From Desulfovulcanus ferrireducens (GTDB lineage Bacteria > Desulfobacterota > Desulfovibrionia > Desulfovibrionales > Desulfonatronovibrionaceae), in NCBI RefSeq assembly GCF_018704065.1, contig NZ_JAGUQP010000004.1, forward strand, positions 1 to 64,000: a stretch of 64,000 bases of DNA. The letters run 5' to 3'. This document shows, one piece after another, positions 1-64,000 of this stretch. A model generated the notes under the pieces. That model made no database searches. It was given only the letters and a program-made list of their open reading frames with translations, and was not told where the DNA came from. Numbering within the stretch: position 1 is the stretch's first letter; each line of letters starts with the position of its first letter. Both the position numbers and the translations under genes were made by a program.

Positions 1-1332
1 GACCAAAAGCTGAGTTACGGTGTCTTGATGCACCAGAAAGTTGAACGGTCTGTCACGCCTAAATTCTTATTTCTTTATCTCTTAAATTTGAAAACAGGTG
101 ATGTAAACATACGAGAAAGTTGAGAATTATTAAAAAAAAATATTTTAAACTACTATATCTTATCAAGTTGTTTTTACCGGCACAACTTTTTCTAAATTAT
201 GAACATAAACTCATGGACAAGCTCAGAAATATTAAAAGAAGGTCTAGTTGGTAATTAATCTCTGGCCGAGCAACAGACTCAAACTCTCCAATTCTGAGAC
301 ATATTCCAGAATAACTGAGCCTGCCACAGTTATACCAGTCTTTTTAAAGCACTTGCCGGGTATAAAAAACTCAACTGCAATCACCCCTGCCTCGGCCAAT
401 TCTTGGAACACTTCAGACAACGGCAAAAAATATGCTTTTTCATGATGGAACCTTATCTAATATTCAGTCTGTTGCTTTAACTTCTTCCGCCAAATTGATT
501 CAAACCACTCATATGACCACGGTGATTTCCAATACACCAAAATCTAGATCTCTAGATATCTGCAAGACTTTAAAATCTTGCCACACTATACAGCACAAAC
601 AATACTTACACAAGCCTATGCTCCATTTCTATCCAACCAGGCCTAACCGCGACCCGAGTTATCAGTCCTAAGCCTGAGCGCATGTAGGGCAAAAATTTTG
701 ACAACCACCCAGTTGACTGCCGGTCAAATTGTAACTCAGGAGCAACATCACACAGGTGTCACTAAGGTCTGGTAAATTCCCGCTTCTTTTTTAGGAAAAC
801 TATACAAACCAACGCTAAACTTTAATTAGACAACCAGCCAAAACAAACGCTGATTTTTTTAAGTCTGTAACCACCACCCATTTAGCTACTAGGTTAGAAA
901 TCCTGAGTCTAGAAAGGTTTGCAAACCTTGAGTAAACCAATTTAGAGTTATTTAACTATTACCTAGCATAACTATCGCATTATTTTCCATCCATCGATAA
1001 TTAATCACAGGAACTTGCTCCATTGAATCTTTCCGCCCACACCATAACAAGAGTCAGCTATCAATTAAATTACATTAAAGTTTCCTTATCCATCTATTAT
1101 CAACCGGTTCAAGTTTTAAATTTGCCATAGCAACCATCTCACAGGCCGTTTAAGCCATTTAACCGACAGAACAATACCGTTTGCCGAAAAAATACTGAAC
1201 CTCCTCTCTTTCAACGTAATAATATTTTATTTAATCTTTTAATGTTGATTTTTGAACTCTAAAGATAAGTTAAGTAACCTTCTCTCAAATAATCAAAAAA
1301 ACTAAATCATCAATATAATATATGAGGAGATT
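1..1332. other. Long region without an intact gene
   Basis: No convincing gene is visible in this AT-rich stretch. The short open frames do not have recognisable domains or good ribosome binding sites, apart from a fragment on the minus strand around 244-490 that may derive from a Y-family polymerase (listed separately). Stop codons are frequent in all frames, so this looks like decayed DNA plus the upstream region of the gene starting at 1333. Confidence 0.5.
244..490 (-). pseudogene. Possible decayed umuC (Y-family DNA polymerase) fragment
   Basis: On the minus strand a 60-codon frame contains the stretch PGKCFKKTGITVAGSVI, which resembles the little-finger region of UmuC proteins, where a segment like RPGYRYKKAGVMLxDLVP is usual. 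The frame continues upstream only across an in-frame stop, and the conserved C-terminal tail of UmuC is not found downstream. The match rests on one short motif, so this is a tentative call of a heavily degraded gene. It could equally be a chance similarity. Confidence 0.2.
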
Positions 1333-2526
1333 ATGCTCGAAACAGATATTCTGATTGTAGGAGCAGGGATCGTTGGATTAAGTCTTGCGCGTGAACTGAC
1401 TCGAAAATTTTCCAACCTAAAAATAACTATACTCGAAAAAGAGAGTGAAGTAGCTTTTCATGCCAGTGGACGCAACAGCGGAGTTTTGCATGCGGGCTTT
1501 TACTATGACGCTAATACCTTAAAAGCAAAGTTTACTGTTAAAGGAAACAAGGCATTAACTGAGTACTGTCTAGAAAATAGTATTCCTATCAATCAATGTG
1601 GAAAAGTCGTTGTTGCTGTCGATGAAAAAGAATTAGATGGTATATATGAGTTAAAACGTCGCGGGGATACAAATGGAGTATCGCTTGAAATTATCGATGA
1701 AAAAGAGCTAAACGAAATCGAGCCGAACGCCAAGACATTTCAAAAGGCATTGTTTTCTCCCACAACATCGACAGTTAATCCAAAGTTAGTCTGCAATCAT
1801 ATTGCCTCTAACTTTTCTAATAATGTCCGAATTCTATTTAATAGAATTTTTCTAAAAGTAAAGAACAAACAAGTTACTACCAATAAAGAAAAGATTAAAT
1901 TTAAGTATCTATATAATGCAGCAGGACTCTATGCAGACAAAATTGCCCATTCATTTGGGATTGGCCAGCAATATACTGTTTTACCATTCAAGGGAATCTA
2001 TTTAGCCTACAATGATGACGACCTCATTAAGAGACATATCTACCCTGTACCTAATTTAAAAAACCCATTTCTCGGAGTTCACTTTACTAAAACAGTGAAC
2101 AATCATGTCAAGATAGGCCCCACAGCCATCCCAGCATTTTGGCGAGAAAATTACACCATAAAAGAAAGATTCAATCTTAGCGAGTTTCTTGAAATTATTG
2201 CCTGTCAATCCAAGCTGTTCATAACTAACAGCTTCAATTTTAGGTCTCTGGCCCTTAGTGAAATTAAGAAATATGATCGCAACTTTTTTATAAATGAAGC
2301 CAAAAAACTTGTTAAGCAGCTAGATGTGGATAATTTCGGTGATTATCTACAGCCCGGAATCAGGGCTCAACTCTTAAATAAACAAACTAATCAACTTGTC
2401 ATGGATTTTGTAGTGGAACACGCAGAAAATTCAACCCATGTTCTAAACTCCGTATCGCCAGCTTTTACAACAGCCTTTGCCTTTGCTGAATTTGTTATTA
2501 AAGAATCCGAACATAATTTTAATTAG
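1333..2526 (+). CDS. lhgO: L-2-hydroxyglutarate oxidase-like FAD oxidoreductase
   Basis: The 397-residue protein has an N-terminal FAD-binding Rossmann motif (GAGIVG, residues 10-15), the sequence GRNSGVLHAGFYY (about 46-58) typical of the LhgO branch of DAO-like oxidoreductases, and a C-terminal SPAFTTAFAFAEFV segment where family members bind the flavin. LhgO oxidises L-2-hydroxyglutarate to 2-oxoglutarate and passes electrons to the quinone pool. A GAGGAG ribosome binding site lies just before the ATG. The gene is followed by a TAXI-type TRAP transporter on the same strand, which could import its substrate. Related enzymes use other 2-hydroxy acids or glycerol 3-phosphate, so the substrate is inferred from family resemblance. 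Confidence 0.8.
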   Translation: MLETDILIVGAGIVGLSLARELTRKFSNLKITILEKESEVAFHASGRNSGVLHAGFYYDANTLKAKFTVKGNKALTEYCLENSIPINQCGKVVVAVDEKELDGIYELKRRGDTNGVSLEIIDEKELNEIEPNAKTFQKALFSPTTSTVNPKLVCNHIASNFSNNVRILFNRIFLKVKNKQVTTNKEKIKFKYLYNAAGLYADKIAHSFGIGQQYTVLPFKGIYLAYNDDDLIKRHIYPVPNLKNPFLGVHFTKTVNNHVKIGPTAIPAFWRENYTIKERFNLSEFLEIIACQSKLFITNSFNFRSLALSEIKKYDRNFFINEAKKLVKQLDVDNFGDYLQPGIRAQLLNKQTNQLVMDFVVEHAENSTHVLNSVSPAFTTAFAFAEFVIKESEHNFN

Positions 2527-2558
2527 TTTTCAGATATTTAATTCAAAAACAAGTTTAA

Positions 2559-2679
2559 AAGATGTTACTGCAAAAACCAAAAAACTGATTTTTTTACAAA
2601 ATTCTTAGCGCATAACTGTTGGAAAACATTGAACATTGAACAAAGTCTGCAAAAATTTAGTTTTTGCAGGCGCATCTTA
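2559..2679. repeat. Inverted TTTTTGCAGGCGCATC repeat units
   Basis: A hairpin is formed by CTGCAAAAA (2647-2655) and TTTTTGCAG (2661-2669), followed by GCGCATCTT. A third related unit in opposite orientation lies at 2559-2577. The same hairpin plus GCGCATC occurs at 56186-56216. The T-rich 3' side could also let the element act as a weak terminator behind the gene ending at 2526. Confidence 0.45.
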
Positions 2680-2742
2680 AAAGTCGGTTGGGGGTTAGTC
2701 GAAATAAAATTTAGAACAAACATCAACTAAAAGGAGGCAGAA

Positions 2743-3756
2743 GTGGTGAAAAAAATTCTGTTTGCATTTATTGCACTAACTCTGGTGCTAGGTATTAATG
2801 TAAAATCTTCACAAGCTGGTCGACAAAGTCTGATCATTGCTACAGCTAGTACAGGCGGTACTTACTATCCGGTTGGAGTAGCTATCGGAACACTCGTTAG
2901 CATCAAGCTAGCTAAAAAATATAAAATTACTGCTACTGCCATCAACTCGGCTGGTTCAGGTGAAAACGTCCAGATGCTAAAAAATAACGAGGCCCAGCTT
3001 GCAATTCTGCAGGCCCTTTTTGGTTCCATGGCCTATAACGGCGAAGGCTTATATAAAGGAAATCCTATTAAAGACTTTCGCTCAATTACTATGTTGTGGG
3101 AAAATGTAGAGCACTTTGTTCTTTTAAAAAAATACGTCAAATCTGGTAATTTATATGACCTAAAAGGCCTTGGTCAAAAATTCTCCATCGGCAAAAGAGG
3201 TAGCGGTACAGAGGGCTCAGGAAGAACTATATTCAAAGCATTGGGAATCGAAATAGGAAAAGATCTTATCCCTGAATATTTAGGCTACAATCCTTCTGCA
3301 CAAGCCATGATGGATGGAAGAATCGCAGGCGCCAATATTCCTGCTGGACCTCCTGTCTCAGCCGTTACTCAACTATACGCACAATTAGGCGAAAAAAAGA
3401 TAAAAGTTCTTGAGTTTACTGACGAACAATTGGAAAAAGTGCGCAAAGTTTATCCAATCTGGAACAGATATGTAATCAAAAAAGGAACCTACCCAAGTCA
3501 ATCAGAAGACATTCATACTATAGCTCAACCTAACTTTTTGGCAGTTAGACCTGACGTTCCTGAAGAGACAGTCTATTTAATCACCAAAACTATATATGAA
3601 AACCTTCCCTTTCTCCACAACATTCACAAAGCCACAAAGGCTATGAGTCTTGAAAAGGCCATAAGAGGTCTGCCAGTGCCATTACATCCTGGAGCCGCAA
3701 GATATTATAAAGAAAAAGGGATAAAAATTCCTGATTACTTATTAAAAGCCGAATAA
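2743..3756 (+). CDS. TAXI-family TRAP transporter solute-binding protein
   Basis: This 337-residue periplasmic protein starts at a GTG behind a strong AAGGAGG site. It has a signal peptide (hydrophobic core about residues 5-20, cleavage near SQAG at 23-26) and the TAXI-family start TASTGGTYYPVG (34-45). Proteins of this family capture small carboxylates such as glutamate or 2-oxoglutarate and hand them to a sodium-driven TRAP permease. The permease gene follows at 3881, and a 2-hydroxyglutarate oxidase-like gene precedes it, so a C5 dicarboxylate is a reasonable guess for the ligand. That guess is inference from context only. Confidence 0.9.
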   Translation: MVKKILFAFIALTLVLGINVKSSQAGRQSLIIATASTGGTYYPVGVAIGTLVSIKLAKKYKITATAINSAGSGENVQMLKNNEAQLAILQALFGSMAYNGEGLYKGNPIKDFRSITMLWENVEHFVLLKKYVKSGNLYDLKGLGQKFSIGKRGSGTEGSGRTIFKALGIEIGKDLIPEYLGYNPSAQAMMDGRIAGANIPAGPPVSAVTQLYAQLGEKKIKVLEFTDEQLEKVRKVYPIWNRYVIKKGTYPSQSEDIHTIAQPNFLAVRPDVPEETVYLITKTIYENLPFLHNIHKATKAMSLEKAIRGLPVPLHPGAARYYKEKGIKIPDYLLKAE

Positions 3757-3764
3757 TAGTGGTG

Positions 3765-3785
3765 AGGGCGGGCAATCCCCGCCCT
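3765..3785 (+). terminator. GC-rich hairpin between binding protein and permease genes
   Basis: AGGGCGGG (3765-3772) and CCCGCCCT (3778-3785) pair perfectly around a 5-nt loop, only nine bases after the stop codon of the binding-protein gene. No long T tract follows, so it may protect the upstream mRNA end or attenuate transcription into the permease gene rather than terminate fully. Confidence 0.6.
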
Positions 3786-3880
3786 TAATATCTTAAATTA
3801 GTTTTAATATTTAAGCTTTTAGCTCTTATCTGTCGTAATGATTTCTTTTGTCTACCATCACAAGCATGTAGGGTCAGTAT

Positions 3881-5812
3881 ATGATTAAGAAAAAAAACAA
3901 AACAAGTACAGCTCAAGATATAAGTGGAGAAGTAATCACTACCAAAAGGACTCTGGGCTCAACCACTTCAGCTCTTGTTTACTGGTTTTCCGTGCTCACC
4001 TCTCTATTTCATCTCTGGATAAATACCATTGGCATCATGCCGGAAATTCAGAGAAATGCTGTGCATTACGGTCTCATCCTTTTCCTGGGATTCATCATTT
4101 ATCCCATGTTCCCTAAAAAAGCTCACAAGACATTTAAGTTTGATTTTCTGCTTGCTATTATGTCTCTTGCCGTTGCCATATATCTTGTCCTCTTTGAAGA
4201 CGCCCTGCACGCAAGAAATGAAGTACCAACAATAATTGATCTTATCTCTGCCGGAATAGCAATTATTTTGATGCTGGAAATAACAAGGAGAACTTCAGGT
4301 TGGTTAATACCTTCACTCTCTATCTTTTTTCTAATGTATGCCCTTTTCCTTGGTAAATATTTTGAAGGACTGTGGAATTTCCCCGGTATTACCTGGGAAA
4401 GATTCTTATATAGAATGTATTTTGCCCCTGATGGTATTTTTGGCACTATCGCTACTATCTCTTCAACATTTGTATTTCTCTTTGTTTTATTTGGAGCCTT
4501 TCTCATTAAATCAGGTGCGGGAGATTTTATCATCAAGCTTGCTGTCTCATTGATGGGACGAACCATTGGCGGACCTGCCAAAATGGCAGTTTTTGCAAGT
4601 GGACTAATGGGAAGTGTTTCAGGAAGTGCAGTGGCCAATACAGTTGGAACCGGCTCCATTACTATACCCATGATGAAAAAAGTAGGATTCCCTGCTAAAT
4701 TTGCAGCAGCTGTTGAAGCCGCAGCCTCCACTGGCGGCCAACTTATGCCTCCCATTATGGGCGCTGGGGCTTTTATCATGAGCCAATGGACACAAATCTC
4801 TTACCTAAAAATCGTATCCGTCGCTTTTATTCCAGCAATCATGTACTTTCTAACCATCGCCTTTTTTATCCATTTAAGGGCCAAAAAAATTGGCCTAAAA
4901 CCTTTAACCAAAGAGGAAATTCCCAAAGTCACTGAAGTACTTAGACAAGGATGGAACTTCTTTATTCCGATCTTGGTCTTGATGGGATTCTTAATGTATG
5001 GGTTTACCCCAACCTTTGCTGCCTGTGCTGGTATAGCAGCGATAGTTGTTTCTAGCTGGCTGAACAAATATACTAGGATGGGCTTAAAAGATATAGTCGA
5101 CGCCCTTGCCTTGGGCGCTCAAAATATGGTTACTACCGGGGTCATTCTGTTATGCTCTGGAATCGTCATCGGTATAGTTCTTCTCGTAGGCATGGGAATC
5201 AAATTCTCTATGCTTATATCTTCACTTGCCGGCGGAAGCCTTTTCTTAACCATTATCTTAATTGCGCTGGCCTCGTTAGTCTTGGGGATGGGTCTGCCGG
5301 TAACAGCATCATATATCGTACTCGCCGTATTAGCTGCGCCAGCAATGACCATGCTGGGCTCAAGTTTATTAGCAGCCCACATGTTAATCTTTTGGTATTC
5401 TCAGGACGCCAATGTAACTCCTCCGGTCTGTTTGGCGGCCTATTCAGCAGCGGGAATATCAGGCAGCAAGCCCCTGGAAACTGGTTTTGAAGCATGGAAG
5501 CTAGCTAAGGGGCTCTATATAATTCCATTACTCTTTGTTTATACTCCCATACTCTTTGAAGGATCTATCGTAATGGTTATTGAAACCGTAATTACATCCC
5601 TTTTAGGTTTATTTTGCTTTGCGTTATTTTTTGAAGGATATTTCGCTAAAAAACTAAACATTCTTGAAAGAATTCTGAGTATAATAGCATCTTTCTTGTT
5701 GCTTTATCCAAATATTAAATTCCATGCGGGAGGATTAATATTATTTGCCTTAATTTTTGCCTTTCAAAAATTGGCTCAACAAAAAGTCCCTGAGCTTGAT
5801 TCGCTTCAATAG
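3881..5812 (+). CDS. Fused TRAP transporter permease (small plus large subunit)
   Basis: This 643-residue inner-membrane protein is a DctQ-DctM fusion of the kind paired with TAXI binding proteins. The N-terminal part (about residues 25-150) has four hydrophobic segments replacing the small subunit. The rest is the large subunit, with motifs such as GLMGSVSGSAVANTVGTGSI and AASTGGQLMPPIMGAGAF that are characteristic of the TRAP transport core. It carries out sodium-coupled uptake of the substrate delivered by the protein at 2743-3756. A C-terminal extension with further hydrophobic segments (about 540-625) is also usual in this fused class. Confidence 0.92.
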   Translation: MIKKKNKTSTAQDISGEVITTKRTLGSTTSALVYWFSVLTSLFHLWINTIGIMPEIQRNAVHYGLILFLGFIIYPMFPKKAHKTFKFDFLLAIMSLAVAIYLVLFEDALHARNEVPTIIDLISAGIAIILMLEITRRTSGWLIPSLSIFFLMYALFLGKYFEGLWNFPGITWERFLYRMYFAPDGIFGTIATISSTFVFLFVLFGAFLIKSGAGDFIIKLAVSLMGRTIGGPAKMAVFASGLMGSVSGSAVANTVGTGSITIPMMKKVGFPAKFAAAVEAAASTGGQLMPPIMGAGAFIMSQWTQISYLKIVSVAFIPAIMYFLTIAFFIHLRAKKIGLKPLTKEEIPKVTEVLRQGWNFFIPILVLMGFLMYGFTPTFAACAGIAAIVVSSWLNKYTRMGLKDIVDALALGAQNMVTTGVILLCSGIVIGIVLLVGMGIKFSMLISSLAGGSLFLTIILIALASLVLGMGLPVTASYIVLAVLAAPAMTMLGSSLLAAHMLIFWYSQDANVTPPVCLAAYSAAGISGSKPLETGFEAWKLAKGLYIIPLLFVYTPILFEGSIVMVIETVITSLLGLFCFALFFEGYFAKKLNILERILSIIASFLLLYPNIKFHAGGLILFALIFAFQKLAQQKVPELDSLQ

Positions 5813-5880
5813 CGACCACTGGTTTATTAAAGAGGTAATTCGCAACTAAAAATAGGATAGACATACTACGTCCATGATTA

Positions 5881-5924
5881 ACAATAAAAAAGCCGTGGAC
5901 TTAACCACGGCTTTTTTATTGTTA
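5881..5924 (+). terminator. Strong intrinsic terminator
   Basis: A perfect 19-bp inverted repeat (5881-5899 with 5906-5924) has a 6-nt loop, a GC core CCGTGG, and A/T tracts on both sides. It closes the TRAP operon and can work in both directions, so it may also terminate the convergent minus-strand gene ending at 5999. Confidence 0.9.
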
Positions 5925-5998
5925 ATCTACTGCCCACCTGTCGCAGACATATGGCAGAATAAAATGTATTTTATTTATAAATTGTAAGAGAAATTACT

Positions 5999-7237
5999 TC
6001 AAGACGTTTTTAAAATTTCGTGAGCCCACAGAGAGGCTTTGGTAAAACAAATGGCTGTCTCAGAAGGGTCAAGCCCCAAGACCTCGATTAGTTCAGCCAC
6101 TTTTGGCCAATCACCTTTCTCCTGAGCCCGAGCCAAGTCCAACCATCTGTGACATGGATGTTCTTCATCAATCAGGCCTTTCTTAATATCTTCATCTAAA
6201 GGCAACTCCTGCACTAGCTCAGTCATCGGCTGTTTCAAAAGTACATCTAAAAGAGATAAAAAACCCAACAAAAACATGGCCTCCGGCTCCAATTTACTCT
6301 GCCCTTTCAAGGCCAAAAGTTGCAAAAAACGCCCCCTTTGAGCAGAAAGAAGGACCACCTCTCTACCGCTTGGGCCGATACTCATCTCAGACAAAATGAC
6401 TACTCTCAACCACTTTAGTAATCTTTTTTTTCCCAGCAAAGTCATGGCCCTGGTTATGGATTTGATTTTATTGCTCAAGCCAAAGGCAGCAGAGTTTATG
6501 TACTTTAGAAGACGATAGGTCAGAGAAACATCTCTTTGCACAATCTCAGCCATTTTGGAAAATTCAAAGTCATCCCTGCTCAACTCCTTCAATAATCGTA
6601 GCTTGGTCAGTTCCTCAACTGACAATTTCTTCCCGGCAAGAACCTCTGGTCGGCTGAAAAAGAAACCTTGAAAGAGATCAAAGTTCAAACGCTTTGCCAG
6701 CTTGAACATACGTCCATCTTCCACTTTTTCTGCTAACATCTGACAGGAATACTTCTTTAAGCGAGCAGCCAGCTCCTCAAACTGAGCTCTGGTTAACTGC
6801 ATCACATCCACCTTGACCACATCAGCTAACGTTAGCAAAGGTTCATAGCCTGGCTGGCCAACAAAATCATCCAGAGCCAGTAAATACCCAGCTTGTTTTA
6901 ACCTTTTACATGCTGCGATTATTTCTGGTTCAGGCTTAACAGTCTCCAAGATTTCAATGACACTTGTCTCAGGGGGAAGGGCAAAAGCGAAGTCTTCGAT
7001 AAGAAGGTTCTTGGGAAAATTGATCAGGCATTTTACATTTTCCGGCAGTCCAAATTTTGCCAAAGCAAACCCATCAGCAATAACCTTTTGTGTAGCTAAC
7101 TCGCCGTCGACAACATTGGCCGTGTTCATTTCCTGACTGTGTCTAAAGAGCAGTTCATAACCCCAAATATCTTGCTCTCGGTCAAATATGGGCTGCCTAG
7201 CCACAAAAATAGGTTCCCAAAAATCTTCTTTATTCAT
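5999..7237 (-). CDS. EAL/HDOD domain signalling protein
   Basis: The 412-residue protein has an N-terminal EAL-like domain (about residues 10-210) and a C-terminal HDOD domain (about 210-395), the YuxH-type arrangement. The EAL signature is degenerate: ELL replaces EAL in GYELLFRHS, DDFV replaces DDFG, and EKVED replaces the usual EGVE segment. It is therefore unlikely to hydrolyse cyclic di-GMP and may instead bind a ligand or partner. Its ATG directly abuts the TAA of argC, so the two are probably cotranscribed. The target of signalling is unknown. Confidence 0.88.
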   Translation of the reverse strand: MNKEDFWEPIFVARQPIFDREQDIWGYELLFRHSQEMNTANVVDGELATQKVIADGFALAKFGLPENVKCLINFPKNLLIEDFAFALPPETSVIEILETVKPEPEIIAACKRLKQAGYLLALDDFVGQPGYEPLLTLADVVKVDVMQLTRAQFEELAARLKKYSCQMLAEKVEDGRMFKLAKRLNFDLFQGFFFSRPEVLAGKKLSVEELTKLRLLKELSRDDFEFSKMAEIVQRDVSLTYRLLKYINSAAFGLSNKIKSITRAMTLLGKKRLLKWLRVVILSEMSIGPSGREVVLLSAQRGRFLQLLALKGQSKLEPEAMFLLGFLSLLDVLLKQPMTELVQELPLDEDIKKGLIDEEHPCHRWLDLARAQEKGDWPKVAELIEVLGLDPSETAICFTKASLWAHEILKTS

Positions 7238-8290
7238 TTATGGTACCAACGCGGACTGATTTAAACCAGTTTGCGCATCAAATCCATACATTAAGTTGGC
7301 ATTGGCAATGGCTTGGCCTGATGCTCCTCGACACAAATTATCTATGGCTGATACAATAATAAGTCTCTCTGTACGCTCATCTTTCACTAGCCCTAGGTCA
7401 CAAAACATGGTTCCTCTGACATGGCGAGTCTCGGGCAAAATATTACGGGGAAGGATGCGTATCCAATTTTTATCTTTATAAAATCGCTTATAAATATTAA
7501 TTATCTCATCAATGGAACTTTTTTTCTTTAAAGGAGCATAAACCGTTGTTAAAATCCCTCTATTTATCGGCAGTAAATGCGTACTAAAAGAAACCAAAAT
7601 TTCTTTTCCGCAGGCAAAAGTTAGCTCCTGTTCAATCTCAGGTGTATGTCTATGTTTACCCAAATTATAGGCTCGGAAATTATCATATACTTCACAAAAA
7701 ATAGTCCCTATTTTTGCCGACCGTCCTGCCCCAGAAGCACCGGACTTACTATCAATAATAATTTGCTCACTATCAATAAGTTCAAATTTAAGGGCAGGAT
7801 ATAAGGCTAAAATTGCCGATGTAGGGTAACATCCGGGGTTGGCTATAAGTCTGGCCTGCGCAATATCTGCCTCATATATTTCTGGAAGACCATAAACAGC
7901 CTCTTGCAAAAACTCTTCTTGGGTATGTTCCACATTATACCATGTAGCATAGACCTCTTTATCTTTTAGCCGGAAATCCGCACTTAAATCAACAACTTTA
8001 ACCCCAAGCTTTAAAAATTCAGCTGCTATATTCATAGCCGTTCCATGCGGCACAGCCAGAAAAACCAAGTCGCAATCTCTGGCCATAAGTTCCGGATCCG
8101 GTATAGTAATAGGCAAAAGGCCCAAGCTTGTGCCCTCCAGGAAAGGATAAATCTCCTGCAGGGCCCTGCCCGCCTCCTGCCGCGAAGTAACCTGAACCAG
8201 TTCAAAATAAGGATGATACTGTAACAGGCGAACCAGTTCCATGCCTGTATAACCAGTTACCCCAACTATCCCTACAGCTATTTTTCCCAT
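7238..8290 (-). CDS. argC: N-acetyl-gamma-glutamyl-phosphate reductase
   Basis: ArgC reduces N-acetylglutamyl phosphate to the semialdehyde with NADPH in arginine synthesis. The 350-residue protein shows the N-terminal nucleotide-binding motif GVTGYTGMEL (about 10-19), the catalytic cysteine in NPGCYPTS (Cys154), and the conserved segment SGASGAGR. Length is normal for the family. No other arginine genes lie next to it; the next genes are an EAL/HDOD protein downstream and a DUF1844 protein upstream, so it is separated from its pathway. Confidence 0.95.
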   Translation of the reverse strand: MGKIAVGIVGVTGYTGMELVRLLQYHPYFELVQVTSRQEAGRALQEIYPFLEGTSLGLLPITIPDPELMARDCDLVFLAVPHGTAMNIAAEFLKLGVKVVDLSADFRLKDKEVYATWYNVEHTQEEFLQEAVYGLPEIYEADIAQARLIANPGCYPTSAILALYPALKFELIDSEQIIIDSKSGASGAGRSAKIGTIFCEVYDNFRAYNLGKHRHTPEIEQELTFACGKEILVSFSTHLLPINRGILTTVYAPLKKKSSIDEIINIYKRFYKDKNWIRILPRNILPETRHVRGTMFCDLGLVKDERTERLIIVSAIDNLCRGASGQAIANANLMYGFDAQTGLNQSALVP

Positions 8291-8409
8291 CTTTTCTATC
8301 CCGGTTAAAGTTTAAAAAAATAAAAAAACTAAAGGCATAAGACGCAAAAAAATCTCTCCAGCAATTTAGCTTATGTCCTGCGCCTTACGCCTTTGCTGAA
8401 ACAGCTAAT

Positions 8410-8811
8410 TTACTTTGCCTTTTGCACAAACTTCATTCGTACTTCAAAGAGAACATCCTTAAGCAGTCGATCTTCTTGAGGTGTTAAATTGCCCCTAGTC
8501 TTTTCCTCAAGCATGGCCAAAACATCAATAGTATGCTTGGCCATGGCCATGTTGACATTTACCTGTCCGGATTCCGGCTCAGGTACCTCTCCTAAATGCA
8601 TAAGGGCTGACGAACTTAAAGAAAGAACAAAAGTGGTAAAATTAACCTTAGGCAAGTTCGTAGTCTCTTGCTTTGCTGCCTGTTCATAATCTTTGGCCAT
8701 TTTCTTTCGCTCTATTTTTTTAGCTTCACTTTCAGGAGGTACCTCCTGACTCTCATCATCAAACCTGATTCTGCGATCATTGACCTTTATCTTTTCACTT
8801 TCCTGACTCAT
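8410..8811 (-). CDS. DUF1844 domain protein
   Basis: This 133-residue protein has a charged, probably disordered N-terminal half rich in Glu and Lys (1-50). The C-terminal half contains the DUF1844 core, seen in segments such as FTTFVLSLSSSALMHLGE and the following helix with NMAMAKHTIDVLAMLEEKT. No signal peptide or membrane segment is present. The family is small, widespread in Desulfobacterota and other phyla, and has no assigned function, so none is given here. Confidence 0.85.
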   Translation of the reverse strand: MSQESEKIKVNDRRIRFDDESQEVPPESEAKKIERKKMAKDYEQAAKQETTNLPKVNFTTFVLSLSSSALMHLGEVPEPESGQVNVNMAMAKHTIDVLAMLEEKTRGNLTPQEDRLLKDVLFEVRMKFVQKAK

Positions 8812-8857
8812 CTAACGGCCCTCCTTGGATTGTAATTGTAATTCGACGTGCATATTT

Positions 8858-10018
8858 TTAGTTGTTTTCAGGTTCGCTTATTACCTTTTCATAAACACTC
8901 ATGGCCTGCTCCAGATAGTCTCTGGAGCCTGAATGTCCCCCGCAAGCCACAAAAGCCTGACGTAAGGCATAAAGCCCTGCCAGAATATCCGACCAATCCA
9001 CATAGCCCATATGCCCAATACGCACGATTTTACCCTTTAACTGGTCCTGCCCACCAGCCATGACCACTCCATACTCCTGCGCAGCCACTTTTAAAACCTT
9101 CACACCATCAATACCGGGAGGAAGGAGAACAGATGTTAGTCCTAATGTATAATCATCCTTGACCAGCGGTTCAAGACCTATGGCTGTAACACCTGCTCGT
9201 GTCATCTCTGTCAAGGCCTTTTGTTTTTTATAGATATTCTTGAGCCCCTTGAGCTTAAAATATTCCAGACATTCTTTTAGACCCACGATTAGATTGATAG
9301 CCGGGGTAAAATTGGTCTGGTTCTGCAAACTTCTTGCTTTTTCTTTAAGCAGATTAAAATAAAAACTTTTCGGACCAATAGCCTTAACGCGCTCCCAAGC
9401 CTTTGGGCTTAAGGCAATAAAAGCAAGACCAGGGGGAAGCATAAGGCCCTTTTGCGAACCGGTTAAAAGACAGTCTATGCCCCACTTATCCATTGGACAA
9501 GGAGAAATTCCCACGGCTGAAATACCGTCCACTACCAAAAGCTTATCCTTTGCCTGGCAAAGCTCTGCCAGGTCTTTGATGGGATGGAGCACTCCAGTTG
9601 AAGTCTCCGAGGCCTGGACCAGAACACCCTGAATATCCGGCCAGCGGGAGAGGGCATTTTCTACTTCTTCCTTCGTTATTGCCTGGCCCCATTCTACAGG
9701 CAGAGCTACCACCTCCAAGCCATGTGACTGGGCAATATCTGACCAGCGCTGACCAAACTTACCCCCCTCTACCACGAGCACCTTCTCGCCCGGGGCAAAC
9801 AAGTTAGTCACAGCCGCAACCATGGCTCCGGTGCCAGAAGAGCTCAAGGTCAATACAGGCTCACGTGTCCCAAAAAGATAACGCAGGCCTGCCTGGTTCT
9901 CTGCCATTATTTTTTTAAATTCATCCTTGCGATGATGAAGCATGTCTCTGGATAGGGCCAGACGAACATTTTCAGGTAGTGGCGTTGGCCCTGGAGTTAA
10001 CATTCTTAATTTATTCAC
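8858..10018 (-). CDS. Class V aminotransferase (alanine-glyoxylate / serine-pyruvate type)
   Basis: This 386-residue PLP-dependent enzyme begins with the family motif TPGPTPLPENV (8-18). It carries the PLP lysine in TGSQKGLMLPPG (Lys190), an upstream DGISAVG segment holding the cofactor-binding aspartate (Asp164), and SSSGTGAM (59-66) for phosphate binding. Members transfer amino groups between serine or alanine and pyruvate or glyoxylate, and some act in related amino acid pathways. The exact substrates cannot be told from sequence. It lies between polA and a DUF1844 gene, with no pathway partners nearby. Confidence 0.9.
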   Translation of the reverse strand: MNKLRMLTPGPTPLPENVRLALSRDMLHHRKDEFKKIMAENQAGLRYLFGTREPVLTLSSSGTGAMVAAVTNLFAPGEKVLVVEGGKFGQRWSDIAQSHGLEVVALPVEWGQAITKEEVENALSRWPDIQGVLVQASETSTGVLHPIKDLAELCQAKDKLLVVDGISAVGISPCPMDKWGIDCLLTGSQKGLMLPPGLAFIALSPKAWERVKAIGPKSFYFNLLKEKARSLQNQTNFTPAINLIVGLKECLEYFKLKGLKNIYKKQKALTEMTRAGVTAIGLEPLVKDDYTLGLTSVLLPPGIDGVKVLKVAAQEYGVVMAGGQDQLKGKIVRIGHMGYVDWSDILAGLYALRQAFVACGGHSGSRDYLEQAMSVYEKVISEPENN

Positions 10019-10101
10019 AACTCACTCCTGTTTGAATTTTAAGTTTCAAGGGGCTACTAATCTTTCTAAGCAACCTCTTAACTTCACTTCATTAACTTCT
10101 A

Positions 10102-12705
10102 CTAATGTGCCTCTCCCCAATTTTTACCAACTCCCCAATCCACTACCAGAGGAACCTTCAGTGTATAGACCCCGCTCATTATTTCAGAAAGCCTCTGGCC
10201 GGCATCCCGTGCATAATCCTTTTCAACTTCCAGGATAAGCTCATCATGGACCTGTAAAATAAGGTAGGCCTTAAACTTTTGTAAAACTTCATCCTTATCT
10301 ACCAATATCATGGCTTTTTTGATTATATCTGCTGCAGATCCCTGGACCACGGTGTTAATGGCCATACGACGAGCCTGCCCGGCGACATTGGCATTTCTGG
10401 AATTTATTTCCGGAAGCAGCCTTCTTCGACCGGCAATGGTTGTTACATAACCTCTTTTTTCGGCCTCTTTCTGGATATGATCGTAAAATTCCTGGACCTT
10501 TTTTAATTTACTAAAATAAATTTGAATAAATTCCTTGGCCTCGTTTAAGGATATACCCAGTTCGCGGCTCAATTTTTGTGGCCCCATGCCATAGAGAAGA
10601 CCAAAATTAATGGTCTTTGCCTTTCTACGTTCTCCAGGGGTTACTTCCTCGACAGGTTTATCAAAAAGCAGGGCAGCAGTCCGGGAATGGATGTCCTGGC
10701 CCAGCTCAAAGGCTTCCAAGAGGGTCTCATCTTCTGACATATGGGCCAGAATGCGCAATTCAATTTGAGAATAGTCAGCAGCTACCAGAAGTTTACCCGG
10801 AGCAGCCACAAAACATGACCTCATTCTGGGTCCAAACTCACCGCGAATAGGAATATTTTGTAGATTGGGTTCGCTACTGGACAATCTGCCAGTAGCCGTA
10901 GCAAGCTGGTTAAAATGGGTGTGCAGTCTCTGCCTCTCATCTACCTTTTGGGGCAAGGGTTCCAAATAGGTAGAGCGAAGCTTTTCCAGAGTTCGATATT
11001 TCAGAATCAACTCTATGATCGGATGTTCCCCGACTAAAGACTGTAAAGCAGCAATAGAAGTTGAGGGGGCCCCTTTAGGCGTCTTCCGCCTGGACTTAAG
11101 ACCTAAATCATGAAACAAAACTTCAGCCAATTGCTGGCTGGAGCGAATATTAAATTTCTTTCCGGCCTGGGCATAAATTTGCTCGGTTAACTTGGCTAAC
11201 TCTTCCTTAACCTCGGCTAAAAACTCTTTAAAAGCATGGAGGTCTATACGAATTCCCTTTTGCTCCATTTTCACCAAAACAGGAACCAGCGGAGTCTCCA
11301 ATTCCTGCATGAGTTGATCTAGACTTGCCTGTGCTATTCTCGTCCTCAAAACCTGTCCCATCTTTAGCGTAGCCAGCCCCTTGCTCTCCTCACTCACCTC
11401 GATTTCTCCGGCAAAAGCCTGGTAAAGCCTTTTCCAGCTATAATTCCTCTCTTCGGGGTTTAAAAGATAAGCACTTAAAGATAGATCAAAAAAAGAACTG
11501 GTCGGCAAATCAAACCAAATTTTATCCTTTAGCAAAAGATCTTTTAAACTAGGGACAAAAATCTGGGCCCCTTGCAGGCTCGCCACTAATTGGCTTAGTG
11601 AACCAGCGCTTTCGCTAAATTCCAACTCCTTGGAATCCACGCCCAAAAACCATCTGTTTTGCTCAAAAAAAAGCCCTACCTCCTGATTACGAAAAGTAGT
11701 TGAGGGGTTAAGTTGTTGAGGAGTTGAGGAGTTAATAGGAAGCTTTATTGTATTCTCTCGAACCCGGACTCTCGAATCCAGAAACTCGGACCTCGCCGCC
11801 CCTGGTACTTCCTTAAGCAGGGACTTAAACTCGTATTCTTTTAGATAAGAAATCAAGGCATCGGTATCTATTTGCCCACACTTGAGGTCCTCAAGTTCTA
11901 TCTCCTGACAGCAATCGGTTTTCAGACGTGTCAATTGACGATAACTTAGAAGATCATCTAAATGAGGCCTTAATTTCTCGGCCATCTTTGGCTTTAACCG
12001 ATCATGACCTGCCCGCAACTCTTCCAAAGAAGGGAAGTCTTTAAGCAAGGCTAAAGCTGTCTTGGGCCCAACACCGGGTACGCCAGGAATGTTGTCCACT
12101 TTATCCCCGACCAAGGCCTGGAAATCCGGCCATTGCTCGGGCTTAAGTCCCTGCTGAGCGACAAATGTTTCCAGAGTGATCAACTTTTCTTTTTTCTGCC
12201 CGGGGTCCCAAACGAATACATTTTTATCCAGAAGCTGCCATAAATCTTTGTCCGAGCCGACTATAACTATTGGATAATCTTGCTTAAATCTATGTGTCAG
12301 ACTAGCAATACAATCATCTGCCTCTACCCCTTCCAAGACTTTGGTCATCAGCCCCAGGCTTCTTACTCCCTGCAAAAGAGGCTCGATCTGCAGAGCCAGG
12401 TTCTCTGGCATCTTCAACCGATTGGCCTTATAGGGCTCAAAAAGTTCATGCCGGAAAGTAGGACCCTTGCCATCCAGAAAGAAACCCAAAAACTTTGGGC
12501 TTTCCTCTTTAATAATCTTAAAAAGCATGCGTAAGACAATATAGATGGCATTGGTGGGGAAACCATCAGCGCGCTTTAAATCCGGATAAGCATAAAAGGC
12601 TCGATATAAAAAAGAACTCCCATCGACCAGAAATATAGGCTCTCTCGTCAACTTTAACCTGGTTCTGATGCTTTCTACAGTTTTTGGCTTTTGCCTTCTT
12701 TTCAT
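10102..12705 (-). CDS. polA: DNA polymerase I, proofreading site degenerate
   Basis: The 867-residue enzyme fills gaps and removes RNA primers. Residues 1-300 form the 5'-3' exonuclease (FLVDGSSFLYRAF, GVEADDCIA, GDKVDNIPGVPGVGPKTA). Residues about 480-867 form the polymerase, with motif A AADYSQIELRILAH, motif B RRKAKTINFGLLYG and motif C LQVHDELILEV. The middle domain (about 330-480) lacks the D-x-E exonuclease I motif, so 3'-5' proofreading is probably lost, as in Taq polymerase. A polar linker (INSSTPQQLNPSTTF) precedes this domain and is encoded by short tandem GAGTT-like words. Confidence 0.95.
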   Translation of the reverse strand: MKRRQKPKTVESIRTRLKLTREPIFLVDGSSFLYRAFYAYPDLKRADGFPTNAIYIVLRMLFKIIKEESPKFLGFFLDGKGPTFRHELFEPYKANRLKMPENLALQIEPLLQGVRSLGLMTKVLEGVEADDCIASLTHRFKQDYPIVIVGSDKDLWQLLDKNVFVWDPGQKKEKLITLETFVAQQGLKPEQWPDFQALVGDKVDNIPGVPGVGPKTALALLKDFPSLEELRAGHDRLKPKMAEKLRPHLDDLLSYRQLTRLKTDCCQEIELEDLKCGQIDTDALISYLKEYEFKSLLKEVPGAARSEFLDSRVRVRENTIKLPINSSTPQQLNPSTTFRNQEVGLFFEQNRWFLGVDSKELEFSESAGSLSQLVASLQGAQIFVPSLKDLLLKDKIWFDLPTSSFFDLSLSAYLLNPEERNYSWKRLYQAFAGEIEVSEESKGLATLKMGQVLRTRIAQASLDQLMQELETPLVPVLVKMEQKGIRIDLHAFKEFLAEVKEELAKLTEQIYAQAGKKFNIRSSQQLAEVLFHDLGLKSRRKTPKGAPSTSIAALQSLVGEHPIIELILKYRTLEKLRSTYLEPLPQKVDERQRLHTHFNQLATATGRLSSSEPNLQNIPIRGEFGPRMRSCFVAAPGKLLVAADYSQIELRILAHMSEDETLLEAFELGQDIHSRTAALLFDKPVEEVTPGERRKAKTINFGLLYGMGPQKLSRELGISLNEAKEFIQIYFSKLKKVQEFYDHIQKEAEKRGYVTTIAGRRRLLPEINSRNANVAGQARRMAINTVVQGSAADIIKKAMILVDKDEVLQKFKAYLILQVHDELILEVEKDYARDAGQRLSEIMSGVYTLKVPLVVDWGVGKNWGEAH

Positions 12706-12829
12706 TTTTGCTTATTGAATGGTTTATTATTAGTCTATTGGTGGTAGGAAGAAAGGTTAAGGCGGTTTGTAACCTTTGTAGGTTGGTAATTTATCTAATC
12801 CCCTCTCAACCTCTCATCATCTCAGCTTC

Positions 12830-13837
12830 TCACCCTCTTGCCTTTTTTGTCCTTTTGCCTTTTTGTTTTCTATAGTCTCCCAATCTTTGCCAGATAAATT
12901 GCTGGGGGTGGGTTCGCTCCAATTTACTCAAAGGGATCTCTGCCCTAGCCATGGACCTATGGCCACCGGCCGGCCCGCAATCACCAAACATCTGTTCGGC
13001 CATTTTACCCATATCTCGGCGCAAGCCATCCCCTCGAAAAATTACTACGAGTTTGTCCTCGTGTAATCCACTGACCAAGTCCCAGGAAACATTGTGAATC
13101 CTTAAGAAAAAATCAGCCAAAATAACTAGAATATCAGCAGAGTCCACTGTGCCCATGAACACACTTAAACCCTGGCCCAAAATCTTTACCTTTTTAAAAG
13201 CCTGGGAAAAGTACTTGAGCCATTCCTTGCGAAACTCCGAACGGACAATCTTCTGCAGGAGAAGGGGATTGTAGAATTTAGTCAAATACCTAAAAGCACG
13301 AATATCCACATCACTAAACGGACGCTCAAAACTCTGGGTATCAGTCTTGATGCCATAAACCAAGGCCGTGGCCAAAAGCTTACCTGGCCTGATTTTTAAA
13401 TTATACAAATATTCGGTCATTAAAGAGCTATTCGCTCCATACTCCGGCCTGATCTCGTGAAATTCAGCCTGAAGCGACTCATCTTTTAACGGATGATGAT
13501 CTAAAACAATTGAAAAATCTATATTCGCAAAATCCGGATGATGATGGGGCTGAGAATCCACCATGGCAAATTTATCATATTGGGCCTTAAGAAGGGGGGT
13601 CAACTTCTGTGTGGGAATGCGTAGTAGTTTGATCATGGTTAAGTTGTCCGGCCTGGACACTTCATTGACATGTGCAATACCCACTCCCCGTACTCGTCTG
13701 GCCATAATGCGTTTCAAAGCCATAGCTGAAGCCAATGCATCGGGGTCAGCATTGATAACAATAAGCCAACGCTGATCTTTTTCAAATAACCCCAATAATT
13801 CTTTGATTTTTTGATCTAAGTTGCGAAAGTATGCCAT
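12830..13837 (-). CDS. DHH/DHHA1 family phosphoesterase (NrnA/RecJ-like)
   Basis: This 335-residue cytoplasmic protein has the metal-binding motifs of the DHH superfamily: NADPDALASA (29-38), a single Asp in MVDSQPHHHPD, VLDHHP and a C-terminal GGHRSMARAEI substrate-binding motif of the DHHA1 domain. Family members degrade nanoRNA, hydrolyse 3'-phosphoadenosine 5'-phosphate, or cleave cyclic dinucleotide products. In a sulfate reducer pAp hydrolysis would be plausible but is not demanded by the sequence. It sits upstream of polA and downstream of cobU, all in the same direction. Confidence 0.85.
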   Translation of the reverse strand: MAYFRNLDQKIKELLGLFEKDQRWLIVINADPDALASAMALKRIMARRVRGVGIAHVNEVSRPDNLTMIKLLRIPTQKLTPLLKAQYDKFAMVDSQPHHHPDFANIDFSIVLDHHPLKDESLQAEFHEIRPEYGANSSLMTEYLYNLKIRPGKLLATALVYGIKTDTQSFERPFSDVDIRAFRYLTKFYNPLLLQKIVRSEFRKEWLKYFSQAFKKVKILGQGLSVFMGTVDSADILVILADFFLRIHNVSWDLVSGLHEDKLVVIFRGDGLRRDMGKMAEQMFGDCGPAGGHRSMARAEIPLSKLERTHPQQFIWQRLGDYRKQKGKRTKKARG

Positions 13838-13880
13838 TATTTAAGTAGAGGTATAAGGTTTAAGGATAACTCAACAAACG

Positions 13881-14384
13881 CTATTTTATCCGCACAGGAA
13901 TCCCAGCCAGGACCAAATAGACCTGCGCGCACAACCTAGCCAGATTTTGATTAACATCTCCCAAAGCGCGCACAAATCGACGCATCTCTCCGGAAACTGG
14001 TATAGGACCAAGACCTATTTCCGAACTAACGAAGATTATCTCCTGTCCCTGCCAGTTTTTTAAAAGAGAGAAGAAATCTTTAATCCCTTCTTCCAATTTT
14101 CCCTGTTCAAAAAGGGAAAAAAGCCAAAAATCCAGACTATCCACCAAAATGGTGGCCCAATCCTTCTCCCTGGCCTTTAAACAAACACTTAAATCAGTTC
14201 CAATCTCGTGGACAAAAAGCCTAGGATCTCTTTTTAATCTATGATCTTTTATCTGTTTTTTGAACTCAAAATCAAAGCCTTTGCCGGTTACTATAAGTAA
14301 ATGAGGGCTTTTCCCCTTAAGCAGTAACTCCAGGCCAAAATCGCTTTTCCCGGACTTATTTCCGCCAAGGACCAAGCTAAACAA
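13881..14384 (-). CDS. cobU: Adenosylcobinamide kinase / guanylyltransferase
   Basis: CobU phosphorylates adenosylcobinamide and converts the phosphate to GDP-cobinamide in cobamide nucleotide-loop assembly. The 167-residue protein shows the P-loop GGNKSGKS (7-14), the DHR segment where the active-site histidine of CobU lies, ILVDSLDFWLF as Walker B, and VSSEIGLGPIP followed by RRFVRALGDVNQ, all typical of the family. Its start overlaps the end of the upstream cbiR-like gene by 8 bases, so translational coupling is likely. Size is normal for CobU. Confidence 0.93.
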   Translation of the reverse strand: MFSLVLGGNKSGKSDFGLELLLKGKSPHLLIVTGKGFDFEFKKQIKDHRLKRDPRLFVHEIGTDLSVCLKAREKDWATILVDSLDFWLFSLFEQGKLEEGIKDFFSLLKNWQGQEIIFVSSEIGLGPIPVSGEMRRFVRALGDVNQNLARLCAQVYLVLAGIPVRIK

Positions 14385-15159
14385 GCTCTATCCCCCAGGA
14401 ATGCAGCCAGTCAGTTAACATCTGCTTAGAGTGGACAAACTCGGCAAGGCTGAAAACTTCCAGAAGCAGAGTTGTCCCTGCCCTAACCTGCTCTAGAATG
14501 CAGCGCAACAATTCTTTTCCTTCCTCATTTAATTTCTCTAATCCATAGTGTTTTTTATCTATCTCCAGCCCATAAACATGTAACAGCCTAACCCTCTCCC
14601 ATAACGTGGGCAAGTCTAAAAGAGACCACTGATCATATGCCAGAATATGCCCTAAATCCAGACATACTCCAAGATTTTTAGCACACACCACATCCCAACA
14701 CCCAGTCAAGCTATTCTCGGCTATATTTTCCACCAACAAATCCTGCCATCTTAATTCCCATTTGCTCCCTGTCCCCGCTTCCCCTTTTCCCCGCTTCTCA
14801 AGTCTACCCCCCCACAAAGAGGCAAATGCATCCAAGTCTCTTTCATTTTCCGGGGGATGAAGAACAAATTTATCCGGACCTAAAAAGTGCACCTTTTGTA
14901 GTAACTTTGTGGTCAAATTAAAAACTTCTTCTGCCCCGAGAGTCCAATCATAGTTCAGGGGCAAATGGACATGAAACTTAAGATTTAAAGCTGCAACTTC
15001 GGACGGTATGTCCTGACTTGTGTAGTTTAAACAAGCCTCTGTCTCAAATAAAGTCAGGCCTACTTCCCGAACCTTATCTTTTAAAACCAGACAATTTTCA
15101 CCGACCGTCCCGGGAATGACATATGACGGTGCTGCCAATTGAAAAAATTTCCTGCTCAT
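14377..15159 (-). CDS. cbiR: CbiR-like cobamide-remodelling phosphodiesterase
   Basis: The 260-residue protein looks like a xylose-isomerase/AP-endonuclease-type TIM barrel. It has the start APSYVIPGTVGENC, metal-ligand-like segments FHVHLPLNYDW, KFVLHPPEN, VENIAEN, VCLDLGHI and LLHVYGLE, and a closing LLLEVF. This pattern fits CbiR, described in Akkermansia as hydrolysing cobamides to release the lower-ligand riboside and leave cobinamide phosphate. The overlapping cobU gene downstream encodes the enzyme that would reuse that product. Assignment is by motif memory and context. A different sugar-phosphate isomerase-like role remains possible. Confidence 0.78.
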   Translation of the reverse strand: MSRKFFQLAAPSYVIPGTVGENCLVLKDKVREVGLTLFETEACLNYTSQDIPSEVAALNLKFHVHLPLNYDWTLGAEEVFNLTTKLLQKVHFLGPDKFVLHPPENERDLDAFASLWGGRLEKRGKGEAGTGSKWELRWQDLLVENIAENSLTGCWDVVCAKNLGVCLDLGHILAYDQWSLLDLPTLWERVRLLHVYGLEIDKKHYGLEKLNEEGKELLRCILEQVRAGTTLLLEVFSLAEFVHSKQMLTDWLHSWGIELV

Positions 15160-15340
15160 TTCAGAGAAAATCTCACATCACTAGCTTGATTTCTCTCTTA
15201 GAGAGATATAAGTGCCCTTTCTAATTTATATTGTTTATAGGGTATATATTTTGCAAAAAATCATCTAGCTTTCCGGCTCCAAGTACCAAACTCTATCCCG
15301 CAACGATACGGTGCCTGCTAAAACCAGGCAAACAAACATT

Positions 15341-15487
15341 ATGAACAAAATTAGAAAATTCTTTCAACATAATTTTAACCCGCTGCATATTTATTGCCGC
15401 TTACGCGATGTAGGTCTTGAGCCGGCACTGGCCCTACGGGTGAGTCTGGCTTATGAACGTTATATATATAAATTTATCTTAAAATAA
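15341..15487 (+). CDS. Small basic hypothetical protein (48 aa)
   Basis: A 48-codon frame starts with ATG at 15341 and ends nine bases inside the convergent helicase gene. The product is basic and aromatic, with the segment FNPLHIYCRLRDVGLEPALA followed by a helix containing AYERYIYK. I recall similar short NPLH-YCRL proteins in Desulfovibrio genomes, but could not check this here. No clear Shine-Dalgarno motif is visible. Function is unknown. The rest of the 15160-15340 gap has no other gene. Confidence 0.55.
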   Translation: MNKIRKFFQHNFNPLHIYCRLRDVGLEPALALRVSLAYERYIYKFILK

Positions 15488-18400
15488 ACTCCGTCTTTTT
15501 TCTCTTTTCTGCTTATGGGCCTTAGCTACGGTTCTGGTCACCATTTCTTTTGGCAATTCGTTTAAAAAACGCGAGGCCTTGAGTCGCAAGCCTTTGCCGA
15601 AGACTTGTCTGGACCTAGCCAAACTTAGAAACAAAAAACTCCGGGCCCGGGTACAGGCGACATAAAGGAGCCTGCGCTCTTCCTGCTCCTCAGTCTTCTC
15701 CTCATAACCGCTGTGATCACCAAGCAATAAATCCAAACCAATAAAGGGCATAATCCCATCTTCTAGGCAAGGCAAAAAAACAGCCTCAAACTCTAGGCCC
15801 TTGGCTGCATGCATGGTCATCACTCTTACTTTTTGTGCCCTTGTGCGTACTGCATCCAATTCACTTTCCAAGCGAATATAATTTAACAGCCCTGCCCAGC
15901 CATTATGCTCTGCATAGGCCTTTTCCAACTCTTTGAATGCCCGACTCTGCCAGAATATGCGGTCAAAAGGTGGAATATCCTTGAGATAAGCGGCCATTCC
16001 TTTAGGCCCCTGGGCCAAAACCTTTTCCGGGCAATCAAAGACATCTTTATCATCAATAACCCCTAAGACCCGACTCACAGCCCTTAGGATCAACTCCACT
16101 CGAGGCTCCTTGTAAAATATTTCCTGTTCGGGCACACAATAGGGTATACCCAGTCTCTTCAAGCTAGCCGTAAGGGACGGGATCAAAGCCTTGAAGCGGA
16201 CCAAAATGGCTATATCCCCTGGAGAAAGTGCCTGCTGTGTCTGCCTCATATCCTGTTCCCAGTGTGCAGTCCCACCAATGAGACACTTAATCCTGTCACC
16301 TATCCAATTTGCTTCCTGAGTGGCTGTAGGGGCCTGAAAAACAAAGAGCTGGCCGGTACCTTTCTGATGCGCCTTCAAGGCTGGAGTATCAGGGAATAAA
16401 GCCGTGGAAAAATCTAATATTTCTTGGGTTGATCTGTAATTTTGAGATAAATTAATGACCTTAAGCTCGGGCCAGATGTTCTTTAGGTTCTCCTGGATAT
16501 CGGTCACTGCACCGCGGAAACCATAAATGGATTGTTTTGGATCGCCAATACCAAAAAAACCTTCCCCTGCCGGACCAGCCAGCCTTGTAATTATTGACAA
16601 TTGCAGAGAAGACAAATCCTGGATTTCATCTACCAATACCTGAGTAAAGGGACGGGCATAATTACCTCCCTCTATTTCTTCCAGCCAAAACTCCAGCAAG
16701 TCCGCATAATCTACCAGGTTTAGATCCTGTTTCAAACGCATATAGGCCTGACCATAAGCACTATTATATGACTCCCTCTTTTCCCGAGCCAGGTTATATT
16801 CCTGCCAGGCTTTTTTTAATTCTACCCCCTTAAGTTCCGGGTTGGCCTGAGAAAATACTTTTTTGGCCTCTTTTTCCTCCAGGATCAGGGGCTCGGTCTG
16901 GTGAATCTGCTGCCAATATTCAAAGGCCATGGCATGGAGAGTCTCAGCCCTTGGCAGGGTTTCTTTTTCTCCGCGAAGTTTAGCCAGCCTCTCCTGAAGT
17001 TCTCTGGCTGCTTTACGAGTAAAGGTTAAAATCAATATATGTCTTGGGTTTACTCCCTCGCCCAGCAACCTGTTCACTCTACCCATCAAAGTCTGGGTTT
17101 TTCCTGTTCCAGGTCCAGCTAGGACAAGAACCGGACCTGGCCCCGCAACTATAGCCTGTTTTTGTTCCGCATTATAGGCCAATTCCAGAACTGTTTCATC
17201 GTGTTTGTCATCTTGTAGAGAATAAATTATTTGCTTTTGCTGTTTGTTCTCTCTTTCTGGTCGAGGGAGATCAACAAAAAAACGTCCGCTTTTAAATTCC
17301 TGTTTCTCCTTGGCCGAAAAGACAGAAATCTTCCCATACTGACCATCAAAGCCAGGTTCACGAAAAACCTCATTATTGCGCATCCTGGAGATGCCCAAGG
17401 CCAGTGGGGGAGAGAAACGCTTTAACTCGTCCACGGGAACTTTTTGCAAGATAGCCAGCTCTGAGCCAAACTTGTGAATCAACTTATAATAAAAGGAACG
17501 CACTTTTTTGGTCTTTGGGCCTACGCCCATAAACTCAGCAATAATTTCTGGCAAGGGGATAATAGAGCTAAACCCCGGCTGTCCAGGTGGCTGCACGGGA
17601 TTTTCCCTGTCGGCAAGACTTAAGACCCGGTTCAAGACCCCCACAGTCAAAGGCTGTCCACACTTAGGACAAATGCCCCCTTTGGCTCTGGTCTGTCTTG
17701 GCTCCATAACCACCCCGCACTTCCTGTGTCCATCCAGGTGGTATTTACCTTCTTCAGGAAAAAACTCCAATGTGCCCAAAAAACGATGGCTTAAGCCCTC
17801 CCGACGTAAGGCGTGATAAATCCCAGCATAACTAATCTCTCCCTGAAAAATATTTGCCTCCCTGGCTAGGTTCTCCCCGGAATGGGCATCAGAATTGGAT
17901 ATCAAAGTGAAGGAATCCAGCTTACTCCACAGCCAATTCATTTCAGGATCAGATGACAAACCTGTCTCCAGGGCAAAAATATAACTGGACAAATCGCCGA
18001 AACACTCTTCTATACTGTCAAAACCAGACTTGGAACCAAAAATGGAAAACCAGGGAGTCCAGATATGGGCAGGGACAACAAAGGCCATGGAATCAATTTC
18101 CAGGACTATTTCCAGCAGATCACGAGAATCAAGTCCTAAAATAGGCCGACCATCGGATTTTAAATTACCTACCTGAGAAAGCCTTTTATTTAATTCTTCT
18201 GCTTTATCAAAACTTGGCACAAAGACCAGGTTATGAACTTTGCGAACCTTGCCTCCACGCTTATAGATAGAGCTAATCTCTGCAGTAAGAATAAACCTGG
18301 TCGTGGATTTAAGCTGATTATCAAAACCGGGTATTTCACCTCCCAAATCAGGGTCTTCTTTCAAGTAGAGCAGACCATCCTCACCTTGCTCTAAATGCTC

Positions 18401-18562
18401 TTTGAGCATGGCCATCCACCCCGGATGAGTAAAGTCTCCGGTACCAATAACATCTATCCCTTTGACTTTCGCCCATGCTGCCAGATTCAAAGGAGTCAAC
18501 TTCTTGCTCGTAGCTCTGGAAAAACAAGAATGAACGTGAAAATCGACTAGAAATACTTTCAT
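15479..18562 (-). CDS. PHP domain-UvrD helicase fusion protein
   Basis: The 1027-residue protein joins two enzymes. Residues 1-about 420 form a PHP-type metal-dependent phosphoesterase-like domain (DFHVHSCFS at 7-15, GTGDFTHPGW, SNSDAHSGENLAREA) with a zinc-finger pair (CGVVMEP, CPKCGQP) and a helix-hairpin-helix-like part. Residues about 460-1000 form a superfamily 1 helicase: Walker A AGPGTGKTQTL, DEIQDLS, GDPKQSIYGFRGA, NYRST, MTMHAAKGLEFEAVFLP and YVACTRAR. It probably acts in DNA repair. The fusion is uncommon outside this bacterial group. Motifs in both halves look intact. Confidence 0.92.
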   Translation of the reverse strand: MKVFLVDFHVHSCFSRATSKKLTPLNLAAWAKVKGIDVIGTGDFTHPGWMAMLKEHLEQGEDGLLYLKEDPDLGGEIPGFDNQLKSTTRFILTAEISSIYKRGGKVRKVHNLVFVPSFDKAEELNKRLSQVGNLKSDGRPILGLDSRDLLEIVLEIDSMAFVVPAHIWTPWFSIFGSKSGFDSIEECFGDLSSYIFALETGLSSDPEMNWLWSKLDSFTLISNSDAHSGENLAREANIFQGEISYAGIYHALRREGLSHRFLGTLEFFPEEGKYHLDGHRKCGVVMEPRQTRAKGGICPKCGQPLTVGVLNRVLSLADRENPVQPPGQPGFSSIIPLPEIIAEFMGVGPKTKKVRSFYYKLIHKFGSELAILQKVPVDELKRFSPPLALGISRMRNNEVFREPGFDGQYGKISVFSAKEKQEFKSGRFFVDLPRPERENKQQKQIIYSLQDDKHDETVLELAYNAEQKQAIVAGPGPVLVLAGPGTGKTQTLMGRVNRLLGEGVNPRHILILTFTRKAARELQERLAKLRGEKETLPRAETLHAMAFEYWQQIHQTEPLILEEKEAKKVFSQANPELKGVELKKAWQEYNLAREKRESYNSAYGQAYMRLKQDLNLVDYADLLEFWLEEIEGGNYARPFTQVLVDEIQDLSSLQLSIITRLAGPAGEGFFGIGDPKQSIYGFRGAVTDIQENLKNIWPELKVINLSQNYRSTQEILDFSTALFPDTPALKAHQKGTGQLFVFQAPTATQEANWIGDRIKCLIGGTAHWEQDMRQTQQALSPGDIAILVRFKALIPSLTASLKRLGIPYCVPEQEIFYKEPRVELILRAVSRVLGVIDDKDVFDCPEKVLAQGPKGMAAYLKDIPPFDRIFWQSRAFKELEKAYAEHNGWAGLLNYIRLESELDAVRTRAQKVRVMTMHAAKGLEFEAVFLPCLEDGIMPFIGLDLLLGDHSGYEEKTEEQEERRLLYVACTRARSFLFLSLARSRQVFGKGLRLKASRFLNELPKEMVTRTVAKAHKQKREKRRSLF

Positions 18563-18648
18563 AGATATAAAAAAACTAAAGTTATAAAGTTAAAAATCCT
18601 CCCACCAAAAGTGGAATTCTCCTTAAATTAACGACATTGACTAAGTGC

Positions 18649-20298
18649 TTAGTGATTTATCAAAGATGACCTAAAATTTCTGACTAAACAGGCCTTAGTC
18701 CCTCCGGATTCGCCTGCCTCCAGCTCAATAAACGATCCGTTAAGACCAGCCAACCGTTGAGCAATAGCCAACCCCAATCCCGTACCCTCTTTTTTTGTGG
18801 TAAAAAAAGGATCAAAAACCTTTTGTTTAAGTTCATGGTTAATTCCAGGCCCATTATCCTTTATTACTAAACGCTCTTCATTACCTTTCCGTTCCCAAAA
18901 AATCATCACCTTTGGCGCATCCTTATCTTGTACAGCTTGCAAGGCATTTAAAAGTAGATTTAAAATCACCTGATGTAATTGATTTCTATCCCACTCCCAC
19001 GTGGCTTGGTCAAGATTTTCGTTTACTTCAATACTCACATGCGGATATTGATTCTGGAGCACCTGGATGCATTCTTCTACCACATCTCCCAGCTTTACTT
19101 TTTCTTGATGTCCTTGCCTTGGCCTGGCAAAGACAAGAAAATCCTTGAGTAGATTGTCCAATCGGTCAATATCTCGCAAAATCACTTGTGTCAGGCGATC
19201 TGCATATTCTTTCTCCAGATTTTTTTGTACCAAAAGCTGCAAGCTGGTCTTTATCCCAGCCAAAGGATTTTTCATCTCATGGACCAGGCCCGCGGCTAAC
19301 TCGCCCACACTGGCCAATTTTTCCATTTGCTGTACCCGTCTTTCCAACTGGCGATACTCAGTAATATCTCTAAAAATAACCAGATAAAGGTTCTCATCTG
19401 GCACAGATGTTACGCGAATGCCCAAAATCCGACCGTCTTTTAACTGGATCTCTCTCAACTTAGGTCTTCTGTCTCGGTTTTCATGCCAGTAAAGAAAAAG
19501 CTCCGGGCTTAACTCTTTCAGAGGCCTTTTCAATGCCAACTTTACATCTTTGACGCCTAAAAATTCCTGTGCTTTTTTGTTAAGGGCAGAAATGTGCCCC
19601 CTTTCATTCAAGACCAATAACCCTGAAAGCATCCAGTCAAAGACCTGCTTCTTCAGACTCTCAGCGTGACCAAGAGCGACCTCTTGCTGTAAAAGCTTGA
19701 GGATCAGGTCTTCTTCCTGGTCTTTACCCAGCCTGACAAGAACATTAACCAGAATAATAGCCAGGAAGTGCAGGAAAAGATTGTAGGTCAACTCACTTGG
19801 CTCATAGATATCCTGCCCCCAAAACTTGGGATAAATATATTGGGTTAATGTCATACAAGTAAAAAAAAGACCGATTAACAGGCTGGCATATAAAGCTACT
19901 TTTTGGCCTAATGTCCGGCCATATAAAAAAATGATCACCAAAAACAAAAAACCAAAACCGCTCTTTATTCCACCTGTAAGCAGAAGCAAAAATGAAGCCA
20001 AGAAAATATCAGAAGCAAGTTGAAGCAAAAAGAAAAAACGTAAGGAAGTGAAATATTTCCAGGTCACCAGGAACAGAACATTCAGTCCAAAACCAAAAAC
20101 CAGAAAGGTGGTCAGCAATTCCTGCCTGGAGTGGACAAAATAATTCACCGGTTGAATGAGCTCGAGCCAGGCCAGTGAAACTGGGACCAAAATAAGCACC
20201 AATAAGGCCAACCTGAGCACACAGACTTTAACTACTATCCTTTCCAGGATGGGGCTCACGGAAAAATTTTTAGTTTCGTCCACAGTCGGTTTTATCAC
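18649..20298 (-). CDS. Membrane sensor histidine kinase with PAS domain
   Basis: The 549-residue protein has five or six hydrophobic segments (about residues 25-190), a PAS domain (about 215-320), a dimerisation domain with the phosphoacceptor in LVHEMKNPLAG, and a catalytic domain with NLLLNALQAV (N box), DNGPGI (G1) and GTGLGLAI (G2). It resembles NtrB-like kinases. The N-terminal membrane part carries no periplasmic domain of size, so it may sense membrane or cytoplasmic signals. No response regulator gene is adjacent; its start overlaps the MogA-like gene by 29 bases. Confidence 0.93.
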   Translation of the reverse strand: MIKPTVDETKNFSVSPILERIVVKVCVLRLALLVLILVPVSLAWLELIQPVNYFVHSRQELLTTFLVFGFGLNVLFLVTWKYFTSLRFFFLLQLASDIFLASFLLLLTGGIKSGFGFLFLVIIFLYGRTLGQKVALYASLLIGLFFTCMTLTQYIYPKFWGQDIYEPSELTYNLFLHFLAIILVNVLVRLGKDQEEDLILKLLQQEVALGHAESLKKQVFDWMLSGLLVLNERGHISALNKKAQEFLGVKDVKLALKRPLKELSPELFLYWHENRDRRPKLREIQLKDGRILGIRVTSVPDENLYLVIFRDITEYRQLERRVQQMEKLASVGELAAGLVHEMKNPLAGIKTSLQLLVQKNLEKEYADRLTQVILRDIDRLDNLLKDFLVFARPRQGHQEKVKLGDVVEECIQVLQNQYPHVSIEVNENLDQATWEWDRNQLHQVILNLLLNALQAVQDKDAPKVMIFWERKGNEERLVIKDNGPGINHELKQKVFDPFFTTKKEGTGLGLAIAQRLAGLNGSFIELEAGESGGTKACLVRNFRSSLINH

Positions 20299-21121
20299 CT
20301 TGTAATTTTCTTAAAGTATGCTCCAGGGCCGGCAATATAGTGCCCAAGTTTTCTTGAACAGCCTTGGGACTGCCAGGCAAGTTGACAATCAGACTTTCAT
20401 GAAGCGTACCCACCACCGCCCTGGAAATCATCCCATGCACTGTTTTGGTCAGGGCCGTACTGATCATGGCCTGTTCAAAACCCGTCAGCCTCTTCTCAAT
20501 TACTGCAAGAGTCGCCTCAGGAGTGATATCCCTGGGACCGACTCCCGTACCTCCTGTTGTCATAATAAGATCAATACCCCAAAAAAGGGCCAAATGCGTA
20601 AGCAGGGCCTTTAACTCGTAGCTCTCATCCGGCAGGACAAACCCATGGACCATGGAAATGTTAATTTTCTGGGCAACAAGCTTAGCAATAAGGGGACCGC
20701 TTTTATCCTCGCGCAAGCCCTGGCTCCCCTTATCACTTAAAGTAATCCAAGCCAGAGAATAACCATGCTTATATACGCAGAGCTCCATTGAACCGTTAAT
20801 AGATATGTCTTTGATCACTCTGGCGGCAAAAAGGAGATAATTTTTACCGTCAGGACCTGGGACCCATCTTTTGTCTATAATCTGAAAGAAGTTCTCTGCC
20901 TCTCCCAAATAGAGACCAACCTTTAACTCCTTAGCCTCACCGAAACAAGTTAGAAGCGGGGTAGAGTGTAAGAGTAGGGGAAAACTTATGGGTTCCTGTG
21001 GGTAAACCGCAGTCCCTAAACCTTGAGACTCAAGCTTTGGGCCAACCACCTGGAAATAAACAGTTTCCCCATGTCTTAGGTGAATCTCCTTATCCACACA
21101 CAAAGTAAGTCTTGCTATCAT
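20270..21121 (-). CDS. MogA/MoaB-like molybdopterin-binding protein with N-terminal extension
   Basis: The C-terminal 160 residues of this 283-residue protein match the MogA/MoaB fold that adenylylates molybdopterin in molybdenum cofactor synthesis: TTGGTGVGPRDITPEAT and VNLPGSPKAVQENL are both intact. Residues 1-about 120 form a separate beta-rich domain that I cannot name; a MOSC-like or carbohydrate-barrel fold is possible. The gene precedes the sensor kinase (29-base overlap) and follows the DUF1614 gene. Molybdo- or tungsto-enzymes such as formate dehydrogenase are common in sulfate reducers. Confidence 0.85.
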   Translation of the reverse strand: MIARLTLCVDKEIHLRHGETVYFQVVGPKLESQGLGTAVYPQEPISFPLLLHSTPLLTCFGEAKELKVGLYLGEAENFFQIIDKRWVPGPDGKNYLLFAARVIKDISINGSMELCVYKHGYSLAWITLSDKGSQGLREDKSGPLIAKLVAQKINISMVHGFVLPDESYELKALLTHLALFWGIDLIMTTGGTGVGPRDITPEATLAVIEKRLTGFEQAMISTALTKTVHGMISRAVVGTLHESLIVNLPGSPKAVQENLGTILPALEHTLRKLQGDKTDCGRN

Positions 21122-21134
21122 CGCTCAGTCTCCA

Positions 21135-21842
21135 TCACGCTAGTAACACGGCAATAATTCCGGACAGAAAAATACCATCAAAAGTCCCGGCCCCGCCAAT
21201 TGACAAAAGAGGGGCCTGGATTGTGTCCATCGTTTTTCTATCTAACAAGTGCATAATATCAGCGCCAATAAGAGTCCCTAAACTCCCTGCGATGTATGCC
21301 ACTTGAGGCTCAAGCCCTTTAGGGGCAAAAATCCATACGCAGAGGACAGTTATCAGAGGAGGAAGCAAAAAAGGAATGCCAATACCCAGTCCAGGGATTG
21401 GCTTAGCTAATTTATAAGTAGATAAACAGACTATAATCAAGCTTATGCCTAAGCCTAATGATACTCCTGTTTGGGTTATAAAATAAATGGACAACAAACA
21501 GGGGATCAAGCATCCACCTACATTAACGGCAATAATCTGCTTGATCGTGGTCAATTCAAAACCATACACCGGGATACGGTAATGACGCCACATTCCTTTC
21601 AAATCAATTGGCTCAGAAGGTTTACGAACAATGGTCCTGGAATAAATAGGAATGTTAATGAGACTCCCTACAAGGGTAGCTAGTAGGATAAAAAAAACCT
21701 GGCCTCCCGAAAGACCCAACTTTGAAAAGGCCACAGTTATAGCTCCGATCTGTATAAGAACAAAAAGAAAAATTATAACCAGAAAAAAGATTATAAAGAC
21801 AACTAGTAAGAAAGGAAGAAAGAAAAGTGGATTGCGAAACAT
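21135..21842 (-). CDS. DUF1614 family membrane protein
   Basis: The 235-residue protein is very hydrophobic, with about seven predicted membrane segments, beginning with a long one at residues 8-30. The segment LVGSLINIPIYSR and the C-terminal GGAGTFDGIFLSGIIAVLLA match the DUF1614 family. The Asp and Gly-rich ending resembles a membrane-embedded active or binding site, but no activity is known. It is 13 bases upstream of the MogA-like gene, so the two are probably cotranscribed. Confidence 0.85.
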   Translation of the reverse strand: MFRNPLFFLPFLLVVFIIFFLVIIFLFVLIQIGAITVAFSKLGLSGGQVFFILLATLVGSLINIPIYSRTIVRKPSEPIDLKGMWRHYRIPVYGFELTTIKQIIAVNVGGCLIPCLLSIYFITQTGVSLGLGISLIIVCLSTYKLAKPIPGLGIGIPFLLPPLITVLCVWIFAPKGLEPQVAYIAGSLGTLIGADIMHLLDRKTMDTIQAPLLSIGGAGTFDGIFLSGIIAVLLA

Positions 21843-22133
21843 AACATAAACCTACGTTTATAAAAGTTTGGAGTTTAAAAAAATAAATTCTAAACCTATT
21901 TCAACATGTTATAAATAACAAAACTTACTTTTTTAAAAAATCCCTCTCTATTAGGACCAATCTAGCTCTACAACTCTAAATATCAGTCTAAATAAATCTA
22001 CCAAGAAACCTCTGGCAGGTCAAAAATACTTTTAAGAGTCTGTGGGCAAACCCTTACTTAAGAGGACAATTTTTCATATTTTTTTCAATACTGATTTCTT
22101 TCAAGCTGGTGCAAATGCCTGGAGCCATCTATA

Positions 22134-22443
22134 GCTTGCTTGCGGGCAGAGCATAATGGGATATTTTGGGTAAACAAAATAGTCTTTTAATTATACCTAC
22201 GTTTTGCGATTTTCACCCGATGGGTGAGATTGCCACGGACAGCTTCGCTGCCCTCGCAATGACGAACTCGCTCCTGTCATTGCGAGGAGCGAGCGTGAGC
22301 GAGGCGACGAAGCAATCTCAAAGTTTGAACTGCAAAAAAATCGTTCAATTTAAACTATAGATAGTTATTATGGCAAATAGCCCCGGAATATTTAGCCTTG
22401 TCACCCCGATGCTCTGCTTATCCGCAAGCTTCGCCAAGATGGG
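22134..22443. repeat. MITE-like repeat, copy A (interrupted)
   Basis: The left end GCTTGCTTGCGGGCAGAGCA (22134-22153, continuing ATAATGGG) and right end ATGCTCTGCTTATCCGCAAG (22409-22428, continuing CTTCGCCAAGATG) match the two ends of the element at 27483-27619 in opposite orientation. The ends are also imperfect inverted repeats of each other. Copy A is longer because the repeat at 22196-22355 lies inside it. Confidence 0.55.
22196..22355. repeat. CATTGCGAGG-type palindromic repeat, copy 1
   Basis: About 150 bases contain GTCATTGCGAGGAGCGAG and GAAGCAATCTCA, words of a palindromic repeat found in many bacterial genomes. The second copy, inverted, is at 56222-56367, and similarity extends over the flanks (AGTTTGAACTGCAAAAAAAT here). 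It has no coding capacity and would fold into a long imperfect hairpin. Confidence 0.75.
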
Positions 22444-22527
22444 TTTCCCAGCCCTTTACAAAGCTTTCAAGAAACCAGTATTTTTAACCTGGTAGTCAAA
22501 ATGGGTTTGGCCACAGACTCTTAAAAC

Positions 22528-22565
22528 AAAAAAGCACCCGAAGAAAATTCTTCAGGTGCTTTTTT
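22528..22565 (-). terminator. Intrinsic terminator of the liv operon
   Basis: AAAAAAGCACC and GGTGCTTTTTT pair around a smaller inner stem (GAAGAA with TTCTTC), 20 bases past the stop codon of livF on the minus strand, with a T tract on the transcript side. Confidence 0.85.
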
Positions 22566-22585
22566 GTCTCTTTGATGTTCTATTT

Positions 22586-23293
22586 TTAACCGCCTAAATA
22601 GGCCTTTCTAACCTCTGGATTTTCTAGTAGATTCTTAGCGCTGTCCTCCAGAACAATCTTACCTACTTCCATAACATAACCACGGTGTGCAAGTTTTAGT
22701 GCCGCCCTGGCATTTTGCTCTACCAAAAGAACTGTCACTCCACTCTCATTGATCTCTTTAATGGTTTCAAAAATTGATTTCACCAAAATAGGCGCCAAGC
22801 CCAGACTCGGCTCATCTAGCAGAAGAATTTTTGGATCGGCCATCAAGCCCCTGGCTATGGCCAACATTTGCTGTTCTCCGCCACTCAAGGTCCCGGCCAA
22901 TTGTTCTTTTCTTTCTTTAAGACGTGGAAAAAGGTCAAATATCCAATCTAAAGTTCTCTGTATCTTTTTTTCATCAGTAACTGTGAAAGCGCCCAGATTT
23001 AAATTCTCCTGTACGGTAAGCGTGCTGAATACCCGCCTCCCCTCTGGTACCTGAGCAATACCCAGCCTCACGATTTCGTGAGCACGTAGTTTATGTAATT
23101 CCTGTCCTTCAAAAATTATCCTGCCCTGACTTGGTTTTAGTAGTCCACTAATGCTCATCAATGTAGTTGACTTTCCTGCTCCATTGGCTCCAAGAATGGC
23201 CACGATCTCGCCTTGACGCACTCTCAAATTTATACCGTGCAAGGCCTCAACATTTCCGTAATGCACTCTCAAATTTTCCACATTAAGCAGCAT
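22586..23293 (-). CDS. livF: Branched-chain amino acid ABC transporter ATP-binding protein
   Basis: This 235-residue cytoplasmic ATPase has Walker A GANGAGKST (35-43), the signature LSGGEQQ, and Walker B ILLLDEPSLGLAP. The LGLAP after Walker B and the final YLGG are typical of LivF. It powers uptake together with LivG and the two permeases. It is the last gene of a tightly packed operon (3-base gap after livG) and is followed by an intrinsic terminator. Substrate may be branched-chain or other amino acids, or urea/amide-like compounds. Confidence 0.95.
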   Translation of the reverse strand: MLLNVENLRVHYGNVEALHGINLRVRQGEIVAILGANGAGKSTTLMSISGLLKPSQGRIIFEGQELHKLRAHEIVRLGIAQVPEGRRVFSTLTVQENLNLGAFTVTDEKKIQRTLDWIFDLFPRLKERKEQLAGTLSGGEQQMLAIARGLMADPKILLLDEPSLGLAPILVKSIFETIKEINESGVTVLLVEQNARAALKLAHRGYVMEVGKIVLEDSAKNLLENPEVRKAYLGG

Positions 23294-23296
23294 AGA

Positions 23297-24061
23297 CTAA
23301 TCCTCATCCGCCCCCAGGTATGCCTCGATAACCCTGGGATTTTTCTTAATTTCTTCAGGAGTTCCTTCGGCAATCATTGCACCGTGCTCCAAAACAACAA
23401 TATGTTCACAAATACGCATAACCAAATTCATATCATGCTCAATTAAAAGCACAGTGATACCACGCTGCTGAATCTGACGAATCAGTTCAACCAACTCCTG
23501 TGTTTCCTGATCATTCATTCCACCAGCTGGTTCGTCTAGAATGAGTAGTCTAGGCGTAGTTGCCAGGGCCCTGGCAATTTCCAAAAGCCTTTGGTTCCCA
23601 TAAGATAAATTTTTGGCCTTTTCCTCCATCTTTTCCTTTAAACCAACAAATTCCAGCTCTTTTAATGCCGCAATCAAGGCTCTTTGCTCCTCCTCTCGCT
23701 GGCTCGGAGGTCTGAACATTCCTGCCAATATTCCTGACTTCATGCGACAATGTCGACCTGCCAACACATTTTCCAGTGCTGTAAGGTTTTGAAAGAGTCT
23801 AATGGTCTGAAAAGTCCTGGCAATTCCAAGCGAAACTATCTTATGCGTCGGCATTTTTACCAGATTCTGGCCATCGAAAATAATCTCGCCCTGGTCTGGT
23901 ACATAATTGCCAGTGATCAAGTTAAATACAGTTGTTTTACCAGCTCCATTAGGCCCAATCAATCCCACTATCGCTCCCTCTTTAACGTCAAAGCTGACAT
24001 CATTAACCGCCAACAAGCCACCAAAAGTTTTTGTCAGGTTTCTTAAACTCAAAAGGCTCAT
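23297..24061 (-). CDS. livG: Branched-chain amino acid ABC transporter ATP-binding protein
   Basis: This 254-residue ATPase shows Walker [10 protein letters not shown] (36-44), the LivG-type signature [15 protein letters not shown], Walker [13 protein letters not shown] and switch EHDMNLVM. The conserved GIARTFQ segment is also typical of LivG. Its ATG overlaps the end of livM by 4 bases, and livF starts 3 bases after its stop, so the four genes livHMGF form one translationally coupled unit. Confidence 0.95.
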
Positions 24062-25017
24062 AGGGTTTTATCTCCGTAGTTTATTTTATCCAGAGCGTAT
24101 TTTCTGGGCAAAGGAGGTAGTATCCCCTGAGGTCTAAAAATCATCATCACGACCATTGCCGCACCAAAAACAAGCATACGTGCACTGGCAAACTGTCTAA
24201 ACAACTCTGGCAGGCCTATAATTAGGAATGCTCCTAAAATCACTCCTCGAATACTTCCAGCTCCTCCCAAAATTACAATAGTAAACAAAATAACGGACTC
24301 CCAAAAGGAAAACGATTCCGGAGATATAATTGTCATTTTAGCCGCATAGATATTGCCAACCATTCCGGCCCAAAATGCACCAAGTACAAAGGCTATCAAT
24401 TTGTAATATGCTGTATCAATACCACTACCTTCGGCAGCAACTTCATCTTCCTTGATAAAGTTCAGTGCGCGTCCAAACCTGGAGTTTTCAAGACGATGAA
24501 ACAGAAATACACTTATACCTAGAAAAATCCATATATAGTAATAAAACTCTTGTGGTCTGCGAATAATAAAGCCAAAAAGATTAGGCCTGGAAATACCAAA
24601 AATACCGTTAGAGCCACCTGTAATACCAAAAATATTATTTATTAAGGCAATACGTACAATCTCTACAATTCCAATTGTCACTATAAGAAGATAGTCTCCG
24701 CGCAAATGAATAATTGGTTTAGCCACCACGAGAGCAAACAGAGCAGCCAAAATCCCACTTAGAGGCATAAGAAAAATAATGGGAACATGGTACATTGTGT
24801 TTAATATAGCGGTGGTATAGGCTCCTATAGCATAAAAAGCTGCATGTCCCATATGAAATAAGCCTGTATGTCCCAAGATAAAATTGAGGCTCAATGCCAG
24901 AATGGCATAAAGGCCTATGTTATTAATTACATCAACCCAGTATGTGTTTAAAAATAGGGGACACAATGCCAGAAGAACAATAACAATTGAGTTTATTATT
25001 ATTTGTTTATTCATCAT
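24058..25017 (-). CDS. livM: Branched-chain amino acid ABC transporter permease
   Basis: The 319-residue membrane protein has about eight to ten hydrophobic segments and the LivM motifs [20 protein letters not shown] (43-62) and [13 protein letters not shown]. With LivH it forms the transmembrane channel of the transporter. Two adjacent ATG codons are possible starts (25017 and 25014), both overlapping the stop of livH, which indicates translational coupling. Confidence 0.95.
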
Positions 25018-25919
25018 ACTTTATCTGCCACCCTTTCTCCCAATATTCCGGTTGGTCTGACAATTAAAATTACAATTAAAACAAAAAAAGCAATTGCGTC
25101 TTTCCAAGCTATGGATATATAGGCTGCACCTAAAGCTTCGATGACTCCAAGAAGAAGTCCTCCAAGCATCGCTCCGGGAATATTACCTATTCCCCCGAGA
25201 ACAGCGGCAATAAAGGCCTTTAAGCCGTATACCCAGCCCATAGTAAAATTTATTTGTCCATAATACATACCAACCATTACACCAGCTGCTCCACCAAGAG
25301 CCGGTCCGATAAAAAAAACAATGGAAATAATCTTGTTGACATCGATACCCATGAGTTTGGCAGCTCCCTGATCAATGGCTGCAGCGCGGATAGCTGTCCC
25401 GGTTTTGGTCTTTTGAACAAAAAAGTAAAGGGCTGCCATTAAAACCAACGAGGCTACCAGCATCAAGATCCTGATCAGGGGTATATCCAAGCCCATAATA
25501 TTTACCGAGACCTTAGGTAGTATATTGTGTGGATAGACCCTGAACCTCGCTCCATAGATAAGCATAAGGGCATTGGCAAAAAATATAGATGCGCCAAGAG
25601 CGGAAACAACAGCAGACAGTCGATCAGCTTGCCTAAGCGGTCTATAAGCAACCCTTTCTAATAATACGCCAACTATTCCCACAAGGACCATAATCATCAC
25701 AACCAACACCAGAACCCCTGTGACTGGTCCCAAGTAATTACTTAGGCCAAGTGAAGTAAGCAGAGTCAAGCCCAGATAAGCCCCAATAGTAAACAGATCT
25801 CCATGAGCAAAGTTGATCAGCTTCATTACTCCATAAACCATGGTATAACCTAAGGCGATCAAAGCATATATCCCGCCAATGGCCAGTCCATTTGTCAGCT
25901 GCTGAAAAAATAGCTCCAT
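25014..25919 (-). CDS. livH: Branched-chain amino acid ABC transporter permease
   Basis: The protein from the chosen ATG at 25919 begins MELFFQQLTNGLAIGGIYAL, exactly the usual start of LivH, with an AGGTGAG site ahead of it. A longer frame to 25958 would add 13 residues but runs close to a terminator, so it is not preferred. Motifs include ALGYTMVYGVMKLINFAHGD and AVLGGIGNIPGAMLGG. It is the second permease subunit of the operon and is separated from livK by a hairpin. Confidence 0.95.
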   Translation of the reverse strand: MELFFQQLTNGLAIGGIYALIALGYTMVYGVMKLINFAHGDLFTIGAYLGLTLLTSLGLSNYLGPVTGVLVLVVMIMVLVGIVGVLLERVAYRPLRQADRLSAVVSALGASIFFANALMLIYGARFRVYPHNILPKVSVNIMGLDIPLIRILMLVASLVLMAALYFFVQKTKTGTAIRAAAIDQGAAKLMGIDVNKIISIVFFIGPALGGAAGVMVGMYYGQINFTMGWVYGLKAFIAAVLGGIGNIPGAMLGGLLLGVIEALGAAYISIAWKDAIAFFVLIVILIVRPTGILGERVADKV

Positions 25920-25961
25920 TTTCTCACCTATTTTAAATTTACGGAATAAATTAAACACAAA

Positions 25962-25998
25962 AAAAGGGCGCTAACCCAACCTTATTTAGCGCCCTTTT
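25962..25998 (-). terminator. Hairpin between livK and livH
   Basis: A 13-bp perfect stem (25962-25974 with 25986-25998) contains the GC core GGGCGC and is followed on the minus-strand transcript by a T-rich tract. It begins 8 bases after the livK stop. It probably terminates part of the transcripts so that the binding protein is made in excess over the permeases. Confidence 0.85.
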
Positions 25999-26006
25999 AC
26001 AGTTGA

Positions 26007-27137
26007 TTACGGTTGAAGTACAAACTTCCCATCTGCATCTACACGGTAGAGACGATACAAATCTCCTACCCGGTCTCCCTTGGAATTAAAAGAAATTTTT
26101 CCGGTCAAACCGGGCATATCCTTGAGTTCATTGTGCAAATAATCAGCCAGTCGATCAGGATCGGTTGATTTAGTACCTTTAATAGCCTCGGCAATGGCCA
26201 GGAATGCGTCGCCAGACAGTACTGCCCAGACTGAGCCTGGTGCACTTCCATACTTCTTGACGTAAGCAGCTAAGAACTCTTTGGCTTCTTTGGAATCCAA
26301 GTCTTGTGGAACTGGAGGGCTTAAGAAATAAAAACCCTCGGCCGCATCTTTCCCGGCAATCTTGACCAGATCGGGATTATTAGTTGCATCACCACCAATA
26401 AAAGGTACATTCCAGTTCATTTCTTTTTTCTGCCTCAGAAGCAATCCGGCCTCAGGATAATAGCCTGTGAAAAAAACTACTTCCGGATTTGCAGCTTTTA
26501 GCTTGGTTAAAATAGCGGTATAGTCTCTTTCTCCTGGGGTAAGGGCATCATAAAAAACTACTTCTAATCCTTTTTCCTCAAGCAGACTTTTCGCTTCATC
26601 AGCTAGTCCCTTGGAATATGTTGTATTGTCATGCAAGATAGCAATACGTTTATAGCCCATCTTCTCAAGATTTTTTACTGCCACACGGCCCTGTTCATCA
26701 TCCCTGGGACATGTACGAAAGAAATATTTCAGTCCCTTTTCGGTTAACCGGATTGCAGTTGATCCATTGGCAATCTGGATAATCTTAAATTCATCAAAAA
26801 TATTTTGAGATGCCTCTGTAACCGATGAGCCATATGTCCCAATGACACCCACGATATCCTGAGTTGCTAGCCTTTGTGCCGCCAAGGCAGCAGTTCTAGG
26901 ATCACCGCCATCATCCTCTACCACAATTTCCACGTCAGCCCCCAAAAGGCCTCCTTGTGCATTAATATCTTCCGCGAGTAGTTCGACAATTTTTTTCATA
27001 TCCTGGCCTTCACTAGCCCATGACCCTGTTAAAGGACACATAAGACCAATCTTTATACTTTTCGCCCATGCACCATTAAGACCAAGGATTAACGTGAAAA
27101 CTACACTCAGTCCTATCCAAAACAAACGCCTCTTCAT
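26007..27137 (-). CDS. livK: Branched-chain amino acid ABC transporter substrate-binding protein
   Basis: This 376-residue periplasmic protein has a signal peptide (MKRRLFWIGLSV, cleavage after AWA near 25) and the type I periplasmic-binding fold, with IKIGLMCPLTGSWASEGQDM at the start of the mature part and IGTYGSSVTEASQNIFDE. A strong AAGGAGG ribosome site precedes the ATG. It is the first gene of the liv operon. The related families bind leucine, isoleucine, valine or other amino acids, and the ligand here cannot be read from sequence. Confidence 0.93.
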   Translation of the reverse strand: MKRRLFWIGLSVVFTLILGLNGAWAKSIKIGLMCPLTGSWASEGQDMKKIVELLAEDINAQGGLLGADVEIVVEDDGGDPRTAALAAQRLATQDIVGVIGTYGSSVTEASQNIFDEFKIIQIANGSTAIRLTEKGLKYFFRTCPRDDEQGRVAVKNLEKMGYKRIAILHDNTTYSKGLADEAKSLLEEKGLEVVFYDALTPGERDYTAILTKLKAANPEVVFFTGYYPEAGLLLRQKKEMNWNVPFIGGDATNNPDLVKIAGKDAAEGFYFLSPPVPQDLDSKEAKEFLAAYVKKYGSAPGSVWAVLSGDAFLAIAEAIKGTKSTDPDRLADYLHNELKDMPGLTGKISFNSKGDRVGDLYRLYRVDADGKFVLQP

Positions 27138-27482
27138 CCAAACCTCCTTAGATTTGTTGATGGTTACACTTCTGATTGACCAAAAACTAAATTATATTAA
27201 AATGTTACTGTTATCTTCCTAAAAAAATTGGCCTGAAAAAATCGATTATTTTTTACATATATAAAAAAATAACTTTTTTCAATATTAAATTGCTTATCTT
27301 GTACTATTTTTTGAATTTTGTTTTCTTTATTTTCTTTTTATTGATGAAAATTCATTAAAGACCCTTTTAAACATTATTTTTTTATTTAAAACTTCAACTT
27401 TCTGACACGATTAACATCCTCAAATTACTACACAATTGAAGAGTGCATTTTCTGAAATGCATTACAAACGGGTTGGGTAAAA

Positions 27483-27619
27483 CATCTTGGCGAAGATTGC
27501 GGAAGTGCTGTGCATAGGGAGGTTATTCCATCGAACTTTCGAAACCCATCATAACAACAGAAAAGGCATTAAGTAACATTCTATTGACTAACCCCATTAT
27601 GCACAGCCCGCAAGCAAGC
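27483..27619. repeat. MITE-like repeat, copy B
   Basis: The ends CATCTTGGCGAAGATTGCGG (27483-27502) and CCCATTATGCACAGCCCGCA (27593-27612, continuing AGCAAGC) match the ends of copy A at 22134-22443, inverted. The centre differs completely from copy A. No coding frame is present. Confidence 0.55.
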
Positions 27620-27693
27620 CTTAGATGTGTCCAAGTCTTTGTCAGCATTGAAGAAAATGCGCTCGCAAATTAACTCAGAAAGTTGAGTTAAAA

Positions 27694-27727
27694 CAAAAAA
27701 AGCCCCGCATAAGCGGGGCTTTTTTTT
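27694..27727 (-). terminator. Intrinsic terminator of the qmo operon
   Basis: AGCCCCGC (27701-27708) and GCGGGGCT (27713-27720) pair around ATAA, with seven A on one side and seven T on the other, so it is probably bidirectional. It lies 22 bases past the qmoC stop codon. Confidence 0.92.
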
Positions 27728-27748
27728 ACCAAATAGCTCAATTCTTTT

Positions 27749-28894
27749 TTATTCGCCCAAACCTTTTCTACCAACCTGACGGGCATACGCAAGAGCGACT
27801 GTCCTATAGACCAAGTGAGCAAGTTTAGACCATGGCAAATATGCAATCATCATAAATACAGAGATAAGGTGGAGGTAATAGACAGGGTAAGCCAAACCAG
27901 GCACATTAGCCAAACGTAATATCTCACTTAAAATACCTGTAATTGCAATAGCCCAGATAACACCAATCAAATACCAATCATAATAAGACGTCACAGATTT
28001 TGAAGGATCAGCATTGAGACGCATACGTGTAATTGAAATAAGTCCAACGATCAAAGCTATGGCACCAATGTTGGCTAAAATCTTAACAGGATTCAACAAT
28101 GAAAGCGGCGTGTGCAATTGGTGTCCAATAAGCAGCCCTCCCCAGTGTCCTACAGCCACAACAGAGGTAACAATAAACAAAGCCACAAAACCGTAGAATA
28201 TGTATAGGTGTCCTTTGTACCGCTCTTTATTTGAAGCGCATTCCTGAAACTTTTTATGGGTAACAATTTCTTCTTTAACAACATCAATCAAGGCCTTCCA
28301 AAAACTGGGAGCATCTTCCCCTGGAGTTAAACCCGACTCTTTAAAAGACTTAAACAAATTGCCAACGGCCGAAGCAAAAGTAAAAAAGACAAAAAGAGCT
28401 GCCAGACCAAAAATAGGATCAATAGTATAGTCTCCGGGGAAGACCTTAGCATATTCAATAGTACCTTCGGGAATACTAAGACCAGTTGTGAAGCCCCAGA
28501 TTATAAAGTAAATTAAAGCTGGGATGGCAAAAAGTATGGGCAAATACTTGGAGGAACTCATCCATTTTCCTATTATAGCTGGTTTGGCCAGAGATCTGTA
28601 TGCCATATTTCTCAAGGCCGCCAGTACATCTCCCGGGCTGGCCCCTCTGGGGCAAAGGTCAGAGCATTCCCCACAATTATGACACAGCCAAATATCAATA
28701 TCGTTAACCAGCTTATCCTTAAGTCCCCATTGGGCCCAAATCATTTCCTTACGCGGGAAAGGGCCTTCTTCTGGTGACAAAGGGCAGACCACGCTACATG
28801 TTGCACATTGATAGCATTTTTTGAGGGATTCTCCCCCTGCGGCCTGCAAATCCTTAATAAATTGAACGTCCGGGTCAATTTGTAATCTTGCCAT
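27749..28894 (-). CDS. qmoC: Quinone-interacting membrane-bound oxidoreductase, subunit C
   Basis: QmoC links the quinone pool to the cytoplasmic QmoAB subunits. The 381-residue protein has an N-terminal HdrC-like ferredoxin part with two cysteine sets (Cys27, 30, 33, 37 and Cys71, 74, 77, 81). It continues with about six membrane segments (about residues 120-370) of a haem-b-binding HdrE/NarI-like domain. Histidines in the membrane part are candidate haem ligands. It follows qmoB after 10 bases and ends the operon. Confidence 0.95.
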   Translation of the reverse strand: MARLQIDPDVQFIKDLQAAGGESLKKCYQCATCSVVCPLSPEEGPFPRKEMIWAQWGLKDKLVNDIDIWLCHNCGECSDLCPRGASPGDVLAALRNMAYRSLAKPAIIGKWMSSSKYLPILFAIPALIYFIIWGFTTGLSIPEGTIEYAKVFPGDYTIDPIFGLAALFVFFTFASAVGNLFKSFKESGLTPGEDAPSFWKALIDVVKEEIVTHKKFQECASNKERYKGHLYIFYGFVALFIVTSVVAVGHWGGLLIGHQLHTPLSLLNPVKILANIGAIALIVGLISITRMRLNADPSKSVTSYYDWYLIGVIWAIAITGILSEILRLANVPGLAYPVYYLHLISVFMMIAYLPWSKLAHLVYRTVALAYARQVGRKGLGE

Positions 28895-28904
28895 TTATAT
28901 CCTC

Positions 28905-31208
28905 CTAGAAGCCCTTGAATGGGTTTGGTCCATAACTTTCGACTTCTTCCACAAACTCATCTATAATTTGAGGTATCTTGTCATACTCATCTATGGCCAC
29001 CTGTACCTGTTTCACACGCTCTGGCTCTACCTGCAATTTCTCAAGTGTTTCTGCTATGTTCTCCATTCTTCTGTTACATAGCTCACTACCTTTAACAAAG
29101 TGACACTGATAATCATCTCCAAACTTACAACCCATAAGCAGAACACCATCTAGACCCTTGGACATTGCCTCAGCAACCCACTGAGTGTTTACGGAACCAA
29201 GACAGCGCACAGGAATAAAACGCACGTAAGCAGACCATTTCTTCCCGCGCATGGCAGCCATATCAAGGGCAGGATAGGCATCGTTTTCGCATACAAGTAC
29301 CAAAATCCTGTAGCCGCCTTCTTCCTCGTCATCAGGGACTTCAATTGATTGAATCATATCGTTGACAATAGTTACGCTGTAATTATCGAAGGATATAACT
29401 CTTTCCGGACAGGCGCCCATACAGGTTCCGCAGCGGCGACAACGAGTAGGATTTGGCTTGGGAGTTCCTTTTTCATCATCATCCAATGCGCCAAAAGGAC
29501 ATTCTTCAGTACATCTCTTACACTGAGTACAACGAACAAAGTTAAACTTGGGATAAGACATATCCCCTGAGCGAGGATGGACAGCGACTCCTCTGTTGGC
29601 AGACTCAATACACTGGATAGCTTTTAAGGCTGCTCCCGTAGCATCCTCTTTGGCAGCATTTAAATTCATCGGCTGCCTTACACATCCAGCTGCATAAATG
29701 CCCGTTCTCCTCGTTTCATAAGGAAAGCAAATATAGTTGGAATCAGCAAAGCCGTCAAAAAGCATTAATTCAGGAAATGTTGGGCCCTGCCTGTACTGAA
29801 GTTTCAGACAAGAGGTCTCTACCAGTTTGCCAAAGAGAGGATCGTCTCCTTCTTCCTGACCTTCTTCTTTCTTTTCATCTTCGGATCCACTCTGGCTCTT
29901 CTTTTCCAGGTACTCAAGCTCTAATTTTGCCTCCTCAGCAGTAGTTGGAACCATACCTGTAGCCAAAACAAGCAAATCCACTTTTACTTCCAGGCTTTCA
30001 CCAAGAAGAGTATCTTTAACTCTTATCACGATCTTGCCATCACTGTCTTCAACAATCTCTTCAATCTCAGATTTGGTCAAGAATATACCTGGATCATCCT
30101 GCGCTGCTTTGTAATAGTTCTCGTATACGCCAGGAGTACGCATATCTTTATAAAAAATAAAGGCCTTGGCATTGTCATCCTTTTCGCGCACATACTTGGC
30201 CTGTTTCAGAGATACCATACAGCAAACAGATGAGCAGTAGGGCAGATGTTCTGGATCTCTCTGACCGGCGCATTGAATAAAGGCCACACTCTCCACTTTC
30301 TGACCATCAGAAGGCTTGGTCAGTTTGCCCTCTTTGGCCATCTTTTCAAATTCAACATTAGTAACTACATTTTTAAATTTTCCATAGCCCAGGGGCTCAA
30401 GTTTGCTGGCATCATAAGGCTTCCACCCTGTAGCCAAGACCACGGCTCCAATTTTAAGCTCCTGCTCATCATCGCCAGTTTTGACTTTTGCTTCATAAAG
30501 GCCTGGTGCGCCTGAAATAGACTCAATATTTGCACTGGTTAAAACTTTTATTTTATCGTGATTTTCTACCTGAGCAATAAGCTCATCTATGGTTGGCTCT
30601 TCAGCATCCGTATAAGGATAGTTAGAAGGTAATTGTTTATACAACTGTGCGGCAAAACCACCCAGCTTATCTTCTTTTTCCACCAGCACTACATCATAAC
30701 CAGTATTGGCTGCATTTAAAGCTGCATTAAGACCAGTAAAACCACCTCCAACGACCAAAATAGTCTTGTTAATTTCAGGTATCTCCGGCTCAGGCTTTTC
30801 TATCTTTTCCAGCCTGGACACTGCCATTCTGATGTAGTCCTGAGCCATCATTGTCAGTGGATCAGCATCCAGCTCGGTCTCTTCCAGAGGCGGCAAATCA
30901 GGTTCTTTATAAGACCACACGGCCAGCTCGCGAATATTGGCCCGTTCTACAAAAACATCCGGACCAAAATCAAAGACATCCCACATTATTCTGGGTGAGC
31001 AGGCAGCTACACAAACTGCATTTATGCCCTCTTCCTGAATATCTTTTTGAATTTCTGCCACGCCTTCCTTGCCGCACAAAAAAGGCAAGGTTTTTATCAA
31101 AGCAGGACAAGCTTCATCATCTATATATTCAGTAAGCTGCTCTAGGTTGAGATTCTTACCGATTTCACACCCAGTGCAGATATAAACTCCTATCTTTTTA
31201 TCTGCCAT
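28905..31208 (-). CDS. qmoB: Quinone-interacting membrane-bound oxidoreductase, subunit B
   Basis: This 767-residue cytoplasmic flavin and iron-sulfur protein resembles HdrA with a C-terminal MvhD-like domain. It has a GGGFTGLNAA FAD motif, two ferredoxin clusters (CTQCKRCTEECP and CRRCGTCMGACP), and a C-terminal part with VLVCENDAYPALD and GCKFGDDYQCHF. A charged Glu/Lys-rich insertion lies near residues 435-460. QmoAB passes electrons towards AprBA. It lies 5 bases after qmoA and 10 before qmoC. Confidence 0.95.
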   Translation of the reverse strand: MADKKIGVYICTGCEIGKNLNLEQLTEYIDDEACPALIKTLPFLCGKEGVAEIQKDIQEEGINAVCVAACSPRIMWDVFDFGPDVFVERANIRELAVWSYKEPDLPPLEETELDADPLTMMAQDYIRMAVSRLEKIEKPEPEIPEINKTILVVGGGFTGLNAALNAANTGYDVVLVEKEDKLGGFAAQLYKQLPSNYPYTDAEEPTIDELIAQVENHDKIKVLTSANIESISGAPGLYEAKVKTGDDEQELKIGAVVLATGWKPYDASKLEPLGYGKFKNVVTNVEFEKMAKEGKLTKPSDGQKVESVAFIQCAGQRDPEHLPYCSSVCCMVSLKQAKYVREKDDNAKAFIFYKDMRTPGVYENYYKAAQDDPGIFLTKSEIEEIVEDSDGKIVIRVKDTLLGESLEVKVDLLVLATGMVPTTAEEAKLELEYLEKKSQSGSEDEKKEEGQEEGDDPLFGKLVETSCLKLQYRQGPTFPELMLFDGFADSNYICFPYETRRTGIYAAGCVRQPMNLNAAKEDATGAALKAIQCIESANRGVAVHPRSGDMSYPKFNFVRCTQCKRCTEECPFGALDDDEKGTPKPNPTRCRRCGTCMGACPERVISFDNYSVTIVNDMIQSIEVPDDEEEGGYRILVLVCENDAYPALDMAAMRGKKWSAYVRFIPVRCLGSVNTQWVAEAMSKGLDGVLLMGCKFGDDYQCHFVKGSELCNRRMENIAETLEKLQVEPERVKQVQVAIDEYDKIPQIIDEFVEEVESYGPNPFKGF

Positions 31209-31213
31209 TAGTC

Positions 31214-32464
31214 TTACCTCCTCACCAAAGTTTGAATAGCTTTTAAGGCCGCACCAGTGGCAGTTTCAGCGGATGTCACAACATCCAATGGCATTTTAGC
31301 GCAACCAGCGGCAAAAATACCATTTTCATCCCCGCCAATGATGAACCCTTGATCATCTTTAGTCACGTCTATGGACAGCCCCTCAACTGCAATGGAGGGT
31401 TGCATTCCCGTTGCCAATACTACCATATCGTATTTCTCTTCTTGTTTCAGCCCTGCCAAAATATCTTCAGCCGTAACGATAACATCTCCGCTTGCATCTT
31501 CTTCTAATTTCGCCACCTTACCTTTAACCATTTTAATTTTATCGTCTTCTTGTATCTTCTTTAAAAACTTTTCATAGCGGCCTGGAGCTCTGAGGTCGAT
31601 ATAATAGATAACAATTTCTGCATCTGGGTATTGTTCTCGAATGTATGTACATTGTTTTAAGGAGGCCATGCAACAAATATATGAACAATAATTGAGGTGG
31701 TTCTGATCCCTTGATCCTGCACATTGTACAAAGGCTATCCTCTGAGGTTCCTTTCCATCAGATGGCCTTAAAATCTTTCCCTGTGTAGGGCCGTTAGGGG
31801 CGGCCAGTCGCTCCATCTGCATATTGGTAATGGCATTTTTAATTTGGCCGGCACCCAAATTATCAAGCTTGGTCACATCGTATGGTACCCAGCCAGTGGC
31901 GCAGATAATTGACCCTACATTTAGGGTAATTTCTTTTTCCTTCTCTTCAAGATCAATGGCATTATACTCACAAGCACTGACACATTTGGCACAAGAGCTT
32001 CCGGTGCAAACTTTATCGTCAATTACATAACGCATGGGCATGGACATCATGTGCGGCCTATAAATAGCCTTGCTCTTGCCAAGACCAAGATCAAAGTCAC
32101 AATCTCTTTCAACAGGACAGGCTTCCACGCATTTATCGCAAGCTGTGCAATTATTGTTCACATACCTGGGTTTGAGCTTAATGGTAACTTCAAAGTCTCC
32201 GGGCTGACCTTTGATTGAAGTCACCTCAGCTAAAGTAAAAAATTTGACCTTGGGATTTTTCTTGATCCTTTGAAAGTTAATCTCGAGCCCACAAGTGGGA
32301 GGACACAATTTTGGAAAATAGTGCTTTAATTGTGCAACTCTTCCCCCAAGATACGGTTGTTTTTCAACAATAAATACCTCGTAACCTACTTCTGCAGCCT
32401 CAAGCGCGGCTGTAATCCCACTAAAGCCGCCACCTATAACAAGTATACTGCTACTATTAGACAT
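31214..32464 (-). CDS. qmoA: Quinone-interacting membrane-bound oxidoreductase, subunit A
   Basis: The 416-residue protein is an HdrA-like flavoprotein with the FAD motif GGGFSG (10-15), the segment PYLGGRVAQLKHYFPKLCPP, and cysteine motifs CTACDKCVEACP and CAKCVSACEYNAI for iron-sulfur clusters. It is thought to contact the APS reductase AprBA. The gene lies 174 bases downstream of aprA, beyond a hairpin, and is followed closely by qmoB and qmoC. Confidence 0.95.
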   Translation of the reverse strand: MSNSSSILVIGGGFSGITAALEAAEVGYEVFIVEKQPYLGGRVAQLKHYFPKLCPPTCGLEINFQRIKKNPKVKFFTLAEVTSIKGQPGDFEVTIKLKPRYVNNNCTACDKCVEACPVERDCDFDLGLGKSKAIYRPHMMSMPMRYVIDDKVCTGSSCAKCVSACEYNAIDLEEKEKEITLNVGSIICATGWVPYDVTKLDNLGAGQIKNAITNMQMERLAAPNGPTQGKILRPSDGKEPQRIAFVQCAGSRDQNHLNYCSYICCMASLKQCTYIREQYPDAEIVIYYIDLRAPGRYEKFLKKIQEDDKIKMVKGKVAKLEEDASGDVIVTAEDILAGLKQEEKYDMVVLATGMQPSIAVEGLSIDVTKDDQGFIIGGDENGIFAAGCAKMPLDVVTSAETATGAALKAIQTLVRR

Positions 32465-32601
32465 GTTAATCCTCCCTATTTATTGCCTAAATATTAGGTA
32501 CAAAATGGCCTTAGCCCAAACTCCTTTGTTTAGCAGTAATTTTTCATACCTTACCCACTAAAAAAAATAAAGCTCAGGCTTAGACCATTTATAATAAAAA
32601 T

Positions 32602-32626
32602 GGCTGCGGGCCTATGGCCCGCAGCC
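32602..32626 (-). terminator. Hairpin between aprA and qmoA
   Basis: GGCTGCGGGCC (32602-32612) and GGCCCGCAGCC (32616-32626) form a perfect 11-bp stem with a 3-nt loop, 13 bases past the aprA stop. The transcript side continues ATTTTTATTATAA. It likely limits, rather than blocks, readthrough from aprBA into qmoABC. Confidence 0.8.
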
Positions 32627-32638
32627 TGTAATGTAACC

Positions 32639-34639
32639 TTACGGATGCATTGGATCAGGAATAATCTGAATATATGGTTTCTTAAAGAACTTGGTCTCGC
32701 CTGTCTCAGGATTGAATTGTGAGTTAGTGAAACATTTCCATTCTTCATCATTGAGTTCGAGGTAGTCAGTGCGATAGTAGAAGCCAGGATACCTTGTTTC
32801 CTTACGGAACTTAATATGCAGTACGTGCAAGCGAACAGTCCATAAGCGATGGTAGTTTTCCCAAGCCCTGAGCAGTTCGTGCAAGTCACGAGCGCAGAGT
32901 TTGGCAGAATCTTCCTCAAGCATATCTAATAATTTTTCACAATGCTCAAGCAAGGTCTGAGAAGTGTTATAGTAAGTTGCAACACCACCACCGTACTCGT
33001 CAGTGGCCTTGATGAGACGCATCATGAAGTTACGTGGAGTAATATATTTGGGGTTAATATCAGGAGCAGTGGTGATGTCCTTGTTCTCTTGATAGGTGTA
33101 CCAAGGTTTGTAAACCATCTTGGCCAACTCTTCAGGGGATTCCTTCAAGGTTGGCTTGAAGTCCTTATGGTCAACAACCCAGCGAACCATTTGCTTACCA
33201 ACTATACGACCTTCAGCATGAGAACCAGAAGAGAACTTATGCCCGGAAGCACCAACACCGTCAGCACAGGTGAACAGACCGTTAACTGTTGTCATGCGGT
33301 TGTAAACCTTGCCGTTATCAGCTTTGATCTTGTACTCTTCAGGTACCCAGTCTTCGTCTGGACCAGAAACCCAGATACCGCAGCAACCGGAATGTGAACC
33401 CAGGAGATAAGGCTCTGTAGGCATGATTTCGGAACCAACCTTTTCAGGCTCGATGTTCATACATGCCCACAAGTTGGCTTGACCAACACACATGTCAAGG
33501 AAGTCTTCCCAAGCTTCAGCTTCAAGATGCTTCTGCTCTTTCTTGCTGAGTTCTTTGAAGGTAGTCTGCAGAGCAGTGGCAGTATCCATGAAGATAGGTC
33601 CGCGACCTTCTTTCATTTCCTTGAGCATCATGTGGTTACGCAAACAGGTAGGAATAATCTGACCTTTAGCATAACCTTTTTCTTCATAGGACTTGAGCAT
33701 GTCGCGGTTGGTTACGCAGTAGTCTTCGCCCTTGGCATTGGTAGCTTTAGCTTTGAAGAGCAAGAACCATGCACCAACAGGACCGTAACCATCTTTAAAA
33801 CGAGCAGGTACGAACCTGTTTTCCATCATTGTCATTTCGGCGCCAACCTGAGCACACATGGTATATGTAGAACCAGCGTTCCAAACAGGATACCATGCAC
33901 GACCCATACCTTCACCGGTTGACCTTGGGCGGTAAACATTAACTGCACCACCGCAGGCACACAGCAAGGCATTGCAACGGAAGACATAAACTTTATTTTC
34001 GCGAGTAGAGAAACCAACAGCACCTGCGATACGATTAGGCTCGTTGGCGTCCAGGAGAAGTTTAACAACAAAAATACGCTCCATGTAGTTTTCTTCACCA
34101 AGAGCGTTCTTAGCAGCTTCAGCAACGATGCACTTGTAAGACTCACCATTGATCATGATCTGCCAGCGTCCAGAGCGTACTGGCTTAGCCCCATTGCGAA
34201 CCTGGAGACCTTTTTTCTTGGCCTGAGCACCATCCAAACGTTTGCCGTCCTCGGTTTGTACCCACAATGGCAGACCCCATTCCTCGAAAAGATGAACAGA
34301 ATCATCAACGTGACGGCCAAGATCGAAAATCAAGTCTTCACGAACCAGGCCCATCAGGTCTGTACGGACCATGCGTACATAATCATCAGGATCATTTTCA
34401 CCAAGATAAGTATTAATAGCAGAAAGCCCTTGAGCAACAGCACCAGAACGCTCCAAGGAAGCCTTATCGACCAAGAGAATCTTAACACCATACTTGTCTG
34501 CCCATCTCTTGGCCTCAAAGGCAGCACCACAGGCGCCCATACCACCACCGACAATCAAGATATCGGTATCCATTTCTACTATTTCGGGTTCAGCCAAAGG
34601 CAACCCTAAAGGCTCAGCCTTAGCAGGAATACGGGGCAT
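32639..34639 (-). CDS. aprA: Adenylylsulfate (APS) reductase, alpha subunit
   Basis: AprA is the FAD-containing catalytic subunit that reduces APS to sulfite and AMP in dissimilatory sulfate reduction. The 666-residue protein has the dinucleotide-binding motif GGGMGACGAAFEAKRWA (about 31-47) and the conserved segments GHKFSSGSHAEGRI and PYLLGSHSGCCGIWVSG of the fumarate-reductase-related fold. Length is normal. Codon use looks strongly biased, as expected of a very abundant enzyme. It follows aprB after 51 bases. Confidence 0.97.
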   Translation of the reverse strand: MPRIPAKAEPLGLPLAEPEIVEMDTDILIVGGGMGACGAAFEAKRWADKYGVKILLVDKASLERSGAVAQGLSAINTYLGENDPDDYVRMVRTDLMGLVREDLIFDLGRHVDDSVHLFEEWGLPLWVQTEDGKRLDGAQAKKKGLQVRNGAKPVRSGRWQIMINGESYKCIVAEAAKNALGEENYMERIFVVKLLLDANEPNRIAGAVGFSTRENKVYVFRCNALLCACGGAVNVYRPRSTGEGMGRAWYPVWNAGSTYTMCAQVGAEMTMMENRFVPARFKDGYGPVGAWFLLFKAKATNAKGEDYCVTNRDMLKSYEEKGYAKGQIIPTCLRNHMMLKEMKEGRGPIFMDTATALQTTFKELSKKEQKHLEAEAWEDFLDMCVGQANLWACMNIEPEKVGSEIMPTEPYLLGSHSGCCGIWVSGPDEDWVPEEYKIKADNGKVYNRMTTVNGLFTCADGVGASGHKFSSGSHAEGRIVGKQMVRWVVDHKDFKPTLKESPEELAKMVYKPWYTYQENKDITTAPDINPKYITPRNFMMRLIKATDEYGGGVATYYNTSQTLLEHCEKLLDMLEEDSAKLCARDLHELLRAWENYHRLWTVRLHVLHIKFRKETRYPGFYYRTDYLELNDEEWKCFTNSQFNPETGETKFFKKPYIQIIPDPMHP

Positions 34640-34690
34640 AATATCCTCCTTAAATTTTGTTTTTACAGTTAATGCTTAGAACTACCTATT

Positions 34691-35182
34691 TTATTGTTTG
34701 GTAGGATCAACCCAGGTTTCTACAAGGTCAGGATTTTTCACTTCAAACTTTTTACCCAATACTTCCTTAGGTGTCTTTAATTCAGTCTCAGTGAACAGCA
34801 GTTCATTCTCCAGGTCACCTGGTTCTGGCTTGCCTTCATAAGGCTTGATTGAACCTTCATCAGTAGTCCTGATGGGGAATTTGAAGCGTTTGATGTTGCC
34901 ATTGCGGAACTGAATGGTCCACATAATATCTGAAGCACTACGCATAGGAATACTGGTTCCGCCCATAGGTGCGAAGTCAGCATAAGGACGAGCCTCAATA
35001 GCGCCCTGAGGACAAATCTTTACACAAGAATAACATTCCCAGCATGCATCTGGCTCCTGGTTGTAAGCCTTCATTTCCTCAGGATCGAGGATCATCAGGT
35101 CGTTAGGGCAGATGTACATACATGCAGTCTTTTCTCCACCCTTACAGCCGTCACACTTGGCTGGATTAACAAAGGTTGGCAT
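34691..35182 (-). CDS. aprB: Adenylylsulfate (APS) reductase, beta subunit
   Basis: AprB carries electrons to the flavin of AprA through two [4Fe-4S] clusters. In this 163-residue protein the ligands are Cys10, 13, 21, 25 and Cys47, 50, 53, 57, with the eight-residue spacing of the first set typical of AprB. The C-terminal third wraps around AprA in known structures. It has its own candidate promoter upstream (35300-35329) and a good AGGAGG site. Confidence 0.97.
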   Translation of the reverse strand: MPTFVNPAKCDGCKGGEKTACMYICPNDLMILDPEEMKAYNQEPDACWECYSCVKICPQGAIEARPYADFAPMGGTSIPMRSASDIMWTIQFRNGNIKRFKFPIRTTDEGSIKPYEGKPEPGDLENELLFTETELKTPKEVLGKKFEVKNPDLVETWVDPTKQ

Positions 35183-35299
35183 AATGTTCCTCCTAAATTA
35201 ATAAGGTTTTTAGATTAACTAAACCACAAACCAAGCCACTTAAATACTAAAAACGGCAAAGGGGACTCCCTTGCTCATCAAAATAGCTTGCTTGTGAAA

Positions 35300-35329
35300 A
35301 CATTAACAAGATGCTCTTTCGCTTGTCAA
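35300..35329 (-). promoter_or_regulatory. Candidate promoter of aprBA
   Basis: On the minus strand a perfect TTGACA (35324-35329) is followed after 18 bases by TAATGT (35300-35305). It lies about 120 bases before the aprB start, in the 215-base gap after sat. Confidence 0.4.
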
Positions 35330-35397
35330 GGAGAAAGTGAATTTTATCTCAAAACAAACTCGGGCCAAAAGAGTAAGCTCTTGGCCGCCAAAAAAAA

Positions 35398-36693
35398 CTA
35401 CATTGCGTCGCCAGAGGCTGCTTTCTGCATTTTAATCTCAACCTTCTCTGTCAGATTTTCATAGTATTCACGCAAGATAGCCAGAACTTCTTCACGACCA
35501 AAGTGATCAGGAATAGGCTGACCTTCTGAAAGTGCCTTCCGTAACTTGGTACCACTCAGGATAACACGGTCTTCCTTGCTGTGTGGACAGGTTCTAAGAG
35601 AAGCCATGCCATCACACTTGTAACAGTAGAAGGTCCAGTCAATTTTTAAGGGCTGACAAATTAGGGCCTTGCCAGGCTCAGGACAGGATTCATCAGCGTA
35701 TGGGATGCGATCAAAAATTTCTTGAGCTTCAAACAAACCGTAAAAATCGCCAACACCAGCATGGTCTCGACCAATGATCATGTGAGAAACACCGTAATTC
35801 TGGCGGAATGTAGCATGCAACAGTGCTTCCCGAGGACCAGCATAACGCATATCCAGAGGATAACCGCCCTGGACGACATTTTCTTTTACAAAGTAGTGCT
35901 CAATCAATGTGTCAATACATTTAACACGGACTTCAGCAGGAATATCACCAGGCTTTAAGCTACCAATCAAGGAATGGATAAATACACCGTCAAGAACCTC
36001 AATAGCGATCTTGGCCAAAAATTCATGAGATCTGTGCATTGGGTTCCTGAGTTGCAATGCACCGACGGTTTTCCATCCGCGTTTTTCAAATTCAGCTCTG
36101 GCCTCGGCAGGCCGCATGTAAATGCCTTTATACTTGGTTGGGAACTCGCCCTCGCTGAGTACCTTCACAGGGCCGGCAAGGCAGACTTCCTTCTCGGCCA
36201 TAACCATTTTCACACCAGGATGATCTTCTAAAGCTACTTTCCAGAATTTATCATCTGCACTATCTTCACCTTGTCCCTTGTAAACTAGCTCACATTCCCA
36301 CTTTTTGTCTTCTTCTGTCTTTTCCCACTTTTCGGTAACCTTCATTGTGGCCATGATTTCATCGCCTTTTGGATCGTACAGGGCAATTTCATCACCTTCC
36401 TTAATCTCCGCAGCATCTTCTTTGGTCACGGACATAGTTACAGGGACAGGCCAAAATGTACCATCGGCTAAAAGAAAATTTTCGCAAACTCCTTTCCAGT
36501 CGGCCCTGGTCATAAAACCATCCAGAGGACTAAAGCCACCAGTACCAATCATAATTAAGTCGCCTCTTTCACGACTGGTGATAGGAACCTGCTTTAAACC
36601 CTGAGCCTTTTTCAATTCTTCTTCTCTCTCGGCTCCTTCAAGCAAACGAATTACCAAGCCTTTTCCACCATGAGGGGGAACGAGTTTTGACAT
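35398..36693 (-). CDS. sat: Sulfate adenylyltransferase (ATP sulfurylase)
   Basis: Sat activates sulfate with ATP to APS, the first step of sulfate respiration. The 431-residue protein has the active-site motifs [11 protein letters not shown] (214-224) and GRDHAGVG (308-315). A cysteine cluster (Cys357, 360 and 369, then His371) fits the metal site known from this enzyme in sulfate reducers. It lies upstream of aprBA and qmoABC, all in the same direction, so substrate activation and reduction are encoded in order. It is preceded by an AAGGAGG site. Confidence 0.97.
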
Positions 36694-36758
36694 AACAAAA
36701 CCTCCTTAATTTTTAATTTCTAAGCTTTAACACCTTTACGGCTTGTGAATTTGTGAAC

Positions 36759-36787
36759 TTGATACAGTCATTGCTCAAAACTTTCAA
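36759..36787 (-). promoter_or_regulatory. Candidate promoter of sat
   Basis: On the minus strand TTGAAA (36782-36787) and TATCAA (36759-36764) are spaced by 17 bases, about 65 bases before the sat start codon. The hexamers are only fair matches to the sigma-70 consensus. Confidence 0.35.
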
Positions 36788-37303
36788 GCCCCCAAGACCA
36801 ACTTTTGTGATTTTTTTATCAAAAATTTTACACCAAACACGATGCCACCCCCTCTCCTCAAAAGACGAAATGAAACTGGATGCTTTAACATTTTGATTTT
36901 ACAATAATTTTTCTAAAAAAATCCTCCTCCCAAAAAATGAGTAGCTTTTATTTGATGCAAGTTAGTCCAAGGGAATTCTATTTTTAATGTAGCAGAGACT
37001 TTATTCACTTTAGTGTCAACTTTTTTATAAAAATCTCCAACCAATCCCCCTACACAAATGTGAAATTTGGCACATTTACCCTAACACACACCACTGTGAG
37101 TTCAACTTTAATTGTGACTAATTTAACAATACACTTATACCATTATTCTCAGTCTAAGGCAACACGATCGAAACAAATTAACAAACACCCTGATTCAACC
37201 ATTAATTTCATACTTCATAAAAAAAAATTTCCCTACAAAATAAACACCTCTTAGTATTTAACAATTTTGTTTATATGGTGTTATAAGATTCTATTTTAAA
37301 TAC

Positions 37304-37333
37304 ACTATAACCCATATACAACTTTAGTGTCAA
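37304..37333 (-). promoter_or_regulatory. Candidate distal promoter upstream of sat
   Basis: A perfect TTGACA (37328-37333) and TATAGT (37304-37309) are 18 bases apart on the minus strand, with an AT tract upstream that could act as an UP element. The -35 and UP part are copied at 37014-37032. Transcription would run about 600 bases to sat. Confidence 0.4.
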
Positions 37334-37785
37334 TATTTTTATAAAATTTAAACGAGATTCTTTTTATACAAGGGATTTGTAGTACATTTATCTAATTGGT
37401 TTTACTTTTGGAATAACTCTTTTTGATAAAAGACAATGAAGTGAAGAAAAAATATAGATATCTTGTACAATCAATATAAACATTTGCTTTCTTCTTATCT
37501 TAAAATTTATTGGATTAGTTTTGAAGGAAGAAAATATTAAGGTAAGTCTTTGAGCTTCTCGTCAAAGAGTAGATATGGCTAGATATTACTAGCCAGGAAC
37601 AAAAAGGGCTGGAAGACTATCATATGCAGGAGTGATAAATCACCGGAGAAAAGACTCTATATTTCTTAGACGAAACAAAATCTTTTCTTCAGCAAATAGG
37701 GAAAAGACTAGGGCTGTTCCTGGCAGTTTTAAGATAAAATCTTTATGAATACAGGGACTTAATTTAATAATAGGGCTAATGTACT

Positions 37786-37982
37786 CTAAACCCCGCTCGT
37801 CCTAATTTCTAAATATTTCTTTTGGATATAACCTTCTTTGAAATGTTTAAGTACCAAATCAAATAAACGCTTCTGCCCCACAATTTCTATCTGTCTCAAA
37901 TGGGCCGAAAAGTAGTCCGGTCGGTGGAAATATTGTTCTAACGGTCTAATTTATTAAACAAATCCTTATAAATCAGGCACAT
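37786..37982 (-). pseudogene. Frameshifted remnant of an unidentified protein
   Basis: On the minus strand a start-like ATG (37982) opens a frame with CLIYKDLFNKLDR. It then needs a +1 shift to continue as EQYFHRPDYFSAHLRQIEIV, a further 30 residues of protein-like sequence, and a stop at 37786. The composition is that of a real, soluble protein end. On the plus strand at about 37570-37740 other broken frames occur (for example LYFLDETKSFLQQIGKRLGL). I do not recognise the families. Confidence 0.35.
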
Positions 37983-38128
37983 AATAGCTCTTGTTAATTG
38001 GAGGTTTTTAAAATTTTTTGATAACATTGCGTTTTAGGGGCAAAATTTATTCTAATGAAAATAAATTAGACACTAGTTGTAAGTTTACGAAGATTTTGAT
38101 TTATAACTCGTTAAGGACCTTAATTCAG

Positions 38129-38560
38129 TTACCAACCTTTTTCCATAAGTATTTCTTTCAGTTTCTCTGTATTCTTTTTTTCAATCAAAAGCATTTTTTT
38201 GGACTTGGCTTCCTTGATTTTCTCCATCAACTCTTTAATATCTGCAGGTTTTTCGATAAAGTCTAAAGCCCCCAGCTTCATGGCCTCAATCCCGCTTTTC
38301 ACAGTGGCATGCCCGGTTAAAAGGATAATTTGCAGTTCAGGATTAGTAGCTTTGATGCTTTTCAATGTTTCCAAGCCGTCCATATCTGGCATAAGCATAT
38401 CCAGAATTACGGCATCATAGCTCTCCTGCCCGATCTTCTCCAATGCCTCTTTACCTGAAGTAGCCGTGGCTACCTCTAGCCCCCTATTTTTCATCCTCTC
38501 TGATAAAGCTGATAAAAATTCCTGTTCGTCATCAACTAATAAAACTTTTTCATGGCTCAT
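38129..38560 (-). CDS. Single-domain response regulator
   Basis: The 143-residue protein is a receiver domain with DDE near residues 10-12, the phosphoacceptor Asp in VILDMLMPDMDG (about 54), Thr in LLTGHA and Lys in FIEKPAD. A Lys-rich C-terminal tail of about 20 residues follows, with no output domain. It is the last gene of the row that starts with the TetR gene at 45486 and lies 11 bases after a histidine-kinase-like gene. It probably shuttles phosphate or acts by protein contact. Confidence 0.93.
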   Translation of the reverse strand: MSHEKVLLVDDEQEFLSALSERMKNRGLEVATATSGKEALEKIGQESYDAVILDMLMPDMDGLETLKSIKATNPELQIILLTGHATVKSGIEAMKLGALDFIEKPADIKELMEKIKEAKSKKMLLIEKKNTEKLKEILMEKGW

Positions 38561-38571
38561 AACTAAATCTC

Positions 38572-39195
38572 CTAGCTAATTTTATTAATTGAAATTTTAG
38601 TTTGTTGCTCAACTGAAATATGCGCTTCTATGGTCGAGGCCAAGACTTTTAAAAACTCATTTACTTCCACAGGCTCAGAAATAATTACTGTTGGCTGTTT
38701 TTTTTGTTTAACACAACTTAAAGAGATTTGTAACCCCTTTCCCCTGCCTTCCATAATTTGATCAATACAAGAGAATATAAGGTCCATAAGTATAAAAGGC
38801 TGGGTCGAAACATTAACCGGCTCTAAGTTTGAAGCTATAAGCTGAAAGCCTTTAACCGCGGCCATACGCTGAGCCAAATCAACAACCAAAGTAACTATTT
38901 CTCTCAAATCAACCTGGACCCAGGTTTCATCTACAGAATGAGCAAATTTGTTCAATCGCCGGGCAATGGTATTTGCCCGCTCAACCTGACGGGCAATTGA
39001 AGCTACAATACCTTTTATCCTCTCTATATCTAAATGCTGCCCTTGCTGTGCAAGATAAAGAAAATCCTCAAGCAATCCATTTTGCTCATTTATGATAGCC
39101 AAACAGTTTTTTATCTCATGGGAGATACTAGCGCCGACCCGACCAAAAAACTTTAGTCCCTGCCCCTCTAGAATTGACCAATTAATTTCATCCAT
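38572..39195 (-). CDS. Histidine-kinase-like protein with H box but degenerate ATPase part
   Basis: This 207-residue protein has a clear dimerisation/phosphoacceptor motif, ASISHEIKNCLAIINEQNGL (22-41), nearly the same as in the membrane kinase at 39606-41318. The following half lacks the N, G1 and G2 ATP-binding boxes of HATPase domains; DLIFSCIDQIMEGRG stands where the N box would be. It may be a histidine phosphotransfer protein derived from a kinase, placed between two stand-alone receivers (23 and 11 base gaps). No membrane segment is present. Confidence 0.75.
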   Translation of the reverse strand: MDEINWSILEGQGLKFFGRVGASISHEIKNCLAIINEQNGLLEDFLYLAQQGQHLDIERIKGIVASIARQVERANTIARRLNKFAHSVDETWVQVDLREIVTLVVDLAQRMAAVKGFQLIASNLEPVNVSTQPFILMDLIFSCIDQIMEGRGKGLQISLSCVKQKKQPTVIISEPVEVNEFLKVLASTIEAHISVEQQTKISINKIS

Positions 39196-39218
39196 AACAA
39201 CCTCAGATTCAAAAAATT

Positions 39219-39587
39219 CTATTCTTCGACAATTTCTTTCAATTTAGAAATAAACTCATCAAGCTGCACCGGCTTAACTAAGTAAAAACAGGCTCCCTTG
39301 GAACAACCTTTTTTAAACGCATCTTCCGAACCATGACCGGTCAAAAAACTGAATTTCATCTCTGGCTTAATCTTTTTAATCATTTCCATAAGATCAAATC
39401 CGCCTACCTTGGGCATTTTTACATCTAGCACTGCCAGATCGTAATCATTCTCCCGAACTAGCTTGAGAGCATCCTGTGCATTTGTAGCCCAATCTGCTTC
39501 TATCCCCCTAAAAGATAGTCTTTCGGCCAGGGTTGAAACTAGATCCTTTTCATCATCTACTAGTAAAATACGCAAAACTTTAACCAC
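39219..39587 (-). CDS. Single-domain response regulator
   Basis: The 122-residue protein is a bare receiver domain: DDE at 11-13, phosphoacceptor Asp in LAVLDVKMPKVGG (about 55), Thr in FLTGHGSE and Lys in YLVKPVQ. It lies 18 bases after the membrane kinase gene and 23 before the kinase-like gene. Two stand-alone receivers in one gene row suggest a multi-step phosphorelay. Confidence 0.93.
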   Translation of the reverse strand: MVKVLRILLVDDEKDLVSTLAERLSFRGIEADWATNAQDALKLVRENDYDLAVLDVKMPKVGGFDLMEMIKKIKPEMKFSFLTGHGSEDAFKKGCSKGACFYLVKPVQLDEFISKLKEIVEE

Positions 39588-39605
39588 CCCCTAAGCATTA
39601 AAATC

Positions 39606-41318
39606 CTAAGCTCGACCAACAGGCAGGATTATGGTGAATTTACTCCCTTTGCCCACCTGACTTTGTACCTCAATTTCTCCGCCAAGCTTTTTGACTAACC
39701 CATAAGTTATAGACAGGCCAAGGCCTGTCCCTCCTTTCTTTTTCTTGGTGGAAAAAAATGGTTCGAAGATCCTCTTTAAATTTTCCGGCGGAATACCACA
39801 ACCATCATCAGCTATCGAAATACGCACCCTGTTTTCATCCAATTTCTTCATTTCAATCTGAATGTGTCCACCATCGTCCACAGCTGCGAAGGCATTGTTA
39901 ATGATATTCAAAAAAATCTGTTGAAGTTGGCCCCGATCACTTATTATGGTTGGAAAATCTTCATCTACCTGGACATCAATCTGAATATCCCGATACTCTG
40001 CCTCTTTTTCCAAAAAACCCAATACCTCATGAACAAGCTTAGGTAAATCTATTTCTTCTTTCTGAACATCAATATGCCTGGCAAAACCTAGTAAGCGATG
40101 GGTAATAGTTCTGCATCTATCTACCTGAGCGATAATAGAATCGACTAATTTTAATAACCTTTCATCTTGGGCATATTTATCAGTATATGTAAATAAATCT
40201 TTAATAAGACCTGCCCGTTCATTTATAATGGCCAGTGGATTATTTATCTCATGGGCCACACCTGCGGCCAAACGCCCAATGGACGCCATCTTATTGGCAT
40301 GTTCAGCATTGTGCAAGGTAGCCAGCCTGTTCATGTCGGCTATATAAATACGACTGATAAGCATTGTTGCCGCTCCCAAAATAACCACAAGAATAATAAC
40401 AATGCTTGATATCAAAAGAGCCAACATCTCTCTTTTTAACTTCCACCAGCTTTGCAAGAGGACAATAGGCTTTTGAACAAGCACTAAAATGAAAGGTGAG
40501 TGGGCAATATATGCACATCCCACGATGAATTTCTGACCGCTATTATCCTGAACTTCACAAATTTCAGTTCGCTCGGGACAATCAGGTAGAGGCAGCTCTA
40601 TTTTTGAAAGCACATCACCATAATATCTCGAACTGGTTTGTAATATCCCTTGATGATTGATAATGAAAGCATCACTCTCAGGACGCAAATCTATAGAAGA
40701 AACTAGTTTGGCAAACCGTTCTGTGTCAATGGTAGCCCTCAAGACAAAAAAGTCACCATCAGGCAAAAGATGTTTTACCGCTATGACAAAGTGGGGAATA
40801 TGTCGAAATCCTTTGAATACGTCGCTGATATAAATACCACGAACAATAACTTCTTTAAACCAATCCTGCTCTTTATAATTGCGCCCTTTAAGCTCATAAG
40901 GCCCAACATATGACTTCTGAGTTCCGTTTGAATCTATTATACCCAGGTCCACAAAGCCACCAAACGTTTCTTTTAAGTCCAAAAAAATTCTGGCCAGTCG
41001 ATCCTGATTTTTTAATTCACTAAAGTCATTGTTCCGAACAATAAAAGTTAAGGCAGACGTTCTTTCTTCCAAAAAATAAGTCAGGCTTCGTCGTGTATTG
41101 GAAACAAGTCGCACCAGGGGGTAGGTTACCTCGGCCCTCATTCCTTTTTCATAAAGGTTTAAATTCATGAAGGTCATTATCAAGAGGGGCAGAATAGACA
41201 CCCCGGCGATACTCACCACCACTATCAGCCACATGCGGCGATAGTTAAACAGTGTCTTACCTACCCCATCCTGGTCGGTAGCATCCCAAAAGACTGGCCT
41301 AAATAAGTCCCAGAACAT
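39606..41318 (-). CDS. Membrane histidine kinase with extracytoplasmic Cache-like domain
   Basis: The 570-residue protein has a membrane segment near 30-50, a periplasmic double-Cache-like sensor (about 55-300), a second membrane segment near 310-335, an H box ([15 protein letters not shown]) and a full ATPase domain with [21 protein letters not shown] and GGTGLGLSI. Cache domains usually bind small organic or inorganic ligands. The gene lies 45 bases behind the kinase-like/receiver fusion in the sulfate permease row, so an anion or sulfur-related signal is possible but unproven. Confidence 0.93.
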
Positions 41319-41363
41319 TTACTTGTCACCACGAAAACTAGCCGGCTGCATACCAACTACGCC

Positions 41364-42575
41364 CTATGCCTTGCGCTCCTTAATCTTTGCATACGCTTTC
41401 TTCATTGTTTCGGTTAAAAGTTCTATATCCACTGGCTTTTGTAAATATGCAAAAGCACCCAGTTCCATACAAGTCTGGCGATCCTTTTCTGAACCGTGCC
41501 CAGTAAGAATAATAACTTCAATATTGGGATGAGTCTTTTTAATCCGCCTTAAGACCTCTATACCATTTATGCCGGGCATCTTCAAATCAAGAACAATAAC
41601 CTCTGGTTCTTCAGATTGTACAAATTTCAAAGCCTGTTCACCGTCATAAACAACAGCGGACCCCATATCACGCATAAGCAAACGCTCAGACAATGTCTGG
41701 ACAAATTCACGCTCATCATCAACCAAAAGAACCTTGGATGGCCTCTCAAAATCAAATTTCCTGTAAATATCTGTCTGGTAAAAATTTGGCCCTATCTTGG
41801 TCTTGACATCTTTAACCCCGGGAAGCTTTGAAACAATATCCTTGAGTTCCTGCTCCAGCTTGGAAAGCATGATCACATTTTTTTCTATGGTCAGGATCAC
41901 CACGCCATCTTCAGCATCCACAGTAACATTATGTCCCTCAGAGGCCAAAGCCACCTCTACCTGGGCTGCCAGTCTGAAATCTTGAATTGCTTTTATAGAT
42001 TTATCTGTAGGCTTAAGAATATCTTTCTGCACATACTCGGTAACTATCTGCACAGCTTCATCAATTGTTTTTTTATCTGTGGGCAAGACTATATCATATA
42101 GAGAAGAATGCCATGGGTCTTTATCAAATAGATGCTCGGACCAATTAATACACCCTTCATCAAAATCATTGATCTCCTTTATAGCTTCCTTTTCAGACAA
42201 CCCATTATTCATGGCCTGCTGAATACGATATTTCTTATCAGCAATAAGACAGACCTTGAGCACATGAGTAACTTTACTCGGAACAAGAAGACCGGCCCAA
42301 CCAAAATATAACCTATTATCAACCTCTAAGTATTCAGCCAGAATAGATTTCAAAAAGGCAACGCATCTTTCCTTTTCATGGGTAAATTTGTTAAATACCG
42401 ATGGCTTGCAAAAAACCGCTCGACGGATCTTGTCAACGGGCATATCAAACTTCTTGCTTGCAGCCTGAAACAGTGCGTTATCGTCTATTATTTCATATTC
42501 TAACTTTTGGGCAATTTTATCTGCTATAGTTTCCGCATGCACAAAGTTGCCGTAGGTTATGCTTATAGATGACAT
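41364..42575 (-). CDS. Cytidylate kinase-like / BON-like / receiver fusion protein
   Basis: The 403-residue protein has three parts. Residues 1-185 resemble the cytidylate-kinase-like family, with the pattern ADKIAQKLEYEIIDDNALF, but the GxxGxGK loop is absent (ITYGNFVHAETI), so catalysis is doubtful. Residues about 195-265 resemble a BON domain (VDAEDGVVILTIEKNV then LPGVKDVKTKI). Residues about 280-400 are a receiver with phosphoacceptor Asp in VIVLDLKMPGINGI and Lys in YLQKPVD. It sits between the SulP permease and the membrane kinase. The role is unknown; control of the permease is an inference. Confidence 0.82.
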   Translation of the reverse strand: MSSISITYGNFVHAETIADKIAQKLEYEIIDDNALFQAASKKFDMPVDKIRRAVFCKPSVFNKFTHEKERCVAFLKSILAEYLEVDNRLYFGWAGLLVPSKVTHVLKVCLIADKKYRIQQAMNNGLSEKEAIKEINDFDEGCINWSEHLFDKDPWHSSLYDIVLPTDKKTIDEAVQIVTEYVQKDILKPTDKSIKAIQDFRLAAQVEVALASEGHNVTVDAEDGVVILTIEKNVIMLSKLEQELKDIVSKLPGVKDVKTKIGPNFYQTDIYRKFDFERPSKVLLVDDEREFVQTLSERLLMRDMGSAVVYDGEQALKFVQSEEPEVIVLDLKMPGINGIEVLRRIKKTHPNIEVIILTGHGSEKDRQTCMELGAFAYLQKPVDIELLTETMKKAYAKIKERKA

Positions 42576-42612
42576 GCTGAACTCCTTTTTAGAGTTTATT
42601 GAGTTAAAGCTA

Positions 42613-42668
42613 GGTGTGGATGCAAAGACTATAATCGTGCCTCATTACGGCGCATCTGCATCCACACC
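42613..42668 (-). promoter_or_regulatory. Perfect 12-bp hairpin between sulP and the receiver fusion
   Basis: GGTGTGGATGCA (42613-42624) and TGCATCCACACC (42657-42668) pair perfectly across a 32-base loop. It starts 26 bases past the sulP stop on the minus strand. There is no T tract, so RNA processing, stabilisation or attenuation is more likely than simple termination. Confidence 0.5.
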
Positions 42669-42693
42669 ATTCTACTCCAATTAGTCAGATCTC

Positions 42694-44829
42694 TTATTTA
42701 GGCACATAAGATAAAAGCGGGCATTCGTAAATACTTGCACCAGTTCTATCTGTATGTGTTTTATAGTAAATATCTTCAATAGCGTCTTCCAGATGACCAT
42801 AGATATTTTCTTCACCGATCTTTTCCCATAAATGCGTACGCTTCATGACCGCAATAACATTTTCTTTCAACTCAGCAAAGGAAATACCGCATCCTGCACT
42901 ACGCACTCTATCTACCAGCAGGGATAGAGCTTCCTCGCCAGAGGCATCCATGTCATTGATCCCATCGGCTACAATTAGAATATGCTTTAGCTCAGGCCTT
43001 GTTTGCATAAGTTCCGTAACCTTGTCTTCCAGATAGCTGGCATTGGCAAAGAATAACGGCCCGTCAAAACGAATTGCAGCCACATGTCCGCATTCTTTTA
43101 AATTATAAGCCTCGGCATTTTTTAAAGCCAGGTCTTCATGCATGGCCAGTCTGGCCACTGTAGGACGCATGCTCTTATACAAGAATACAATCAGCGAGAG
43201 GACAACTCCGACCATGATTCCTTTATCCAGATGCGGAGCAAATGCCAACGTGCAGATAAAGGAAATAATGGAGATTGCGCCATCATACCATTGAGCCTTC
43301 CAGGCATGGATAAATCCGGACACGTTAATCAAGCCGATAACAGCCATCATAATTACCGCGGCAAGTACTGCCTGGGGCAAATGATAGAGGAGAGGTGTGA
43401 AAAAGAGCAGACAGATAATAACTGCCAAACTGGTAAATACGCTGGAAAGCCCGGTTACTGCTCCAGCCTGCAAGTTTACAGCCGAGCGGGAAAAAGAGCC
43501 TGAAATCGGATAACTTTTACCAATAGAACCTACAATATTGGCTAAACCCTGACCAATCAATTCCTGATTCGGGTCAAGCCTTTGTCCTGTTTTTGCGGCC
43601 ATTGCCTTGGCAATGGAAATGGCTTCCATAAAACCCAGGAGAGAAATGATGGCAGCATAAGGTAACAATTTTAAAATAATAGACAAATTGAAGTCGGGCA
43701 TGCTTAAAGTTGGCAGGCCAGCTGGAATCTTGCCTACTACAGCACCACCGCCCATCATAAGCAACTTATCTGTCTGCAGGACCTTATTTTTAACCTTGAG
43801 CCGCCATACACGACCATCGGTTTCCACGCCAGACGGCACATTATCTTTGGGCCAGAAGGACATGCCAGACTCAGTTTCTACACCGGCAAACTTCATAGCC
43901 CTTAGTCTACTCCGGTAATTATGTGCCAACTCTTTGAGACGATTCATTCTCACTTCAATTACTTGCAAATCATGCTTGATATCTATAGCCGCGATGGAAT
44001 TTTTACCATACTCTTTAATTACTTTATCCAACTCATTACTCAAGTTTGCCCTTTTTTCACCAAGGTCAGCAATGGCCATTATGGTCTGATTAAACTTGGC
44101 GATATTTTCCTTAGCTTCTTGACTGTGAATCTCATTAAGATTGGCAACATAGTTATGTTCAAATCCGGTCAACCAGGAAATCAAAGTAGTAACCACCACA
44201 GCTACCAATACATTGGGAATACGCGGATTAATTTTTTTAAGGCCATACATAATGGCAAAAGCAAGTGCCCCCATAAAAAGCGTAGGCCAATGTGTATAAT
44301 CAAAAGCAGCCAGAATCACGCGCCAAATAGTCTCATAATGATGGGCAGCCTTATCCACATACACGCCAAACAATTTGGACAGTTGCGAAGAGGCAATAAT
44401 AATGGCAGCTGCATTGGTAAAACCATTAACCACAGGGTGAGACAAAAAGTTAACCACCAGGCCCAAACGCAGCACGCCCAGCATAAACTGGAAAATACCC
44501 ACGGTAAAAGCAAGGATAATAGCATAAGCAATAAATGCCTCGCTTCCGGCCGTAGCCAACGGCTCAAGTGAGGCCGCAGTCATCAAAGAAACAACGGCCA
44601 CTGGCCCAGTCGCCAACTGCCGGCTGGAACCAAACAATGCTGCAACCATAGGTGGCAAAAAAGAGGCATAAAGCCCATAATAAGCAGGTAAACCAGCAAG
44701 TTGTGCATATGCCATTGATTGCGGAATCAAAACCAGCGCCACAGTCAACCCGGCCACAGCATCAAGCCTGAACTTGGCCAGATTGTAATCTTTAAACCAG
44801 GCAAGAAATGGAAAAATTTTCGCTAACAT
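42694..44829 (-). CDS. SulP family anion permease with large insertion and STAS domain
   Basis: The 711-residue membrane protein begins with the SulP pattern PQSMAYAQLAGLPAYYGLYA (36-55) and ends with a STAS domain (about 585-685, with VADGINDMDASGEEAL). Between the membrane segment ending near 222 and GAVVGKIPAGLPTLSMP (362-378) lies an extra stretch of about 135 residues, charged and helical (EKRANLSNELDKVIKEYGK), probably a coiled coil, where typical SulP proteins have only a short loop. Family members carry sulfate, bicarbonate or other anions; the setting favours sulfate. Confidence 0.9.
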   Translation of the reverse strand: MLAKIFPFLAWFKDYNLAKFRLDAVAGLTVALVLIPQSMAYAQLAGLPAYYGLYASFLPPMVAALFGSSRQLATGPVAVVSLMTAASLEPLATAGSEAFIAYAIILAFTVGIFQFMLGVLRLGLVVNFLSHPVVNGFTNAAAIIIASSQLSKLFGVYVDKAAHHYETIWRVILAAFDYTHWPTLFMGALAFAIMYGLKKINPRIPNVLVAVVVTTLISWLTGFEHNYVANLNEIHSQEAKENIAKFNQTIMAIADLGEKRANLSNELDKVIKEYGKNSIAAIDIKHDLQVIEVRMNRLKELAHNYRSRLRAMKFAGVETESGMSFWPKDNVPSGVETDGRVWRLKVKNKVLQTDKLLMMGGGAVVGKIPAGLPTLSMPDFNLSIILKLLPYAAIISLLGFMEAISIAKAMAAKTGQRLDPNQELIGQGLANIVGSIGKSYPISGSFSRSAVNLQAGAVTGLSSVFTSLAVIICLLFFTPLLYHLPQAVLAAVIMMAVIGLINVSGFIHAWKAQWYDGAISIISFICTLAFAPHLDKGIMVGVVLSLIVFLYKSMRPTVARLAMHEDLALKNAEAYNLKECGHVAAIRFDGPLFFANASYLEDKVTELMQTRPELKHILIVADGINDMDASGEEALSLLVDRVRSAGCGISFAELKENVIAVMKRTHLWEKIGEENIYGHLEDAIEDIYYKTHTDRTGASIYECPLLSYVPK

Positions 44830-44847
44830 ATACCCCCCGTTTACTAT

Positions 44848-45486
44848 TTATTGTCCCGCCAATGCAGGACTTGATTCTTCACCGACGTTATAATTCTTTA
44901 AAATTCTTCGACACGTTTTTAAGACATCATTATAAAGTGAATCCACCGGAAAAATATGAGCAAGATCGAAACGAATAAGGCCATTTAGCATGGCCAGAAT
45001 GATCAAAGCTGTCTTGGTTGGCAAAATATCCTTTGAGATAGAACCATCTTTCTGCCCCAGAACAATCCCCTCAACCAAAGCGGTCAGAAAACAATTGTAA
45101 ATACTCTCTAAACTCTTACGACAGGCTGAATTTTCAACAGCCAGCTCATAAGAATGACTGCGGTAAAGCAAAGCCAACTCACTCCGCAATCCTTCTGTCA
45201 TATAAAAATAAACCTTGACCACCTCCTCCACCATCTCCAGCCCTGAAGAAAACTCTCGACCATGAACATTTTCGTCAACATTATGAATGATTCTTCCCTG
45301 AGCTCTTTTCAGGACCTCCAAAAACAAACCTTCCTTGCTTTTAAAATGATGAAAAATAGTCCCTTCGGCAGCCCCTGCGGCTTTGGCAATTTCTGATATT
45401 GCCGTATAACGAAAGCCCTTTTGGGCAAATAAACGAGTAGCCGCGTCCATAATCTTTGTTTTTAAGGAAACAGCTTGTCCTTGCAT
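44848..45486 (-). CDS. TetR/AcrR family transcriptional regulator
   Basis: The 212-residue protein has the N-terminal helix-turn-helix of the family, FRYTAISEIAKAAGAAEGTI followed by FHHFKSKEGLF (21-51), and a helical ligand-binding C-terminal part. It is the first gene of the row, 18 bases before sulP. Palindromes in its own upstream region (45511-45557), which also precedes the divergent methyltransferase gene, are likely operators. The ligand is unknown. Confidence 0.93.
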   Translation of the reverse strand: MQGQAVSLKTKIMDAATRLFAQKGFRYTAISEIAKAAGAAEGTIFHHFKSKEGLFLEVLKRAQGRIIHNVDENVHGREFSSGLEMVEEVVKVYFYMTEGLRSELALLYRSHSYELAVENSACRKSLESIYNCFLTALVEGIVLGQKDGSISKDILPTKTALIILAMLNGLIRFDLAHIFPVDSLYNDVLKTCRRILKNYNVGEESSPALAGQ

Positions 45487-45510
45487 ACTTTCACTTTCTC
45501 CCTGACAAAA

Positions 45511-45557
45511 ACTGAGTGAGCGCTCAGTCGGGAAAAACTAAGTGAAAAGTTTCACTT
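45511..45557. promoter_or_regulatory. Candidate TetR operators between divergent genes
   Basis: Two dyads lie side by side: ACTGAGTGAGCGCTCAGT (45511-45528), with the perfect core TGAGCGCTCA, and AAGTGAAAAGTTTCACTT (45540-45557), a perfect 8-2-8 palindrome. They occupy the 150-base gap between the TetR gene and the methyltransferase gene. The first resembles operators described for several TetR regulators. Confidence 0.6.
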
Positions 45558-45636
45558 TGTCAATAAAGAACCACTGGAAAGTTTTTACAGAAAAGATTAG
45601 GAGAGCAGTAAAAGTTACGTGTAGGTCAAAAAAGCA

Positions 45637-46812
45637 GTGAAAAAAATTTATTTAAAAAAAGACGAAGATCGAAGAATAAAGGCAGGCCACCTCTGGGTCT
45701 TTAGTAATGAGATTAACACTCAGAAAGTATCCTTAAAAAAATTCCAGCCCGGCGAAGAAGTCCATGTTCTCACTCACACCGGTAATTTTCTTGCCTCAGG
45801 CTATATCAATCCGCACAGCCTGATTAGTGTACGCATCCTATCCAGAAATCCTAAATATGCTATTCCCGAACTTATAGCCTCAAGAATTGTTGAGGCCAGG
45901 GCTTTGCGTCAGGATATATTCTCTGCCCCGTATTTTCGCCTGGTCTTTGCTGAAAGCGACTTCCTGCCGGGGCTTATTGTCGACCAGTTTCAAGACATCT
46001 TAAGCGTTCAATTAACCACCGCGGGCATGGATACAAGAAAAGACTTGGTAGAGAAAATATTGATTAACCAGACCCAGGCCAAAAACATTGTCTGGAAAAA
46101 TGACCTTTCAGCCCGGACCTTAGAGGGTCTGGATAGGCATGTTAAAATTACTGGCCAGGTTCCCGAACAAGGTTTTGTCATTGAAAACGATCATAAATTT
46201 ATTTTTCCTCTCATGAAAGGCCAAAAAACCGGCTGGTTTTATGACCAGAGAGATAACAGGCAGAAATTCGCCAGGTTTTGTACAGATAAAAATGTCTTGG
46301 ACGTGTTTTCGTATGTAGGCGCAATGTCCATTTATGCAGCCAAGGCCGGAGCAAGACAAGTGCTGGCCATTGACAGCTCAAAATTAGCCTTGGATTTTGC
46401 TCTCGAAAACAGTTTGTTAAACGGCGTGAACTACAAACTAAAAACTATTTGTTCGGATGCAGTGAGCATAATGGAGGAAATGGTCATAGCCAAAGAAAAG
46501 TTTCAGGCCATAAGTATTGACCCCCCTGCTTTCATCAAGAGAAAAAAAGACAAAAAAAATGGACTCAAAGCTTACCTAAAAGTCAACGATTTGGGGATCA
46601 AGCTACTAGCTAAAGGCGGGTACCTAATGACCTGCTCATGCTCTCAACATCTAAGTTTAAACGAGCTAATCAATGTCATCCGGCAGGCAGCACAAAAAAA
46701 TGGCCGTTTTTTGCGTATCATCCAGTTTTGTCATCAGGGACCAGACCACCCTGTGCATCCGGCCATGCATGAAACTAACTATTTAAAAGGATTAATCTGC
46801 CAGGTTATGTAA
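45637..46812 (+). CDS. RlmI-like SAM-dependent rRNA cytosine methyltransferase
   Basis: The 391-residue protein starts at GTG with a PUA RNA-binding domain (about 1-75, RRIKAGHLWVFSNEI), a central RlmI-type domain (FAESDFLPGLIVDQF), and a Rossmann methyltransferase with VLDVFSYVGAMSIYAAKAGA, motif IV DPPAF and motif VI TCSCSQ. The two cysteine-containing signatures are as in 5-methylcytosine rRNA methyltransferases; the E. coli homologue RlmI modifies C1962 of 23S rRNA. It is transcribed divergently from the TetR gene and may share its operators. Confidence 0.9.
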   Translation: MKKIYLKKDEDRRIKAGHLWVFSNEINTQKVSLKKFQPGEEVHVLTHTGNFLASGYINPHSLISVRILSRNPKYAIPELIASRIVEARALRQDIFSAPYFRLVFAESDFLPGLIVDQFQDILSVQLTTAGMDTRKDLVEKILINQTQAKNIVWKNDLSARTLEGLDRHVKITGQVPEQGFVIENDHKFIFPLMKGQKTGWFYDQRDNRQKFARFCTDKNVLDVFSYVGAMSIYAAKAGARQVLAIDSSKLALDFALENSLLNGVNYKLKTICSDAVSIMEEMVIAKEKFQAISIDPPAFIKRKKDKKNGLKAYLKVNDLGIKLLAKGGYLMTCSCSQHLSLNELINVIRQAAQKNGRFLRIIQFCHQGPDHPVHPAMHETNYLKGLICQVM

Positions 46813-46982
46813 TCAAACTTTGGTAGAGTATGATAAAGCCATTAAGGCCCGCGACAAGGGACTATACATCCTCCAAATGATGCGATAAGTCTATAAACTC
46901 AAAGTTATCCCCTCAATAAAAGAAACGCCTGTAGCGGCTCCCTTGACAGAAATAAGGCAAAAATATAAACAAATATGTCTTC

Positions 46983-47060
46983 GCCCCCGTAGCTCAGCAG
47001 GATAGAGCACGGGATTCCTAATCCCGGTTAGCCCAGGTTCGAGTCCTGGCGGGGGCACCA
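46983..47060 (+). tRNA. tRNA-Arg (anticodon CCU)
   Basis: The 78-base sequence folds as a cloverleaf: acceptor GCCCCCG with CGGGGGC, anticodon stem CGGGA/TCCCG with loop TTCCTAA (anticodon CCT), T arm CCAGG/CCTGG with TTCGAGT, and encoded CCA. Confidence 0.96.
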
Positions 47061-47885
47061 GCAATCAAAGTAAAATTCACCTCTTTTAATAGTCCCGCAA
47101 AAAAGTCAACAGTCCACCTCAACTCCCCTTTTTTCAACCTGTTTAAATTAGTCTTTGGCCGCACAATTTTGATGTTTGAGTTAGTTATTGAGCCCACTAA
47201 ACTGCTCAACAAGCTACTCAACCAAAAGAAGGTTCAAAAAATTTTCAAAAGCGAAATAATAAATGCATGTTTTGAAAACTATAAATTAATATAATTATAT
47301 TTCTTATATGTTACGAAAAAAGTATATTCTGTTTATATGTACAGTCTAATCTATCGGTTCTTTATCAATTACCATCAAGGGAGCCAGCACCATCTGAAAA
47401 AGAGAGTGTTTACTTTTTCTAAATTCATCCTTTTTCATAAATGTACATTCATATTAAGTTACTCACTCTGAAATGAACATTATTTATTGACGACCATTTA
47501 CTTTCAAAACATACTGATGTCATAATAAAACAATCAGACGGTAGCACCTATCTTGAAAAATAGTTCTCGCTTTGATATGTCATGATGATTTGCGTTTTTT
47601 TCTAACGCTATAAATCTTGACTGTTTTTCAGCAAAAAAAATACGAAGCAGAATAAAAAACGTGTCCATTTCTACATTTTTGTTTAGGAAGTAAGGACTTA
47701 ACCCATGTTCTCCATCACTGAGAAAATCCGTAACGCTCTATTCGGTCATCAAACTAATAAAAAATGAAAAGCGTGGAGAATAAAAAACTAGCCTTAACTA
47801 TCTATTTCTTTGATTTTATTCAGGATATACAAAACGAAAATTACTTCATCACTTTAAACTTCAGTGCACCATAAGGCTACCCATC
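47061..47885. other. Intergenic region between tRNA-Arg and cca
   Basis: The 825 bases are AT-rich and contain no intact gene. A frame on the minus strand (47018-47221) runs into the tRNA and is an artefact. Two tiny overlapping plus-strand frames near the right end (47705-47874) are listed separately. No integrase or repeated tRNA end was found. Confidence 0.6.
47705..47874 (+). other. Two tiny overlapping frames (20 and 36 codons)
   Basis: MFSITEKIRNALFGHQTNKK is encoded at 47705-47767 behind a possible AGGAAGTAAGGA site. Its stop overlaps (ATGA) a 36-codon frame at 47764-47874 with the segment LTIYFFDFIQDIQNENYF, which ends 11 bases before cca. The overlap and spacing resemble translational coupling, but the frames are so short that they may be chance. 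Confidence 0.2.
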
Positions 47886-48995
47886 ATGCGTATTTATCTT
47901 GTAGGCGGGGCTGTCCGGGATGAACTACTTGGCAGACCAGTTAAAGACAGAGATTATGTCGTCTTTGAAGCCGATGAAGAAAGCTTTAAAAAGAGATTCC
48001 CCCAAGCAAAAAAAGTGGGAAATAAGATCCCTGTTTTTATCCTTCGGGACGCTCAGTATACTCTGTCCAGGTTTAAAAATATTGAAGAGGACTTAGAATA
48101 TAGGGATCTGACCATAAACAGTCTGGCCAGAGACGAAACAGGGAAACTGATAGCCCATCCCTTAGCCCTGGCGGATCTTAAGCAAAAAATTCTGCGTCCC
48201 ATTTCCCGAGAAAACTTCTATGCGGACCCGTTGCGTGTCTTTAGAGTAGGCCGCTTTGCAGCCATTTTTAAGGACTTCACCCTTCATCCCAGCCTGAAAC
48301 CAATCCTCAAGGAATTAGGACAAAGGCCCGATCTCTTGCAAAAAATTTCCCCGGAAAGAGTTGGACAAGAATTTTTAAAAGCCTTAGCCGGAGAAAAGCC
48401 AAGTCGATTCTTGCAGGTACTGGATGAATGCGCCTGCTTTGTTCCCTGGTTTGAAGAACTTGCCTGCGCCTCCAAAATTCCGGCCGGCCCCAAACCTCAT
48501 CATAATGAATCTCTGCTTGAACATCTTGGTCAGGTGATGGATAAATTGTCGGGAGATGCGCTGCTGGTCTGGATGGGGCTTGCTCATGATCTGGGCAAAA
48601 CCATAACTCCTAGAAGCAACTGGCCCAGACATTTAAACCACGATAAATTAGGAGAAACCCTGGCCAAAAATTTAGCCACAAGACTTAAGCTACCCAAAAA
48701 ATTTGTTTTTGCTGGACAAATTGCTGCCCGTTGGCATATGGTCGGAGGGTTGTATGATCAACTACGTCCGGGGACCAAAGTCGATCTGTTAAATAAATTG
48801 GGTTCAAGTGATATGATCAAATATTTTTTCACCCTGGTTAGAGCTGATAATGAGCTTGATTTTTTGCCCCGGGCTCAAAAGGACTGGCAAAAAATAAAAT
48901 CTGTACATCTGCCCCCAAACTTTCACTATAACGGACCAAAAGCCGGAGAAATGCTTCGTATGCTTCAAGCCCAAAGACTGGTTCCAAGGACATAA
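47886..48995 (+). CDS. cca: CCA tRNA nucleotidyltransferase
   Basis: This 369-residue enzyme adds or repairs the CCA end of tRNAs. The nucleotidyltransferase motifs are VGGAVRDELLG (6-16) and the metal-binding DRD in KDRDYVVF (20-27), then EDLEYRDLTINSLA and DPLRVFRVGRFAA for base selection. An HD domain with HHNESLLEHL and GLAHDLGKT follows, as in class II enzymes of the E. coli type, which also have 2',3'-phosphodiesterase activity. Many tRNAs here encode CCA, so the enzyme mainly serves repair. Confidence 0.93.
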   Translation: MRIYLVGGAVRDELLGRPVKDRDYVVFEADEESFKKRFPQAKKVGNKIPVFILRDAQYTLSRFKNIEEDLEYRDLTINSLARDETGKLIAHPLALADLKQKILRPISRENFYADPLRVFRVGRFAAIFKDFTLHPSLKPILKELGQRPDLLQKISPERVGQEFLKALAGEKPSRFLQVLDECACFVPWFEELACASKIPAGPKPHHNESLLEHLGQVMDKLSGDALLVWMGLAHDLGKTITPRSNWPRHLNHDKLGETLAKNLATRLKLPKKFVFAGQIAARWHMVGGLYDQLRPGTKVDLLNKLGSSDMIKYFFTLVRADNELDFLPRAQKDWQKIKSVHLPPNFHYNGPKAGEMLRMLQAQRLVPRT

Positions 48996-49007
48996 GAGAG
49001 TTCTTAA

Positions 49008-50264
49008 ATGAAAAGAGTACTCGTTGTTGAACACAGTAACTTTTTTGCTATGGTCATAAAAAATAAGCTTCAGACAGAGGCTCATTTTTATGTCACCTGG
49101 GCCAAAAACCTGTCTGAAGCTGTCAAGGAGCTAAACAAAAACACAGATTTTTTAGCTGCGGTCCTTGACTTCAGTTTGCCAGATGCGCCGGAAGGAGAAA
49201 TTATTGATGAGGTCATCAATAAAGGTATTCCCTCTATTGTTTTTACCAGTAATATCAGTAAAAAAATTCATAAGTTCGTCAACTCCAAAAAAATTGTGGA
49301 CTATATCTTAAAAGATGACCCCAACAGTATAGATTATCTCATTTCCTTACTCAAACGCCTAGAAAGTAATCCGGACACTAAGATCCTCGTTGTTGACGAT
49401 TCCCCTCTATTTCGTAAAACCATCACAGATCTACTTAAAAACCACCGATATAGTGTCTTTAACGCATGCAATGGCAAGGAAGCCCTTAAAGTTCTTGATG
49501 AGCACCCGGATATCAAGTTAGTCATCACGGATTTTAACATGCCGGAAATGGATGGTTATATCCTTACCCAAAAAATCAGGGAAAAGTACAGCAAGGATGA
49601 GCTGGCCATTATCGGCATCTCTTCTGAAGGTAACGGTTACATGGCTGCGCGTTTTTTAAAATATGGTGCCAATGATTTTATTGTCAAACAAACCTTCATA
49701 ACTGAAGAATTTTATTGTCGCGTCATCCTCCACTTAGATACTCTAAAACGTCTGCAAGCAATAAAAAATGCAGCCATAAAAGACTTTCTCACAGGACTCT
49801 ATAACCGCAGATACTTTTTTGAGTTTGGCCAAAAACTTTTTGAAAGCGCAAAACGCGATAACCTATCCCTTGGCTGCGCCATGATTGATGTGGATCACTT
49901 TAAAAAAATAAACGATACTTATGGACACAAGGCTGGTGACCTTGTGCTCCAGCAAGTATCATCGATTCTCAAAAACAGGATGCGTGGCACGGACATCATT
50001 GCCAGAATTGGAGGTGAAGAATTTTGTGTCCTGACCGTTAACTTAAAAGAAAAAGATGCAAAAAAAGTGTTTGAAACTTTACGTCAAACAGTAGAAGATT
50101 CACCCGTAGAGATTGATGATGGGGAAAAAATCAAAGTGACCATAAGTATTGGTGTGGTTACTGAACTTGCTGATAGCCTTGAAGATATGCTCAAGAAGGC
50201 TGACTCTTTGCTCTATGAAGCCAAAAAAACCGGACGAAACAAAGTGATCGTGAACAAACCATAA
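49008..50264 (+). CDS. Diguanylate cyclase with two receiver domains
   Basis: The 418-residue protein has a first receiver (1-about 118, acceptor-like Asp in AAVLDFSLPD), a second receiver (about 123-240, KILVVDDSPLF and LVITDFNMPEMDG) and a GGDEF domain (about 255-415). The active site is GGEEF, preceded by an RGTD product-inhibition site five residues upstream, so it is probably active in making cyclic di-GMP with feedback control. It lies 12 bases after cca and is closed by a terminator; the cognate kinase is not adjacent. Confidence 0.93.
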   Translation: MKRVLVVEHSNFFAMVIKNKLQTEAHFYVTWAKNLSEAVKELNKNTDFLAAVLDFSLPDAPEGEIIDEVINKGIPSIVFTSNISKKIHKFVNSKKIVDYILKDDPNSIDYLISLLKRLESNPDTKILVVDDSPLFRKTITDLLKNHRYSVFNACNGKEALKVLDEHPDIKLVITDFNMPEMDGYILTQKIREKYSKDELAIIGISSEGNGYMAARFLKYGANDFIVKQTFITEEFYCRVILHLDTLKRLQAIKNAAIKDFLTGLYNRRYFFEFGQKLFESAKRDNLSLGCAMIDVDHFKKINDTYGHKAGDLVLQQVSSILKNRMRGTDIIARIGGEEFCVLTVNLKEKDAKKVFETLRQTVEDSPVEIDDGEKIKVTISIGVVTELADSLEDMLKKADSLLYEAKKTGRNKVIVNKP

Positions 50265-50276
50265 GTCACGACAAAA

Positions 50277-50309
50277 TAAAAAAGGCAGCTTTAAAAAGCT
50301 GCCTTTTTC
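50277..50309 (+). terminator. Intrinsic terminator
   Basis: AAAGGCAGCTT and AAGCTGCCTTT pair around a short A/T loop, followed by TTTTT, 17 bases after the diguanylate cyclase stop. It can also act for the opposite strand. Confidence 0.9.
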
Positions 50310-50317
50310 TCTTCTTG

Positions 50318-50403
50318 TGGTGCCGAAGGGGGGACTCGAACCCCCACGGGCGTAGCCCACTACCCCCTCAAGATAGCGTGTCTACCAGTTCCACCACTTC
50401 GGC
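50318..50403 (-). tRNA. tRNA-Leu (anticodon GAG)
   Basis: The 86-base sequence has acceptor GCCGAAG with CTTCGGC, a class II long variable arm (GTGGGCTACGCCC), anticodon stem CTATC/GGTAG with loop TTGAGGG (anticodon GAG), T loop TTCGAGT and encoded CCA. Confidence 0.96.
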
Positions 50404-50451
50404 ACAATATCAATAAACTCCTGCAAAACGAGTGAGCAGGGTTTATATACC

Positions 50452-50811
50452 CTACTGAGCGGATTGTCCAGTATTTTTACCCGAGTTTTGCTCGTTTTCC
50501 ACTGGGACTTTGTTTGTCTCTGCAGGCACTGCAGGCTCTTCTGTTATTGGGGCATCAAGCACAATTGATGCCTTGCGAGCAGTATGCTTTTTGGCGCTCA
50601 TATAAGTAAAAGTAAGAGATGTACAGAAAAAGACTACCGCTGCCCCTGCAGTTAATTTAGACAAAAGCCCACCTGCACCACTACTGCCAAAAAGGCTACC
50701 ACCGCCACCACCAAAAATAACACCCATGCCTTCTTTGCCTGACTGTAGCAGGACCAGAATAACCAGGGCAATACAAGCAATAATATGGATAGTGATTATT
50801 AGAGTCTGCAA
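50452..50811 (-). CDS. secG: Preprotein translocase subunit SecG
   Basis: This 119-residue protein belongs to the SecYEG channel. It has two membrane segments (about 3-22 and 52-70), separated by the conserved cytosolic loop LLQSGKEGMGVIFGGGGGSL with the glycine-rich stretch and a following LFGSSGAGG. A hydrophilic C-terminal tail of about 45 residues, rich in Pro, Glu and Asn, is longer than in E. coli but usual in this group. It lies downstream of tpiA, the common pgk-tpiA-secG order. Confidence 0.95.
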   Translation of the reverse strand: MQTLIITIHIIACIALVILVLLQSGKEGMGVIFGGGGGSLFGSSGAGGLLSKLTAGAAVVFFCTSLTFTYMSAKKHTARKASIVLDAPITEEPAVPAETNKVPVENEQNSGKNTGQSAQ

Positions 50812-50923
50812 CGAGAATTCCTCCTCTTGGAGATTATAGTTTGAAGTTTGAAGCCTGAAATCTTAAAGTGACCAAGCTAACTATGGCACAAAAATTTGCC
50901 CGACTGAAGCAATAATAAAGACT

Positions 50924-51679
50924 TTATTCTGCTAAAACGATTTGACTAAAGCTTTCAGCCTTCAAACTTGCCCCACCTACCAGCACTCCATCCACATTGT
51001 CAAGACCAAGAATCTGACTGGCATTGTCAGGCTTTACACTACCCCCATATAATATTCTGATATCCTTATAGAACTGAAAATATTCAGCCAATTCATTACG
51101 AATAAATGTGTGCGCATGCACAATTTCCTTGGGCCCGGCCACTTCTCCGGTTCCAATAGCCCAAACCGGCTCATAGGCAATAGACAATCGCTGCGGCTCT
51201 ATATCCTTTTCTACTCCGGCAAGACCTTTGGCGAGCTGGCGATGCAGAACTTCTTCTACCTGTCCTTTTTTGCGCTCTTCAATCTTTTCACCAATACATA
51301 AAATAATATTCAGCCCTTTTTCCAAGCCAAACCGAACCTTCTGACCAACGAACTCATCTGTTTCACCCAAAACATGCCTTCGCTCTGAGTGACCGGCCAA
51401 GGCAAATGAGCAACCCAAATCTTTAAGCTGCACAGGGCTTATCTCCCCAGTATATGCCCCTTGCTCTTCGGGATAAAAATTTTGGGCCCCCAGGTAATAG
51501 TTTTCTACTCCCGAAAAGACTTCGCCAACTCCTTTTAACAGTGTAAAGGAGGGAATTAAAAGCACTTCTCTATCCGCAGGCAAATCTTGCCTGGTAGCCA
51601 CTAACAACTCACGGGCCGTCTGCATCCCTTCGGACCAAGTCTTGAACATTTTCCAATTGGCCGCAATTAACTTCTTCAT
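50924..51679 (-). CDS. tpiA: Triosephosphate isomerase
   Basis: TpiA interconverts dihydroxyacetone phosphate and glyceraldehyde 3-phosphate in glycolysis. The protein has AANWKMFKTW at its start, GHSERR with the catalytic histidine, AYEPVWAIGTG with the catalytic glutamate, YGGSVKPDN and GVLVGGASL. I chose the ATG at 51679 because it overlaps the pgk stop as ATGA and has a GAGGAG site; a frame to 51688 would add three residues. Together with pgk it forms a coupled pair. Confidence 0.97.
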   Translation of the reverse strand: MKKLIAANWKMFKTWSEGMQTARELLVATRQDLPADREVLLIPSFTLLKGVGEVFSGVENYYLGAQNFYPEEQGAYTGEISPVQLKDLGCSFALAGHSERRHVLGETDEFVGQKVRFGLEKGLNIILCIGEKIEERKKGQVEEVLHRQLAKGLAGVEKDIEPQRLSIAYEPVWAIGTGEVAGPKEIVHAHTFIRNELAEYFQFYKDIRILYGGSVKPDNASQILGLDNVDGVLVGGASLKAESFSQIVLAE

Positions 51680-52860
51680 TGTTTGCACTCCTCTAAAGCC
51701 TTAAAAGCTGGTAGTTCCCTACCTTCTAAAAACTGTAAAAAAGACCCTCCACCTGTAGAAATAAAACTGAATTTCTCGGTTAGCCCAGCCTTGTGGATCA
51801 AAGCATCAGTGTCACCTCCACCTACAATGGTCAAGGCATCCAAGTGAGCGATACTCTCTGCCAGGTTCAAAGATCCCTGGGCAAAGGTAGAGTTCTCAAA
51901 AGCTCCCATGGGGCCATTCCAGACCACTGTACGGGCATCTCTGAGCACCTCGGCAAACAGGGTATGTGTTGCCGGTCCTATATCCAAAGCCATTTCTTCC
52001 TGAGGAATATCCTGATATGGACAGACTCCAGAGGCCAACTCACCATCTGGACTTGTACCAGTAATAAAGTCAACAGGTAAATACAGGCTAACTCCTTTTT
52101 CTCTGGCTGTAACCAAAATCTTTTGGGCCTCTGAAATAAGGTCTTTCTCTACCAGAGACCTGCCCATGGCCACACCCTGGGCCTGTAAAAAAGTATTGGC
52201 CATGGCCCCGCCTATAATCAGCCTGTCCACTTTATCCAACAAGCTGTTTAAGATTCCAAGCTTAGAAGAAACCTTTGCTCCGCCAGACACGGCCACAAAG
52301 GGACGCTCAGGATTTTTCAGGGCCTTCCGCAAATACTTCCACTCTCTTTCCAGCAAAAGACCTGCGCAACATTTTGGCACGTATTTAGTCACCTCTACTA
52401 CAGATGCATGTTCCCGATGGGCAACTCCAAAGGCATCATTGACATAGATCTCTCCCATCCTGGCTAATTCACGGGCAAATTCAGGATCATTTTTCTGCTC
52501 ACCAGGGTGAAAACGGAGATTCTCCAAAAGCATAATTTGCCCTGGCTTTAAGTTTTGAGCCAGGTTCAAGACTTCTTCCCCAATACAATCCGGGGCCATA
52601 ATCACATCTCTATTCAGCAACTCTTTAAGCCTTTCAGCAACGGGCTTAAGGGATAACTCAGGCCTCTTCTTCCCCTTAGGCTTGCCTAGGTGGGAACAAA
52701 GAACAACGCTAGCTCCTTTTTCCAGAAGATAGTTGATCGTAGGCAGACTAGCTCTGATTCGATTGTCATCAGTAATAGCCCCATCTTTTAAGGGCACGTT
52801 ATAATCTACGCGCATGATGATTCTTTTGCCCTGGATATCAACCTGATCCAAAAACAGCAT
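51676..52860 (-). CDS. pgk: Phosphoglycerate kinase
   Basis: Pgk makes ATP from 1,3-bisphosphoglycerate. The 394-residue protein has the N-terminal RVDYNVPLKDG (17-27), LCSHLGKPKG, AVSGGAKVSSKLGIL, VVWNGPMGAFE and the C-terminal glycine-rich TIVGGGDTDA and FISTGGGSFLQFLEG for nucleotide binding. All parts of the family are present and length is normal. The stop overlaps the tpiA start. Confidence 0.97.
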   Translation of the reverse strand: MLFLDQVDIQGKRIIMRVDYNVPLKDGAITDDNRIRASLPTINYLLEKGASVVLCSHLGKPKGKKRPELSLKPVAERLKELLNRDVIMAPDCIGEEVLNLAQNLKPGQIMLLENLRFHPGEQKNDPEFARELARMGEIYVNDAFGVAHREHASVVEVTKYVPKCCAGLLLEREWKYLRKALKNPERPFVAVSGGAKVSSKLGILNSLLDKVDRLIIGGAMANTFLQAQGVAMGRSLVEKDLISEAQKILVTAREKGVSLYLPVDFITGTSPDGELASGVCPYQDIPQEEMALDIGPATHTLFAEVLRDARTVVWNGPMGAFENSTFAQGSLNLAESIAHLDALTIVGGGDTDALIHKAGLTEKFSFISTGGGSFLQFLEGRELPAFKALEECKQ

Positions 52861-53206
52861 ACGCCCTCTCCTTGTCCTGGAGTTCAGAGTTTCAAGTTAA
52901 AGGTTCAAAATTATGCCAAATTCAACCCAAAAAAATCAAAATTCTAGCCAGCTTTAATTTAATACCAGTAAAAATTCAATGTAAATTTCATCGGCTCTGT
53001 CAAATTTGGCCGAGTAGCGCTAGAACCACTTTATAAATTTATGATTGAATTTTTTTATTTAAATATTATATAAACTAGTAATAACTTTTTTCAGCGAGAT
53101 TAATCACTGTTCTTGCCTCTCCCAACTTTGTCAACTAACCTCTTGAAAAAAGTAACAGGTCTGCACGTACTTATATTTCACATCCCACCAAAAAAGGGGA
53201 ACATCT
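52861..53206. other. Divergent intergenic region
   Basis: The 346 bases between pgk and the radical SAM gene hold no gene. TTGAAT and TATATA 16 bases apart near 53044-53071 on the plus strand are a weak promoter candidate for the downstream gene. Confidence 0.4.
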
Positions 53207-54142
53207 ATGCAACCAGTATATATCAAAACCTATAAATCCGGTGAACTCCGAAAAAAGATAACTCAATTCAAACAGATCTTAAATGATTGCACCCTTTGCC
53301 CCCGCAAGTGTCATGTCCGGCGTACAGACAACGAACTAGGGCTTTGCAAGACTGGTCGACTGGCCCAGGTTGCCAGCTTTGACCTCCATTTTGGTGAAGA
53401 ATCACCCCTGGTTGGCAAGGGAGGGTCTGGGGCCATCTTTTTTGCCCATTGCAATCTTGGGTGTGTATTTTGTCAAAACTATTCTATCAGCCTAAGCGAT
53501 ACCAAGTTTCAAGAAGTTTATCCCAACCAACTGGCCTTTATCATGCTTGAATTACAAAAAAAGGGAGCTGAAAACATCAACTTTGTCACCCCATCTCATG
53601 TAGTAGCGCAAGTTGTAGAGGCTTTACCCGAAGCCATTGAACAAGGTCTGAATTTGCCCTTGGTCTACAATACCAGTTCCTATGATAGTCTGAACACCCT
53701 CAAGTTACTAGACGGAGTCATAGATATTTATCTGGCCGACGTAAAATTTTTCTCACCCAAACACTCCAAAAAATACACCCGTGCCACTGATTACCCAGAG
53801 GTAGCTATGCAAGCTATCCAGGAAATGTATGCCCAGGTAGGTGGTATAGTTCTGGATGCCCGGGGCTTGGCCCAAAAAGGACTAATGGTCAGGCACCTGC
53901 TGATGCCAGGTGAGATTGCTGACACGGACAAATGGCTCGAATTTCTTCACGAGCATAAAATGCATGATGTTTATTTAAATATCATGGACCAGTATCATCC
54001 TGCTGGCCGTGCGGACGAATTTCCAGAACTAATGGATAAAATCACTTACACACAATGGGAAAAAGCCGTGACCAAGGCTCAAAAAATGGGCTTTAAATAT
54101 ATTGATCCTGGCAGTTCTAGAATTTTTAACCTATTATTTTAA
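53207..54142 (+). CDS. Radical SAM protein, PflX (COG1313) type
   Basis: The 311-residue protein has an N-terminal cysteine set (CTLCPRKCHVRR and GLCKTG, about 29-57) and the radical SAM cluster motif CxxxCxxC in HCNLGCVFCQNYSIS (about 83-97). It resembles pyruvate formate-lyase activating enzymes but belongs to the uncharacterised PflX branch, so its target is unknown. It begins a plus-strand group, 27 bases before archease and rtcB, which raises the question of a link with RNA repair. Its start has a weak AAGGGG site. Confidence 0.9.
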   Translation: MQPVYIKTYKSGELRKKITQFKQILNDCTLCPRKCHVRRTDNELGLCKTGRLAQVASFDLHFGEESPLVGKGGSGAIFFAHCNLGCVFCQNYSISLSDTKFQEVYPNQLAFIMLELQKKGAENINFVTPSHVVAQVVEALPEAIEQGLNLPLVYNTSSYDSLNTLKLLDGVIDIYLADVKFFSPKHSKKYTRATDYPEVAMQAIQEMYAQVGGIVLDARGLAQKGLMVRHLLMPGEIADTDKWLEFLHEHKMHDVYLNIMDQYHPAGRADEFPELMDKITYTQWEKAVTKAQKMGFKYIDPGSSRIFNLLF

Positions 54143-54169
54143 CTGGATATCTATGGAGAATCTAAAAAA

Positions 54170-54589
54170 ATGAAACCATATTGGGACCATTTCTATCATC
54201 AGGCTGACATTGGCATTATTGGTGCCGGCCCGACTGTTTCTTCCGCCTTTGCGCAGGCTGGCTTGGCTTTAACTGCCGTGATCACAGAACTAGATAAAGT
54301 GCGCCCTGTTCAGGAAAAAGAAATTTCTATTGAAGCTCCTGAACTGGATATTCTTTTCTTTGATTACATAAATGAAATAATCTTTCTTATCTCCACACAA
54401 GGGATGCTTTTTTCCGAATACACGGTCAAAATTGAAAACCTTAGCCTTGAGGCAACAATAAAGGGTGAACCCATAGATGTCCAAAAGCATGCTCCTGCTG
54501 TCGAAGTCAAAGGAGCCACTTTTAGTGGGCTAAAGGTCTTTAAAAACAACCAAGGTTTCTGGGTTGCAAAGTGCATAGTCGATGTCTAA
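54170..54589 (+). CDS. Archease (RtcB activator)
   Basis: Archease speeds guanylylation and turnover of the RNA ligase RtcB. The 139-residue protein has the family start HFYHQADIGIIGAGPTVSSA (7-26), a central EAPELDILFFDYINEIIFL segment and the ending VEVKGATFSGLKVF with acidic residues that bind metal in known structures. Length is normal. It lies 42 bases before rtcB, the typical partner arrangement. Confidence 0.92.
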   Translation: MKPYWDHFYHQADIGIIGAGPTVSSAFAQAGLALTAVITELDKVRPVQEKEISIEAPELDILFFDYINEIIFLISTQGMLFSEYTVKIENLSLEATIKGEPIDVQKHAPAVEVKGATFSGLKVFKNNQGFWVAKCIVDV

Positions 54590-54631
54590 TTTTAGTTTAA
54601 AAATTTAAGCGGGCCTCTAAAAGGAGTAATT

Positions 54632-56062
54632 ATGGATTTGTCCTATTTTAAAAAAATCAGTCACTGGACCTGGCAACTTATGCCGGAAGACCGCATGCGC
54701 GTTCCGGCTATAATTTTTGCAAGCGAATCACTTTTAGCAGAGATGGACGACAAGGTACTGGAACAATTATCTAATGTTGCCACCTTGCCAGGTATCGTTG
54801 CCGCGAGCATGGCCATGCCTGATGCCCATTGGGGATATGGTTTTCCCATAGGCGGAGTGGCCGCCTTTGACCCTGACCTGGGCGGGGTTGTTTCTGCCGG
54901 CGGGGTTGGGTTTGATATTGCCTGTGGTGTCCGCACTCTTCTGACGGGATTACACTTTGAAGAAATTTTGCCTCGAAAAAAAAACCTGGCTGACCTTCTC
55001 TTCCAGACCATTCCTGCCGGTCTTGGCTCAAAAGGAAATCTCAAAGTCAAAAACAAGGATATGGACCAACTTCTTCTCAAGGGGGCTAAATGGGCTGTTG
55101 AACAAGGCTATGGAGATAAGGCGGATCTGGACAAAATAGAGGAAAGAGGAACAGCTAAAGGAGCTCGGCCAGAATTTGTCTCAGCAAAGGCCAAACAAAG
55201 ACAGGAAAGGGAAATGGGTACCCTAGGCTCAGGCAACCACTACCTTGAAGTCCAGGTCATTGAGGAAATCTATGATCAAAAAGTGGCTCAAGTCTTTGGT
55301 CTGCGCCAAAATGATTGTGTGGTGAGTATCCATTGCGGTTCAAGGGGTTTGGGGCATCAAATTGCTACGGAATTTATGCGCGAAATGATCATGGAAGCCA
55401 AAAGGCAAAAAATTTATCTTCCGGACCGGGATCTGGCCTGTGCCCCTATTAACTCTAAAACCGGACAAGAATATCTTGGAGCCATGCGCGCAGCTATTAA
55501 CTGTGCTCTGGCCAACAGACAAATTTTAACCCATCTGGTCAGACAGACCTTTGATGTTGTTTTCCCGGGCATTAACATGCCTTTACTTTATGATGTTGCC
55601 CACAATACCTGCCGGGAAGAATATCATGAAGTTTCCGGCCAAAAAAGAAAGCTCTTTGTACACAGAAAAGGCGCTACCAGGGCTTTTGGGCCTGGTCATC
55701 CTGACCTGCCTTTAGAGTATCGAGATGTTGGCCAGCCTGTTTTAATCGGTGGCAGTATGGGCACTTCTTCTTATATCCTGGTTGGAACTGAAAAAGGCAT
55801 GCAACTAAGTTTTGGTTCAGCCTGCCATGGTGCTGGCCGGACCATGAGCAGAAGACAAGCTAAAAAAATGTACACTGGGCCAAAAATTGTTCAAGACTTG
55901 GATCAGCAAGGCATTGAGATTCGCGGCCATTCCTATCGGGGCCTGGCCGAAGAGGCTCCTGACGCGTATAAAGATGTTTCAGAGGTAGTAGAAGTTGCCC
56001 ATAAGACGCATCTGGCGTATAAAGTGGCCCGACTTAGACCGATTATTTGTATAAAAGGATGA
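54632..56062 (+). CDS. rtcB: RNA-splicing ligase RtcB
   Basis: RtcB joins RNA 2',3'-cyclic phosphate and 5'-OH ends using GTP and manganese. The 476-residue protein has the metal-binding Asp95 and Cys98 in GVGFDIACGVR, GSGNHYLEVQVI, SIHCGSRGLGHQIA, YDVAHNTCREEYH, and HRKGATRAFGPGHPDL with the histidine region involved in nucleotidyl transfer. It is preceded by archease on the same strand. In bacteria it serves RNA repair; no intron-containing tRNA is evident here. Confidence 0.96.
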   Translation: MDLSYFKKISHWTWQLMPEDRMRVPAIIFASESLLAEMDDKVLEQLSNVATLPGIVAASMAMPDAHWGYGFPIGGVAAFDPDLGGVVSAGGVGFDIACGVRTLLTGLHFEEILPRKKNLADLLFQTIPAGLGSKGNLKVKNKDMDQLLLKGAKWAVEQGYGDKADLDKIEERGTAKGARPEFVSAKAKQRQEREMGTLGSGNHYLEVQVIEEIYDQKVAQVFGLRQNDCVVSIHCGSRGLGHQIATEFMREMIMEAKRQKIYLPDRDLACAPINSKTGQEYLGAMRAAINCALANRQILTHLVRQTFDVVFPGINMPLLYDVAHNTCREEYHEVSGQKRKLFVHRKGATRAFGPGHPDLPLEYRDVGQPVLIGGSMGTSSYILVGTEKGMQLSFGSACHGAGRTMSRRQAKKMYTGPKIVQDLDQQGIEIRGHSYRGLAEEAPDAYKDVSEVVEVAHKTHLAYKVARLRPIICIKG

Positions 56063-56185
56063 GCGAAAACAAATTTTCTCTTTAAGATGCAACTACAACA
56101 ATTAAAATTTTACAGTTTTGACAAACATCTTCATCTTGTAACCTGTTTAAATAATTCAACATTCATCATTCAAATTTCAACATTG

Positions 56186-56216
56186 CCTGCAAAAAGTCCC
56201 TTTTTGCAGGCGCATC
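56186..56216. repeat. Second copy of the TTTTTGCAGGCGCATC hairpin
   Basis: CCTGCAAAAA (56186-56195) and TTTTTGCAGG (56201-56210) pair around GTCCC and are followed by CGCATC, as at 2647-2677. It lies right before the larger repeat at 56222-56367. Confidence 0.5.
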
Positions 56217-56221
56217 CTTTA

Positions 56222-56367
56222 ACTAAATTGAGCGATTTTTTGTAGTTCAAACTTTGAGATTGCTTCGCTCCACTTTGCTTAAGCTCGCAATGATATAGCG
56301 CAAATTCTGTCATTGCGAGGGTAGCGAAGCTGGCCGTGGCAATCTCACCCATTGTGAGAAAATTGCT
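56222..56367. repeat. CATTGCGAGG-type palindromic repeat, copy 2
   Basis: The segment is the inverted relative of 22196-22355 and includes AGTTCAAACTTTGAGATTGC (56243-56262), TCATTGCGAGGGTAGCGAAG and GGCAATCTCACCCAT. The similarity reaches across about 145 bases. The surrounding gap (56063-56491) has no gene. Confidence 0.75.
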
Positions 56368-56491
56368 GGCTCAAATCTACTTTTATTCCAATGTTTTTAA
56401 TGTAAAACTAAAATAATAATCGCCTACCTTAGGTTTTGATAAAGATATTTAATAAGTATTACTTGCGTCATACGCGTTAATAGAGTTGCTT

Positions 56492-56872
56492 ATGGATATA
56501 TTTATTAAAATTGCTGAAGAAAAAATTAAAGAGGCTCAATCTAAAGGAGAATTTGACAATCTTCCAGGAAAAGGTAAACCTCTAAATCTTGACGAAGACA
56601 ATCATGTTCCACAGGAGTTAAGAATTGCTTACAAAATCCTCAAAAACAGCGGATATATACCACCGGAAATACAAGCACAAAAGGAAATAAAATCTACTTT
56701 AGATCTTCTTAAACATTGTACTGATGAGCGAGAAAAGTATAAGAAAATCCAAAAGTTAAACCTTCTGATCACAAAAATGAATATCACCCGAAAAGTGCCT
56801 GTAAATCTGGAGCAAGATCAACTCTATTATGAAAAAATTGTGGACAAGGTCAAAATTAAAAATAAGAAATGA
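56492..56872 (+). CDS. DUF1992 (DnaJ-related) family protein
   Basis: The protein of 126 residues from the ATG at 56492 starts MDIFIKIAEEKIKEA and continues GEFDNLPGKGKPLNLDED, the hallmark of DUF1992, with PQELRIAYKILKNSGYIPPE and a Lys-rich coiled-coil-like end. An upstream TTG at 56486 would add two residues and is less likely. The family is widespread, soluble and of unknown function. The ribosome site is poor. Confidence 0.85.
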   Translation: MDIFIKIAEEKIKEAQSKGEFDNLPGKGKPLNLDEDNHVPQELRIAYKILKNSGYIPPEIQAQKEIKSTLDLLKHCTDEREKYKKIQKLNLLITKMNITRKVPVNLEQDQLYYEKIVDKVKIKNKK

Positions 56873-57048
56873 GTTTAGAGTTTAAGTCATAGATATCGAA
56901 TCGACAAACACAGACGCTCAAAATGGTAAATCAGAGAGCAAATGTGTTTGGAGAAGGGAAACATGGCAATCAAATGCCTAATGTTCTCTGACCGAAGATA
57001 CTCTAAACCTGAAACTCTAAACACTAAACTTAAATCAAAGGAGATTTT

Positions 57049-57474
57049 ATGGCTAAGATTCAAGACGGAACAGTGGTTAAAGTCCACTACACCGGCAAGT
57101 TGGACGATGGAACAGTTTTTGACACTTCTGACGGCAGAGAACCACTAGAGTTCACCATTGGCCAAGGTCAGGTTATTCCTGGTTTTGAAAATGCTGTCAA
57201 AGAAATGGAACTGGGAGAGAAGAAAACAATAACCATTCCAAGTGACGAAGCCTATGGCCCCCATAATGAAGACATGGTTATTCAAGTACCTAAAGAACAT
57301 CTTCCCCCTGACATTCCTCAAGATGTAGGGCAACAACTACTCCTGCGCCATCCAAGCGGCCAGGAATTTCCAGCAACCATTATCGATGTCAGCGAGGACC
57401 AAATAACTCTGGATGCCAATCATCCATTGGCAGGCCAAAACCTTACTTTTGAAATTGAATTGGTTTCAGCCTAG
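57049..57474 (+). CDS. FKBP-type peptidyl-prolyl isomerase (SlyD-like)
   Basis: This 141-residue protein has the split FKBP domain (VVKVHYTGKLDDGTVFDTS, then GQVIPGFENAVKEMELGEKK) with an inserted flap (about 70-125), as in SlyD chaperone isomerases. It lacks the histidine-rich metal-binding tail of E. coli SlyD. It helps proline isomerisation and folding in the cytoplasm. A CAAAGGAG site precedes the ATG and a bidirectional terminator follows. Confidence 0.94.
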   Translation: MAKIQDGTVVKVHYTGKLDDGTVFDTSDGREPLEFTIGQGQVIPGFENAVKEMELGEKKTITIPSDEAYGPHNEDMVIQVPKEHLPPDIPQDVGQQLLLRHPSGQEFPATIIDVSEDQITLDANHPLAGQNLTFEIELVSA

Positions 57475-57500
57475 GCAATAGTTCTACACAATTCGCGGTT

Positions 57501-57528
57501 AGAAAGGCGGCTAAAAAGCCGCCTTTCT
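57501..57528. terminator. Bidirectional terminator
   Basis: AGAAAGGCGGCT (57501-57512) and AGCCGCCTTTCT (57517-57528) pair perfectly around AAAA, between the convergent isomerase and RelA/SpoT genes. The stem overlaps the last codons of the latter. Confidence 0.9.
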
Positions 57529-59685
57529 TTTATTCACCGTCATCCGGGTAACTTCCAAGACAGGATCCAATTTGCGCATGCTTTCGATAGCCTTGTACAG
57601 GTGTGTGCTGTTGTTAACCAGAACAGTAAAAACAATTTCAGACCGACCATCAACATTAGATTTAAATGTCCCGGAATCAATATCAATATCTTCCTCTGTC
57701 AAAAGACCACTAACCAATGCTAGAACACCCTTTTCATTTTTGCAAACAATTTTAATTTTCGCGGGAAATGCTTTTTCAACCCCCACTTCCCAGGCTACTT
57801 CCAGCATTCGTTCCGGTTCCATCCGCTCCACATTGGGACAGTCTGTAGTATGGATGGTTACCCCTCTGCCCCTACTGATATAACCTATTATAGGATCCCC
57901 GGGAATAGGATTACAACATTTGGCAAACCTGAGCAAAACATCACCAACCCCTTTGATGCGCACCCCATCTTTTCTTGGCCCCTTAAGCCGCTCCTTCTCT
58001 TCCCTTTGCGCAACTTCGCCCTTTTCCAGCTCCGCCTTAGGCTCTTCTTTGGGCAATAGGCGGTTTAAAACCTGCCTGGGTGTAATCCGTGCATAGCCAA
58101 CGGCAGATAAAAGATCTTCTACACTTTTATAAGAAAAATCCCGGGCAACTTCCTCCAGTTGTCCTTCTCTGAGAATCTTCTGGATATTCAAGCCCAGTTT
58201 CCGGCCTTCTTTTTCCAGAACCTCCCGACCTAAAGCAATACTTGTTTCACGCTCTTCATTACGGATCCAATGCTTGATTCTGGTCCTGGCCTTTGCTGTT
58301 TTGACGAACTTCAGCCAGTCCCGACTGGGATTTCTGTGGGGATCAGTAATAATTTCAACAACATCACCGTTTTTCAGCTTGGTGTTTAATGGTACCAAAC
58401 GCCCGTTTACTTTTGCCCCGGCACAATGGTCTCCAACCTCTGAATGAATCATATATGCAAAATCAACCGGAGTAGCCCCCTCTGGAAGCTCTTTAACTTC
58501 GCCCCTAGGAGTGAATACATAAACTTCGTCCTGAAACAGATCAAAACGAAGTGAGGCCATGAATTCCCGTGGATCTTTTAGTTCTTGCTGCCAATCAAGA
58601 ATTCTACGCAGCCAGCTAAAACGTTCGGCATCTTTTTCTTTTAGTTTTGTACCACCTTCCTTATATTTCCAGTGCGCTGCCACGCCGTATTCTGCCAGCT
58701 GATGCATCTCTTCAGTTCTGATCTGAATCTCAATGCGTTCGCCATCAGGACCAATGACCGTCGTATGCAAACTTTGGTACATATTGGCCTTGGGCATGGA
58801 AATATAGTCCTTAAATCTTCCTGGCACAGGCTTCCATATGGCATGGACCAGACCCAAAACCGCATAACAATCTTTGATACTTTTGACGATGACCCTAAAA
58901 GCTATGAGATCATAGACTTGGTCCAGAGTCAGGCCCTGCTGAACCATTTTATGATAAATACTGTAAATATGTTTGACCCGACCAGAAACGCGGCCTTGAA
59001 TGGAATTTTCCTCCAGGATATTTTTTATGAGGTCGCACACCTTATCAATATATTGTTGCCCGGTTGTCTGATGCCTTTTGATTCCATCTTCGATCTGATG
59101 GAAGATATCTGGCCGGCTATACTTAAGACTCAAATCCTCCAATTCAACTTTCAAACGATAAAGACCGAGACGGTTTGCCAACGGGGCATAAATATCGAGG
59201 GTTTCTTTGGCGATAAGCCTTTGTTTGATATCCTTCTGAAATTCCAGAGTGCGTACATTGTGCAACCTGTCGGCTAACTTGACCATGATCACTCGAATAT
59301 CATCGGCCATGGCCAAAATCATCTTACGGATATTTTCCGCCTGGGCTTCCTCCTTGGAATCAAACTTCATTTTGCTGATTTTGGTCACACCATCTACAAT
59401 CTTGGCAACTTCCGACCCAAAATGACGTTCTAACTCCTCAATGCTCGCTCTGGTATCTTCAACAGTGTCATGTAATAGCCCGGCAGCAATGGTTGATGCA
59501 TCGAGATGCATTTCCGCCAGGATATTGGCCACCTCCAAAGGATGAGAAAGGTATGGTTCGCCGCTAAGGCGGATTTGACCAGCATGGGCCGCAGCTGAAA
59601 ATACATAGGCCTTTTGAATCAGTGCCAGGTCAGAACTAGTCAGGTATGGGGAGACTTTATCTATAATTTCATTTATTCGGATCAT
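57511..59685 (-). CDS. Bifunctional (p)ppGpp synthetase/hydrolase
   Basis: This protein of about 724 residues makes and degrades the stringent-response alarmone. It has an HD hydrolase domain with AAGLLHDTVEDT, the synthetase domain with RFKDYISMPKANMYQSLHTT and EIQIRTEEMHQLAEYGVAAHW, a TGS domain (VYVFTPRGEVKELPEGATPV), a zinc-finger-like RFAKCCNPIPGDPIIGY and a C-terminal ACT domain. Both catalytic parts look intact, so it is of the Rel/SpoT type. I start at the ATG at 59685 (MIRINEIIDK) rather than the TTG at 59703. Confidence 0.95.
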   Translation of the reverse strand: MIRINEIIDKVSPYLTSSDLALIQKAYVFSAAAHAGQIRLSGEPYLSHPLEVANILAEMHLDASTIAAGLLHDTVEDTRASIEELERHFGSEVAKIVDGVTKISKMKFDSKEEAQAENIRKMILAMADDIRVIMVKLADRLHNVRTLEFQKDIKQRLIAKETLDIYAPLANRLGLYRLKVELEDLSLKYSRPDIFHQIEDGIKRHQTTGQQYIDKVCDLIKNILEENSIQGRVSGRVKHIYSIYHKMVQQGLTLDQVYDLIAFRVIVKSIKDCYAVLGLVHAIWKPVPGRFKDYISMPKANMYQSLHTTVIGPDGERIEIQIRTEEMHQLAEYGVAAHWKYKEGGTKLKEKDAERFSWLRRILDWQQELKDPREFMASLRFDLFQDEVYVFTPRGEVKELPEGATPVDFAYMIHSEVGDHCAGAKVNGRLVPLNTKLKNGDVVEIITDPHRNPSRDWLKFVKTAKARTRIKHWIRNEERETSIALGREVLEKEGRKLGLNIQKILREGQLEEVARDFSYKSVEDLLSAVGYARITPRQVLNRLLPKEEPKAELEKGEVAQREEKERLKGPRKDGVRIKGVGDVLLRFAKCCNPIPGDPIIGYISRGRGVTIHTTDCPNVERMEPERMLEVAWEVGVEKAFPAKIKIVCKNEKGVLALVSGLLTEEDIDIDSGTFKSNVDGRSEIVFTVLVNNSTHLYKAIESMRKLDPVLEVTRMTVNKRKAAF

Positions 59686-59796
59686 AATTTTCGTAAATCG
59701 CAAAAAAGATTTAATATTTTTTATAATGTTAAGTTGAGATAGGAGAACCTAAATTCATTTAGCTAACCATTAGGCCTAATGGCTTGCGCCTCCCTT

Positions 59797-60348
59797 TTAA
59801 AAAACCACAGCCTGGAACCAATAGATCTCAGTTTGTGGATCTTGCCAACAATTCATGGGTAACCCCGCCTTTTGACAGGTATGGGCCAAGAATGTTTCTC
59901 TATCCCATCCCCATTCTGTAGCCACCTGAGGCAAAAGCAGTCCTGAATACCAGCCTTTACGCACCAAAAGACCATGTTTTCCTGGAACAATTTTATTTAA
60001 GTCCGGAACCCTCTCCAGAGGACTCAAAATCGAAATTTCTATCTCCACCCTGTCTAATTCAGCCTTGCTTAAAGGCGGAAATCTGGGATCTTCAAAAGCA
60101 GCGGCCCTGGCCATTTTAACTATAGTTTGCGTTAATGGTTCATCGCCTACTATATGGCCAATGCAGCCCCGTAACTGACCGTTAATTTTCAAAGTCACAA
60201 ACGCTCCAAAATGCTCATTTAATTTCTCTGTTGGAGGCAGAGGAAAGTTTATCTCTTGTCCTTCCAGTTTGGATTTTATACTTAAAAAAGCCAGGTCCTT
60301 AAGATACTTTTTTTCTTCGTCCGTTAAATTGAAAACAAAATTATCCAT
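59797..60348 (-). CDS. AMMECR1 domain protein
   Basis: The 183-residue protein is a single AMMECR1 domain, with the invariant LRGCIGH (about 59-65), FEDPRFPPLSKAELDRVEIE, HGLLVRKGWYSGLLLPQVA and WDRETFLAHTCQKAGL. In some bacteria the domain occurs in the AmmeMemoRadiSam three-gene set, but the Memo and the matching radical SAM genes are not next to it here. Biochemical function is not known with certainty. It lies about 110 bases upstream of the RelA/SpoT gene. Confidence 0.92.
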   Translation of the reverse strand: MDNFVFNLTDEEKKYLKDLAFLSIKSKLEGQEINFPLPPTEKLNEHFGAFVTLKINGQLRGCIGHIVGDEPLTQTIVKMARAAAFEDPRFPPLSKAELDRVEIEISILSPLERVPDLNKIVPGKHGLLVRKGWYSGLLLPQVATEWGWDRETFLAHTCQKAGLPMNCWQDPQTEIYWFQAVVF

Positions 60349-60699
60349 ATCCTATCCTCTTTTAGAGATTACCCTATGAAATAATGATATTTGAAAAGCT
60401 GATCTGGTTAGACTTTTAAACTCTGTAAAAACAAAAGGAATACCCCACACCTTAAAATGTGAAGCTTAGCCCGGAAAGAAATCCTTCACAACAAAGTTTC
60501 TTCGGTACCAAGCCTGCCCTCAATACAGCAAAAAATTCAGGGTTTAAAGTCTAACATTCTCGAAAGGTTCAAAAAGCAGTTTAAAAATGAGAGAAATTCT
60601 TTCTTTTGTCAAACTGAACAACCTTAAACCCAAATCAAATTTTCACAAATTACCACTTGATTTTTCCAGAAATAATATATAAAGGACTAGGTCTCTTTT
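60349..60699. other. Intergenic region upstream of tRNA-Met
   Basis: The 351 bases hold no gene. Dyad TGTGAAG (60458-60464) with CTTCACA (60483-60489) is the only small hairpin noticed. Promoters of the tRNA and of the AMMECR1 gene should lie here but no clear hexamers stand out. Confidence 0.4.
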
Positions 60700-60776
60700 G
60701 GCGAGGTAGCTCAGCTGGTCAGAGCATGCGGCTCATATCCGCAGAGTCGGGGGTTCAAGTCCCTCCCTCGCTACCA
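60700..60776 (+). tRNA. tRNA-Met (anticodon CAU)
   Basis: The 77-base cloverleaf has acceptor GGCGAGG with CCTCGCT (G-U first pair), D arm GCTC/GAGC, anticodon stem TGCGG/CCGCA with loop CTCATAT (anticodon CAT), T loop TTCAAGT and encoded CCA. The first pair is not the mismatch of initiators, so it is the elongator type, although a lysidine-modified tRNA-Ile cannot be excluded. Confidence 0.93.
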
Positions 60777-60978
60777 ATAAGAAGTATAACTCTTGAAGAT
60801 TATTCTTCAAGAGTTTTTTCTTTTTCAGACCCCTTGCCAAAAATAATTTTATGTCTTATATGATAAATAAGTTAAAAACGTGTTCATTGATATACCTCTT
60901 AAATAACTAATCGAAGCAAATCGCTGAAACAGATTTTCTCGATTAGTTCATTTAATCATGGCATCCAAATTTGGAAAA

Positions 60979-61338
60979 GGGGGCGCCATGGTTTCGACGG
61001 GGACGGTTGAAGCCAAGGTTGCAGGCCGAGGTGCTGCGGGGACCTCGTAAAACACGCAGCAACAGAATAAATGCCAACGATTACGAATACGCACTGGCTG
61101 CTTAATTTTCGCCAGCGCTTCTCTAGCCAATGCCTGATAGGCTAGAAGAAGCGACGACGCATCAGGCTGGCCGTGGAATTGAGTCTGACAATTCCAGGGC
61201 GAGAACTTCTTCAGACTGGTTTTCAAGTTGCCTGACCAGGGGCTTACTTGAAAACGAGAAAATAAACCTGGTCTAAGCCTGTAGACGCCTTGAGCGGAGC
61301 GTTCTCGGACGGGGGTTCGACTCCCCCCGCCTCCACCA
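60979..61338 (+). ncRNA. ssrA: Transfer-messenger RNA (tmRNA)
   Basis: tmRNA rescues stalled ribosomes. The 360-base RNA has the acceptor pairing GGGGGCG with CGCCTCC, the conserved start CATGGTTTCGACGGGGACG, and the T arm GACGGGGGTTCGACTCCCCC with encoded CCA. The tag frame reads ANDYEYALAA and ends at TAA (61104-61106 region), which is a normal degradation tag ending in LAA. A phage integrase stub lies just downstream, so the 3' end has served as an attachment site. Confidence 0.97.
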
Positions 61339-61390
61339 ATTTCCTCCCAATTATCAATCCTTTCGGATAGTTATATCCCCCCAGTTGTGG

Positions 61391-61448
61391 TAATTTCAAG
61401 CTTACACAAAGTTTTTACACAAATTGAACTTTAAGGAGCTTGAAATTA
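61391..61448 (+). promoter_or_regulatory. Hairpin covering the ribosome site of the integrase stub
   Basis: TAATTTCAAGCT (61391-61402) and AGCTTGAAATTA (61437-61448) form a perfect 12-bp stem that takes up the end of the AAGGAG site (61433-61438) and the A of the ATG at 61448. Two direct copies of TTACACAAA (61402-61410, 61415-61423) lie in the loop region. It would block translation of readthrough transcripts from ssrA. Confidence 0.6.
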
Positions 61449-61711
61449 TGCCTTCTATTGCCAAGTCCCCATCTTATTTAATCCGCAACACTTCTTCTTA
61501 TTGTTTCCGTATGTGTGTTCCTAAAGACTTAAAGCCTATTGTTGGCAAGACAGAGCTAAGGTATTCTTTACGAACTGGAAGCTTGTCAGTAGCTAAACAC
61601 CGAGCTAGAAATATGGCCTGTTATGTTCAATCTTTGTTCTTAAAACTAAGAGCAATGAGGGGACTATTTATGGAAGGTGAAAAGAAAGTAACAGGTAAAA
61701 CGAGGTGGTAA
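61448..61711 (+). pseudogene. Truncated phage tyrosine recombinase (integrase) N-terminus
   Basis: The 87-residue frame begins MPSIAKSPSYLIRNTSSYCF and continues with VPKDLKPIVGKTELRYSLRT and SVAKHRARNMACYVQSLF. This is the N-terminal DUF6538-type arm-binding domain of phage and island integrases. The catalytic domain is missing: the frame stops after GKTRW and no Arg-His-Arg-Tyr region follows. It lies 109 bases past the tmRNA 3' end, the usual position of an ssrA-specific integrase, so it marks a lost or deleted element. Confidence 0.8.
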
Positions 61712-61775
61712 TTCTTGGCGCTACTGGAGCCACCTGCGCAAGCTGCACATCTATCTTGGACAGACAAATTTTTAC

Positions 61776-61827
61776 AGGACTGAGGACTAGGCAAGAATGC
61801 TGGTCTCACCCTTAAATCCTCAGTCCT
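61776..61827 (-). terminator. Inverted repeat downstream of the dctM-type gene
   Basis: AGGACTGAGGA (61776-61786) and TCCTCAGTCCT (61817-61827) form a perfect 11-bp stem with a 30-base loop, about 45 bases past the permease stop on the minus strand. No T tract follows, so it may be a weak terminator or an end-protecting hairpin. Confidence 0.4.
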
Positions 61828-61871
61828 TAATTACTTTCAGTCCATTGATAGCTGCAATTTTTAGGCTGAAT

Positions 61872-63194
61872 CTACGACCCCAATAATACTCGAGGCAACC
61901 AGGTAGCCAACTGGGGGAAAAAGACCACCAGTAACAAACCTATCAACTGCAAAATAACAAAGGGGATAATTCCCTTGTATATATGACCGGTTTTTATCTG
62001 AGGGGGGGAAACTCCTTTTAAATAAAAAAGCGAAAATCCAAATGGTGGAGTCATGAAAGAAGTCTGCAGGTTAAGGGCAAACAAAACTGCAAACCATAAT
62101 GGATCAAAGCCCAAACTTTTCATAATGGGAGCAAGAACCGGAATGTGAATAAAAGTAATCTCTATAAAATCAAGGAAAAATCCAATCACAAAGATGAGCC
62201 CCATAATAATGGCCAATATGGCCCATTTCCCATAAGCAAGATGTTCTATATAGCTGCGGATCAAATGGTCACCACCAAGGCCACGAAAAACCAGACCAAA
62301 AGCTCCAGCCCCAACCAGAATAATAAATACCATGGAGGTAAGCTTTGTTGTCGAGGCCATCACGCCCTGAAGCATTTTTAAATCAAAGCGCTTATTGATG
62401 ATGGTAAGCACTAAAGCACCACTTGCTCCTACTGCTGCAGCCTCTGTAGGGGATGCAATACCAGCAAAGATAGAGCCCAAAACAGCAACTATAAGCACTA
62501 AAGGGGGAAGCAAAGCTTTGGCCACTCTTTTCCACAAACCCTGCTCCTTAATCTGTGCCCACTCCTCTTCAGGGATTAATGGAGCAGCTTCAGGTTTTAT
62601 CCAGGCATAAACAATGATATAAAGGACATATAAGCCCACCAGGAGCATGCCAGGAATAACCGCTCCCATAAACAAGTCGCCGACCGATACGCCTATAATA
62701 TCGCCCAGCAAAACCAAAACTATGCTCGGCGGAATAATCTGGCCCAGAGTGCCTGACGCAGAGATGGTGCCTGTAGCCAATTCAGGTTTGTAACCTCTCT
62801 TGAGCATCGTGGGTAGCGACAATAAGCCCATGGTCACTACTGTAGCCCCGACAATACCTGTAGATGCTCCCAAGAGCATGCCCACAATGACCACGGAGAC
62901 GGCCAGTCCCCCGCGCATGCGTCCAAATACCAAGGCCATTGTCTCCAATAAATCTTCTGCTATACCAGAACGCTCTAAGGTTACGCCCATGAAGACAAAA
63001 AGAGGAACAGCCAGGAGGGTAAAGTTGGTGATAACGCCCCAGATACGCAAAGGTAACAAGTTAAAAAAGTCCCACCCAAAACCAATAAGCCCAAAAAACA
63101 GAGAAGTTCCTAAAAGGGTGAAGGCCACCGGGAAACCAAGCATCAACAAAACCGTGAGCACCAAAAACATAATTCCGGGTAAAGCTTCCATCAT
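61872..63194 (-). CDS. TRAP transporter large permease subunit (DctM)
   Basis: This membrane protein of about 440 residues has roughly twelve hydrophobic segments and the DctM motifs GMLLGASTGIVGATVVTMGL, SASGTLGQIIPPSIVLV and ASPTEAAAVGA. It forms the sodium-coupled pathway of the transporter. I chose the ATG at 63194, which overlaps the dctQ-type stop (ATGATGA) behind GAGGAGG; a frame to 63215 adds seven residues. The conserved FLDFIEITFIHIPVLAPI segment points to the mannitol/chloroaromatic-like branch of the family. Confidence 0.94.
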   Translation of the reverse strand: MMEALPGIMFLVLTVLLMLGFPVAFTLLGTSLFFGLIGFGWDFFNLLPLRIWGVITNFTLLAVPLFVFMGVTLERSGIAEDLLETMALVFGRMRGGLAVSVVIVGMLLGASTGIVGATVVTMGLLSLPTMLKRGYKPELATGTISASGTLGQIIPPSIVLVLLGDIIGVSVGDLFMGAVIPGMLLVGLYVLYIIVYAWIKPEAAPLIPEEEWAQIKEQGLWKRVAKALLPPLVLIVAVLGSIFAGIASPTEAAAVGASGALVLTIINKRFDLKMLQGVMASTTKLTSMVFIILVGAGAFGLVFRGLGGDHLIRSYIEHLAYGKWAILAIIMGLIFVIGFFLDFIEITFIHIPVLAPIMKSLGFDPLWFAVLFALNLQTSFMTPPFGFSLFYLKGVSPPQIKTGHIYKGIIPFVILQLIGLLLVVFFPQLATWLPRVLLGS

Positions 63195-63715
63195 TTGCTC
63201 TCTTCCTCCTCGCAACCTAAGATAACCAGCAGACTTCTAAGGCCCAGGGCAATGCCCTGCAATCCAACCATGACAAAACTAAAAGGAATAAAAAACTTGA
63301 GCACGTAGCGGGCAGGAAGCCCTCCTGGATCAGGTGAGCCTTCTTGCAAGTGAAGGGAGTTAAGAAAAAAAGTATATGATGTATCAACGACCAGGAAACA
63401 GCCAGGAAGCAAAAAAACTAGCACTCCTATCAAATTAATCCATGCCTGCTGACGTTTACTAAGACGTTGATAAAAAACATCTACCCGTACATGAGCATCA
63501 TGGGCAAGGGTATAACCTGCTCCAAGCAAAAATAAGACTCCGAACAAATGCCATTCAAGTTCCTGAACAAATACAAATGTAAGATTAAACAAATAACGCA
63601 TGATGACGTCCAAAGTTACAATCAGGACCATGGCCAAGGCTACCCAACCAGCTATCTTCCCCAACTGTTCATTTAACCATGTTATGATTTTTATGATCCG
63701 TCGCAAAAATGACAT
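63191..63715 (-). CDS. TRAP transporter small permease subunit (DctQ)
   Basis: The 174-residue protein has four hydrophobic segments and the family pattern DVIMRYLFNLTFVFVQELEW (about 35-54), followed by AHDAHVRVDVFYQRLSKRQQ. It supports the large subunit in the membrane. It overlaps the DctM gene and lies downstream of the binding-protein gene, beyond a hairpin. Confidence 0.92.
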   Translation of the reverse strand: MSFLRRIIKIITWLNEQLGKIAGWVALAMVLIVTLDVIMRYLFNLTFVFVQELEWHLFGVLFLLGAGYTLAHDAHVRVDVFYQRLSKRQQAWINLIGVLVFLLPGCFLVVDTSYTFFLNSLHLQEGSPDPGGLPARYVLKFFIPFSFVMVGLQGIALGLRSLLVILGCEEEESK

Positions 63716-63737
63716 CCTAATCTTCCCCCGTCAGACA

Positions 63738-63782
63738 AAATAATACGCCTGCAAGCATCAAGTCTTTACAGGCGTATTATTT
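63738..63782 (-). terminator. Hairpin between binding protein and DctQ genes
   Basis: A 14-bp perfect stem (63738-63751 with 63769-63782) with core ACGCCTG is followed on the minus-strand transcript by a T-rich tract, 11 bases after the binding-protein stop. It should reduce permease expression relative to the binding protein. Confidence 0.8.
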
Positions 63783-63793
63783 ATTATAAAGTA

Positions 63794-64000
63794 CTAGCCA
63801 ATCACATCATAATAGGCCCTTTCAGATATTTTGCCCCAGGCGCCAACTTTTTCTTTGAAGACCTTAAAAGCCTCGTGAACTTTCCTTGCTTGCTTGCTTT
63901 TACTGGCTTCCTCTTCCAGGGTTTCCTCTGCCAGCTTGTGCAAGTCCTTAAGTAAGGCTTCAGGGAAGCGTTTGAGCTGTACTTTATGTTTATTGACCAA
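63794..64000 (-). CDS. TRAP transporter solute-binding protein (DctP), C-terminal part
   Basis: Only the last 68 residues lie in the window; the gene continues past the right edge. The sequence is helical and charged, with LLKDLHKLAEETLEEEASKS, VHEAFKVFKEKVGAWGKISE and the ending RAYYDVIG, which is typical of the C-terminal helices of DctP proteins of the mannitol/chloroaromatic type. Its position upstream of DctQ and DctM genes supports the call. Substrate is unknown. Confidence 0.85.
   Translation of the reverse strand: MVNKHKVQLKRFPEALLKDLHKLAEETLEEEASKSKQARKVHEAFKVFKEKVGAWGKISERAYYDVIG

Follow-up and report, generated by a model that had tools for sequence, protein, structure and literature searches.

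A fused protein of 403 aa, which combines a kinase-like domain lacking its phosphate-binding loop, a BON domain and a receiver domain, is a conserved member of the signalling cassettes that accompany SulP, DASS and TauE transporters. This is the main context added here to the earlier note on its gene. We refer to the fused kinase-like/BON/receiver protein as KBR. Judged from sequence and gene context, we are somewhat inclined to regard KBR as a phosphorylation-switched, non-DNA-binding output or adaptor of a cassette controlling sulfate import in sulfate reducers. The window, i.e., the whole stretch of DNA analysed, covers 64,000 nucleotides of the Desulfovulcanus ferrireducens genome; coordinates are collected in Table 1.

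Table 1. The KBR cassette of the window, the domains of KBR (res, residues) and the neighbouring sat gene
Feature	Position	Strand	Basis
Candidate operator: imperfect inverted repeat preceding TetR	45537..45560		
TetR-family regulator, first cassette gene	44848..45486	-	
SulP transporter; STAS domain; conserved insertion of ~125 aa at res ~233-358	42694..44829	-	
KBR (403 aa: Cytidylate_kin2-like, BON, linker, receiver)	41364..42575	-	ORF, Pfam, AlphaFold2, profile comparison
KBR kinase-like domain, res 1-182; beta1-alpha1 loop GNFVHAETI replaces P-loop	42030..42575	-	
KBR BON domain, res 191-261, alpha-beta-beta-alpha-beta	41793..42005	-	model, profile comparison
KBR linker, between BON and receiver	res 262-279		
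KBR receiver domain, res 280-403 (D286, D287, D330, T358, K380)	41367..41738	-	Pfam, fold, alignment
HK1: two TM, dCache sensor, HisKA, complete HATPase	39606..41318	-	
REC2: single-domain receiver, 122 aa, GTG start	39219..39587	-	
HK2: DHp-like phosphotransferase candidate, 207 aa, H-box SISHEIKN, without ATPase motifs	38572..39195	-	
REC3: single-domain receiver, 143 aa	38129..38560	-	
sat (ATP sulfurylase), neighbour 1435 bp downstream of the cassette	35398..36693	-	

Domain architecture of KBR

The KBR reading frame starts with ATG, is preceded by a good ribosome binding site (AAGGAGTT) and lies within a tight series of genes on the same strand. The earlier note had read its product as a cytidylate-kinase-like part without a P-loop, a BON domain and an intact receiver; Pfam, profile-profile comparison and AlphaFold2 show this reading to be correct. 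The AlphaFold2 model (62 sequences) has a mean pLDDT of 93.4 and a pTM of 0.85. Full-length relatives of KBR number at least 80 when one genome is taken per species, nearly all of them from sulfate-reducing Desulfobacterota. A chance fusion peculiar to one genome is ruled out by these 80 relatives.

The N-terminal domain matches PF13189 (Cytidylate_kin2) over residues 12-168 with E=3.8e-19 and 70.0 bits, the Pfam gathering score being 28 bits, and the same family was found in all 62 KBR relatives scanned. The match begins at position 10 of the profile and so lacks the P-loop end. Because searching structures with the full-length model yielded receivers only, the N-terminal part was folded (pLDDT 93.0) and searched alone. 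Its best solved matches are two PF13189 structures, 3hdt (Z 20.1, rmsd 2.0, 163 residues) and 3fdi (Z 19.5, rmsd 1.9, 158 residues), followed by CMP kinases at Z about 13. No different fold was thus found for the first 185 residues.

The beta1-alpha1 junction of 55 fused relatives mostly reads ITIFSGxFC, while the window KBR has SITYGNFVHAETI. Neither the Walker A motif GxxxxGK[ST] nor the GSGG/GAGG loop of the family is present in any of the 55. The two solved PF13189 members have the loops YGSGGR and FGSGGH, a GSGG or GAGG loop is frequent in the shorter PF13189 relatives of the phylum, and stand-alone kinase-like/BON proteins, which possess a C-terminal extension of ~100 aa, carry G(S/T)YS(K/R/H)GKE. 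The Walker-A lysine is missing from all PF13189 proteins inspected (3hdt, 3fdi and 30 relatives), so the loss in the fused proteins goes beyond an already unusual loop.

Two accounts of this loop were discarded. A sequencing or start-site artefact is ruled out by its being common to the 55 fused relatives, and an ancestral family of normal P-loop kinases is unsupported, given that 3hdt, 3fdi and the 30 relatives lack the Walker lysine. The former P-loop contains Cys12 in 50 of the 55 fused proteins (loci L055-L134); in the window KBR and its nearest sampled relative this residue is Val, so a redox or sulfide sensing role of Cys12 was dropped as not essential.

Elsewhere in the kinase region R117 is kept in all sequences, and G92, D139, W145, Y160 and D161 in nearly all. 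This constraint suggests that a binding function has been retained and argues against decay. We consider the domain a probable pseudoenzyme serving as a binding domain for a nucleotide, APS or a protein partner. The nucleotide- or ligand-sensing role put forward in the earlier note is a mere possibility, and the domain has lost the classic residues for binding phosphate. It is very improbable that the domain remains an enzyme performing receiver-switched nucleotide phosphotransfer via a non-canonical loop. The intact kinase-like fold and the six conserved residues would be in line with catalysis; however, GxxGxGK[ST] and GSGG/GAGG occur in no fused member, their place being taken by GxFC (GNFVHA in the window), and another residue takes the place of the Arg of V/I/L-G-R, a motif found in 3hdt and about 9 shorter relatives.

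The middle domain is a more distant family member. In the whole KBR protein the BON match covers residues 199-229 with 15.1 bits (E=0.028), and the isolated middle segment of the window KBR reaches 21.3 bits (E=3.4e-4), both scores being under the Pfam gathering score of 27 bits. BON was nevertheless the sole Pfam family to recur when the segment was isolated (15 of 22 relatives). Profile-profile comparison of the KBR segment (22 relatives) with canonical BON domains, taken from related genomes, gave E=9.9e-7 and a probability of 91.2%, while 30 column-shuffled BON decoys did not exceed 3.3%. Together with the alpha-beta-beta-alpha-beta order, this makes the BON fold detectable. A structure search with the kinase-like part and BON unsplit was filled by kinase-like proteins, with no BON structure among the matches listed.

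The C-terminal domain matches Response_reg (PF00072; residues 282-390, E=9e-29) and aligns with the fold of known receivers at Z >20. All 55 fused relatives have D286, D287, D330 and K380 unchanged; position 358 is occupied by Thr in 51 of them and by Ser in 4. A Pfam search for Trans_reg_C produced no match in KBR, REC2 or REC3. The proposal that KBR is an adaptor controlled by phosphorylation, also made in the earlier note, fits with the receiver residues kept in 55/55 relatives, the histidine kinase gene directly downstream of KBR and the lack of a DNA-binding or known enzymatic output.

The cassette in the window and in other genomes

The cassette of the window lies on one strand in the 5' to 3' order TetR, SulP, KBR, HK1, REC2, HK2, REC3 with gaps of 11-118 bp. 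It adjoins the sat-aprBA-qmoABC genes of sulfate reduction, being located upstream of them on the same strand (window 27749-45486). The 80 scanned loci L055-L134 show no such adjacency; qmoBC precedes SulP only in genome G230 (locus L156).

Across the 80 named genomes, SulP is directly upstream of KBR in 65 of 68 judgeable loci and HK1 is downstream of it in 61 of 68. HK2, REC2 and TetR accompany KBR in 51, 45 and 42 of 55 judgeable loci, respectively; REC3 was left out of the tally since its slot can be filled by the receiver of KBR itself. To offset the choice of the 80 genomes by similarity, we also examined 35 loci taken from an evenly drawn sample of the phylum. The 32 judgeable ones contain SulP (24), TauE/SafE (3), DASS/CitMHS (4) or none of these transporters (1). 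Paralogous KBR cassettes exist in which an unrelated anion transporter, DASS/CitMHS or TauE, is found in place of SulP.

The SulP proteins linked to KBR have a feature of their own. Their ~125-aa insertion splits the PF00916 match (15 genomes tested), whereas two SulPs of the same genomes that are not linked to KBR have an unbroken PF00916 match and no insertion. In the usual 7+7 topology of these transporters the TM7-TM8 loop faces the periplasm, so the insertion is probably periplasmic. As the sensor domain of HK1 is located on the same side, one may guess that the two contact each other.

Several neighbourhoods depart from this arrangement. At L166 (6958-8286) neither an anion transporter nor a histidine kinase was recognised near KBR, and the region encodes an ABC transporter and a PhnD-like binding protein. 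A PEP-utilising PPDK-like protein of ~870 aa and a Pfam-less protein of ~243 aa recur with TauE transporters and KBR cassettes (L041, L043, L046, L162, L164). The genome of the window has a second transporter-signalling cassette, without KBR (L260, 4699-12410, G000:C22), which comprises a dCache-like histidine kinase, three single-domain receivers, a TauE-type transporter, a 234-aa protein and an 869-aa PPDK_N/PEP-utiliser-like protein.

Stand-alone kinase-like/BON genes were kept out of the main evidence, as their neighbourhoods are mixed and only some include DASS. At L054 such a gene is located between a DASS gene and genes for a histidine kinase and an NtrC-type response regulator, and at L245 and L248 it adjoins DASS. 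At L137/L216 (G184:C1 ~2056317-2061319) the complete cassette with SulP and KBR is followed by a gene of like orientation for a stand-alone protein with the loop G(S)YSRGKE.

Distribution among sulfate reducers and the transported anion

In the phylum sample of 297 genomes, KBR is present in 34 of 144 dsrA-positive and 1 of 153 dsrA-negative genomes (Fisher p=5e-11; the test ignores phylogeny, and the p value is inflated by shared ancestry). The sole dsrA-negative genome with KBR is a fragmented one, and the matches are spread over 17 families of the sample. KBR occurs in only about a quarter of the sampled dsrA-positive genomes and is absent from many sulfate reducers; in one entire family of the order to which the window belongs, no sampled genome has it.

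SulP proteins can transport other anions, such as bicarbonate and dicarboxylates, and the assignment of sulfate to the cassette accordingly rests on context. The cassette might serve another anion, e.g., bicarbonate or a carboxylate, in which case ecology or phylogeny might explain why it is associated with sulfate reducers. The SulP and TauE families do vary in substrate, and the Fisher test leaves room for shared ancestry. We consider this quite unlikely, though, because one signalling module is common to three transporter families that are not homologous and have links to sulfate or sulfite, KBR matches come from as many as 17 sampled families, and the window cassette abuts sat-apr-qmo, with qmoBC placed before SulP in G230 as well.

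Relay components and control of the cassette

All ATPase boxes are kept in HK1 (71 sequences). HK2 has kept the histidine box (HEIKN), but the N, G1, F and G2 boxes are absent from it (57 sequences). In the Spo0 scheme of Bacillus, a histidine kinase acts through Spo0F and Spo0B on Spo0A. By gene content, HK1, the single-domain receivers and HK2 constitute the parts list of a putative Spo0F/Spo0B-like relay, and KBR is probably its non-catalytic output.

The receiver proteins encoded downstream of KBR in 67 SulP loci are all 109-169 aa long (75 of 75). This is too short for a winged-helix output, so the cassette is without a DNA-binding response regulator. A paper of 2025 describes SulP and DASS clusters of Desulfobacteraceae that contain two-component genes; according to its main text, the SulP clusters are abundantly and constitutively expressed, sulfate uptake is their proposed role, and their control is proposed to be transcriptional and PhoRB-like, exerted by 'WalR-type' regulators plus TetR (PMC11887813). 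The window cassette has the content of these clusters: SulP, TetR, a cache histidine kinase and receivers. The same text reports a palindromic operator in front of sulP clusters, and in the window an inverted repeat precedes TetR.

A purely transcriptional scheme, in which promoters are the target of HK1 and the receivers, either directly or by way of TetR, KBR being an intermediate and gene expression the output, is a minority possibility that deserves attention. It would account for TetR being present in 42 of 55 loci, for the inverted repeat and for the sigma-54 activators of some related DASS clusters, and it agrees with the PhoRB-like model as given in the main text of PMC11887813. Two points argue against it: the receiver proteins of the SulP cassettes have no room for a DNA-binding domain, and the other domains of KBR are kinase-like and BON, not HTH. 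With respect to the regulators of homologous SulP clusters, the domain data disagree with the 'WalR type' of that text, and receiver proteins without a DNA-binding domain suggest that the PhoRB-like model of the SulP cluster is due for a rethink. The TetR gene in the cassette means that transcriptional control also exists. Constitutive formation of SulP, as stated in the main text of PMC11887813, leaves room for control at the protein level and does not by itself prove it.

Under our preferred reading of KBR as a non-DNA-binding output or adaptor, the periplasmic dCache domain of HK1 would sense an external cue, sulfate being the likeliest one, and HK1 would then phosphorylate a receiver. Phosphate could pass in a Spo0F/Spo0B-like manner from HK1 via REC2 and HK2 to KBR and/or REC3. 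Phosphorylation of D330 may alter the contacts of the kinase-like/BON module, which would then act by contacting other proteins, the transporter or its regulators being the likeliest targets. As a result, sulfate uptake would be matched to demand.

In a bolder variant, KBR would be a pseudo-nucleotide-kinase under receiver control. It would read an adenylate inside the cell (APS, AMP or ATP) and, once phosphorylated by the outside-sensing relay, directly gate importers of sulfate belonging to three unrelated families. We regard this as improbable; if true, KBR would be a protein-level valve on the most energy-critical substrate of sulfate reducers.

A long-standing question, whose physiology is covered in PMC5840216, is by what means sulfate reducers alternate between high- and low-affinity uptake without accumulating too much sulfate. 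KBR offers a concrete and widespread single-gene target within the SulP, DASS and TauE transporter cassettes of these bacteria and adds a likely pseudoenzyme together with BON to receiver outputs.

Comparison with known systems

SulP and DASS clusters were already known; within them KBR is a response regulator with an unusual output. Its domain architecture was not found in the open-access literature searched, and the main text of PMC11887813 mentions neither cytidylate-kinase-like nor BON domains. BON joined to CBS-CBS or other partners has been known before: the 12 main BON architecture clusters in PMC7806268 include CBS-CBS-BON and do not include the combination seen in KBR.

As far as the main text of PMC11887813 goes, the clusters described there share SulP, a TetR repressor, two-component genes and a cache-domain histidine kinase with the window cassette. 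The regulators are presented there as 'WalR-type', whereas the homologous window cassette has KBR, single-domain receivers and an ATPase-less DHp protein.

Compared with the Cytidylate_kin2 structures 3hdt and 3fdi, the N-terminal domain of KBR belongs to the same fold and sequence family, but it is fused to BON and a receiver and its loop is reduced to GxFC/GNFVHA. With the BON proteins OsmY, DolP and Kbp (PF04972), the KBR segment has in common the order of secondary structure elements and profile similarity; it differs in being very divergent, present as one copy, cytoplasmic and placed between a kinase-like domain and a receiver.

The Spo0F/Spo0B likeness consists of a histidine kinase, a single-domain receiver, a DHp phosphotransferase without a working ATPase and a receiver-bearing output protein. 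Unlike Spo0A with its DNA-binding domain, KBR, as the end point of a putative relay, would deliver its output through kinase-like and BON domains.
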